The position numbers and the translations under genes were made by a program. The notes under the pieces were generated by a model. It had not been told where the DNA came from. It made no database searches and saw nothing but the letters and a program-made list of their open reading frames with translations. 40,311 nt of DNA from Thermomicrobium sp. CFH 73360 (GTDB taxonomy: Bacteria > Chloroflexota > Chloroflexia > Thermomicrobiales > Thermomicrobiaceae): the NCBI RefSeq assembly GCF_023806465.1, contig NZ_JAMSLS010000011.1, positions 1-40,311 of the forward strand, in the 5' to 3' direction. This document shows positions 1-40,311 of the stretch, piece by piece (positions within the stretch are counted from its first letter, which is position 1; each line of letters begins with the position of its first letter).

Positions 1-130
1 CCATCTCCCGCAGCACCACGTGGAGCCGACGTTGCTCGACGAGCTGCCAGAGGAGATCCTCAAGCATCTCTCGATCTCGCTTCTGGAGCGCATCTGTTAC
101 AAGCGTCCGGAACTCACCCTCTGCGCTCAT
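1..130 (-). CDS. Unidentified protein, N-terminal 43 residues only
   Basis: The reading frame runs off the left edge of the window on the minus strand, so only the N-terminus is seen. The ATG is complementary to 128-130 and is preceded by a good GAAGGGAAG ribosome-binding site. The visible 43 residues are highly charged and look helical (start MSAEGEFRTLV, then a stretch rich in Leu, Glu, Arg and Gln). No motif is recognisable and no function is proposed. It is divergent from the oxidoreductase gene at 621. The good ribosome-binding site and an open frame to the edge make it likely to be a real gene. Confidence 0.55.
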   Translation of the reverse strand, partial: MSAEGEFRTLVTDALQKRDREMLEDLLWQLVEQRRLHVVLREM

Positions 131-620
131 GTGTCTTCCCTTCGACCACTAAATAGTTCGTCCGATGGTAGGTTCAGCGCGGTAAGAGTCGACGCCGGCT
201 GCCACCGGGCAGAGCGTAGGCTGACAGCGGTTTCATTGCAGTAGCTGATCGCGAGAAGGACCTGCAGAGGACGAGAGAAAACCCGGCGCACCAGCGTCCC
301 TCCGTTCGTCGCGGCAGGTTGCCCCGGCCGCCCCAGAGGGCCGCCACTGCGCCCTCAGAGGTCAGCCAGCGACACCGTCGTTCGCCCGAGTTGAACTCGG
401 CACATCCACCGTTCCGCCATCCTCTCCGGGGCCGACGGAACAACCCGCACAGGCTTCCGTAGCCGCGCTGAGTGTACGGCCCCGCAACAAGGGCAGCAAT
501 CCGAGTGCATACTGATCAAGGAAGCATGTCGCATGCCTGTCGATCGTTCGCCAAGCAGAACCTTTTGCGACGGACGGGCACCCCATTGGGTGCAAGACTC
601 TGAGAACTGGGTTACTGGCC
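131..620. other. Divergent intergenic region, no gene seen
   Basis: This 490-base stretch lies between two divergent genes. The open frames in it have no ribosome-binding sites or family resemblance. On the minus strand, around 265-330, there is a 5-bp stem (GGACG 269-273 with CGTCC 295-299) and a CTCTCGTCC string. These are faintly reminiscent of a T-box leader, but the canonical T-box core is absent. No convincing promoter was identified for the gene at 621. Confidence 0.4.
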
Positions 621-1874
621 ATGAAAGAGCTCGGGCGATTCGATGTGATCATCGTTGGAGCACGTATCGCTGGTACCATCACTGCCGCGGCTCTGGCCCG
701 ACGTGGTTGGAACGTCCTCATCGTTGACCGAGCACGATTCCCAAGCTCAACGCTGTCGACTCATCTCTTCTTCTCGGACACACTTCGCGTCTTGCGTGAA
801 CTGGACTTGGTCGAGCCGATCCTGGCCGTCGATGCGCCACGTCTTCGTTGGCTGCGTTTCCCTTACGTCACAGCACGGTTTCCTCAGCACGACGGATTCG
901 ATTTCGCTCTGTGCATCCGCCGCGAGGTGCTGGATACCCTCCTTGTTGAACAACTTCGTTCGCGTACCGGCGTGACCCTGTTGACCCAGGCAACGGTGAA
1001 AGAGGTGGTTCGCTCGCAGGCACGTATCAGCGGCGTGGTCATCGATGATGGTCTCCAGCGCTGGACGGCACGTGCACCACTGGTCATCGGGGCCGACGGA
1101 CGCAACTCCATCATCGCGCGCTCTGTCGGCGCCGGTATCGAAAGTCGCGTGCCGCCACTTTTCGCATGGTATTACACCTACTTCGTCGGGGTGCCGATCG
1201 ACCCGGAACCAGCCGCACTGGCGTTCCGCGGCGACTATCCCGAGTTGGGCGCTGAGTATGCAGCGGCCTTCCTCTTCCCGTGTGATGGCGGACTGACACT
1301 GGTCGGGTATGGCCTCGAGCACCGTGCCTTCGCTGCATTTCGCACCGACGTCCGCCGCCACTTCTTCAACGGACTTCGTCGTATTCCTGACGCCTGGGAG
1401 AGAGTGACGATCGCACGACAGGTTGCACCGATTCGTGGAACCGGGCAACTTCCGAACTTTCTCCGGCAAGCGAGCGGCCCCGGTTGGGCATTGGTTGGCG
1501 ACGCAGGGTGTCACAAAGATCCGCACACGGTCCAGGGGATGGGTGACGCAGCGCGAAGCGCTTGGCTCCTCGCACAGGAACTCGCGCAGAGCGATCCGGA
1601 AGATCGTGCGCTCGACCAGGCACTCGCTCGTTATGCGCGAAAACGTGATCAGGATCTTCGTCCGATGTATGACTTCACAACGTTCCAATTGCGGAGTCGG
1701 GTGCCAGAGGACGTGTGGGAGCAGTTCGAGGAGCGCACACGACTCGATCCGAAGCTTGCAGAACTTCGTGTTGCCGCGATGGTGCATGCAGTGAACCCGG
1801 CAGTCGTCTACACCCCCGAACGAGTGCAAGCCATTGCAGCGGGCGCCTCTCTTGATGGTCATGACACCGGCTGA
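621..1874 (+). CDS. FAD-dependent oxidoreductase (GARxAG subfamily)
   Basis: This 417-residue flavoprotein belongs to the aromatic-hydroxylase / geranylgeranyl-reductase superfamily. The N-terminal dinucleotide-binding fold is clear: DVIIVGARIAGT at residues 8-19, followed by an acidic strand end (LIVDRARFP). The Arg in place of the middle Gly of GxGxxG is typical of one subfamily of these enzymes, as is the following FPSSTLSTH segment. The second FAD-contact motif is GWALVGDAGCHKDP near residue 290. The substrate cannot be deduced; candidates are an isoprenoid or aromatic compound oxidised or reduced with NAD(P)H. The ATG at 621 has no strong ribosome-binding site, but no better start is available. 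It lies about 190 bp ahead of sucA on the same strand and may be a separate transcription unit. Confidence 0.85.
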   Translation: MKELGRFDVIIVGARIAGTITAAALARRGWNVLIVDRARFPSSTLSTHLFFSDTLRVLRELDLVEPILAVDAPRLRWLRFPYVTARFPQHDGFDFALCIRREVLDTLLVEQLRSRTGVTLLTQATVKEVVRSQARISGVVIDDGLQRWTARAPLVIGADGRNSIIARSVGAGIESRVPPLFAWYYTYFVGVPIDPEPAALAFRGDYPELGAEYAAAFLFPCDGGLTLVGYGLEHRAFAAFRTDVRRHFFNGLRRIPDAWERVTIARQVAPIRGTGQLPNFLRQASGPGWALVGDAGCHKDPHTVQGMGDAARSAWLLAQELAQSDPEDRALDQALARYARKRDQDLRPMYDFTTFQLRSRVPEDVWEQFEERTRLDPKLAELRVAAMVHAVNPAVVYTPERVQAIAAGASLDGHDTG

Positions 1875-1980
1875 CCCGACCAAAAGTCCCCCTTATGGAT
1901 CGTCCAAGAAAATTGAACAATGCTACACCGTCGCGCGAGTTCTAGGGGTATTATTGGTATGCGGCATCCGCAGCTTCGGT

Positions 1981-2014
1981 GGGGAAGGGTTCCCCAAACG
2001 AACGACCCTTCCCC
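1981..2014. repeat. Perfect 10-bp inverted repeat in the sucA leader
   Basis: GGGGAAGGGT at 1981-1990 is matched by ACCCTTCCCC at 2005-2014, with a 14-base loop. The hairpin ends directly before GAGGG (2016-2020), a possible ribosome-binding site for an ATG at 2025. It could be a leader hairpin affecting translation or mRNA stability, or a protein-binding palindrome. No U-run follows, so it is not a typical terminator. Confidence 0.6.
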
Positions 2015-2060
2015 CGAGGGAACGATGCCGGAGCGACAGCACGCGAGGTGGGTGGGTGCC

Positions 2061-4862
2061 ATGGTGGACGTTCAGGAGGCGCTCGAGCGGCTGACGGGAC
2101 TGAATCTTGGCTACATCCTTGAACTCTATGAAGACTATCGACGAGATCCGGCGTCGGTCGAGCCAAGCTGGCGCGCATTCTTTGAGCAGTGGGGACCTCG
2201 CCTTGAGCAGCTCGGAGCTCCGGCGCCGGCCGCTGCAGTCGCAGGGCCGGCGTTCGATTTTTCAAAGGTCGCTGCGGTCGTCCAGCTCGCACAGCGCATT
2301 CGTCACCGCGGACACCGTGCGGCTCGGCTCGATCCATTGGGCAGTCCTCCGCCAGGAGATCCGGCGCTCGAACCTGCCTATCACGGGCTAACTCCAGAAG
2401 ATCTTGCGCAACTTCCGGCAACGTTGGTTGGTGGACCAGCTGCTCGTGGGGCGCGCAATGCTGCAGAGGCGATCGAACGGCTGCGGCAGATCTATTGTGG
2501 GACTATCGGCTACGACTACGGTCACCTTCAGGATCGGACCGAGCGTGAGTGGCTCGAGGAAGCGATCGAATCCGAACGGTTCCGCGTTCGTTTGGATCCC
2601 GCAGCCAAGCGCGCCTTGCTCGAACGGCTGACTGCTGTTGAAGTATTTGAGCGCTACCTTCACCGAACGTTCGTTGGTCAAAAGCGCTTTTCGATCGAGG
2701 GCACCGATATGCTGGTGCCGATCCTCGATGAGATCTTGCGGCAAGTCGCTGAAACGGGCATCCCGAAGGTCGCGATGGGGATGGCCCACCGTGGTCGCTT
2801 AAACGTCCTCGCCCACGTATTAGGGAAGCCGTACGAGCAAATCCTCGCTGAATTCATGGGATTGGATCACCGGGAGCCAGCGTCGCTGACGGAGGGCGGC
2901 ACCCTTGGCTACACCGGTGATGTCAAGTACCACATGGGAGGCGTGCGGGCCTCCGGGGAACTCCAGGTCATCCTCGCGAACAATCCCAGCCATCTCGAAT
3001 TTGTCAATCCCGTGGTGGAAGGGATGGCTCGTGCCCTTCAGGATCGGCGCACTGATCCGGGTTGCCCTGCTCAAGACGTGGACGCCTGTCTTCCCATCCT
3101 CATCCATGGTGACGCGGCGTTCCCGGGCGAGGGTATCGTTGCTGAAACGCTCAATATGAGCGGTATTCCCGGCTACTCAACCGGCGGGACACTGCACATC
3201 ATCGTCAATAATCAACTTGGGTACACAACCGAGCCACAGGAAGGACGCTCCACGTTCTACGCCTCTGATCCAGCCCGCGGGTTTGAGATCCCTGTCTTCC
3301 ACGTCAACGCCGATGATCCCGAAGCCTGCTTGACCGCGGCGCGGTTGGCCTTTGCCTACCGTCAACGTTTCCACAAGGACGTCCTCATCGATCTCATCGG
3401 GTATCGCCGCTGGGGGCACAACGAGGGCGATGAACCAACCTTCACCCAGCCAGTGATGTATCGCCAAATTGGTCAGCACCCCACGGTTCGCGAGCTTTGG
3501 GCGCGTCAACTCATCGCCCAAGGAATCGTGACCGAGGAGGAGGTGGCTACACTCGAGCAGCGCTACCTTGCACAGCTGCAGGAGATACGGCAAAAGCTGC
3601 TCAGCCAGGCCACTGGCCCACGGCACGGACACGGGGCATCCAGCGACGGCCGCAGTGTCATCGCCGTGCCAACCGCGGTACCACTCGAACAGCTCAAAGA
3701 GTTCAATCGTCAAGCACACACGCTGCCTGCTGGCTTCAACTTGAACCCCAAGCTACGCCGTCAGCTCCAGCGACGACTTGAGGCCGTTGAACGTGAGGAG
3801 GCAATCGATTGGGCCCACGCCGAACTTCTCGCGTTCGCCTCACTTCTCGCCGAGGGTGTTCCAATCCGGTTAACGGGACAGGACACCATTCGCGGAACAT
3901 TCAGCCAGCGCCATGTCGCCTTCTACGATTTCGAGACCGGAGAACGGGTAATCCCGTTGCAGACGATGCCCGCTGCGCGGGCCAGCTTCGCCGTCTACAA
4001 CAGCCCACTTTCCGAAGCCGGACCGCTTGGTTTCGAGTATGGCTACAGCGTACAGGCACCTGAAGCGCTCGTCCTCTGGGAGGCACAGTTCGGTGACTTT
4101 GCGAACGTCGCCCAAGTCATCATCGACCAGTTCATCGTCAGTGGTTGGGCGAAGTGGCGGCAACGATCGGCATTGGTGCTGCTCCTTCCCCACGGCTATG
4201 AGGGGCAAGGACCTGAGCACTCCAGTGCCCGCCTGGAGCGGTTCCTTCAGCTCGCGGCTGAGGACAATGTGCGGATTGTCAACTGCACCACGGCAGCCCA
4301 GTACTTCCACCTCCTCCGGCGTCAGGCAGCCCTGCGAACCCTTGATCCGCGTCCTCTGATCGTGATGACGCCGAAGAGTTTGCTTCGGCATCCAAAGGCG
4401 ATGTCTCCAGTGCGCGAACTCGCTGAGGGGGTGTTCCACCCCGTTCTCGACGACCCGACGGCTGCGAATCGCCGCAGCGATGTGACGCGGTTGATCCTCA
4501 GCAGCGGTAAGGTCTACGTCGATCTCGTGGCAAGCCCGTTGTTCTCCGAATCACGACATGTCGCAATCGTCCGCGTCGAGGAACTCTATCCATTTCCTGA
4601 AGAGGAGCTCGCAACCGTCCTCGCACGCTACCCCAATGCGCGCGATGTGGTGTGGCTCCAGGAAGAACCCAAGAACATGGGAGCCTGGACGTTCGTGCAG
4701 CCGCGCTTGCAGCCACTGCTCGGCGACCGGACACTGCGTTACATTGGCCGACCGGAGCGTGCAAGTCCGGCCGAGGGACTTGCTGAAATGCACGAGCAGG
4801 AGCAAGCTCGGATCGTTGCGGAGGCCTTCGCTGGCGTTCCCGAGCCAGCGCTACCGGGCTAA
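2061..4862 (+). CDS. sucA: 2-oxoglutarate dehydrogenase E1 component
   Basis: The product is the thiamine-diphosphate-dependent decarboxylase of the 2-oxoglutarate dehydrogenase complex (TCA cycle, cytoplasm). It converts 2-oxoglutarate and lipoyl-E2 to succinyl-dihydrolipoyl-E2 and CO2. Family signatures are near-exact: an N-terminal segment with GLNLGYILELYE and PSWRAFFEQW, MAHRGRLNVLAHVLGKP, NPSHLEFVNPVVEG, the ThDP site GDAAFPGEGIVAETLNMSG (about residue 350) and GYRRWGHNEGDEPTFTQP. There is no fused acyltransferase domain as in the actinobacterial Kgd protein. I chose the ATG at 2061 because AGGTGG lies 9 bases upstream and it gives 933 residues, the length of E. coli SucA. An in-frame ATG at 2025 (ribosome-binding site GAGGG) would add 12 residues. 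sucB follows after 20 bases. Confidence 0.95.
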   Translation: MVDVQEALERLTGLNLGYILELYEDYRRDPASVEPSWRAFFEQWGPRLEQLGAPAPAAAVAGPAFDFSKVAAVVQLAQRIRHRGHRAARLDPLGSPPPGDPALEPAYHGLTPEDLAQLPATLVGGPAARGARNAAEAIERLRQIYCGTIGYDYGHLQDRTEREWLEEAIESERFRVRLDPAAKRALLERLTAVEVFERYLHRTFVGQKRFSIEGTDMLVPILDEILRQVAETGIPKVAMGMAHRGRLNVLAHVLGKPYEQILAEFMGLDHREPASLTEGGTLGYTGDVKYHMGGVRASGELQVILANNPSHLEFVNPVVEGMARALQDRRTDPGCPAQDVDACLPILIHGDAAFPGEGIVAETLNMSGIPGYSTGGTLHIIVNNQLGYTTEPQEGRSTFYASDPARGFEIPVFHVNADDPEACLTAARLAFAYRQRFHKDVLIDLIGYRRWGHNEGDEPTFTQPVMYRQIGQHPTVRELWARQLIAQGIVTEEEVATLEQRYLAQLQEIRQKLLSQATGPRHGHGASSDGRSVIAVPTAVPLEQLKEFNRQAHTLPAGFNLNPKLRRQLQRRLEAVEREEAIDWAHAELLAFASLLAEGVPIRLTGQDTIRGTFSQRHVAFYDFETGERVIPLQTMPAARASFAVYNSPLSEAGPLGFEYGYSVQAPEALVLWEAQFGDFANVAQVIIDQFIVSGWAKWRQRSALVLLLPHGYEGQGPEHSSARLERFLQLAAEDNVRIVNCTTAAQYFHLLRRQAALRTLDPRPLIVMTPKSLLRHPKAMSPVRELAEGVFHPVLDDPTAANRRSDVTRLILSSGKVYVDLVASPLFSESRHVAIVRVEELYPFPEEELATVLARYPNARDVVWLQEEPKNMGAWTFVQPRLQPLLGDRTLRYIGRPERASPAEGLAEMHEQEQARIVAEAFAGVPEPALPG

Positions 4863-4882
4863 GTCGAACATGAGGGTGGACG

Positions 4883-6211
4883 ATGGCGATCGAAGTGCGT
4901 GTGCCGCAAATGGGGGAGTCGATCGTCGAGGCCGTCATCGGCGCTTGGCGGAAGCGCGAGGGTGAACCGGTCGCGGTCGGTGACGTACTCGTCGAACTCG
5001 AGACAGAGAAAGTCAATGTTGAGGTCACTGCTGACCAGGCTGGAGTACTCGAGCGCATCCTGAAACAGGAGGGCGAAACCGTCACAGTCGGCGAAGTCAT
5101 TGCACTCATCGCCGAAGCAGCCGAGGCCACGGCGCCCACAGCCGGTGCTGCAGTCGCCACCGCCGCGCCGAGTCCCGCGGCAACAGCCGAAGTTCCGACC
5201 GCACCACCGTCCGCTCCCGCACCCACCACGCCGGGTGCAGCACCAATGGTTCGTGCCACGCCAGCTGTCCGTCGGCTCGCGGAGGAGTATGGGATCGACC
5301 TCGCAGAGGTGCCACCAAGTGGCGAAGGAGGACGAGTGACCCGCGAGGACGTGCTCCGATACGTGGCCCAGCGACAGGCAGCCCCACGCGCCGCCGATGG
5401 TGCGGCGGCACCAGCAGCTCCAACGGCTCCGTCGGCCGCACCAGTCACTCCTCCACCGTCCCCACCGCCAGCTGTCCCTGAACTGCCGCCGCTCCTGATT
5501 GCGCCGACGGGTCGCCGCGAGGAACGGATCCGCATGAGTCAGCGGCGCAAGACGATCGCCCGGCGGTTGGTCGAAGCTCAGCACACTGCCGCCATGCTCA
5601 CGACCTTCAACGAGATCGACTTGAGCGCGGTGATCGCACTTCGCAATCGCTGGCGACAGCAGTTCCGCGAACGCTATGGTGTCAGCCTCGGTTTTATGTC
5701 GTTCTTCACGAAGGCTGTTGTCGGAGCACTGAAGGCGTTCCCGTTGCTCAACGCTGAAATCCAAGGCGACGAGATTGTCGTCAAGTACTACTACGACATT
5801 GGTATCGCTGTCGCGACTGACGAAGGCCTTGTCGTTCCTGTGGTACGCGACGCCGACCGGAAGTCCTTCGCCGAGATTGAGCGCGAGATTGAGGAACTCG
5901 CCCGCAAGGCACGAGAGCGCCGGCTGACGCTGGAGGAACTGAGCGGCGGTACGTTCACGATCACCAACGGAGGGGTCTTCGGCTCTCTCCTGTCGACACC
6001 GATCCTGAATCCGCCGCAGGTCGGCATTCTCGGGATGCACAAAATCGAAGAACGACCCGTGGTCGTCAACGGCGAGATCGTGATCCGGCCGATGATGTAC
6101 GTCGCGCTGACGTACGACCATCGCATCGTTGACGGGCGCGAGGCAGTGCTCTTCCTGGTTCGCGTCAAGGAGTTGATCGAAGATCCGGAGCGGCTGCTGC
6201 TCGAAGGATAA
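4883..6211 (+). CDS. sucB: 2-oxo acid dehydrogenase E2 (dihydrolipoyl succinyltransferase)
   Basis: The product is the acyltransferase core of the 2-oxoglutarate dehydrogenase complex, moving succinyl groups from lipoyl-lysine to CoA. Domains in order are: a lipoyl domain (residues 1-77, lipoylated Lys43 in [10 protein letters not shown]); an Ala/Pro-rich flexible linker; a peripheral-subunit-binding domain (about 118-155, [13 protein letters not shown] to REDVLRYVA); a second Ala/Pro linker; and the catalytic domain (about 210-442) ending with the active-site [15 protein letters not shown]. The length of 442 residues is usual for the family. The ATG at 4883 follows AGGGTGG. It is 20 bases behind sucA and plainly in one operon with it. 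Sequence alone does not fully separate succinyl- from branched-chain-specific E2; pairing with SucA decides the call. No E3 gene is present here. Confidence 0.93.
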
Positions 6212-6216
6212 ACCTG

Positions 6217-7053
6217 GTGAGCGTCACCGAGCTCCGCTGGGCGACGACACCGAACGGCACAAAGCTCGCTTACGAGCGGCGGGTCGCTGCCGATGGTCCG
6301 CCACTCCTGGCATTGCATGGCATCCTGGTCGGAACGTCGAATTGGATCCATCAAGTGTTACGTCTCCCGCGTTTGCGGTGGCTGCTCCCACATCTCCGGG
6401 GCCACGGGATGAGTCCTCCCCCAATGCCACGGCAGACAATCGAAGAAGCCGCGCTTGATGTCCTCAGCGTCCTGGATGCCGAACAGGTGGAACAAGCAGT
6501 TGTACTCGGTAACTCTTTAGGAGCGACGATCGCTCTTGCGTTCGCTCTCATGCGCCTCCAACGTGTCCACGCTCTCGTCCTGGTTGAACCCTCATTGCCT
6601 GCGCTTGCGGGCGAGGACGAACGTGAGCGCTTACGTCGGTCTGCCGAACTCACGCGCTCGCTCCTTGCCGCCGGAAAGGTCGACGATGCGCTCGCGCATT
6701 TTCTGGTTCCGCGACTCGGTGAGGATTGGATGCAAAAGGCGGGCCAGCGACGTCTCGAGGAATGGAGACGCAATGTCTTTAGCGCCCCCACGTGGATCGA
6801 CGCAGTCCTCGCATTCGATCCTGGTCCCGTCCCATTGGCCGCTCTGAACCGACCCACATTGCTGGTGTATGGAGCGAACACGCAACGGGCATATCGTCGC
6901 ACCGTCTTCGCACTCTCTGAACTCCTCCCACAGGCTGAAATCGCCGAAATCCCACACGCTGGTCACGGTGCTCCCGTAGACAATCCAGAAGCCTTCAATG
7001 CAAGACTCCTCGATTTTCTTGGTCGCGTCAATTGGTTGCCGAATCAGCATTGA
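6217..7053 (+). CDS. Alpha/beta hydrolase fold protein
   Basis: This is a 278-residue soluble alpha/beta hydrolase. The oxyanion-hole HG (LHGILVGTSNW, about residue 34), RGHGMS, the nucleophile elbow GNSLGA (Ser100) and a C-terminal catalytic His (IPHAGHGAPVDNPE) are all present. The usual Asp after strand 6 (normally G..D in LLVYG-x-x-D) is not where expected; the sequence reads YGANTQRAY. The acid may be supplied elsewhere or be altered. The GTG start lies 5 bases after the sucB stop, with GAAGGA of the sucB end as ribosome-binding site, so it is probably co-transcribed with sucAB. The substrate is unknown; a thioesterase or ester hydrolase role is only a guess. Confidence 0.85.
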   Translation: MSVTELRWATTPNGTKLAYERRVAADGPPLLALHGILVGTSNWIHQVLRLPRLRWLLPHLRGHGMSPPPMPRQTIEEAALDVLSVLDAEQVEQAVVLGNSLGATIALAFALMRLQRVHALVLVEPSLPALAGEDERERLRRSAELTRSLLAAGKVDDALAHFLVPRLGEDWMQKAGQRRLEEWRRNVFSAPTWIDAVLAFDPGPVPLAALNRPTLLVYGANTQRAYRRTVFALSELLPQAEIAEIPHAGHGAPVDNPEAFNARLLDFLGRVNWLPNQH

Positions 7054-7280
7054 ATCCTGGTTTTGTGTTTCGGTTCCTTTCGCCCCGGTCGTTACCAGGG
7101 GAGGCCCGATCTGTGCATTCGGGCACCGTGCTTTACAATGAACCGGTGTGGCAATGCGAGCCACAGATGGGTTCTATCCGGCAGCGAACGCCGAACCGTG
7201 AGCGCAGCGGTGCGCCCAGCCTGCGCGGGAGTGAAGTCGCCGCGCACGATTCACGTCGCCCGTCAGAGAGGAGTTCGGGA

Positions 7281-8906
7281 ATGCCAGTACTTACTGGTGG
7301 CCAGGCGCTCGTTGCGCAGTTGCTTCGAGAGGGCGTGGAGGTCATCTTTGGTCTTCCTGGTGTGCAGCTCGACTGGGCATTCGATGCACTCTACGAGGCA
7401 CGCGACCGCATCCGAGTCATCCACACTCGCCATGAACAAGCAACGAGCTACATGGCAGATGGGTATGCACGCTCGACCGGCAAGCTCGGGGTCTGCCTCG
7501 TTGTACCTGGTCCAGGCGTACTGAACGCGATGGCGGGTCTTGCAACCGCCTACGCGTGTAACTCGCGCGTCCTCTGTCTCACCGGTCAGATCCCGTCTGA
7601 TCAGATCGACAAAGGCCGCGGCTTGCTGCACGAGATCCCGCACCAGCTTGAAGTGCTCCGCTCCGTCACCAAGTGGGCCGCAAGAGCGCTCGGTCCCGGC
7701 GCAGTTCCGAGTCTTGTGCATGAAGCGTGTGTTCAACTGAAGTCCGGACGGCCTCGACCGGTCGCATTGGAAATTCCACCTGACGTGCTGCAGAAGACTG
7801 CTGAAGTCGAGCTCCTCCCTCCTGCCAGTCCTGAGTTACCAGAACCTGATTCGGAACTCGTCGAAGAGGCTGCCCGACTCCTTGGACAAGCACAGCAACC
7901 GCTGATCTTCGCTGGAGGCGGCGTGCTTGTCGCCGAAGCATGGGATGAACTTCGCGCACTCGCTGAACTGCTTGAAGCACCCGTCGTCCTCACAATGGAC
8001 GGGAAAGGGGCCCTCGACGACCGACACGACCTCGCACAGAACATGGTGGCAGCACGTGAGCTGACCCCACAGGCCGATGTCATCCTCGTTGTCGGTACGC
8101 GCTTTTTGCAGCCCGCAACGTCCGACTGGGGACCACGTCAGCAAGCAGTCATTCAACTTGACATCGACCCTGAGGAGATCGGACGCAACTACCCGCCAAC
8201 GATCGGGATCGTGGCCGATGCAAAGCGTGGACTCGCCGCGTTGCTCAACCGGCTACCACTTTATAACCGCCGGCGAGAATCACGACGTGCCGAGCTCCGC
8301 GCCCTGAAAGAGCGCATCTTCGATCTCCTCTGGGAGGTGCAACCCCAAGCCTCCTACGCCATGGCCGTGCGAGAAGCACTCCCCGAAGAGGGTATTCTAG
8401 TCAGTGAGAGCACCCAAGTCGGCTATTGGACGTGGAACGCGTTTCCAGTCTACCGGCCGCGCACCTTCCTCACGTCGGGCTATCAGGGCACCTTGGGCTT
8501 CGGCTTTGCCACAGCTCTGGGCGCCAAGGTGGGACACCCAGATCGACCAGTGCTGTCACTGAACGGTGATGGCGGATTCTTCTATAACCTGCCGGAGCTC
8601 GCCACCATGGTCCAGCATCGGCTCGACGTGATCACCGTTGTGTTCAACGATAACGCCTATGGCAACGTCCGACGGATCCAGAAGGAGCGTTTCGGTGGTC
8701 GCTTCATTGCATCGGATCTGTACAATCCTGACTTCGTTCTGCTGGCGCAGAGTTTTGGGATTGAAGGGGTACGCGTCGGCACGCCAGAAGCGCTCCGGGA
8801 CGTCGTCAAGGATGCGGTTCGTGATCCTCGTCCGATCTTGATTGAGGTGCCCGTGGGAGAAATGCCGAGCATCTGGGGAATCGTCATGGCAGGACGGCGT
8901 AGCTGA
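7281..8906 (+). CDS. Thiamine-diphosphate-dependent enzyme, acetolactate-synthase-like
   Basis: This 541-residue protein has the three-domain plan of the acetolactate synthase / benzoylformate decarboxylase / oxalyl-CoA decarboxylase superfamily. The N-terminal Pyr domain starts MPVLTGGQALVAQLL and carries the cofactor-activating Glu in RHEQATSYMADGYAR (about residue 52). A central Rossmann-like domain is followed by the C-terminal PP domain with the GDG...NDN ThDP/Mg motif (GDGGFFYNLPEL to VVFNDNAYGNVRR, about 430-460). The ATG at 7281 is preceded by GGAG in AGAGGAGTTCGGGA. An upstream in-frame extension to 7032 would overlap the hydrolase gene and has no family match. No regulatory-subunit gene (ilvN) is adjacent, so biosynthetic acetolactate synthase is unlikely. 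The exact reaction is undetermined. It ends at a strong terminator. Confidence 0.85.
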   Translation: MPVLTGGQALVAQLLREGVEVIFGLPGVQLDWAFDALYEARDRIRVIHTRHEQATSYMADGYARSTGKLGVCLVVPGPGVLNAMAGLATAYACNSRVLCLTGQIPSDQIDKGRGLLHEIPHQLEVLRSVTKWAARALGPGAVPSLVHEACVQLKSGRPRPVALEIPPDVLQKTAEVELLPPASPELPEPDSELVEEAARLLGQAQQPLIFAGGGVLVAEAWDELRALAELLEAPVVLTMDGKGALDDRHDLAQNMVAARELTPQADVILVVGTRFLQPATSDWGPRQQAVIQLDIDPEEIGRNYPPTIGIVADAKRGLAALLNRLPLYNRRRESRRAELRALKERIFDLLWEVQPQASYAMAVREALPEEGILVSESTQVGYWTWNAFPVYRPRTFLTSGYQGTLGFGFATALGAKVGHPDRPVLSLNGDGGFFYNLPELATMVQHRLDVITVVFNDNAYGNVRRIQKERFGGRFIASDLYNPDFVLLAQSFGIEGVRVGTPEALRDVVKDAVRDPRPILIEVPVGEMPSIWGIVMAGRRS

Positions 8907-8946
8907 TGCCAATACTCGCTAGAAGCGTCAGCCAAAAGAACATGTG

Positions 8947-8968
8947 GGGCGAGGGTGTACCCTCGCCC
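8947..8968. terminator. Bidirectional intrinsic terminator
   Basis: GGGCGAGGG (8947-8955) pairs perfectly with CCCTCGCCC (8960-8968) across a 4-base loop. It sits in the 89-base gap between the convergent ThDP-enzyme and cytochrome-oxidase genes. The flanking sequence on both sides is only moderately T-rich, but position and stem strength fit a shared terminator. Confidence 0.75.
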
Positions 8969-8995
8969 TGTGTCATCCTTGTTAGCCTTTCTGTT

Positions 8996-10684
8996 TCAAT
9001 ACACCTTGATCGGCGGTGACACGCTCTGGAGCGGCAAGTAGAGGAGAATCAACGGAATATAGGCGATGGCCACCAAGACTACTGCGATCAAGAACCAGAA
9101 TCCCAGCCGGTCGAGCAGCGGCGACGTTTCTCTCGCCCCAAAGCGCATTTCGGCGACCGGGATTCCCAGCGGCTGGGTCAGTCGTCGGCCACCGAAAACC
9201 GTCCATAGTACGACAATGAAGTAGATTAGACCACTGATCACCATCAGTGTCCCGCCGATCGCAGTCAACCAGTTGTCCAAACCAGCATGGATGAGATCCC
9301 GATAGGGGGCCTCACCGATTGACGAGCGTCGTGGCTCACCAAGAAGGCCGGCAGCAATCTGCCCACGTGCGAACAGAAGAACTCCCACAAACCACAGCCA
9401 GGCCTGGGCGAGCGCAAGGGATCGCCCCATGAGCTCACGACCGGTGAGATAGGGGATCAACCAGTAACTGATACCGATGAACGAGAGGGCCACCGCGGTC
9501 CCGACCGTCATGTGGAAGTGGCCAGGAACGAACGAGGTGTTGTGAACGACGTTATTCAAGTTGTAGCTGGCGTTCACAATACCGGTCGCTCCCCCGAGGA
9601 TGAAAACCAACATTGCAAGGAGTTGTGCTGTCACACTCGGATCACCCCAAGGGAGCTTCCAAATCCACCCCAAGAGTCCGCGGCCACCGCGCGCTCGGCC
9701 CCCGTCCTCGAGTGCTGCCATGACGGTAAATGCTGTCACCAGACTGGGGAAGACAACCGAAAAGGTTGTAAAGAGATGCACGACCTTCATGACCGTCGGA
9801 ATACCCGGATCGACGTACTGGTGGTGGAGACCGGTCGGAACCGAAAAGACGAGGAGGAGGATGAATGCCAACCGAACGAGACTATCGCTGAAGACGCGTC
9901 CACCGACCTGGCGAGGAACAAGCAAGTACCAGGAGATATACGCTGGCATCAGCCAAAAATAGACGATCGGGTGCCCTGTATACCAGAAGAGGATACGGTT
10001 GAACTGTGGATCGGTTGTCTTCAACCATCCAAGCGACCACGGGAGGAGGAAGAAGACAACCAGTACGACCACACCGACGGTGGCTAACGCCCACATCACG
10101 TAGGTCACGACACCGACAAAACCAAGTAACGGTGTCCGCTCCCCAGGGTGCTCCCGTTGCCAGGCGCGACGTGTCAGCACTAAATTGAGCGCCGTGAGTA
10201 GGGTGGAAATGACCAGAAGCGCTGCCCCCAGATAAAACAGCGAACTCGCACGCATCGGTGCATAGAAGGTAAAAAGCACTGTCGCCTGGTTGGTTAGAAT
10301 TGCATATGCAGCGAGCAGTGTTCCCACCAGCATCGTCCAGAAGGCTCCCTGAACGAGGAACGTGCTGGCGAGTGGTCGCTCGAAACCCCGGATTGCCATC
10401 AGCGAGACGAACGCATTATTGAAGCTGAACGTAAAGAGAAATGCCAGCAGTACTCCGTGGATGGTCAACCCCTGATAATACGTCTGCATCAGCATCGCCT
10501 TGTACATCACGATGCCGATGCGGTCGAGCGCCTGTATCAACCCCATAATTCCGCCGATGGCTAGCCCGAGAAGCGCCAGCACCAGCTGTCCCTTAATCGG
10601 CCACAGCTGCTCCGCCAAGAAGATCCCTTCTCGCGCAATTGCTCCTTGACCCGCAAAAGCCTGCGGACGAGCGGTTGCGCTCAT
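8996..10684 (-). CDS. cbaA: Cytochrome c oxidase subunit I, ba3 type
   Basis: This is the catalytic subunit of a B-family heme-copper oxygen reductase in the cytoplasmic membrane; it reduces O2 to water and pumps protons. It has 562 residues and about 12-13 hydrophobic segments. The heme and CuB ligands are visible: an early HGVLLAFLFTFSF (low-spin heme His), GHPIVYFWLMPAY (CuB His cross-linked to Tyr), TGLHHQYVDP (the CuB His pair) and NTSFVPGHFHMTVGTA (high- and low-spin heme His). The HPIVYFWLMPAY form and absence of the A-family Glu channel motif place it with Thermus ba3. The ATG at 10684 overlaps the subunit II stop codon (ATGA), so the two are translationally coupled. An earlier in-frame ATG at 10747 lies inside the subunit II gene and is less likely. 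Confidence 0.93.
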   Translation of the reverse strand: MSATARPQAFAGQGAIAREGIFLAEQLWPIKGQLVLALLGLAIGGIMGLIQALDRIGIVMYKAMLMQTYYQGLTIHGVLLAFLFTFSFNNAFVSLMAIRGFERPLASTFLVQGAFWTMLVGTLLAAYAILTNQATVLFTFYAPMRASSLFYLGAALLVISTLLTALNLVLTRRAWQREHPGERTPLLGFVGVVTYVMWALATVGVVVLVVFFLLPWSLGWLKTTDPQFNRILFWYTGHPIVYFWLMPAYISWYLLVPRQVGGRVFSDSLVRLAFILLLVFSVPTGLHHQYVDPGIPTVMKVVHLFTTFSVVFPSLVTAFTVMAALEDGGRARGGRGLLGWIWKLPWGDPSVTAQLLAMLVFILGGATGIVNASYNLNNVVHNTSFVPGHFHMTVGTAVALSFIGISYWLIPYLTGRELMGRSLALAQAWLWFVGVLLFARGQIAAGLLGEPRRSSIGEAPYRDLIHAGLDNWLTAIGGTLMVISGLIYFIVVLWTVFGGRRLTQPLGIPVAEMRFGARETSPLLDRLGFWFLIAVVLVAIAYIPLILLYLPLQSVSPPIKVY

Positions 10685-11148
10685 CGCACCACCACCTTCC
10701 CGAACATCTGGTGATGTCCGAAGCCACAATACTCGTGGCAGACCCATAAGTACTCGCCAGGTCGATCGAATCGCGCAGTCACTTGCGCAATCTGCCCCGG
10801 AATCACCATGACGTTGGCGTTCGTTCCGGTCAGGACGAAGCCGTGGATCACGTCTGGAGTTGCCAGTGTAAAGGTGACGGTCGAGCCGACCGGGACCTCA
10901 ATCTGGTCCGGTTGGAACTGCCACGCGCGCGCGATGACGACAGCCTCGTACTTCCCGCCCCCGAGGTCACGGAGACCTGGTTGATCAAACGGCGGGGTCG
11001 TCGTCAGCGTCCTCGGATCGACTCGTCCCGCGGGAGAAGGAACATGTACTCCCGCAACCAGTGCCCCGATTGCAATACCGACGATGCCGAGGACGAGCAA
11101 AAGCGCTGCCAGGATCATGAAAAAGCGTTCGTAGGCCTCGACCCGCAT
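10681..11148 (-). CDS. cbaB: Cytochrome c oxidase subunit II, ba3 type (CuA)
   Basis: This 155-residue subunit has one N-terminal transmembrane helix (about residues 9-35, FFMILAALLLVLGIVG...) and a periplasmic cupredoxin domain holding the binuclear CuA centre. The ligands are recognisable: His in TPDVIHGFVLTGT and the cluster CHEYCGFGHHQM (two Cys, His, Met, with the Glu between the Cys). The centre accepts electrons from a cytochrome or copper protein and passes them to subunit I. The single membrane helix and short length are as in ba3 oxidases. The start follows a strong GGGGAGGGGG ribosome-binding site. It overlaps subunit I by 4 bases and starts 3 bases after the IIa-like gene. Confidence 0.93.
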   Translation of the reverse strand: MRVEAYERFFMILAALLLVLGIVGIAIGALVAGVHVPSPAGRVDPRTLTTTPPFDQPGLRDLGGGKYEAVVIARAWQFQPDQIEVPVGSTVTFTLATPDVIHGFVLTGTNANVMVIPGQIAQVTARFDRPGEYLWVCHEYCGFGHHQMFGKVVVR

Positions 11149-11151
11149 GCC

Positions 11152-11286
11152 CTACCCCCTCCCCAGCATGTCGAAATACACAGTCAACCAAATCCCTACA
11201 ATGACAATCAGCATCACAAGTGTCAGGAAGAGTGTCCCGACCGGATGTCCTTCTGGCTGCTCACTGCGATGTTCCACCCTTGACAT
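11152..11286 (-). CDS. Small oxidase subunit, IIa-like (44 residues)
   Basis: This short minus-strand frame begins MSRVEHRSEQPEGHPVG and continues with one hydrophobic helix (TLFLTLVMLIVIVGIWLTVYF), ending DMLGRG. A single-helix peptide of this size just upstream of subunit II is the hallmark of subunit IIa of ba3 oxidases, where it supplies the helix missing from subunit II. The ATG at 11286 has GGGAG upstream. The stop is 3 bases before the subunit II start, and the start overlaps the end of the preceding gene by 26 bases. The gene is too short for most gene callers. The assignment rests on position, size and topology, not on a conserved motif. Confidence 0.75.
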   Translation of the reverse strand: MSRVEHRSEQPEGHPVGTLFLTLVMLIVIVGIWLTVYFDMLGRG

Positions 11287-11557
11287 GATGCACGCTCCCC
11301 CATTGTATATCCCCTGCCCTTTCATCATGCTGCGTGCTCTTTGGCGCCACCTCCTCGTCCCTATTCACCCGCATCAGCACCCACCTCGCCAGGAGCAGCG
11401 TCAACAACACCCCACCTAGACCCAGCACCAGCCCTATCCAATCGCGCTCCGTCCCGAGGCTCCCCACAACCCGATTAAAGCTCGACCAAAAAACCGTCGC
11501 ACTGGCTCCTCCGAAGACCAAGAGTGCGAGCCAGGCAGCAAAGAACGACCAACGCAT
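11261..11557 (-). CDS. Small two-helix membrane protein, oxidase operon
   Basis: This 98-residue protein of unknown function is the first gene of the oxidase operon. Two hydrophobic segments are visible: residues 4-22 (SFFAAWLALLVFGGASATV) and about 40-60 (DWIGLVLGLGGVLLTLLLA). They are followed by a charged C-terminal tail. The ATG at 11557 has an excellent GGGGGAGGG ribosome-binding site, so a longer frame starting at 11743 is unlikely. Its 3' end overlaps the IIa-like gene by 26 bases, suggesting translational coupling. An assembly or accessory role in the ba3 oxidase is inferred from position only. Confidence 0.65.
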   Translation of the reverse strand: MRWSFFAAWLALLVFGGASATVFWSSFNRVVGSLGTERDWIGLVLGLGGVLLTLLLARWVLMRVNRDEEVAPKSTQHDERAGDIQWGSVHHVKGGTSQ

Positions 11558-11611
11558 ACATACCCTCCCCCTGTAGTCTATGCCGGAGCCAGAGGACGAA
11601 TCTGCGACATG

Positions 11612-11643
11612 TTGACAGAATGGGTTACATTCGCGTGACAAAT
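11612..11643 (+). promoter_or_regulatory. Possible promoter for the ABC exporter genes
   Basis: A perfect TTGACA (11612-11617) lies in the divergent gap upstream of the ABC ATPase gene. The -10 region is poor (ACAAAT around 11638-11643 with a long spacer), so this is a weak call. Confidence 0.25.
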
Positions 11644-11770
11644 GCTCAGAACTACGGCGATTGTTCGCGAGTCCTCCCCACTCCACCAACTCATGGAACC
11701 ACGATACGAGAAAAAGGTACACTACCGAGAGTGCGCTGTGCACGCTTCGAGAATCCTGGAGAGCGAGACT

Positions 11771-12742
11771 ATGCCCGCAACGATCGAGGTGAGAGGTTTA
11801 GTCAAGCGGTACGGCCCGGTCACTGCTGTCGACGAGATCGATTTTACCGTGGATCAGGGCGAGTTCTTCGGCTTCTTAGGACCAAACGGCGCTGGCAAGA
11901 CGACGACAATCAACGTGCTCTGTACACTTACCCAACCGACCACCGGTTCGGTTCGCGTCGCGGGCTACGACGTGCTGCGAGAGTCGCATTTCGTGCGGCA
12001 GCGCATCGGAATCATCTTCCAAGATCCAAGTCTCGACACACAGCTGACCGCATGGGAAAACCTCGCTCTACACGCACGCGTCTACGGTATCCCCAGCACC
12101 TCCTGGCGTCCGCGGGCCGAGGAACTCCTACGGATGGTCGAGCTCTGGGAAAGACGACATTCGCTTGTCCGCACCTTCTCCGGCGGCATGAAACGCCGCT
12201 TGGAGATTGTTCGTAGTCTTCTCCACGCCCCAGAAATCCTGTTCCTCGACGAGCCAACGCTCGGTTTGGATCCCCAGACACGGGGGCAAATCTGGGCGTA
12301 CCTCACCGAACTCCGTCGCCAAACTGGTGTGACACTCTTCCTCACAACCCACTACCTCGAAGAAGCGGAACAGTGTGACCGCATCGCAATCATCGATCAC
12401 GGTCGTATCATCGCACTCGATGCCCCGGAGCGCCTGAAAGCTCGTGTGGCACGCGATATTATCCTGCTGTCAACTGAAGACAATACGCGAGCGGTTCAAG
12501 AGCTCAAGGAACTCTTCGGCCTCGGTCCAATGATCGTCGACGGCACGGTGCGCATCGAGGTTGAACGTGGCGACGAACTCATCCCCCAACTCGCCCGACA
12601 ACTGACCGTTCCAATCCATTCTGTGAGCCTACGTCGCCCGAGTCTGGACGACGTCTTCCTCGCATTGACCGGAAGGCAAATTCGTGACGAGGAAGCCTCC
12701 GATCTCGACCTCATGCGGGAACAAGTGCGAGCGCGACACTAG
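11771..12742 (+). CDS. ABC transporter ATP-binding protein, DrrA type
   Basis: This 323-residue cytoplasmic ATPase powers an ABC-2 exporter. Walker A is GPNGAGKTT (residues 37-45), the signature is FSGGMKRRLEI, Walker B is ILFLDEPTLGLD and the switch is LTTHYLEEAEQCDR. A C-terminal extension of about 100 residues is typical of the daunorubicin-resistance (DrrA/CcmA) family. The ATG at 11771 follows GGAGAG by 9 bases; an in-frame extension back to 11642 has no family match. The permease gene begins 3 bases after its stop, so the two form one exporter. The substrate (lipid, antibiotic or polysaccharide precursor) cannot be read from the sequence. Confidence 0.9.
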   Translation: MPATIEVRGLVKRYGPVTAVDEIDFTVDQGEFFGFLGPNGAGKTTTINVLCTLTQPTTGSVRVAGYDVLRESHFVRQRIGIIFQDPSLDTQLTAWENLALHARVYGIPSTSWRPRAEELLRMVELWERRHSLVRTFSGGMKRRLEIVRSLLHAPEILFLDEPTLGLDPQTRGQIWAYLTELRRQTGVTLFLTTHYLEEAEQCDRIAIIDHGRIIALDAPERLKARVARDIILLSTEDNTRAVQELKELFGLGPMIVDGTVRIEVERGDELIPQLARQLTVPIHSVSLRRPSLDDVFLALTGRQIRDEEASDLDLMREQVRARH

Positions 12743-12745
12743 TGG

Positions 12746-13618
12746 ATGGGGGATTCTGTGGCCACCGTAGAGGTTGCAGAAAGACTACAACCACCTTCAC
12801 CTGTGACCCGAGCGTTGATCGGCATCTTTACACTCTGGCAGCGTGACCTTCTCCGCTACTGGCGTGACCGCACACGCATCGCAGGGGGTCTTGCCCAACC
12901 GCTGCTCTTCCTCATGATCTTCGGCGCCGGCCTGTCGCCCTGGATGGGAACACTCGGTGGAGCACCTGTTGGGCCCGACTACCTACAGTTCCTCTACCCC
13001 GGAATTATCGGTATGTCTGTCCTCTTCTCCTCCATTTTCAGCGCGGTTTCCGTCGTTTGGGACCGCGAGTTTGGCTTTCTCAAGGAACTGCTCGTCGCGC
13101 CGATCCCCCGTTGGGCCATCGTCGTCGGTAAGGCCCTCGGTGGGAGTACGACATCGATGCTGCAGGGGCTGTTGCTCCTCCTGCTTGCGCCGTTCATCGG
13201 CGTTCGTTTGCAGGTTGGGACAATCCTTCTTCTTATCCCGCTGCTCTTTCTTCTTGCCTTCTCGCTTTCCAGCATTGGACTCGTGATCGCCGCTCGGATG
13301 CGTTCCACAGAGGGATTTGGCTTAGTCATGAATTTCCTTGTCACGCCGCTCCTGTTCCTCTCTGGGGCACTGTATCCGCTTAACAATCTGCCCACATGGC
13401 TTACCGTGCTGACGCGAATCGATCCAGTCACGTATGGCATCGACGCCATTCGTCGTGTCGTGCTCAGTTCGGCTGGTGTGCCTCAGCCAGTCATCGACCA
13501 ACTTGGGGTCACGCTCTTCGGCTATCCACTCAACCCGCTCTTGGATGCAGCAATCGTTCTGGCCTTGGGTCTCTTTCTGATTGTCCTGGCAGCACGCCAA
13601 TTTGCACGACCGGACTGA
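12746..13618 (+). CDS. ABC-2 type transporter permease
   Basis: This 290-residue integral membrane protein has six predicted helices, the DrrB-type partner of the preceding ATPase. The family features are the N-terminal LWQRDLLRYWRDRTRIAGGLAQPLLFLMIFG segment read in two parts, the central VWDREFGFLKELLVAPI coupling loop, and late MNFLVTPLLFLSGALYPLNNLPTW. Two starts are possible. The ATG at 12746 lacks a clear ribosome-binding site, while an in-frame GTG at 12758 sits just after GGGGGA and may be the true start. The next gene follows after 14 bases. Confidence 0.88.
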   Translation: MGDSVATVEVAERLQPPSPVTRALIGIFTLWQRDLLRYWRDRTRIAGGLAQPLLFLMIFGAGLSPWMGTLGGAPVGPDYLQFLYPGIIGMSVLFSSIFSAVSVVWDREFGFLKELLVAPIPRWAIVVGKALGGSTTSMLQGLLLLLLAPFIGVRLQVGTILLLIPLLFLLAFSLSSIGLVIAARMRSTEGFGLVMNFLVTPLLFLSGALYPLNNLPTWLTVLTRIDPVTYGIDAIRRVVLSSAGVPQPVIDQLGVTLFGYPLNPLLDAAIVLALGLFLIVLAARQFARPD

Positions 13619-13632
13619 CAGGAGGGACGATA

Positions 13633-14172
13633 ATGCTCTACACGGGCAAGGGTGACCAGGGATACACCGATCTCCTCGGCGGGCGCGTGCCAAAGTACGC
13701 ACCCCGCCCCGAGACGTTCGGAACACTTGATGAGGCAACCTCCGCAATCGGGATCGCACGTGCTGTTGCACAGACCGAGGAGACGAAACAGGCACTTGTC
13801 CGTGTCCAGCGGGATCTCTATCTCATGATGGCCGAGCTTGCCTTCGCTCCAGGAGTCGAACAGCAGAAATACCGTATCACCGAGGAGCACGTGCGAAAAC
13901 TAGAAGAAACAATCGATCATATTGGTGCGCTCGTCCCGATCGGCCGACACTTCGTCCTGCCTGGCGACACGCTCCAAGGTGCGACGCTTGACTTCGCTCG
14001 GACCGTGGTGCGACGTGCGGAGCGACTCGTTGTGCGCCTCTACCATGACGGTGAGGTGCACAACGAGCAGCTCCTTGCCTACTTGAATCGCCTCTCCTCC
14101 CTACTCTTTGTGCTCGCACGATACGAAGACCACTACGCTGGAGTCACACCGACGCCAGCGAAGGAGTCATGA
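13633..14172 (+). CDS. Cob(I)alamin adenosyltransferase, PduO type
   Basis: This 179-residue enzyme transfers the adenosyl group of ATP to cob(I)alamin to make adenosylcobalamin. Family motifs are an N-terminal ATP-binding YTGKGDQGYTDLLGGRVPK, LDEATSAIGIARA, the mid-region RTVVRRAERLV and C-terminal LNRLSSLLFVLARYED. The ATG at 13633 is preceded by a textbook GGAGG; the upstream frame to 13396 is inside the permease gene and is spurious. It probably shares a transcript with the ABC genes, although no functional link is obvious. It is convergent with dcd, 10 bases apart. Confidence 0.92.
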   Translation: MLYTGKGDQGYTDLLGGRVPKYAPRPETFGTLDEATSAIGIARAVAQTEETKQALVRVQRDLYLMMAELAFAPGVEQQKYRITEEHVRKLEETIDHIGALVPIGRHFVLPGDTLQGATLDFARTVVRRAERLVVRLYHDGEVHNEQLLAYLNRLSSLLFVLARYEDHYAGVTPTPAKES

Positions 14173-14182
14173 ATCGCCCTAC

Positions 14183-14773
14183 TCACCCGCGTAGGTGCTC
14201 TACGCTGAGCTCTTCGGCCAAGCGACTCGGCTTGGGATCGGTCTGCCCAGCGTACTTGTTCCCACGCTTCAGGCGATAAGGAACCATCGCAGGTGATGTC
14301 AATTGCTCGAACGTGAACGAACAGATCCGCATGCCGGGATACAGCGCCACGGCCATCCGCCCCAGGTTTGAAAGCTCCATGGTCGCCGTCCCGGCCCACC
14401 CTGGCTCGAACAACGCCGCGGTGCTATGGACCGTGATGCCGAGACGAGCGATGCTGGACCGTCCCTCCAACCGTCCAACCAGATCGTCAGCGAGCTCGAT
14501 GTACTCGAGCGTCGAAGCTAAAGCAAAGTCACCCGCCTGCATGATAAAGGGTTCGCCGTCAGGAACCACAATCGTCCGCATCGCATCTCCAATCGACTGC
14601 GGCTGCCGCGGATCGATATACGAGAACCGGGAATGCTCGAAGACCATAAAAGTATTCCCGAGGCGCAGGTCAATCGAGCACGCTCCGAGCTGGGTCTCCA
14701 GATCGGGCTCCGGGGTGATCTTGATACGTCCGCTCTTGAGCGCCGCGATGATATCCCGATCGGAAAGGATCAT
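14183..14773 (-). CDS. dcd: dCTP deaminase
   Basis: This 196-residue trimeric enzyme deaminates dCTP to dUTP (or on to dUMP in the bifunctional form) for thymidylate synthesis. It starts MILSDRDIIAALKSGRI, as expected, and carries GACSIDLRLGNTF and the active-site GRSSIARLGITVHSTAALFEPGW block followed by TMELSN with the catalytic Glu. The C-terminal YAGQTDPKPSRL resembles the nucleotide-closing tail. The ATG at 14773 matches the usual family start; the frame extends to 14845 without homology. The gene lies alone on the minus strand between convergent cobalamin adenosyltransferase and the divergent LCP gene. Confidence 0.93.
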   Translation of the reverse strand: MILSDRDIIAALKSGRIKITPEPDLETQLGACSIDLRLGNTFMVFEHSRFSYIDPRQPQSIGDAMRTIVVPDGEPFIMQAGDFALASTLEYIELADDLVGRLEGRSSIARLGITVHSTAALFEPGWAGTATMELSNLGRMAVALYPGMRICSFTFEQLTSPAMVPYRLKRGNKYAGQTDPKPSRLAEELSVEHLRG

Positions 14774-14891
14774 GCTCGCCCCCTGTTTCACACCCACCAC
14801 GTCGCAGAACCGACGTACGGACGTGAGTATGATGTTGCTCAACACGAATCGTCAACCGCTGTCCGCCTGCCGCTGCCGAAGAGCGTGACGT

Positions 14892-14900
14892 TGTTATACT
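14892..14900 (+). promoter_or_regulatory. Extended -10 promoter for the LCP gene
   Basis: TGTTATACT contains an extended -10 (TGn followed by TATACT at 14895-14900). A start of transcription near 14907 would give a 37-base leader to the ATG at 14944. The -35 region (CTGCCG) is weak, as expected for an extended -10. Confidence 0.5.
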
Positions 14901-14943
14901 CCTCCGCGGCGCGCCAGCGCCCCGAGCCCCGAAAGGGAGTACG

Positions 14944-16389
14944 ATGTCGAGGACCGAACCACCAGAAGGAACACCGGCCCAGCCGTTCGTCCGCCTGACG
15001 CCCCGTGAACTCCGGGCTGCTCGCCACGGATATGCTGATCACGAGGCAGCATTCCCGGACAGTACTCCGCCACCGACGAGGTCTCGGCGCTCACCGCTAC
15101 GTCTTCTGGTTGTCACACTCGCGCTCGTCTTGACCGCAGGCCTGCTCGCATATTTCGGCCCTCTCGCTTGGGCAAGTTGGCGAGCTTACCAGCGAGTCTT
15201 CGTCACACCAGTGCCACGCGCAACAGTGGTCATCAATGAGCAGGGTACGCCAGAAGTCGTTCTCCTCACCGCCGATGACCCCGCGATCCAGCTCCCAAAC
15301 TGGGAGAAGAAAGATCGTATCAATGTGCTCCTACTCGGCGTTGACCGGCGTGAAGCGGAAGATGTTCCCCGATCCGATACCATCATTATTGTCACAATCG
15401 ATCCACTCACCAAGGATGTGAGCATGCTCTCGATTCCGCGCGACCTTCTGGTCACCATTCCTGGCTATGGTCAAGAGAAGATCAACGCCGCTTATCCCCT
15501 CGGTGCAAACTCCCCTATCACCGGACCCGGACTCGTTCGCGCAACCATCGAATATAATTTTGGCATTCCCATCCATTACTACGCCGAGGTCGACTTCGAG
15601 GGCTTCGTCCGGATCGTCGATACATTAGGCGGCGTCGTGGTCGACGTTCCCGCACCGATTAAGGATGACGAGTATCCAGGAGAGAACTACAACTACACGC
15701 GTATTTACTTCGCACCCGGCCTTCAGCGCATGGATGGACGCACCGCTCTTCGCTACGTGCGCACTCGTCATGACGACAACGATTTCGCACGAGGCTATCG
15801 CCAGCAACAGGTGCTGCGTGCCCTCCAAGAGCAAGGCCTCCGACTCGATCTCATCCGGAAGGCACCGCAGCTCGTTGACTCGCTTGGCGAGACGGTCCGA
15901 ACGGACCTCAGCCCGGCGCAGGTGCTCGCACTGGCCAAGCTGGGTATCGAAATCCCACGCGATCGTATCCGCTCCTACACACTCCTCCCGGCAACAACGA
16001 GTTATTGGGAACCTGGACAACCCTTCTATCTCATACCGAATTGGAGTGCCATCCAGGCAATCCTCGACGAGATGTTCCCACCGCGTGAAGGGCAGCCGCG
16101 ACCACAGGTTCGCGCGACCACGCCTGGCGTGCCTGCACGGCCGGTCGCACCCGAACTCGCCGAGCCGGTCGAGACGCCACCACCTGAATTCATTGCATCC
16201 CCCACACCCGAACCCGAGCCAACACCAACTCCCGGAATACTCGAGACCCCAGCGCCCGAACCTTCCCCTACGCTCCCAACGCCGACTGTCGAGCTGACGG
16301 TGCTCCCAACCCAGGAGCCAACCCCCGGGTCAACGGCTACTCCGGAGCCGACGCCGGAGCCGATCCCCACCCCGACAGCGTCTTCATAG
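14944..16389 (+). CDS. LytR-CpsA-Psr (LCP) family protein
   Basis: The LCP family transfers lipid-linked polysaccharides or similar polymers to the cell wall. This 481-residue protein has a cytoplasmic N-terminus (1-51), one transmembrane helix (about 52-74), a linker, the LCP domain (about 125-365) and a Pro/Thr/Glu-rich tail (about 375-481, many PTPEP-like units). Conserved LCP residues are visible: LLLGVDRRE, PRSDTIIIVTID, SIPRDLLVTIPGYGQEKINAAY (Arg and Asp that bind the pyrophosphate lipid) and RYVRTRHDDNDFARGYRQQ. The start follows GGGAG. The proline-rich tail is presumably extracellular and unstructured. Rather than a wall ligase it could be an attenuator of unknown target. Confidence 0.88.
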   Translation: MSRTEPPEGTPAQPFVRLTPRELRAARHGYADHEAAFPDSTPPPTRSRRSPLRLLVVTLALVLTAGLLAYFGPLAWASWRAYQRVFVTPVPRATVVINEQGTPEVVLLTADDPAIQLPNWEKKDRINVLLLGVDRREAEDVPRSDTIIIVTIDPLTKDVSMLSIPRDLLVTIPGYGQEKINAAYPLGANSPITGPGLVRATIEYNFGIPIHYYAEVDFEGFVRIVDTLGGVVVDVPAPIKDDEYPGENYNYTRIYFAPGLQRMDGRTALRYVRTRHDDNDFARGYRQQQVLRALQEQGLRLDLIRKAPQLVDSLGETVRTDLSPAQVLALAKLGIEIPRDRIRSYTLLPATTSYWEPGQPFYLIPNWSAIQAILDEMFPPREGQPRPQVRATTPGVPARPVAPELAEPVETPPPEFIASPTPEPEPTPTPGILETPAPEPSPTLPTPTVELTVLPTQEPTPGSTATPEPTPEPIPTPTASS

Positions 16390-16398
16390 CGCCTTCGG

Positions 16399-18558
16399 TC
16401 ACATCACCTCTGGGGCAGCGATGCCAAGCAGCGCGAGGCCGTTGGCAAGCGTCTGTCGCACGGCTGCCACCATCGCGAGCCGCGCCGAGCGTTGCGGTTC
16501 CGGTGCCTGTAACACCGGGCAAACGCGATAGAACTCATTAAAGCGCTTTGCGAGTTCGTAGACGAAGTTCGCGATGATAAGTGGCTTGTATTCGTCCGCC
16601 GCGCGCTGCACCTCGTCCGGGAAGAGTGCGATTTGCTCGATAAGGTCAATCTCCTCCCGCGTCAGATCCTCAAGGGCATACGGTCCTTCCGGGAGTGCAT
16701 CGACCTTCTCCAGAATCCGGCACGCCCGAGCGTGCGCGTATTGGATGTACGGCGCGGCATGCCCCTCAAATGACAATGCTTCCTCAATGTCGAAAACGAT
16801 CACGCGGTTGTTGTCCCGTGAAAGCATGCCGTACTTCAGGCTCCCCAACCCGACCTGACGCGCGACGAGAGCTTTGGTGTCCGGCGGGAGGCTTGGGTTC
16901 TTCTCCTCGATGATTTCCAGTGCCCGCTCAAGGACTTGTCGTGCCACGTCCTCGTACAGCACCACGTTGCCCATGCGGCTACTCATCGCACCGCTTGGCA
17001 GCATGACCGTTTCATATGCCAAGTGGTAGCACTTTGCCGCCTGCTGGAACCCCCACAGTTCCATGACTTTAAAGATCTGTTGCAGATACAGCGTTTGTCG
17101 AACGTCCACTACCCAGATCGCCCGATCGACGTGGTATTGCTCGAACTTCCGTTTTGTTAGGGCGAGATCTTTCGTGGAATAGAGCGTTGTGCCATCCGAG
17201 CGGAGGATGGGCAGCGTCCGGTACGTTTCCTTCTCCAACCCAAGCTTCTCGTCGATCTTGACGACCGGCAGACCTTCACTGATCTCCGCAATCCCGCGTT
17301 CCAGGAGCTCACGGACAATTTGCCGTCCTTCCTCCTCGACTTCGCTCTCGAAGAACCACACATCAAAGTGCACGTCAAGCTCGTCGTAGATCCGATAGAA
17401 CTCCTCCATACTCCAGGCACGGGTCTCTTCCCAGAGCTGGAGGAACTCCGGATCTTTGCGTTCCCAGCGCTGGAACGTCTCCCGAACCTCGCGCTCCCAT
17501 AGCGGGACGTGCGGCCACCAGTCTAACGTCGCTGCCAGCCGACGCCAGCGCTCGTACCACTCTTCAAGCTGGCGAACCCGCTGGATGGCCTTGTCCTCAG
17601 GGGCTTGCTCCGCGACGACGCGTGCCTCCGCTAACTCCTGCTCCAACTGCCGACCGACGATCGACCAGAACTTCACGATGGTCTGCTCATCGTAGAACGC
17701 GTCCGGATTAATCTCACGCCCGTGAGCGATCTGGCCCAGGAGATACGCAATGTCCTCTCCAACCTTATGCACACGCCACAATTCCTTGAGCATCCGGTCG
17801 ATCGCCTGCGGGAAGACCGGATCCGATTGCACGAGTTCGTTCAGCAGCTCGACGACGTCTTGACGATAGTTCAGCCGCCGATCCGCCTCGGCGTAAATCT
17901 CACCGAGCCAGCGTCCCCGCTGCTCGCGTGGCGGCTCCTCTCCGCGATGGAAGCGCAGATAACACCACAAGCACTTAATAACATGCAGGCCGATGTCACC
18001 AATGTAGTTCGCTTCAAGGACATCGAAGCCAACAAAGCGTAAAATTCGGCTCAGCGCATTTCCAAGGCAGACGTTCCGGAGGTGCCCCACGTGGAATGCC
18101 TTGTGGGTATTGGGCTGGGAATACTCCACCATGACTCGCTCGCCACACGGAGCTCCTCGTCCGTAGTTCGCTCCAGCAGCCAAGACTGCCCGCAGCACCT
18201 CATGAGCGAAACGAGCGGTGTCATACACGATATTCAAGTACCCGTTGACCGCCTCCACCCGAGCAAAGTCACCGCGGGTTGAAAGCCAGGTCGCGAGTTC
18301 CTCGGCAATCGCCTGAGCCCGTTCACGCACGCGCTCTTGAACTAGACGCTTGGCTTCCTTCTTAGAAAGGCCAACCGTTGCCGCCTCAAGTTCCTCAGCG
18401 AGTTGCTCGTTGGCAATCTGGTAACACACGGTCGTCGACGTGCCCCACACGCCTGGGAACGGAATCGGCCGCATCTCCAGCGCACGTCGACCGTACCCAA
18501 GGGCTTCTAAGGCTGTGTTGATCAGTTCTGCTGCTCGTTCCGCTTCGCGTTGAAACAT
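16399..18558 (-). CDS. argS: Arginyl-tRNA synthetase
   Basis: This class I synthetase charges tRNA-Arg. The HIGH box is HVGH (residues 156-159, within SQPNTHKAFHVGHLRN). The KMSKS-like loop is degenerate (MSSRMGN), as in many ArgS proteins. The anticodon-binding DALR region is recognisable near the C-terminus (APYIQYAHARACRILEK onward). The N-terminal Add-1 domain occupies about 1-115. At 719 residues it is 100-150 longer than usual. The extra length lies roughly at residues 235-345, a charged helical stretch between the first half of the catalytic fold and the LWEETRAWSMEEFYRIYDEL block. Start codon 18558 follows GGAGG. The gene is 15 bases downstream of the sugar nucleotidyltransferase gene and shares its transcript. 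Confidence 0.92.
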   Translation of the reverse strand: MFQREAERAAELINTALEALGYGRRALEMRPIPFPGVWGTSTTVCYQIANEQLAEELEAATVGLSKKEAKRLVQERVRERAQAIAEELATWLSTRGDFARVEAVNGYLNIVYDTARFAHEVLRAVLAAGANYGRGAPCGERVMVEYSQPNTHKAFHVGHLRNVCLGNALSRILRFVGFDVLEANYIGDIGLHVIKCLWCYLRFHRGEEPPREQRGRWLGEIYAEADRRLNYRQDVVELLNELVQSDPVFPQAIDRMLKELWRVHKVGEDIAYLLGQIAHGREINPDAFYDEQTIVKFWSIVGRQLEQELAEARVVAEQAPEDKAIQRVRQLEEWYERWRRLAATLDWWPHVPLWEREVRETFQRWERKDPEFLQLWEETRAWSMEEFYRIYDELDVHFDVWFFESEVEEEGRQIVRELLERGIAEISEGLPVVKIDEKLGLEKETYRTLPILRSDGTTLYSTKDLALTKRKFEQYHVDRAIWVVDVRQTLYLQQIFKVMELWGFQQAAKCYHLAYETVMLPSGAMSSRMGNVVLYEDVARQVLERALEIIEEKNPSLPPDTKALVARQVGLGSLKYGMLSRDNNRVIVFDIEEALSFEGHAAPYIQYAHARACRILEKVDALPEGPYALEDLTREEIDLIEQIALFPDEVQRAADEYKPLIIANFVYELAKRFNEFYRVCPVLQAPEPQRSARLAMVAAVRQTLANGLALLGIAAPEVM

Positions 18559-18573
18559 CGTGCCTCCGTGTCG

Positions 18574-19353
18574 TCAATGTGTGCTCTGCCCTCCAGCGAG
18601 CGTCGGCTGACACGCGGCGGTCTCAGGATCGCGGTATCCACGTCGTTCTGCCCAGTAGCGATTGGCGCGATGCAAGCTCTCAAACGTCCCGGCATCGCTC
18701 CAGAACCCCCTGAGCTCCACCCAGCGCAACAACCCCAGCTCCAGGTAACGATTGTTCACGTCGGTGATCTCCAGCTCACCGCGCGGCGAGGGTTCCAGTT
18801 CCCGGATGAAATCGAAGACCCGACTGTCGTAAAGGTACAGCCCGGTGACCGCATACGGGCTCTTCGGTTCCTTCGGCTTCTCCTCAATCCGAAGGATCCG
18901 CGTCGGATCATTCGGATCGAACACCGGGCAACCGAAGCGATGTGGGTCAGGAACTCGCGCGAGGAAGATTAACGCGCCGCCGGTAAAACTCTCGACTGCT
19001 GGGCGGATATCCGCATCAGTCGTATTATCGCCTAAAATAACGCAGATATGCTCACCGTCAGCGAACTCCTCACAAAGACTCAAGGCGTCCGCAATCCCAC
19101 GTTCTTCTTCCTGGTACGCATATTCAAGGTGACGGACGCCAAGATGGCGCCCGTTCCGCAAGACACGGAGAAAGTCCCCCGCATGCGGGCCACCAGTCAC
19201 GACCATGATCTCGTCAATACCAGCCTTCACCAGGGTTTGAATGGGGTAGTAGATCATCGGCTGGTCGTAGACGGGCAAGAGGTGCTTGTTCGTCGCAAAC
19301 GTCAGTGGATAGAGCCGCGTTCCCAAGCCCCCTGCGAGGACGACCCCCTTCAT
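18574..19353 (-). CDS. rfbA: Glucose-1-phosphate thymidylyltransferase-like nucleotidyltransferase
   Basis: This 259-residue sugar-nucleotide pyrophosphorylase joins a sugar-1-phosphate to an NTP. The N-terminal signature MKGVVLAGGLGTRLYPLT with the following NKHLLPVYDQPMIYYPI is diagnostic for the RmlA/RfbA family. GDNTTD (metal-binding Asp), RIEEKPKEPKS and GFWSDAGTFESL complete the active site. It is somewhat shorter than classical RmlA (about 290), like the short thermophile forms, so the nucleotide (dTTP or UTP) is not certain. The product would feed rhamnose or other surface glycans; no other rml genes are nearby. GGGGGACGC precedes the start. argS follows in the same operon. Confidence 0.85.
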   Translation of the reverse strand: MKGVVLAGGLGTRLYPLTFATNKHLLPVYDQPMIYYPIQTLVKAGIDEIMVVTGGPHAGDFLRVLRNGRHLGVRHLEYAYQEEERGIADALSLCEEFADGEHICVILGDNTTDADIRPAVESFTGGALIFLARVPDPHRFGCPVFDPNDPTRILRIEEKPKEPKSPYAVTGLYLYDSRVFDFIRELEPSPRGELEITDVNNRYLELGLLRWVELRGFWSDAGTFESLHRANRYWAERRGYRDPETAACQPTLAGGQSTH

Positions 19354-19418
19354 GCGTCCCCCCTGTCGCGTGCCCGCCCTGTGCTCAGCAGCGCTTCCTG
19401 GGCACAGGGCTTGCTCCT

Positions 19419-19424
19419 AGTATA
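19419..19424 (-). promoter_or_regulatory. Possible -10 for the rfbA-argS unit
   Basis: On the minus strand TATACT (complement of 19419-19424) lies about 65 bases before the rfbA start. No good -35 is present, so the call is tentative. Confidence 0.4.
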
Positions 19425-19885
19425 ACGACCGCTTCCCTCTGCCCTGCTTTCTCGCCCTTTCGCGTACTCATGCGATCCGCAGCACGCTCTGACGCGACGC
19501 AACGGTAGCTGCGACGCAACGTGTGTCAGTCGGCGTTGCTCATCTGGATACCTGAGGCTTAAGGCCATGACGGCGTGTGCCAGCCTAGGAAGCATGCCAA
19601 GCGGCCCGCAGCTACCCTCTTTCTCCCCCTTCGCTTGGCCGCCCCCCACCTGGTACGAGCCAAGACTGAAGTGAAATCAAGGTTCCGGCTTGTCCAGGAG
19701 ACCGAAATCGAGTTACCAAAGGAACCGGGGAGCCAAGATCAACACAGACGCTCAGCCGCCAACACGACGAGGTGCGGAACACGCATCCCACACGTGTCGC
19801 TCCGATGCGAGGCTTGTCCGCGCAGATTCAAGACCCCCTTGGTGACAAGTGCCATGATGTCGCTCTCCAAAGGCCGATTCGCCCC
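19425..19885. other. Divergent intergenic region without a recognisable gene
   Basis: This stretch between the rfbA promoter and the TPP-riboswitch promoter has only unsupported open frames. One small feature is a direct repeat GCGACGCAACG at 19494-19504 and 19511-19521 (17-base period). I see no RNA gene or mobile-element end. Confidence 0.45.
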
Positions 19886-19914
19886 TTGACACGCAGGCGT
19901 CGCACGACTACCGT
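19886..19914 (+). promoter_or_regulatory. Promoter of the thiamine-salvage (tenA) operon
   Basis: TTGACA (19886-19891), a 17-base spacer and TACCGT (19909-19914) form a sigma70-type promoter. Transcription would start near 19921, just before the TPP aptamer, which supports the call. Confidence 0.6.
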
Positions 19915-19927
19915 GGAGGTGATGGCG

Positions 19928-20030
19928 TGCCCCGGGAGCTCGGGTGAACCGGGCTGAGAGGGCGGCTGAGCATCCCGCCGCCGACCGGTAGCGACCTGAT
20001 CTGGGTAATACCAGCGAAGGGAGGCCGCAG
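19928..20030 (+). promoter_or_regulatory. TPP riboswitch (THI element)
   Basis: The conserved aptamer blocks occur in order: CTCGGGTG (about 19939-19946), GGGCTGAGAGGG (19951-19962), a variable GC-rich stem, ACCTGATCTGGGTAATACCAGCG (read as ACCTGATCTGGGT plus AATACCAGCG, 19994-20016) and AAGGGAGG closing P1. The CTGAGA and ACCTGATCTGG-GTAATACCAGCG-AAGGGA blocks are the diagnostic TPP-binding core. It lies between a good promoter and two tenA genes, and both the family and its target (thiamine salvage) agree. Ends are approximate because P1 pairing was drawn by eye. Confidence 0.93.
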
Positions 20031-20039
20031 GTCCGCAAG

Positions 20040-20091
20040 TCACCCCCGACGAGAATCGCCAGCCCATTCGAGACGGGTCATTCGGAGGTGA
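20040..20091 (+). promoter_or_regulatory. Shine-Dalgarno-sequestering expression platform
   Basis: TCACCCCCGA (20040-20049) can pair with TCGGAGGTGA (20082-20091), 9 of 10 positions, burying the GGAGGT ribosome-binding site of the first tenA gene. The same TCACCC can instead pair with GGGTGA (19942-19947) inside the aptamer. This gives a simple switch: TPP binding folds the aptamer, releases TCACCC and closes the ribosome-binding site. Pairing is seen in the sequence; the mechanism is inference. Confidence 0.65.
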
Positions 20092-20095
20092 GATG

Positions 20096-20740
20096 ATGTC
20101 TACCCCCCTCCTCGATGAGCTCTTAACCGAAGCGCGCCCCATCTGGGAGGCCATGACAGCACATCCGTTTCTCCGTGAACTCGCCACCGGTCATCTTCCC
20201 CGTGAACGCTTCGACTTTTGGGTGCAGCAAGACTACCGGTTCGTCCAGGACGGACTGCGTTTCCTCGCACTACTCATCGCCCGCGCACCGGACGAAGAAC
20301 TCCGCCGCGGCCTCCTCGATGCAGCGGTTGCCTTCCGCAACGAACTCACCATCTTCGAGGATTATGCCCGTCAACAAGGGCTGCAGCTCGAGGTCGAGCC
20401 CACTCCGGTATGCCTCGGCTATACCAGCTTTCTTCTCGCTACTGCAGCAACCGGCTCGCTCGGAGAGACGCTCGCGGTCCTCTGGGGGGCTGAAAAGGCG
20501 TACTACGACGCCTGGTCCACTGTCCGCCAAGCACTCGGCCTCGCTGAACCCTACGCACGCTGGATCGAGAACTGGACAAGCCCACAGTTCGCCGCGTGGG
20601 TCGATTGGCTCGGAGCACAGCTTGTCCGCTGGTCGAGCACCGCCGAGTATCCGACACTTCGCCGAGCCTTCCTCGCTACAGCACGCTATGAGTACCTGTT
20701 TTGGGACATGGTCTATACCGGCACGACATGGCCGATCTGA
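20096..20740 (+). CDS. tenA: TenA family protein, E class (no catalytic Cys)
   Basis: This 214-residue all-helical TenA/THI-4 family protein probably salvages thiamine breakdown products. Asp46 (in WVQQDYRFVQD) and Glu199 (in ATARYEYLFWD) match the pyrimidine-binding Asp44 and Glu205 of B. subtilis TenA. The active-site Cys region, normally LPCYW, reads VLWGAEKAYYDAW here, so it belongs to the Cys-less TenA_E class. Plant TenA_E members hydrolyse formylamino- and amino-pyrimidine. There are two adjacent ATG codons, at 20093 and 20096; the second has the better 6-base spacing from GGAGGT. It is the first gene behind the TPP riboswitch. Confidence 0.88.
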   Translation: MSTPLLDELLTEARPIWEAMTAHPFLRELATGHLPRERFDFWVQQDYRFVQDGLRFLALLIARAPDEELRRGLLDAAVAFRNELTIFEDYARQQGLQLEVEPTPVCLGYTSFLLATAATGSLGETLAVLWGAEKAYYDAWSTVRQALGLAEPYARWIENWTSPQFAAWVDWLGAQLVRWSSTAEYPTLRRAFLATARYEYLFWDMVYTGTTWPI

Positions 20741-20757
20741 ACGGGAAGGAGTCATCG

Positions 20758-21423
20758 ATGCCTCGCTTTACTGAAGAACTCTGGAATTCAATCGCTGACA
20801 TCTTCGCAGCCATCCTCGCTCATCCTTTCGTTCGTGGCCTGACGGATGGCTCGCTTCCTGAAGATGCCTTTCGCTATTATGTTGTCCAAGACGCCCTATA
20901 CTTACGGGACTATGCACGCTGTCTGGCTCTCGCAGCAGCCAGGTCACCGCGCGATCCTTGGTGTGAACTCTTTGCGGATCATGCCAAAGTTGCGTTGGTC
21001 GTGGAACGCTCGCTCCATGACAGTTTCTTCCGCGAATGGGGACTCTCGCCGGAAGAGATCGCTGCAACTCCATATGCGCCCACAAACTTAGCCTACACCT
21101 CGTATCTCCTTCGCATTGCCTATGATCGCCCCTTCGAGGAACTCCTTGGAGCAGTCCTGCCGTGCTACTGGATCTACTGGGAAGTGGGAAAACACCTGGA
21201 GAAAGCGGGCTCTCCGAATCCACTCTATCAGCGCTGGATCGCGACCTATGCGTCCGAGGAGTATGCCCAGGTCGTGCGGGCGGTCATCGACGTGACCGAC
21301 GAAGCAGTGGCGGATTTCCCCGAGGGACGTCGCGCGGCCGTCCGCGCGCACTTTGTGACCACGTCACGGTACGAATGGATGTTCTGGGACGCTGCCTGGC
21401 GCATGGAGTCCTGGCCGGTCTGA
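20758..21423 (+). CDS. tenA: TenA family protein, C class (thiaminase II / aminopyrimidine hydrolase)
   Basis: This 221-residue homologue of the preceding gene keeps the full catalytic set of B. subtilis TenA: Asp45 (YVVQDALYLRDYARCL), Cys136 (VLPCYWIYWEVG) and Glu206 (SRYEWMFWD). It should hydrolyse aminomethyl-pyrimidine (a base-degraded thiamine product) to hydroxymethylpyrimidine for thiamine salvage in the cytoplasm. The ATG at 20758 follows AAGGAG by 6 bases; a longer frame from 20701 lies inside the first tenA gene. The 17-base gap shows one transcript under the TPP riboswitch. No thiD, thiE or transporter gene is visible here. Confidence 0.92.
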   Translation: MPRFTEELWNSIADIFAAILAHPFVRGLTDGSLPEDAFRYYVVQDALYLRDYARCLALAAARSPRDPWCELFADHAKVALVVERSLHDSFFREWGLSPEEIAATPYAPTNLAYTSYLLRIAYDRPFEELLGAVLPCYWIYWEVGKHLEKAGSPNPLYQRWIATYASEEYAQVVRAVIDVTDEAVADFPEGRRAAVRAHFVTTSRYEWMFWDAAWRMESWPV

Positions 21424-21920
21424 GGCGTCGCGCTGGTTCAAAACCGCGTGAGGATAGCCGTGGGCACGTTCCGCGTGCTGCAACCGTTGTCCTGAGAAGG
21501 ATGACCGCACGCCGCTGACCGTGAATTGCCCGAGGGAGGCCCTGAGGCACGTGATGCGAACGCCACCGTCTCCCAAGCGGTGAAAAGGAGAGGTGGATAC
21601 GGAGACGCTGAACACTCGGGAGCCTCGTTCAGTCCAAGGCTTCTCGCTGGGAACGTTCACGTGACAGAGCGACGTCGACCTGCTCACTCACTCACCCTTC
21701 TCGCCCAGTTCTTCCTTCAAACACAAGCACATGCAGCGAACTCCAGAGACGCTTCGAGCACTCGCCACCTCAGCCCCGCACCAGATGATACTGAGGAAAC
21801 GCCAGGAGCATCACAAGGTCACCAAGTGCAGACATCTTTATCCGCGGCAACCACGTGCGATCACCTGAACCAGTAGACCACCACCTCAGTAGGCGCTGAA
21901 CTCCCTCGCACGTAGGGTGC
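21424..21920. other. Intergenic region after tenA, no gene seen
   Basis: This region of about 500 bases separates the tenA operon from the iron operon promoter. Open frames are short and have no ribosome-binding sites or family resemblance. I see no clear terminator; GGTT/AACC at 21435-21445 gives only a 4-bp stem. Confidence 0.45.
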
Positions 21921-21949
21921 TTGACATGCCCCTGGTCGCTCTCTAGAAT
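21921..21949 (+). promoter_or_regulatory. Promoter of the FTR1 iron-transport operon
   Basis: TTGACA (21921-21926), a 17-base spacer and TAGAAT (21944-21949) form a near-consensus sigma70-type promoter, the best in the window. Transcription would begin near 21956, giving a leader of about 87 bases with two palindromes before the GTG at 22043. Confidence 0.75.
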
Positions 21950-21954
21950 GAATC

Positions 21955-21994
21955 CCGAGTGATTTACTCGGATTTGGTCGCCGGCGACCGAATC
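21955..21994. promoter_or_regulatory. Two adjacent palindromes, possible metal-regulator operator
   Basis: CCGAGT (21955-21960) and ACTCGG (21966-21971) form one inverted repeat around GATTT. Immediately after, 21971-21994 is a 24-base near-perfect palindrome with a 14-base perfect core, GGTCGCCGGCGACC (21976-21989), flanked by GATT and AATC. They cover the presumed transcription start and leader, a usual place for a repressor operator. No Fur or DtxR consensus is recognised, so the binding protein is unknown. Confidence 0.55.
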
Positions 21995-22042
21995 GGGGAA
22001 CGACAGAGCAGATAAATCGCGTTCCAATGAAGGGATGAAGGC

Positions 22043-23176
22043 GTGGGTGTGACGAGGATCCCCATTCGGTCGATGCTTCTTTGTGGAATTTTGGCGCTTG
22101 TTCTCGCAGCATGTCTCTCATCTAACGAGGCACTACCTGGTACCCACTCAGCAAGCCAGTCACCAGCCACAACTGCTCCAACAGCCTCACCCCACACTGG
22201 TCATACAGCGATTTCCCACAAGGATGACACCGAACTCGTCGCGACACTGTACGAGATGCTGGGTCACCTGGAGGCGAGCCGGGCCAACCTTGAGCGAGGG
22301 AACTGGACACTCGTCCAAGCGCATGCGGCTCATCCGACCGCCGAATACTGGGCTAGCGTCGAAGCGGCCCTTACGGCTCGTAACCTCGCCAGCGTCCGCG
22401 GAGCGCTGGATGACTACCTGGAGACGGCGAAGCAGCAGGCCAATGACGCCGCATCACGAAATGACACAGCACGCCAAGCGGTCCAAAATGTGATCCGAAC
22501 CATCGTCGATGAATCTCCAGAACCAAATGTGACGCGTGCTGCAGCACTGGCGCTTCTGGCAGAGTCTATCGCTACCGAGTTCTCTGAGGGTGTTGAGAAC
22601 GGGCGGATCGTGAATGTCGAGGAGTTTCAGGATTCCTGGGGCTTCTTTCACGTTTTGCGTAGCGAGCTTCCAATCGTGCTTTCGACCGCACCAGCAAGTG
22701 GGCAAGGTGCAATAACTGAAGCACAGGAAGACCTGGAGGCACTGGCTCAGACGACCTTCGCACAGTTCTCCGATGCTCCGGGAGCGACGATTGCCGAAGC
22801 TGATACGGCCCGCGAGCGACTGCAACACCTGGCAAGTGAACTGCGCAACGCCTTCGGTATCACTGCTTCAGCGCCCTCTTCAACCGAAGAGCAGCTCTCG
22901 AAGATTCGCGACATGCTCGCAGCCACGTTACAAGCCTACCGCACCGGCGATCCTGACCGGGCCTACGAAGAAGCGGCCAACGCTTACCTAGAGGGTTTCG
23001 AAGCACTCGAGCCAGCATTGCTGGAGCGCGGGCATCGCGAACTCGTCGAACAGCTTGAAAGGGACTTTAAGGCGATCCGCGACGCGATCCGCGCAGGGCG
23101 CCCGGTGGGAGAAGTCGAGCAGCTCATTCGCACTGTAGAGAGCGCGCTCGAGGAGGTTGAGGAGGTGCTCCGGTGA
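22043..23176 (+). CDS. Lipoprotein with FTR1-associated helical domain
   Basis: This 377-residue exported lipoprotein has a signal with lipobox LAAC (Cys24), then a Ser/Thr/Ala/Pro-rich linker (25-55) that includes a His pair in HTGHTAISH, then an all-helical body. The C-terminal 100 residues (GDPDRAYEEAANAYLEGFEALE and onward) resemble the extracytoplasmic N-terminal domain of the next gene (GDRERALRLARQAYLDHFELVE). The product probably binds or delivers iron to the FTR1 permease outside the membrane. The GTG start has AGGGA 7 bases upstream. Its stop overlaps the FTR1 start (GTGA). It is not a recognisable EfeO cupredoxin or imelysin protein. Confidence 0.75.
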   Translation: MGVTRIPIRSMLLCGILALVLAACLSSNEALPGTHSASQSPATTAPTASPHTGHTAISHKDDTELVATLYEMLGHLEASRANLERGNWTLVQAHAAHPTAEYWASVEAALTARNLASVRGALDDYLETAKQQANDAASRNDTARQAVQNVIRTIVDESPEPNVTRAAALALLAESIATEFSEGVENGRIVNVEEFQDSWGFFHVLRSELPIVLSTAPASGQGAITEAQEDLEALAQTTFAQFSDAPGATIAEADTARERLQHLASELRNAFGITASAPSSTEEQLSKIRDMLAATLQAYRTGDPDRAYEEAANAYLEGFEALEPALLERGHRELVEQLERDFKAIRDAIRAGRPVGEVEQLIRTVESALEEVEEVLR

Positions 23177-24444
23177 CCGTCGCTCCGCGGCGCCAATTGG
23201 CAAGGCTTGGATGGTTCGTCACGCTACTCACGGTACTGGTTACGCTCGCCGCACCGTGCGCTGTCGCCGAACCTCCTTCGCCGAGTGTCACCTTGCAGCA
23301 AGAATTGACAGCGATTCGTCAACTCATGCAGGACAGCCAGAAGGCCTACCGGGAAGGAGACCGCGAGCGCGCTCTCCGTCTCGCCCGGCAGGCATACCTT
23401 GACCATTTTGAGCTTGTCGAAATCCCACTCCGCGTTGCCGACCCCAACTTCACGTTCGCGATGGAAGTCAAGTTCGCTCAATGGCGGCAACTCATCGAGC
23501 GCGGGGCGCCATCTTCCGAAATCGAACGGCTTCTCATGGACATCGACAGCGGACTTGTGGAGGTCGAGCGGCTCGTCGGAGGTCCTGGTCTTGCTGCACC
23601 CCTCTTCGTCGGGCTTGCCTCCTTTTCTATCCTGTTTCGCGAAGGGATCGAAGCGATTCTCGTTATCGCCGCCTTGCTCGGCTATTTGGGCACCCATCAA
23701 CCGCGTCTTCGCCGTCCCCTCTGGATCGGAGTCACTCTTGCAATCCCTGCCAGTCTCTTCACCTGGCTGGCTCTCGTTGTGGTCCTGCGGGTGGTTCCGG
23801 TCGGTCGAGAACTCTTAGAGATTGGAATGTCACTCTTGGCGGTGGTGCTGATGATCTCGATCAGCCTCTGGCTATTGCGCCGAATTGACATCCGCCGTTG
23901 GATGGAACACCTCCGAGGGCACGCGTGGGAGGCGATCGCAACCGGCAAGGCATCAGCGGTCGCGCTCCTGGGCTTCACCGCCGTTTACCGCGAAGGCGCA
24001 GAGACAGCAGTCCTGTACCAGTCGCTCCTGCTCATGGCTCGCCGGCTGGAGTTTTGGGTTCTGCTGGGTATCCTCTCGGCTGCCGTTGTTCTGGTGGCAT
24101 TGGGATGGACGATCATCGGCCTTGGCAGACGGCTCCCCTTACGAGCCTTCCTCTCGATCGCAATTCTGATCATTATGATCTTGTCCCTCGCCATCTTGGG
24201 TCACGCGGTATGGGAAGTTCAAATGCTCGGCTATCTCCCAATCTCGGTTCTCCAGCTACCCAATCTGAATCGCAGTCTCCTGGACCTCTTGGGCCTCCAT
24301 CCGACACGAGAGGTTCTCCTGACACAGGCAACACTCGCTGCTGCCTATCTGGCCGCGTGGGGATGGGCCGGCTGGTCCTGGTACCGATCAGCACCAGCAA
24401 AACGTGCGCTGGGAGCAACTGATCGAGGGAGGGGGATCGCGTGA
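23173..24444 (+). CDS. FTR1 family iron permease
   Basis: This 423-residue membrane permease is of the FTR1/EfeU family, importing oxidised iron. It has an N-terminal signal or anchor (about 11-31), an extracytoplasmic helical domain (about 38-135) and then about seven membrane helices (142-405). Both iron-translocation motifs are present: REGIE (156-160, in ILFREGIEAILVIAALLGY) and REGAE (273-277, in AVYREGAETAVLYQ). The GTG start overlaps the previous stop by 4 bases and the stop overlaps the next GTG, giving tight translational coupling. A ferroxidase partner (multicopper oxidase or EfeB peroxidase) is not found here. Confidence 0.92.
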   Translation: MTVAPRRQLARLGWFVTLLTVLVTLAAPCAVAEPPSPSVTLQQELTAIRQLMQDSQKAYREGDRERALRLARQAYLDHFELVEIPLRVADPNFTFAMEVKFAQWRQLIERGAPSSEIERLLMDIDSGLVEVERLVGGPGLAAPLFVGLASFSILFREGIEAILVIAALLGYLGTHQPRLRRPLWIGVTLAIPASLFTWLALVVVLRVVPVGRELLEIGMSLLAVVLMISISLWLLRRIDIRRWMEHLRGHAWEAIATGKASAVALLGFTAVYREGAETAVLYQSLLLMARRLEFWVLLGILSAAVVLVALGWTIIGLGRRLPLRAFLSIAILIIMILSLAILGHAVWEVQMLGYLPISVLQLPNLNRSLLDLLGLHPTREVLLTQATLAAAYLAAWGWAGWSWYRSAPAKRALGATDRGRGIA

Positions 24445-26495
24445 TCCGCATCGGCATCGATGTCGGCGGTACGTTCACCAAGGCGGTTGCGCTCCATCAG
24501 GCGACTGGCGAACTCCTCGCTCACGTCGCCGTCCCAACCACGCATCACGCCAAACACGGTGTCGCGGCCGGAGCCGTAGAGGCTTTACAGACGCTGATCC
24601 ACCACGCTGGTATCCCGCCTGAGACTATCCGCGTGGTGACGCTCAGCACAACCCAAGCGGTCAATGCACTGCTCGAAGGGGACGTTGTACCGGTCGGGAT
24701 TCTCGCGATCGGCCCACGCGCTGAGCGGCGGCAGACACAACAGCGCACGCGTTTGGAACAGGTTGAACTCGCGCCCGGACGCACACTCACACTCCATTAC
24801 GCCTACCTTGATCGTGAGGCCGCGAACGCTGACACAGTACGGGCTACGCTCGAGACGCTGCACCGCTCTGGCGCCGATGCTGTTGCGATTTCGGCTGCCT
24901 ACGCCGTTGAAGATCCAGAGCCGGAGCGTCTCGCGCTTGCCATAGCCGGCGAACTTGGTCTTCCTGCTACGGCGGGCCATCAGCTGACCGGCCTCTATGG
25001 TCTGGAAGTTCGCACCGTGACGGCAGCGATCAACGCGAGTATTCTGCCGCGCATGCGTGAGACGACAGAGTGGGTACGCGCGGCATTGCGCGAAGCTGGA
25101 ATCCTCGCCCCCGCCATGATCTTGACGGGCGATCTGAGCGTAGCACCGATCGACCAACTTGCTGAACTTCCAGTCGCAAGCATGCTGTCCGGCCCAGCCG
25201 CAAGTGTCGCAGGCGCGCTCCGGGGACATCCGACCGTCGATGCACTCTTTGTCGAGGTCGGTGGCACCAGCACGAACCTGGGCGTGATTCGCGATGGCCG
25301 CCCAACACTGCGCTACGTGCGCATTCTGCACCACCCAACTTGTCTGCGCTCTGTCGACGTCCATGTCGCAGGGCTTGGCGGCGGTTCACTGATCCGCGTC
25401 AAGCGGGGCCGAATCATCGGCATTGGTCCACGGAGTGCTCACATTGCTGGCCTACCCTACGTCAGTTTCGCCAGCGATCTCGAGCCACCCTTTCTGATCA
25501 CCACGATCGCACCGCAACCGGGAGACACTCCCGATTACGTTATGGTCCGCGATCGAAACGGGCGAACTGCCGCTTTAACAGTGACGGATGCGGCGAATGC
25601 ACTCGCATGGCTCGCGCCGCACGACTACGCCTTTGGTGACCGTGAGCGCGCCCGCTCTGCGTTCCAACCGCTTGCTGACCTCCTCGGGCGCACGGTGGAC
25701 GAGACTGCAAGGGAAGTCTTGGGGCGCGCCGTCGATACACTCGTCCCGCTGACACGAGAACTGATACAGGACTATGAACTGCGAGAGCCACAACTGATCG
25801 GCCTTGGGGGCGGTGCTGGTGTGCTTGCACCGGCACTGGCCCAAAGACTCCAACTTCCCCTCATGATCGCGCAACACGCTGAGGTCATGGCCTCGATCGG
25901 TGCGGCGACCACGCCGCTGAATCTGATTGAGGAGGTGCATATCCGTTCCGGATCCGAGCTCCTCACTGCCATTGAGCGTGTCGAGCGCCGTCTCGTGGCT
26001 CTCGGTGCAGATCGACGCAGCGTGCAAGTCGTCGTCGAGCCGATTCCGGAAAGACAGGCCTCACGCATTCGCGCCACAGCCGTTCAGGAGCCATCGACAA
26101 GTTCTACCGAAATGCGGATCAGTCGCGCCGAGGCCTTGGAACTGGCGGCACAGGCCCTTGGGGTTCCGCCGCACGATATCGAACTCCAGTTTGAAAACGC
26201 ATTTTACCGTGTCTTCACGGCCGTCGTGCGTCGTGGGATTGGTCCCTTCCGGCGTGAGCGCCGGCCACTCGTCGTGGTCGATAGTACCGGTTCAATCTGC
26301 TTCCGCGCCGCAGATGGCTGGTGCCGCGCGGTTCGTAGCTCTGCGGAACTTTCGCTCCCAGCCCCAACTGGGGGATGTGCCTGTGCCATTCTTGGCTCAC
26401 GCTGTCTCCTCTTTGACCGTGCACTGACCGTCCAGGCGCCGGCAGATGCTGATGAACCAGGCTGCCTACTCATTGGGCATCCGGTACGTCTGTGA
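24441..26495 (+). CDS. Hydantoinase A / oxoprolinase family protein
   Basis: This 684-residue ASKHA-fold ATPase-like protein has glycine-rich phosphate loops at IGIDVGGTFTKAVAL (3-17), VEVGGTSTNLGVIRDG (about 272), GLGGGSLIRVKRG and LIGLGGGAGVLAPALA (about 455). This is the HyuA subunit family, members of which cleave cyclic imides with ATP, usually with a HyuB partner. No hyuB gene is present. It sits in the middle of an FTR1 iron operon, overlapping both neighbours through GTGA junctions, so its role may differ from hydantoinase. The last 120 residues (after ATAVQEPS) are less typical. It contains an unusual Cys-rich CACAILGSRCLLF near the C-terminus. Confidence 0.82.
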   Translation: MIRIGIDVGGTFTKAVALHQATGELLAHVAVPTTHHAKHGVAAGAVEALQTLIHHAGIPPETIRVVTLSTTQAVNALLEGDVVPVGILAIGPRAERRQTQQRTRLEQVELAPGRTLTLHYAYLDREAANADTVRATLETLHRSGADAVAISAAYAVEDPEPERLALAIAGELGLPATAGHQLTGLYGLEVRTVTAAINASILPRMRETTEWVRAALREAGILAPAMILTGDLSVAPIDQLAELPVASMLSGPAASVAGALRGHPTVDALFVEVGGTSTNLGVIRDGRPTLRYVRILHHPTCLRSVDVHVAGLGGGSLIRVKRGRIIGIGPRSAHIAGLPYVSFASDLEPPFLITTIAPQPGDTPDYVMVRDRNGRTAALTVTDAANALAWLAPHDYAFGDRERARSAFQPLADLLGRTVDETAREVLGRAVDTLVPLTRELIQDYELREPQLIGLGGGAGVLAPALAQRLQLPLMIAQHAEVMASIGAATTPLNLIEEVHIRSGSELLTAIERVERRLVALGADRRSVQVVVEPIPERQASRIRATAVQEPSTSSTEMRISRAEALELAAQALGVPPHDIELQFENAFYRVFTAVVRRGIGPFRRERRPLVVVDSTGSICFRAADGWCRAVRSSAELSLPAPTGGCACAILGSRCLLFDRALTVQAPADADEPGCLLIGHPVRL

Positions 26496-26959
26496 GGGAG
26501 CTAATGGTCGTCGTTCGTCCACAGAGCCGGAGAGTAGGCTGGTTCGGTGTTGCTGCGATTGCACTCGGCATCATAGTACTTGCCATTGCAGTAATTTTCT
26601 GGGCGTCGTCGCGCGAGAGTCCTGTTCCCCGTCCCGAGGTCACTGGCGTGGTTGAGCGGATCCAGGCAGAGCTTGACGTCTTGCAGGTGTCCCTCTACAC
26701 GGATCACGTTGTTCGCAATGGACAGGTGCGAGAACTGGAGGAGTACGCTGCTGCCCAGACAGCAGTCCAACGGGCTCGGGCGCAATGGGAAGCCATTCGT
26801 GAGGCGGTCTCACCGGAATACCGTGATCCCGTAGATCGTCTCTTCGAGGAACTCCAGACTGCTGTCAATACGCGAGCACCAGCAGCAGAGGTTCAGGAAC
26901 TCGTGCGGGAACTTGAGCAAGCACTGCGCCCAATGGAGTCCACCGAGAACTCTGGCTGA
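26492..26959 (+). CDS. Membrane-anchored helical protein of the iron operon
   Basis: This 155-residue protein has a single N-terminal membrane helix (about 17-41, WFGVAAIALGIIVLAIAVIFWA) and an extracytoplasmic helical domain (about 50-148) rich in Glu, Arg and Gln. The domain ends with LVRELEQALRPM, in the style of the FTR1 N-terminal domain (IERLLMDIDSGLVEVE). The GTG start overlaps the preceding stop (GTGA) as elsewhere in this operon; an ATG at 26504 behind GAGGGAG is an alternative. It is likely a third extracytoplasmic component of the iron system. Its 3' end overlaps a convergent minus-strand frame by 67 bases. Confidence 0.7.
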   Translation: MRELMVVVRPQSRRVGWFGVAAIALGIIVLAIAVIFWASSRESPVPRPEVTGVVERIQAELDVLQVSLYTDHVVRNGQVRELEEYAAAQTAVQRARAQWEAIREAVSPEYRDPVDRLFEELQTAVNTRAPAAEVQELVRELEQALRPMESTENSG

Positions 26960-27315
26960 CGGGAAACTCTCGGCCGCCGAGCGACAAAAAGCCAATACGG
27001 CAGGAACGCGAGGACGTTGAAGAGCGCGATCATGATCAGCCAGAGCGTCCGTCCACCGGGAAACAAGTACGCTGGACGTTGCAGCAGGTCCGCGAGAGCA
27101 ACAACGAGTCCGAGCCAGGTCACAATGAACGATGGGAGCAAGAAAGGCACAATCAGCCAGGCCGTGGCCGAAAAAAGCAGGACAGCAACGATCGGTCCGC
27201 CGACAAAAAGAACGAACGTGGCCGTCGCCACCGGCAACAGCCACGTTTGTTCGCTCAGGACTCCAAAGAACGAGCGTTCCTGCTTGTGGTCAGCAGTGCC
27301 CGGTGCGCGTCGCAC
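26893..27315 (-). CDS. Small membrane protein with PLDc_N-like C-terminus
   Basis: This 140-residue frame encodes three hydrophobic segments: WLLPVATATFVLFVGGPIVAV, IVPFLLPSFIVTWLGLVVALA and LWLIMIALFNVLAFLPYWLFVARR. The last resembles the PLDc_N (phospholipase D N-terminal) membrane motif. The GTG start is only 2 bases past the rpsU stop, suggesting coupling to rpsU. The C-terminal 20 or so residues overlap the end of the convergent iron-operon gene and look non-conserved, which lowers confidence in the exact end. The function is unknown. Confidence 0.5.
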   Translation of the reverse strand: MRRAPGTADHKQERSFFGVLSEQTWLLPVATATFVLFVGGPIVAVLLFSATAWLIVPFLLPSFIVTWLGLVVALADLLQRPAYLFPGGRTLWLIMIALFNVLAFLPYWLFVARRPRVSRQPEFSVDSIGRSACSSSRTSS

Positions 27316-27317
27316 AC

Positions 27318-27542
27318 TCAGAGCCCAACCTGGCCCTTCTTGGCGAGCTTCGCAAGCTTGCGGCGGCGCCGATGCTCCGCTTTGCGGATCTTTGCCCGGC
27401 GCTGCTCCGACTTGCTGACGTAGTGCCGCTTTGCGCGATAGTCACGCAGTACTCCCGCCTTCTGGAGCTCCTTGGTGAACCGCTTCAGAAGCGCGTCGAA
27501 GCTCTCGTTCTCGCGCAGCTCGACATGAACCGACTTCGCCAC
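27318..27542 (-). CDS. rpsU: 30S ribosomal protein S21
   Basis: This 74-residue basic ribosomal protein starts (GTG) with AKSVHVELRENESFDALLKRF. It has the S21 core KELQKAGVLRDYRAKRHYVSKSEQRR and a Lys/Arg-rich tail. It binds the small subunit near the anti-Shine-Dalgarno end of 16S rRNA and helps initiation. A GAGG ribosome-binding site precedes the GTG. It is read from its own promoter (-10 near 27606) through a short leader with a hairpin. Confidence 0.93.
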   Translation of the reverse strand: MAKSVHVELRENESFDALLKRFTKELQKAGVLRDYRAKRHYVSKSEQRRAKIRKAEHRRRRKLAKLAKKGQVGL

Positions 27543-27574
27543 CTGACCTCACACCCCTTCGGTGCACCCGGATT

Positions 27575-27592
27575 GGCACGAAACACCGTGCC
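27575..27592 (-). promoter_or_regulatory. Hairpin in the rpsU leader
   Basis: GGCACG (27575-27580) and CGTGCC (27587-27592) form a perfect 6-bp stem with a 6-base loop, in the presumed 57-base rpsU leader. A second palindrome, GTGCCGGCAC, overlaps its edge. A role in autoregulation is possible but unproven. Confidence 0.4.
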
Positions 27593-27605
27593 GGCACACC
27601 TCTGT

Positions 27606-27614
27606 ATCCTACCA
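27606..27614 (-). promoter_or_regulatory. Extended -10 promoter for rpsU
   Basis: On the minus strand TGGTAGGAT has the extended -10 form (TGn then TAGGAT), followed by AC. Transcription would begin near 27599. The same TAGGATAC string occurs upstream of mrp (37185). Confidence 0.45.
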
Positions 27615-28306
27615 CACTGGCAATTCATGGTGCACAATCTCGATAAGCCCCGTTTCTCATGACCCTCAGCACCCAATTCCCAGCGAACTGATTCTTCGCC
27701 CAATCCGTCGTCCGGACAATGTGTCCCCAGGCGGCGTCTTGGCTGCACGGAGCCAACACAGTTGATTAACGATCATTTGTCAACGCACTGATTCACACCA
27801 GGCGTGAACCCCCGATGCAGCGGCACTCATTTCACCAATCTGAAATACGGGCTCGGCTCGGAAGTCGAAGCCGATGAACGAATAGCAGTATCTTGGTAAA
27901 GCCAGAATAGCATCGGTTTCGATCACCACATTGTCGCCGGTGCCACCGACCCGATCGAGTAACTGATGAAACTTGTCGCTCTCGGGAAGTTCCCCGTGCT
28001 GCAGCCGTTGGGGAAAACACTTGTGTGCCACCTCTTCATCGGTCGTTGGTCGGAGTGACTATGCCACGACGTATTTCCTCGGAGCATCCCCGCTCTGCGA
28101 GTACCTTCGTGGTTCACAGCCCGGAGCGTGATCAGTAGACTGGAGTCTGAATGTGACCAAACCCTTCCAGGTTTGCCAAGCGTACGCTGTGCTCGCTTCA
28201 TACCTAGTCTTCCCTGACTCCACCATGCGCCGGGTGCCGTTTACGACGCCATTGGCTCGCACCTCGAACGGTGTCGTACGTGATTCCACCCTACGCTACG
28301 AGTCAA

Positions 28307-28331
28307 GTAGTAGCCGAATCGGCACTACTAC
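28307..28331. repeat. Inverted repeat GTAGTAG...CTACTAC
   Basis: GTAGTAG (28307-28313) matches CTACTAC (28325-28331) exactly, with CCGA and TCGG pairing again inside. No T-run follows, so it is not a standard terminator; its role is unknown. Confidence 0.5.
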
Positions 28332-28437
28332 GACATGGTGTTGCAGTTAACCGCCGCCGTCGAAACGACGTCACCGCGACCCCGACATGTCCGACTCACA
28401 CGTGCGACCGGTCCTTCGGGTCGATACCGAACAGGGT

Positions 28438-28453
28438 CATACTGCTCAGTATG
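28438..28453. repeat. 16-base palindrome CATACTG-CT-CAGTATG
   Basis: Two perfect 7-base arms are separated by two bases. GGGT before and ACCC after (three-base bulge) extend the pairing. It could be an operator or a short hairpin in the gene-poor region before the urease-like cluster. Confidence 0.5.
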
Positions 28454-28910
28454 CGAACCCGTCGCAATAGTCTCCAGCCCAAATGCTCGTCCATAGTTCG
28501 CCGCCAAAGCAAATCCGATCCGGCAGGAGATCATTGAGAAAGTCTGAACTTCGTCAGCAGTGTGCAGACTGGCTCTGAGGAGGAGCAAGATCATGTCGGA
28601 GGAAGCATGCGTTCAATCCTTCGCCGGACATCTTCAATGCGCGTCATGCTGGTGCGAACGCACATCCCCTTTACGGGGAAGACCAAGGCTCATCAAGAGA
28701 CCGTGGTGGAAACTGATGATCCGTCTTGACCATACCGAATTATATGGTCGCACAGCGTGCCTCGCAGGTGACGGCCGGCGGTTGGTCTGGTGCCTAGTTC
28801 TCGGCCCCGAATCTCCGCAGCCAGAGGTCAGGAGGAACACTGCGCTGTCGAGACTGGAACATCTGGTCTCATCCACTCATCGAGAGTCGAGACATCTCCC
28901 GGAATGACGA

Positions 28911-28919
28911 TGCTATACT
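28911..28919 (+). promoter_or_regulatory. Extended -10 promoter of the HTH/urease-like operon
   Basis: TGCTATACT is an extended -10 (TGn plus TATACT at 28914-28919), 33 bases upstream of the HTH gene. The -35 is weak (GAGACA or GACATC). Confidence 0.55.
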
Positions 28920-28951
28920 CTCCGCTTGCGAGGCAGTCAGGGGAGCGATCA

Positions 28952-29200
28952 ATGATTGAAATCGACGGTGTCGAGTATCTGACAGCCGAAGAAGCAGCGG
29001 CGCTGCTCGGCGTCAAGCGCGAAACGCTCTATGCCTATGCGAGCCGCGGCCGGCTTCGGAGCTATCGCCGCGGTATCCGTCGTGAGCGCCTCTATCGGCG
29101 ATCCGACCTGGAAGCACTGCTCCGTCTGCAGCCAGCATCTCACGAGCGGGACAGCATCCGACTGCCTGCGGCCGAGACCTGGATTCCTTTCACGTCCTGA
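28952..29200 (+). CDS. Helix-turn-helix (MerR/excisionase-type) DNA-binding protein
   Basis: This 82-residue protein consists of little more than a winged helix-turn-helix: YLTAEEAAALLGVKRETLYAYASRGRLRSYRRG followed by RLYRRSDLEALLRLQ (the first part is given here in overlapping pieces TAEEAAALLGVKRETLY and AYASRGRLRSYRRG). The pattern is the same DNA-binding module that precedes some citrate synthase-like proteins and is used by excisionases and MerR regulators. The ATG at 28952 has GGGGAG upstream. It is the first gene of the run leading to the urease-like genes and is the natural candidate regulator, with the palindrome at 28438 as a possible site. Confidence 0.8.
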   Translation: MIEIDGVEYLTAEEAAALLGVKRETLYAYASRGRLRSYRRGIRRERLYRRSDLEALLRLQPASHERDSIRLPAAETWIPFTS

Positions 29201-29245
29201 CCATCGCTGCCCGATGCACGCTCTCTTGTGGCAGGGAAGTGCCGC

Positions 29246-29590
29246 ATGGCCGAGCAGAGGCTCTACATCTGGTTGGACCGCAATCCCTTCTCCGGACCGC
29301 CCGACCTCTGGATTGAGGATGTCCCCGGGCATGCCGATCTGGATCTCCTGGCCGAAGCGATTCGGGCTGGTCGTCTTGGACGCTTTCTCCCAGTCCGACT
29401 CGCCATTTCCACCCACCCAGATCCCAAATTGCCGTCGGGTTACCGCAGCGTGAACGTTGTCAATCTTCTCCGCCAACACCGCATCCCCTACCGAACGCGC
29501 CTTGAACTACTCTTGGATATGACTGGCGATGTTTCGCCAGCCGGAAGTGAAAGTGCCGAGCCTACTCCTCAACCCACGCGGAGGCCATGA
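29246..29590 (+). CDS. Unknown protein preceding urease gamma
   Basis: This 114-residue protein starts MAEQRLYIWLDRNPFSGPPD. A middle segment reads LLAEAIRAGRLGRFLPVRLAIS and the C-terminus is Pro/Glu/Thr-rich. No known family, including UreD, E, F, G or H, is recognised. The ATG at 29246 has AGGGAAG upstream; a GTG at 29228 is possible. Its stop overlaps the ATG of the urease gamma gene (ATGA), so it is translationally coupled to the urease-like genes and probably acts with them. Confidence 0.7.
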   Translation: MAEQRLYIWLDRNPFSGPPDLWIEDVPGHADLDLLAEAIRAGRLGRFLPVRLAISTHPDPKLPSGYRSVNVVNLLRQHRIPYRTRLELLLDMTGDVSPAGSESAEPTPQPTRRP

Positions 29591-29892
29591 TGTACCTCAC
29601 ACCGAAGGAACTCGATCGTCTCACCGTTTTCACACTCGCCGAGCTCGCTCGCCGTCGCCGTGCGCGGGGTATCAAGCTCAACTATGCGGAGGCCGCAGCC
29701 ATTATCTGTGATGAGGTGTACGAGGAGGCCCGCGCCGGGCGCCCATACGAGGAGGTGGTTGCTCACGCCTGTTCGCTCCTTACCCGCGATGACGTCCTCC
29801 CAGGCGTTCCTGAAATGCTCAACGTCCTGTATATCGACGCACTCTTCCCGGACGGCACACGCCTCGTGACAGTAAGGGATCCGATCCGATGA
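29587..29892 (+). CDS. ureA: Urease gamma subunit-like protein
   Basis: This 101-residue protein is clearly of the urease gamma family: MYLTPKELDRLTVFTLAEL, ARGIKLNYAEAAAIICDEV, ARAGRPYEEV, LTRDDVLPGVPEML and ALFPDGTRLVTVRDPI align along the whole length. It is a structural subunit of the cytoplasmic (gamma-beta-alpha)3 assembly. It overlaps the upstream unknown gene and the downstream beta gene by 4 bases each (ATGA). Substrate identity depends on the alpha subunit, which is atypical here. Confidence 0.93.
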   Translation: MMYLTPKELDRLTVFTLAELARRRRARGIKLNYAEAAAIICDEVYEEARAGRPYEEVVAHACSLLTRDDVLPGVPEMLNVLYIDALFPDGTRLVTVRDPIR

Positions 29893-30278
29893 GGGACATT
29901 CTCATTCCGCCTGGTGGTATCGTCCCCGGCGAAGGGGAAGTCGAGATCAACGCTGGCCTCCCCGTCACTGTTGTCCGCATCACCAATCGCGGCGCCGTCC
30001 CGGTGCACCTCACTGCCCACTTCCATGTCTTCGAAGCGAATCCCGACCTCTGCTTCGACCGCCGGAAGGCATTTGGCATGCGTCCCGATATTCCTGTGGG
30101 TTGGGCTATCCGGATCGAGCCCGGCCAGACCCTTGAGGTCCCACTTGTCCCGATCAGGGGACGACGCATTGTCCGCGGATTCCATGGCCTCGTTGATGGA
30201 CCGCTGGATACGGCTGACCTCGACGCGTTGCTGCAAGAACTTGTCAACCGTGGCTTTTGTCACCAACCCGAGGAGTGA
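29889..30278 (+). CDS. ureB: Urease beta subunit-like protein
   Basis: This 129-residue protein is of the urease beta family: an N-terminal IPPGGIVPGEGEVEINAGLP, the conserved AHFHVFEANPDLCFDRRKAFGMRPDIPVGWAIRIEPG region and GFHGLVDGPL (the long block is continuous near residues 43-80). It binds at the trimer surface next to the active-site flap of the alpha subunit. The ATG overlaps the gamma stop. The alpha GTG follows 13 bases after the stop behind AAAGGAG. Confidence 0.92.
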   Translation: MRDILIPPGGIVPGEGEVEINAGLPVTVVRITNRGAVPVHLTAHFHVFEANPDLCFDRRKAFGMRPDIPVGWAIRIEPGQTLEVPLVPIRGRRIVRGFHGLVDGPLDTADLDALLQELVNRGFCHQPEE

Positions 30279-30291
30279 AAGGAGCCCGGGT

Positions 30292-31992
30292 GTGCCCATC
30301 CGTATCGACCGAAGGCGGTACGCCTCGTGGTATGGACCGACAGCCGGCGACCGAGTCCGCTTGGCTGACACAAATTTATTTGCCCGAATTGAACGAGACG
30401 ATACCCTACCCGGCTTTGAGCCGCTCGTCGGTTTTGGGAGACCGGTCCGTGACGGCATGCTGACAAGCCGAGACCATGGACCAAGCAAGCTCGATTTGGT
30501 GATCACCAACGTCATCGTCATGGATCCAGTGCTTGGCATCTTCAAAAGCAGCATCGGTATCAAGGACGGCCGCATCGTCGCTCTCGGTCGCGCCGGGAAC
30601 CCAGACGTCATGGACGACGTGGAACTGCTAATCAGCAATGCCACAGGGATAATCCCTGGAGAGGGTCTGATCGCCACCCCTGGTGCAATCGACGCGCATG
30701 TCCACCTCTCTTCGACCAGCGTGATCCCGGCGGCGCTGAGTGCTGGTATTACCACGCTCGTTGCCCAGGGATCCGGCGGCGTGTGGGATCTTGGGGTCAA
30801 CCCAGCGACGAATCTACGGCACCTCTTTGAGGCTTTTGAAGCAATCCCGCTCAATCTCGCTGTGCTTGGACGGGGATCCTCCGACCACGCACAACTCGTC
30901 GAGCACCTTGAATCCGGGTGCGCCGGATTCAAGATCCACGAAGATGTCGGCGCGTTCCCTGCGGTCATCGATACGTGCCTCACTGTTGCCGACCAAGCCG
31001 GAGTCCAGGTCGCGCTCCACACCGATGGGCTGAACGAAGCGGGATCGCTTCGTGAGACGATCGCGGCGATCAATGGCCGCTCCATCCACGCCTACCACGT
31101 CGAGGGTTCCGGCGGTGGACATGCACCAAACGTCCTGGAGATTGTGTCCGAGCCGAACATTATCGGCTCCTCCACTAGTCCGACGATCCCATACTCTCGA
31201 AACAGCACCGCTGAACTGCTCGACATGATCGTCGCGGTGCACCGGCTGTCACGAGATATCCCAACCGACGTCGCTGCTGCCCATGACCGAGTGCGGGCAA
31301 CGACGATCGCCGCCGAGGACATCCTGCATGATCTGGGCGCCATTTCGATCATGTCCTCCGATTCGCAGGGTATGGGACGCATCGGCGAAGTCATCAGTCG
31401 CACCTGGCAGCTTGCACACCGCATGAAAGAGGTCCGCGGAGGTGGCTTTGACCCAACGACCGGTACTGGTGATGACAATCCGCGAATCCTGCAGTATCTG
31501 GCAAAGTACACGATCAACCCTGCCATCACCCACGGCCTCGACCATGAGGTCGGTAGTTTAGAGCCCGGAAAACTTGCTGACATTGTGCTCTGGCATCCGG
31601 CCTTCTTTGGTGCCAAGCCGGCTGCAGTCATCAAAGGCGGGTTTGTGGTCTGGGCTCCTGTCGGTGACGGTATGGGTTCTACCCGCTGGAGTCAGCCGTT
31701 GATCTATCGAGCAATGTTCGGCGGACTCGGCCGCGCTCCGGCGGCTTTGGCCGTCGCATTTGTTGCACCTGTTGCTCTTGAAACTGGAGCCTTCGTTCGG
31801 TACGGACTGCAACGTCGTCCGGTCGCTGTGCGTAACACCCGCCAGATCTTTAAAGGCGCGATGTACTACAATACAGCCTCACCTCGTGTTCGCGTGGATC
31901 CGACGACCCTGGAAGTCGCGATTGACGGCCAGACCGTCTCCATTCCGCCCGCCGAGGAACTCCCCCTCACCGTTCGCTATTTCATCGCCTGA
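30292..31992 (+). CDS. ureC: Divergent urease alpha subunit-like amidohydrolase
   Basis: This 566-residue dinuclear amidohydrolase has the full urease alpha length. By alignment to Sporosarcina pasteurii urease the metal ligands are kept: His136/His138 (137/139), carbamylated Lys214 (220), His243 (249), His269 (275) and Asp357 (363). Catalytic His216 (222), His317 (323) and Arg333 (339) are also kept. Three substrate-site features differ: flap Cys322 is Val316; the neighbour of His323 is Arg318; Ala366 is Gly360. The loop holding Ala170 is 5 residues shorter and rewritten (AQGSGGVWDLGVNPATN). Thus the hydrolytic centre is intact but the pocket may take a compound larger than urea. The GTG start follows AAAGGAG. 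No nickel-insertion genes are near. It could be a low-activity urease or a different ureohydrolase. Confidence 0.88.
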   Translation: MPIRIDRRRYASWYGPTAGDRVRLADTNLFARIERDDTLPGFEPLVGFGRPVRDGMLTSRDHGPSKLDLVITNVIVMDPVLGIFKSSIGIKDGRIVALGRAGNPDVMDDVELLISNATGIIPGEGLIATPGAIDAHVHLSSTSVIPAALSAGITTLVAQGSGGVWDLGVNPATNLRHLFEAFEAIPLNLAVLGRGSSDHAQLVEHLESGCAGFKIHEDVGAFPAVIDTCLTVADQAGVQVALHTDGLNEAGSLRETIAAINGRSIHAYHVEGSGGGHAPNVLEIVSEPNIIGSSTSPTIPYSRNSTAELLDMIVAVHRLSRDIPTDVAAAHDRVRATTIAAEDILHDLGAISIMSSDSQGMGRIGEVISRTWQLAHRMKEVRGGGFDPTTGTGDDNPRILQYLAKYTINPAITHGLDHEVGSLEPGKLADIVLWHPAFFGAKPAAVIKGGFVVWAPVGDGMGSTRWSQPLIYRAMFGGLGRAPAALAVAFVAPVALETGAFVRYGLQRRPVAVRNTRQIFKGAMYYNTASPRVRVDPTTLEVAIDGQTVSIPPAEELPLTVRYFIA

Positions 31993-31998
31993 CACCGG

Positions 31999-32637
31999 CT
32001 AATCGTAGATCCGAACAAGAATATCGGTCGGATTGAAAGCATTACACGGATTCTGATCCTGCGGGCACGCGGAAACTGCGATAATAAGATCCATAAGTGC
32101 TCGAAGTAACACATAGTCATTGCGCTCCGAGAGTGGTTCCCGAATCTCGAAACGTCCCTTGGCGACGATACCAACATTCATGAACCAGTTGACGGGATCG
32201 GGGATATCATCCTCCTGGATACCATACTCCCCAAGAACACTCAAGAAGTTATCTTTACAGTTTGGATGGTCGGGTATGCCATAGTCGTCCAGGTATCGCC
32301 GCTGATCGCACGCTGGAAAGAGGATGTCGTGGCGACCAACCGTATCTTCGAGGAGCACGAGCATCGGATTGCGACGATTGCTGTAGAGAATCATCCCCTG
32401 AGTCAAAACGAGCGAGTTATTGATCGCACGCGTGTGTGACGTCGAGAGATACTCGCGGACATCGTGCAAGTTGAAGGCCACCATGTCCGCAACCTGTTTT
32501 CCTTGGACATCGGTGATCTGGAGAAGCTGCCCCTCCTTCAATGGAAAAGCGATCGGCACCGTTGGCCGCACCTGTGCCGCTCGCTTCGGCACGCGGCCAA
32601 ACAAGATGTGCTCACTGGGCGCTATCGGCTGCGCCAT
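31999..32637 (-). CDS. DUF1989 / urea carboxylase-associated protein
   Basis: This 212-residue protein belongs to the DUF1989 family. Motifs in order are QVADMVAFN, STSHTRAINNSLVLTQG, RNPMLVLLEDTVGRHDILFPACD, NCKDNFLSVLGEYGI, PDPVNWFMNV and DLIIAVSACPQDQNPCNAFNPTD, with conserved His, Cys and Asp residues. Family members found beside urea/guanidine carboxylase form the carboxyguanidine deiminase CgdAB; here a single copy is present and no carboxylase is seen. The ATG at 32637 lies after GGGAGAGAGG; the frame extends to 32664. It overlaps the end of the first ureohydrolase gene and ends 6 bases from the convergent urease-like alpha gene. Confidence 0.88.
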   Translation of the reverse strand: MAQPIAPSEHILFGRVPKRAAQVRPTVPIAFPLKEGQLLQITDVQGKQVADMVAFNLHDVREYLSTSHTRAINNSLVLTQGMILYSNRRNPMLVLLEDTVGRHDILFPACDQRRYLDDYGIPDHPNCKDNFLSVLGEYGIQEDDIPDPVNWFMNVGIVAKGRFEIREPLSERNDYVLLRALMDLIIAVSACPQDQNPCNAFNPTDILVRIYD

Positions 32638-33592
32638 AGCCTCTCTCCCTTCTCGTCGCGGCAATGACCGCGATCATATCGAAGATAAGGTTTGCTGCAT
32701 TGAGCGCGGTCACGTCGGCAGGATCGCGGTCTGGCAAGACCTCAACCAGATCCGCTGCCACAATGTCCAGCCCCACCAGCCCCCAGAGGAGTTCCTGCGC
32801 TTCCCAGGTCGCAAAACCTCCCACCTCTGGGGTTCCTGTGCCCGGCGCGAAGACCGGATCGAGAAAATCAATATCAAAGCTCAAGAAGACCGGAGATACC
32901 CCCACTCGACGATGGATCACCTCACACATCCGCGCGAGTCCCGCACGTCGCACGTCGCGGGCAGTCCAGACCTCAAAGCCGAGTTCGCGCGACTGCTCCA
33001 ATTCATCCAGTCCCCCGAGAGACCCACGGATACCAATTTGGATCGAGCGGCCCGGATCGACCAATCCCTCCTCCACTGCCCGACGAAACGGCGTGCCGTG
33101 GTTGTACTTCGTCTCCCAAATGGTGTCCCAGGTGTCCACATGCGAGTCGAAATGCACCAGCGCCACCGGTCCATACCGTCGCGCGACGGCACGAAGCTCC
33201 GGCAGCGAGATCGAATGGTCACCACCAATACCAATCGGGATCACTCCAGACTCAACGAGTGAGCCTATCCCTTCTTCGATGAGCTGGAAGCTTCGCTCGG
33301 TATATCCGGCAACCACAGGAAGATCGCCGTAATCGACGACCGAGAGCTCTGCCAAAATATCCACACCAAGCACGGGATGAAACTGTTCGATGCGCGACGA
33401 GTGCTCGCGCACCGCCGCTGGCCCGAATCGCGCACCCGGCCGGTACGTGACGCCGGTATCGAACGGAATACCGACGATTGCGACATCGACACTGTCAAGG
33501 CTCCGTGAATAGGGAAGCCGCGCAAAGGTACGGATCCCACTGAAACGGGGCTGCCACGGCGCGGAATTGTGGATCCTCGGTGTACTGCTCAT
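32612..33592 (-). CDS. Agmatinase/ureohydrolase family protein (copy 1)
   Basis: This 326-residue metal hydrolase is of the arginase/agmatinase/guanidine-hydrolase family. Binuclear metal ligands are visible: GGDHS (His126), DSHVD (Asp149, His151, Asp153) and SFDIDFLDP (Asp240, Asp242). APGTGTPEVGG is the family loop near the substrate. It would release urea from a guanidino compound such as agmatine, guanidinobutyrate or guanidine itself. It is about 70% identical by eye to the next gene and shares the N-terminal SGIRTFARLPYSRSLD with it, pointing to tandem duplication. Start ATG 33592 follows GGAAGAG. The 3' end overlaps the DUF1989 gene start. Confidence 0.9.
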   Translation of the reverse strand: MSSTPRIHNSAPWQPRFSGIRTFARLPYSRSLDSVDVAIVGIPFDTGVTYRPGARFGPAAVREHSSRIEQFHPVLGVDILAELSVVDYGDLPVVAGYTERSFQLIEEGIGSLVESGVIPIGIGGDHSISLPELRAVARRYGPVALVHFDSHVDTWDTIWETKYNHGTPFRRAVEEGLVDPGRSIQIGIRGSLGGLDELEQSRELGFEVWTARDVRRAGLARMCEVIHRRVGVSPVFLSFDIDFLDPVFAPGTGTPEVGGFATWEAQELLWGLVGLDIVAADLVEVLPDRDPADVTALNAANLIFDMIAVIAATRRERGYGAADSAQ

Positions 33593-33650
33593 CTGCTGCT
33601 CTTCCGATCCGGCTGTTTCACAGTGGCCTCCTCCACACCTCAGTTTGTTC

Positions 33651-34610
33651 TCAGGTCACGGTGGACGTGCGCCGGTTCACGGCGAGCACAGCCAGAAGCT
33701 CAAACAGGACATTCCCCGCAGCGAGTGCCGTGATACCGCTCACATCGTGCGCCGGTAGAACTTCGACGACATCCGCCGCTACAACGTCTACACCAACAAG
33801 ACCTCGTAGGAGCTCTTGTGCTTCCCGCGTGGTAAATCCTCCGACTTCCGGCGTCCCTGTCCCTGGCGCGTAGGCCGGATCAAGAAAGTCGATGTCGAAA
33901 CTGACGAAGACTGGTCCACGTCCCAGGCGACGGCGGATCGCTTCACTGACGGCCCCAAGGCCGGTGCGACGCATGTCGTCGGTGGTCCACACCTCGAAAC
34001 CGAGTGCACGGGATTGATCCAGATCCTCGGGGCCATACAGCGACCCCCGCATTCCCACCTGGATCGCCCGCCGCGTATCGATCAACCCCTCTTCCACGGC
34101 CCGTCGAAACGGGGTCCCGTGGGTGTACTTCTTCCCCCAGTATTCGTCCCACGTATCGGTATGCGAATCGAACTGGACGAACCCCACTGGACCGTATCGC
34201 CGAGCCACGGCCCGGAGCTCGGCCAGGGTAATCGAATGATCTCCACCAATCACAAGCGGAACGATGTCTCGATCGAAGAGGGGCCGCAAGCCGCTCTCGA
34301 TACGCTCGTAGCTGTCCTCGATGTATCCCGGCACAACCGGAAGGTCACCGTAATCGATCACAGACAGCACCTCATACACATCGACATCCAGCGAAGGGTG
34401 ATAGGTACGCAACATCGCGGACATCTCGCGTACTGCTGCTGGGCCAAACCGCGCTCCCACACGATAGGTCACACCAGTATCAAAAGGCACCCCGACAATC
34501 GCGACGTCGACTCCATCAAGGTCACGAACGTATGGCAGGCGCGCGAACGTTCGAATGCCTGCGAACCGTGGGCTCTCAAGCCCACTCACCGGCGCATACC
34601 GTTTCGGCAT
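33651..34610 (-). CDS. Agmatinase/ureohydrolase family protein (copy 2)
   Basis: This 319-residue paralogue of the neighbouring ureohydrolase carries the same metal ligands: GGDHS (His125), DSHTD (Asp148, His150, Asp152) and SFDIDFLDP (Asp239, Asp241), with GTGTPEVGG. A conserved YTHGTPFRRAVEEGL follows the second metal motif in both copies. Having two copies could mean a hetero-oligomer or two substrates. The ATG at 34610 has GGAGG at correct spacing and lies one base after the stop of the beta-ketoacyl synthase gene. The longer frame to 34757 is inside that gene. The family does not allow a firm choice between agmatinase and guanidine hydrolase. Confidence 0.9.
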   Translation of the reverse strand: MPKRYAPVSGLESPRFAGIRTFARLPYVRDLDGVDVAIVGVPFDTGVTYRVGARFGPAAVREMSAMLRTYHPSLDVDVYEVLSVIDYGDLPVVPGYIEDSYERIESGLRPLFDRDIVPLVIGGDHSITLAELRAVARRYGPVGFVQFDSHTDTWDEYWGKKYTHGTPFRRAVEEGLIDTRRAIQVGMRGSLYGPEDLDQSRALGFEVWTTDDMRRTGLGAVSEAIRRRLGRGPVFVSFDIDFLDPAYAPGTGTPEVGGFTTREAQELLRGLVGVDVVAADVVEVLPAHDVSGITALAAGNVLFELLAVLAVNRRTSTVT

Positions 34611-34611
34611 C

Positions 34612-35970
34612 TCATCCTCCTTGCCGCTCGGCGCGCTGTTCATCCTCCCATGCCGCAAAGACGAGGCAGCAGTTTTGCCCACCCAACCCGAACGAGTTCT
34701 TGAGAGCGACGCGCACGCGATGCCGGCGCGCTCCCTCCGGCACATAATCCAGGTCACACTCCGGATCTGGGAACTCGTAATTGCGAGTCGGATGCACCAT
34801 CCCGTCGCGAATACTGAGGATCGTCATAATCGACTCAACGGCCCCCGCGGCACCCATCAGATGCCCAATCATCGACTTGGTCGAGCTGATCGGAATGCGA
34901 TACGCGCGTTCCCCAAAGACCGCCTTGATCGCGACCGTTTCCGCCCGATCACCGAGGGGCGTTGAAGCGGCATGTGCATTAATGTAGTCTACGGCTTCCG
35001 GCATTACGCCCGCATCGTCAAGCGCGGCACGCATTGCCCGTGCTGCCCCGCTTCCCTCGGGATCCGGCGCAATCGGGTGGAAGCCGTCGTTACTGGAGGC
35101 ATACCCCAGCAATTCGGCGTAGATCCGGGCACCGCGTGCGCGCGCATGGTCAAGTGCCTCCAGGACGACGATCCCTGCGCCCTCACCGACGACGAAGCCA
35201 TGGCGCTGGGCATCGAACGGCCGGCTCGCCGCCTCTGGCCGATCATTCCAAGTCGAAGCCGCCCGCTGCACGGCAAAACTGGCGATGAACAGCGGAAAGA
35301 CACAGTACTCGGTTCCACCGGCCAATGCAACATCTGCCGCGCCGGAACGAATCATCTCGGCCGCCTCGCCGATCGCCTGCGCGCCGGTCGCACAAGCCGT
35401 CGAAATCGTGAGACTTGGTCCAACGAAGCGGAATGCCTGCGCCAGGTGATAGGCTGGCATGTTGTGCGGGAACGTGGTCATGAAATGTGGCGAAATCCGC
35501 ATTAGCCCCCGCCGTTGGGCGAGCTCCTGCGTCTCCAGGATGGTCGCCATTCCACCGGCCCCAGTACCGATCACGACCGCAGCCCGCGCGGGATCGAGGT
35601 CGTCGCTCTTGAGTCCTGCGTCTCGGAGCGCCTGCCCCCCAGCTTCGAGTGCATACTGACTGAACATCGCCATTTGTCGAGCGGTTTTTGGATCGACCCA
35701 ATCACCGAGCGTGAAGCCTCGTACCTCTGCAGCAATCTGCACGGGAAGTTCACTGGGATCGAACCGCTCGATCCGACGCACTCCCGATTCACCACGCAGT
35801 ACACGATGCCACGTCTCCTCGGCACTCAGCCCAAGTGGCGTCACTGCCCCAAGACCGGTGATGACGACGCGTCGACGAACCGGCCCGGTACCGTTGCTCA
35901 TTCGCGCGCCACACCAAGGGCAAAAGCGAGCACCCTCAGGTACCTGATCACCGCAGTGGTGGCAGCGCAT
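34612..35970 (-). CDS. fabF: Beta-ketoacyl-ACP synthase II with N-terminal zinc ribbon
   Basis: This 452-residue KAS II condenses malonyl-ACP with acyl-ACP in fatty-acid synthesis. The thiolase-fold body starts near residue 34 (RRVVITGLGAVTPLG) and holds the Cys-His-His triad: Cys193 (ISTACATGAQAIG), His333 (NAHAASTPLGD, where HGTST is usual) and His370 (KSMIGHLMGAAG). Ahead of it is a 23-residue zinc ribbon, MRCHHCGDQVPEGARFCPWC (Cys3, 6, 17, 20). The ATG at 35970 has AAGGGGAGGG upstream. The start of the bare KAS domain (35901) has no ribosome-binding site, so the fusion is probably real. It sits one base from the ureohydrolase gene. Confidence 0.88.
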   Translation of the reverse strand: MRCHHCGDQVPEGARFCPWCGARMSNGTGPVRRRVVITGLGAVTPLGLSAEETWHRVLRGESGVRRIERFDPSELPVQIAAEVRGFTLGDWVDPKTARQMAMFSQYALEAGGQALRDAGLKSDDLDPARAAVVIGTGAGGMATILETQELAQRRGLMRISPHFMTTFPHNMPAYHLAQAFRFVGPSLTISTACATGAQAIGEAAEMIRSGAADVALAGGTEYCVFPLFIASFAVQRAASTWNDRPEAASRPFDAQRHGFVVGEGAGIVVLEALDHARARGARIYAELLGYASSNDGFHPIAPDPEGSGAARAMRAALDDAGVMPEAVDYINAHAASTPLGDRAETVAIKAVFGERAYRIPISSTKSMIGHLMGAAGAVESIMTILSIRDGMVHPTRNYEFPDPECDLDYVPEGARRHRVRVALKNSFGLGGQNCCLVFAAWEDEQRAERQGG

Positions 35971-36035
35971 ACCCTCCCCTTCCCAGTCCGGATCCTAGCA
36001 TGCTGTAGCGCACCCGAACAGATAACCCAACTCCC

Positions 36036-37127
36036 TTAGCGGTTCGGACGCAACAGGAGAGTCGGTTTTCGCGGTTTCTTGGCTGCTTCCACCGCGAGTC
36101 GTGCTGCTGCCTGACGGGCCGCTTCCCGGAACGCCTGCGCCGTCACCGATTGGGGATGTCCAACCACAACCGGAACGCCCGTGTCACCGCCTTCACGGAC
36201 CGCGGGATCGATCGGGATCTGGCCGAGCAGCGGAACGCCGTACTTGTTCGCCACGCGCTCACCTCCACCCGATCCGAAAATCTCTGCGACGTGTCCGCAA
36301 TGCGGACAGACAAAGTAGCTCATATTCTCGATGATCCCCAGCACCGGCGTCTTCACTTCGCGGAACATCTGGAGCCCCTTGACTGCATCCGCGAGGGCAA
36401 CGTCCTGCGGCGTTGTGACGATAATCGCTCCCGAAAGCGGAATCGTCTGAACCAACGTCAGTTGAACGTCACCAGTACCGGGTGGAAGATCGATGACGAG
36501 GTAATCGAGTTCGCCCCACTGGACGTCGCTGAGAAATTGACGAAGAAGCTGGGATACTAGCGGACCTCGCCAGATCAGTGCCTTCTCTGGATCTAAGATG
36601 TATCCTACCGACATCACCGCGAGCCCATACGCCCGTCCCGGAATGATCTTGTTGTCCACCAGGCCCGGCTGCTCTTCCGCCCCCAGCATCAAGGGAATGC
36701 TCGGCCCGTACACATCAGCGTCGAGAAGACCGACAGCTGCGCCCTCCTCCGCCAGCGCTACGGCGAGATTCACCGCGACCGTCGACTTTCCAACGCCTCC
36801 CTTGCCGCTGGCCACAGCGATCGTGTTTTTCACACCCGGAATCGGCTGACGGTCTGGAAGGCCAGTGCCGGCCGCGCGCACACGAGCCGAGAACTGGACA
36901 TCGACCTGCTTGATCCCGGGAAGACCACGCAGCGCTTCCTCCACGTCACTCCGAATGCGCTCGCGCAAGGGGCAGGCTGGCGTTGTCAACTCAACCTGGA
37001 CACGCACATTCGCCCCTTCAATGGCAATATCTTTGATCATCCCGAGCTCGACCAGACTGCGGTGGAGCTCCGGATCCTGTACCGGTCGCAACGCTTCAAG
37101 CACCTGTTCCCGTGTCAACTCGCTCAT
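36036..37127 (-). CDS. mrp: Mrp/NBP35 family Fe-S carrier ATPase (ApbC)
   Basis: This 363-residue P-loop protein carries or assembles iron-sulfur clusters. The N-terminal MIP18/DUF59 domain (about 5-80) includes VQDPELHRSLVELGMI and LTTPACPLRERI (a conserved Cys). The ATPase domain has the deviant Walker A SGKGGVGKST (107-116), DADVYGPSIPLML, DLPPGTGDVQLTL and the cluster-binding pair CPHC (MSYFVCPHCGH). The ATG at 37127 matches the usual start; a few upstream residues are possible. Its own promoter lies near 37185, 60 bases after the NnrS-like gene. The fabF-ureohydrolase-DUF1989 run follows after 65 bases and may be co-transcribed. Confidence 0.93.
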   Translation of the reverse strand: MSELTREQVLEALRPVQDPELHRSLVELGMIKDIAIEGANVRVQVELTTPACPLRERIRSDVEEALRGLPGIKQVDVQFSARVRAAGTGLPDRQPIPGVKNTIAVASGKGGVGKSTVAVNLAVALAEEGAAVGLLDADVYGPSIPLMLGAEEQPGLVDNKIIPGRAYGLAVMSVGYILDPEKALIWRGPLVSQLLRQFLSDVQWGELDYLVIDLPPGTGDVQLTLVQTIPLSGAIIVTTPQDVALADAVKGLQMFREVKTPVLGIIENMSYFVCPHCGHVAEIFGSGGGERVANKYGVPLLGQIPIDPAVREGGDTGVPVVVGHPQSVTAQAFREAARQAAARLAVEAAKKPRKPTLLLRPNR

Positions 37128-37184
37128 CGACTGCCGACCCCTATCCGTGCACGCAGGCACCTGAGACTTTCGTAACTACAGCGT

Positions 37185-37193
37185 ATCCTAACA
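37185..37193 (-). promoter_or_regulatory. Extended -10 promoter upstream of mrp
   Basis: On the minus strand TGTTAGGAT fits an extended -10 (TGn plus TAGGAT, complement of 37185-37190), overlapping the NnrS-like stop codon. It would give a leader of about 50 bases to mrp. Confidence 0.45.
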
Positions 37194-38438
37194 CGTCGGT
37201 TCCCGACCGTGTGGCCGCCTCCCGCGCGATGCAAGAAGACCGACATGCCACGCGAACACCGCCATCGCACCCATTCCGAACAGACCAGCGAGACTACCAG
37301 CAACAGACGACAGGCCACCCGAGGTGAGAGCTGCCAGCAACCGCAAACTTGTCATTCCGAGCGCCACCACCAGGAGCAGCCAACCAGCACGGGGTGCACG
37401 CGATCGTTGCCCCGCAAAACCAGGAAGCAAGTGTGAGCCAACCGCAAAGATCAATGTGAGTAGGTAGCCCACTCCGATGAGGTGCCACTCGAGTGTCACG
37501 GCCCTCCCACTCTCGGCCACAGCAGTGCCTATGAGCCAGATGGCAGCCACCGCGAACCAGCCATAGGCGATAGTGGCCATCCACGCTGTCGGATCGTGCC
37601 ATAGTACACGTGTAACCCCCGTCAGCGCTCGCCGAGGTTCCAGCAAGCGCAAGGCAACAATCGCCCCCAGTATCCCCAATCCCTGCACCGCGCCTCCTAA
37701 TCGTACGCTCTCTCCGTGTCCAATGACCACTCCGAAACATCGCAGAACCAGCCCCACCAAATTCAAGAGGATCGTCACAGCGAGGCCTCCTCGGTTCGGT
37801 ATGCGAGTCCGAAAATACAGCGGGAATAATCGGCCTGACATCGCCAGCGCTACAGGCACCACAACGCCGTAGAACCCGAGGAAAACGCCGAGCTGGGTCC
37901 CTACCGACGACGCTCCAGCAATCCCGAGCGTGTCGGCTCCCAGTCCCAACGGCAAGGCGACTGCAGTGAGACCGATCGCCAGCAGCACCGCTGGATCGCG
38001 CTCTTTCCCACTTGCTGGCCGCTGTGCGACGAGTCGAGCAAAATCGATGGCGACTGACGCTCCACCAACCGACTCCGTGATAGCTCCCAAAAGGACGAGC
38101 TCATACTGGCCCAGGAAAACACCAAGAGTGCGGATCGCCATCCCACCAAAGAGGAGCACCCAGCTCCGGAGTGGATGCATCATGGTCGTGTGCGGCATAC
38201 CCCACAGGCGAGGGAGAAACCAATAGGCGACACCAATGGTCAGTGCGATGGCAAAGCCGTACAGTTGCACGTGGCCGTGCAGGCGAACGAGTTCGAGCTG
38301 ACGCTCCGGCGAAACGCCGAGCAGCGGCGCAACAAAGAGCCATGTTCCGACCACAAACCCGAAGAGCATACTCGTCAATACGGCACTGCCGGCGAATAAT
38401 CGCCAGGGTGGCAGGGAACGCACATCGAGGAGCGACAT
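37188..38438 (-). CDS. NnrS-like / oxidase-I-like polytopic membrane protein
   Basis: This 416-residue membrane protein has about 12 hydrophobic segments. LVRLHGHVQLYGFAIALTIG (His54, His56) and YWFLPRLWGMPHT in the first half resemble the HxH heme/copper region of NnrS and of oxidase subunit I, and GSHLLPGFAGQRS occurs late. NnrS proteins are linked to nitric-oxide stress and nitrite respiration. The ATG at 38438 has GTGAGG 6 bases ahead and is preferred over a GTG at 38474. It is divergent from folC and precedes mrp on the same strand. The assignment is by motif pattern, so another heme-copper-like membrane protein is possible. Confidence 0.65.
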   Translation of the reverse strand: MSLLDVRSLPPWRLFAGSAVLTSMLFGFVVGTWLFVAPLLGVSPERQLELVRLHGHVQLYGFAIALTIGVAYWFLPRLWGMPHTTMMHPLRSWVLLFGGMAIRTLGVFLGQYELVLLGAITESVGGASVAIDFARLVAQRPASGKERDPAVLLAIGLTAVALPLGLGADTLGIAGASSVGTQLGVFLGFYGVVVPVALAMSGRLFPLYFRTRIPNRGGLAVTILLNLVGLVLRCFGVVIGHGESVRLGGAVQGLGILGAIVALRLLEPRRALTGVTRVLWHDPTAWMATIAYGWFAVAAIWLIGTAVAESGRAVTLEWHLIGVGYLLTLIFAVGSHLLPGFAGQRSRAPRAGWLLLVVALGMTSLRLLAALTSGGLSSVAGSLAGLFGMGAMAVFAWHVGLLASRGRRPHGREPTC

Positions 38439-38454
38439 CGTCGGCCTCACCACC

Positions 38455-38463
38455 TGGTAGAAT
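38455..38463 (+). promoter_or_regulatory. Extended -10 promoter of folC
   Basis: TGGTAGAAT is an extended -10 (TGn plus TAGAAT, 38458-38463). The transcription start near 38470 is 45 bases before the folC ATG. No clear -35. Confidence 0.5.
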
Positions 38464-38514
38464 CGCGGCGCCACTGGGGCGTTAGTGTTTGCAGCATAGA
38501 GGAGTCATCACCAT

Positions 38515-39954
38515 ATGCATGACCTTACCTTCTTGGATGCCCGTTATCGTTGGGCTGTCTCCTATTTGCGCGCCTTGATCCAAGCACCGCCGGGCCCGCC
38601 ACCAGGTACACTGCCGGAGGTCGTACGGTTGCGGGCGCAGCGAAGACTTGAGCGACTGCGCGCATTTCTCAGCTTCCTGAACGACCCACATCGCTCCTAT
38701 CCGGTTATCCACGTGACGGGAACCTCCGGCAAGGGCTCGACCGCAGCGTTCATTGCCAGTATCCTGGACAGCGCTGGTTATCGGGTCGGTCTGCATGTTT
38801 CCCCCTACCTACAAGTCGAGACCGAAAAGCTGCAAATTGGACGCCGGCTGATCGCCGCTGAACGGTTCGCTGATCTGGTCGCTGAACTTGACGAAGCCGT
38901 GCGCTCTTGGGTCGCTCGTGGCGGCCAACCGCTCACGTACGGTGAGTTCTGGACTGCTCTCGTCTTCAACGCTTTCCGCGCCGAGCGTGTGGACATCGCT
39001 GTGGTGGAGGTCGGCGTCGGTGGCCGATTCGACCTGACCAACGTTGTGCAGCCTGAGGTCTCGGTGATTACCACGGTCGGACTGGATCATCTTCGGACAC
39101 TCGGTCCAACCATCCGTGACATCGCGTGGCATAAGGCTGGCATCATCAAACCTGGTCGTCCCGCCATCACCGGTGTCACGGAGCCGGAACTTCTCGGTGT
39201 TCTCCAGGCCGAAGCCACCACTGTCGGCGCTCCGTTACGTGTTCTCCTGCGAGGACGCGATTTTGACCATGTGTTGGAGGAAGGTAGGAGCTACCTCGTC
39301 GACAGGCTACACCAGCGCAAGTATGAGCTTGGTCTTGACGGTGACTTTCAGGCGCTAAATGCCGCCCTGGCTGTTGCAGCAGTTCGAGCGCTCTCGCCCG
39401 AACTCGCTGCGCACCTGTCTGATGAGGCGATCGCACACGGTCTTGCGACGGCTCGTTTTCCAGGCCGATTCGAGATTGTGCAGCGCGCACCGATCGTCGT
39501 GCTCGACGGAGCTCACAACCCACAAAAGCTTGAGGCGCTCCTCACCGCGTTGGATCGGTTACCCCAGCCGGGGCGACGTATCGTCATCTTCGGAGTTCTC
39601 GATGGCCACGACGCTCCTGCGATGGCTGCACGACTCGCCAGGCAGGTTGATATCGCGATCACGACAGCACCACGCGCAATTCTGCGCGAGGCAGCAGATC
39701 CAGACTCACTCTCAGCAATCTTTGCATCCTATGGTTGCACCGCCTTGACCATCCCCGATGTTGATTCTGCGATCGAAACCGCGCTCGCCCTCGCAAAACC
39801 GGAAGACCAAGTGCTCGTGACTGGGTCGCTGTATCTCGTCGGTCAGGTACGCGAACACTGGTATCCGGCAGCCGACATTGTTACCCAGCAGACGTGCTGG
39901 CCGAAACGTGCCCAGAGAACGGCCACAGAAGCCGAGGCGGCTTGTCGACAATGA
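38515..39954 (+). CDS. folC: Folylpolyglutamate / dihydrofolate synthase
   Basis: This 479-residue Mur-ligase-family enzyme adds glutamate to dihydropteroate and folates using ATP. The P-loop is GTSGKGST (69-76). The conserved [58 protein letters not shown] (given by its ends) and [13 protein letters not shown] mark the catalytic and C-terminal domains. It is slightly longer than typical (about 430-450), with a charged C-terminal tail after residue 455. The ATG at 38515 follows GAGGAG. Its 3' end overlaps the promoter of the next gene. Confidence 0.93.
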
Positions 39955-39970
39955 CTGCGTCCGGTATAGA
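39942..39970 (+). promoter_or_regulatory. Promoter of the PotA-like gene
   Basis: TTGTCG (39942-39947), a 17-base spacer and TATAGA (39965-39970, within TATAGAAT) form a plausible sigma70-type promoter, partly inside the folC 3' end. Confidence 0.55.
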
Positions 39971-40016
39971 ATTGACTGTCGGGCTGACCCGTTCAGCCAC
40001 ACAAAGCGAGACCGGC

Positions 40017-40311
40017 ATGGGAGGGATGCGACCGTTGGAGCGGCCCATCGATGTTGAATTGGTTGAGTTGACAAAAGTTTTTGACAATGGTGTCGTTGCC
40101 GTTGATCGGGTCTCTCTGCAGATTCAACAGGGGGAGTTCTTTTCCCTGCTCGGACCGTCTGGCTGCGGGAAGACCACAACACTCCGCATGATTGCCGGCT
40201 TTGAGCATCCAACAGCCGGTGAGATCCGGATCGAAGGCCGTCCGATGGGGAGTACCCCACCGTTCCGGCGCAACGTGAATACGGTCTTTCAGAACTACGC
40301 GCTGTTCCCGC
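40017..40311 (+). CDS. potA: ABC transporter ATPase, spermidine/putrescine (PotA) type, 5' part
   Basis: The gene runs off the right edge; 98 codons are seen. The sequence carries [21 protein letters not shown], Walker A in [20 protein letters not shown], and the Q-loop region [18 protein letters not shown] plus [11 protein letters not shown] is typical of the PotA/CysA/UgpC import ATPases, and closest in style to PotA. The start could be the ATG at 40017, an ATG at 40026 or a TTG at 40035 behind GGGAGGG. Polyamine import would suit a neighbourhood that contains agmatinase-type genes, but that link is inference. Confidence 0.85.

Follow-up and report, generated by a model that had tools for sequence, protein, structure and literature searches.

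An FTR1-family permease paired with a HyuB-less ASKHA protein in Chloroflexota and Nitrososphaeria

Two described kinds of iron importer come closest to the operon reported here. EfeUOB/EfeUOM combine an FTR1-family permease with an all-helical secreted partner, and so does our operon, but no cupredoxin, M75 or EfeB peroxidase family is detected among its four genes, and it adds a cytosolic ASKHA protein and a second, anchored helical protein. FetMP-P19/FtrABCD join an FTR1 permease to an extracytoplasmic iron-binding partner, which is putative in our case. The fetMP-fetABCDEF cluster also encodes an ATP-using component, the ABC-type FetBCD, the role of which is unclear (PMC10783030). However, our operon has no P19, cupredoxin, ABC or thioredoxin genes, and its nucleotide-binding partner would be a soluble ASKHA protein. 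The described relatives of that protein are the HyuA-type subunits (CapA, acetone and acetophenone carboxylase, NMHase). Over residues 1 to about 560 it has their fold and their order of domains, but three aspartates are replaced (D>K14, D>E272, D>N279), the GxxPGP motif is missing and there is no HyuB partner.

Searches of the literature on FTR1 with hydantoinase/oxoprolinase and on archaeal iron uptake, which left out subscription journals and preprints, found no paper that makes the link. The FTR1-ASKHA pair appears to be a kind of ATP-linked iron uptake system that has so far gone unrecognised.

The four-gene operon and its upstream region

The operon belongs to the hot-spring bacterium Thermomicrobium sp. 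CFH 73360. By the window we mean the whole stretch of DNA that was analysed, positions 1-40,311 of contig NZ_JAMSLS010000011.1. A preliminary description had placed four ORFs at 22043-26959, encoding a lipoprotein, an FTR1 permease, a HyuA-like ASKHA protein and an anchored helical protein, and we confirm all four (Table 1). They share one strand and GTG starts, and each of the first three runs 4 bp (GTGA) into the next, at 23173, 24441 and 26492.

Table 1. Features of the operon and its upstream region in the window
Feature	Position	Strand	Assignment and basis
Promoter	21921..21949	+	Sigma-70-type, TTGACA-17-TAGAAT; 11/12 consensus positions; hexamers invariant in 7 aligned orthologues
Palindrome CCCGAGTGATTTACTCGG	21954..21971	+	Candidate operator; directly after the -10; equivalent palindrome upstream of gene 1 in relatives
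Second inverted repeat GGTCGCCGGCGACC	21976..21989	+	Near-invariant in seven orthologues
Gene 1	22043..23176	+	Secreted lipoprotein, helical, that may be the iron-binding ectodomain partner of FTR1; lipobox, conserved motifs, all-helical model
Gene 2	23173..24444	+	FTR1-family permease with N-terminal extracytoplasmic helical module; PF03239, REGxE motifs, clade membership
Gene 3	24441..26495	+	HyuA-like ASKHA protein, predicted to bind nucleotide, from a distinct subfamily that lacks HyuB; PF01968 and PF05378, model, signature K14/E272/N279
Gene 4	26492..26959	+	Helical protein anchored by a single membrane pass, its helical domain extracytoplasmic; conserved at nine further loci

The preliminary description asked whether the gene order is conserved. 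We compared 61 genomes, the host's own and its relatives, counting a protein of 58% identity or more as an FTR1 orthologue. Eleven genomes have one. In 10 of these it is immediately followed by an ASKHA orthologue (53-100% identity); in G005, the eleventh, the contig breaks off, and the end of the ASKHA gene and gene 4 are on another contig. The order lipoprotein-FTR1-ASKHA-gene 4 is thus found in every relative with an FTR1 orthologue and a readable contig, as well as in deeper Chloroflexota. It is common to three genera, in two of which the flanking genes differ. This four-gene order is far beyond chance.

The overlaps are another matter. The preliminary description took them to mean that all four proteins are very likely made in a fixed ratio. 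The overlap of genes 1 and 2 is 4 bp long (GTGA or ATGA) in 10 of 10 visible loci. Those of genes 2 and 3 and of genes 3 and 4 occur only in the three closest species (that of the window and its two nearest), and elsewhere they are replaced by gaps of 12-29 nt and 1-13 nt respectively. Since only the first overlap is conserved, we uphold a fixed ratio for the lipoprotein-FTR1 pair alone and reject an overlap-based stoichiometry of all four proteins, two of the overlaps not being kept in relatives.

Gene 2 matches PF03239 (E 9e-17; 61.7 bits vs a gathering cut-off of 25.3) and falls short of the EfeU equivalog NF041756 (80.6 bits vs 255). Both REXXE motifs are present, REGIE at 156-160 and REGAE at 273-277, and the R, E, G and last E of each are invariant among the 11 FTR1 orthologues. 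It is the only FTR1 gene in the genome. A PDB sequence search with the FTR1 profile gave no match. As the preliminary description had noted, no ferroxidase family is detected among the four genes.

The first gene product has the lipobox LVLAAC, no Pfam family, and a predicted model that is all-helical (mean pLDDT 86). Its conserved segments are GHLE, HAxHPxAE and EFQDxWGFF; the conserved H75, H94, H97 and E101, with the GHLE segment, could form a metal site. Over its last 95 residues the protein is homologous to the FTR1 N-terminal domain (hhalign probability 98%, E 1.5e-13). Foldseek ranks EfeM (7q1g) third and EfeO (7wgu) tenth for this model, at weak E values of 0.07-0.35 that make them a lead only. 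No M75 (imelysin) family is listed in the Pfam scan at E<=1, the VIA structure search returns mostly generic or fusion-partner helical bundles, and a PDB search with the lipoprotein profile finds designed or coiled proteins only. Gene 4 has no Pfam family either. Its product begins with a single membrane segment and is helical towards the C-terminus, its profile is weakly similar to another part of gene 1 (probability 85%), and it recurs downstream of the ASKHA gene in other Chloroflexota.

Upstream of gene 1 an equivalent of the palindrome is found in all ten orthologous loci, in imperfect form in two of them (L063 and L064). A degenerate pattern for it has one exact match in the Thermomicrobium genome, the operon site itself. 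A relative that does not have the module (G007) carries its sole copy behind a TTGACA element, upstream of a FecBCD-type iron ABC operon, which encodes two FecCD permeases and an ABC ATPase along with a PF01497 binding protein. This ties the candidate operator to iron supply, and so iron-linked regulation of the module is supported indirectly, through shared sequence. The Rrf2 regulator RisR is reported to have a core GAC-N7-GTC palindrome with AT-rich flanks (PMC9973013). The sites of the related genera g3 and g4 and of G007 have this form; the window site is GAG-N7-CTC. We looked for a shared suf/isc regulon by way of the palindrome and found none, there being one exact site in the genome and one-mismatch sites at the control rate.

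The leader from operator to gene 1 (TTTGGTCGCCGGCGAC.GGATCGGG) is nearly invariant across seven genomes, beyond what would be expected for an operator alone. It is possible that it has a transcribed structure. In an Rfam scan of 18000-32000 the one match is the TPP riboswitch by the TenA genes; the leader therefore belongs to no known RNA family.

Several neighbours deserve mention. A conserved convergent ORF (26893-27315, minus strand) overlaps the 3' end of gene 4 and is kept across the genus at 50-90% identity, together with the bS21-like region downstream. The TPP riboswitch (RF00059, 56.8 bits) precedes two tandem TenA/thiaminase-II-family genes with a mutual identity of about 31% (19922-21423). 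Genes for urease gamma, beta and alpha, conserved in the genus, lie at 29587-34757, and after them on the other strand come what look like genes for a urea-carboxylase-associated-type protein and for two agmatinase/ureohydrolase-like paralogues in tandem, which are 64-68% alike; all of these we identified by eye.

The predicted nucleotide-binding site of the HyuA-like protein

The third gene matches Hydantoinase_A (PF01968, E 4e-45) and Hydant_A_N (PF05378, E 2e-21), and its AlphaFold2 model is confident (pLDDT 85). The closest solved structures are the HyuA-type chains of acetophenone carboxylase, acetone carboxylase, caprolactamase and N-methylhydantoinase, and it is to these ATP-binding structures that the match over some 560 residues applies (Z 18-24). 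Across ASKHA structures as a whole Z is 12-24, the activators of 2-hydroxyacyl-CoA dehydratase included (4eht, Z 15.4; 1hux, Z 14.9). In a tree the subfamily forms a separate clade from other HyuAs with full support.

Within this subfamily Asp7 of phosphate-1 and the glycine loops are invariant, and the predicted ATP site is remodelled at other positions. Phosphate-1 reads DVGGTFTK, where HyuA has DxGGTxTD, and phosphate-2 reads EVGGTSTN (EVGGTSSN in some members), where HyuA has DxGGTxxD. The three aspartate replacements are present in 83/83 members and in 0/14 control HyuAs, and the adenosine motif GxxPGP in 0/83 members vs 11/12 control HyuA loci. The corresponding positions are described for the caprolactamase CapA, where Asp11 and Asp295 are required for activity, Asp18 is proposed to aid phosphate binding via Mg and Asp302 lines the substrate site (PMC8453981). 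Their equivalents in the window are D7, which is kept, and E272, K14 and N279 respectively.

The preliminary description saw no HyuB near the operon, and this is borne out. The genome has one HyuB gene, on contig 23, with a HyuA paralogue of its own next to it. Of the archaeal genomes with the subfamily, the 24 that were checked all lack HyuB and 23 of these have FTR1; a lactamase with a distant partner is therefore unlikely. Because the substitutions are fixed, GxxPGP is lost and HyuB is missing, we conclude that the protein is a HyuA by descent and fold without the features that define HyuA catalysis. It probably binds ATP. The preliminary description had also offered the processing of a siderophore-like cyclic ligand, an idea that is weakened because the catalytic motifs are changed and the ring-opening subunit is missing.

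Distribution and a second operon type

We scanned 84,980 species genomes for further members of the ASKHA subfamily. They occur in Chloroflexota, Nitrososphaerota, Proteobacteria and Rokubacteria; a MAG that bears the name Rubrobacter turns out to be the contig of G351, which our genome set assigns to the class of the window. Among the viral contigs searched there is no relative of the protein. A strong match (over 850 bits) occurs in 13/400 Chloroflexota genomes, in 11 of which FTR1 lies directly upstream and the order of the operon is preserved. FTR1 of any kind is present in 178 of the 400, so most FTR1s are without such a partner. The FTR1s that do have one are related to each other. In a tree of the permease part the ASKHA-associated FTR1s, bacterial and archaeal together, form one clade of 42 rows with 95/95 support and the remaining sampled FTR1s fall outside it; row L200 carries the label unlinked but represents the same gene as L123, which is linked.

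The archaeal sample consists of 120 genomes of Nitrososphaeria, the class that includes Nitrosotenuis. Of these, 31 have the subfamily, and the FTR1 clade, at a threshold of over 200 bits, occurs in exactly those 31. In 24 of them the two genes are same-strand neighbours; in 4 the distance is 5-7 kb, and in the last 3 the genes lie far apart or on separate contigs. Several loci also have a helical ectodomain gene upstream or downstream. The hypergeometric value for this exclusive co-occurrence is 2e-29, which is not a count of independent events since the genomes are related. The co-occurrence may come from one ancestral gain, and if so 31/31 overstates the number of independent events. The preliminary description would have been refuted had the ASKHA gene not been conserved together with ftr1, or had it been a plain hydantoinase or oxoprolinase with a distant partner. 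Neither is what we find: the two genes go together throughout the 31 genomes, and HyuB is missing from all 24 archaeal genomes checked. The reading as an iron system is supported.

Nitrososphaerales have the ASKHA and FTR1 genes unlinked or kilobases apart. At four of their loci (L117, L126, L127 and L182) the ASKHA gene is preceded by a gene of the Asp/Glu/hydantoin racemase family (PF01177), not FTR1, and in some genomes of this group FTR1 is 5-7 kb away.

The subfamily also occurs in a second conserved operon, made up of a GntP-like permease, the ASKHA protein and a short protein with an HE-containing AHELYHH motif. This is the arrangement in the other two Chloroflexota (G141 and G346), where the permease is directly upstream and the short HExxH-motif-like protein directly downstream, and in 21 of about 26 ASKHA loci in Proteobacteria and Rokubacteria. 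Examples are L225 (5786-10042), L226 (6443-10687) and the roughly 21 proteobacterial and rokubacterial loci, such as L143 and L152. The GntP-like permease has no Pfam match above cut-off. The two operon types are alike in that the same ASKHA subfamily lies directly downstream of a polytopic permease; they differ in that the permease is unrelated, the short third gene is HExxH-like, and FTR1 and the helical ectodomain genes are missing.

What the ASKHA protein may do

That FTR1 and the ASKHA protein form a functional module we consider very probable. How the module works is far less settled. The reading that we favour, tentatively and at somewhat less than an even chance, is an FTR1-type import module in which the ASKHA protein acts from the cytosol, in a nucleotide-dependent way, to gate, energise or pull the release of iron. 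The extracytoplasmic helical proteins (the lipoprotein, the N-terminal domain of FTR1 and gene 4) would capture iron and pass it on, and FTR1 would move it across the membrane. The ASKHA protein would be the dedicated cytosolic nucleotide-binding partner of this FTR1 clade, most likely an ATP/ADP-state switch or weak ATPase at the cytosolic face, and its action would stand in for the usual drive by an external ferroxidase. Iron is presumably the substrate, and contact with FTR1 and coupling to transport are what such a scheme would entail. We favour it because of the preserved gene order, the FTR1-ASKHA pairing, the single FTR1 clade with both REGxE motifs intact in the window, the match of the ASKHA model to HyuA-type ATP-binding structures, the altered ATP site, the absence of HyuB and the palindrome before an iron ABC operon, and because the ASKHA gene directly follows the permease gene in the second operon type too. 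The energised or regulated FTR1 system of the preliminary description is compatible with all of our results.

Against it, the ASKHA and FTR1 genes of Nitrososphaerales are not neighbours, and the second operon type can also be argued the other way. Since the subfamily also sits with a GntP-like permease, the protein is not exclusively a partner of FTR1 and could be a small-molecule kinase, phosphorylating a ligand of the carboxylate, carbonyl or bicarbonate type that goes along with imported iron or traps it. In Proteobacteria the ligand would enter by the GntP-like permease, and the product would be used without HyuB. Characterised HyuA-type subunits do phosphorylate a ketone, bicarbonate or lactam (PMC5214803; PMC8453981). 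Residue N279, at the position where Asp302 of CapA faces the substrate, is invariant in both operon types, which suggests one shared ligand, and the neighbours of the GntP-type locus L226 resemble enzymes of sugar-acid catabolism, as identified by eye. It is this invariance of the substrate-site residues that gives the idea weight and makes it the chief rival. However, no substrate suggests itself that an iron permease would have in common with a GntP-like one, the acidic residues of the catalytic site are replaced, and import of an organic ligand is not known for FTR1 systems. We consider a kinase unlikely, though a serious contender.

A cytosolic factor for iron delivery or activation, akin to the ASKHA activators and Hsp70-type chaperones, would take iron from FTR1 or load an iron enzyme. 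The fold is common to the dehydratase activators noted above, and K14 resembles what we take to be their phosphate-1 lysine, a lead and no more. Yet no Cys is conserved across the subfamily, nor is any other cluster or iron site obvious, and the association with a GntP-like permease goes unexplained, so that we find the proposal improbable. An unrelated metabolic gene carried along in the operon, its linkage merely historical, would fit the members in Proteobacteria and Nitrososphaerales that have no FTR1 nearby, but the linkage persists where flanking genes change between genera, it spans two domains, and the presence pattern equals that of FTR1 in the 120 archaeal genomes; we hold this to be quite improbable. 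An ordinary ATP-dependent hydantoinase or 5-oxoprolinase subunit with its HyuB encoded elsewhere is largely refuted and barely credible, for despite the Pfam match to both HyuA domains and the one HyuB in the genome, that HyuB has its own HyuA, the 24 archaeal genomes checked have none, and the catalytic motifs are altered in all members.

We return to the gating or energising of FTR1. In its boldest form, which we think rather unlikely as a whole, this would be an unrecognised class of importer common to thermophilic Chloroflexota and ammonia-oxidising archaea, in which the ATP cycle of the ASKHA protein and not external ferroxidation drives or gates FTR1, and maybe the GntP-like permease too, making a general family of permease-coupled ATPases. 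The finding bears on how FTR1 transporters are energised in prokaryotes without a partner oxidase. Ammonia-oxidising archaea are often iron-limited in the ocean, and little is known of their iron uptake. Should the pairing mean what it seems to, the automatic annotation of a widespread protein subfamily as hydantoinase/oxoprolinase would need correcting, and the small operon of a culturable Thermomicrobium relative would be a tractable model for iron uptake in these archaea.
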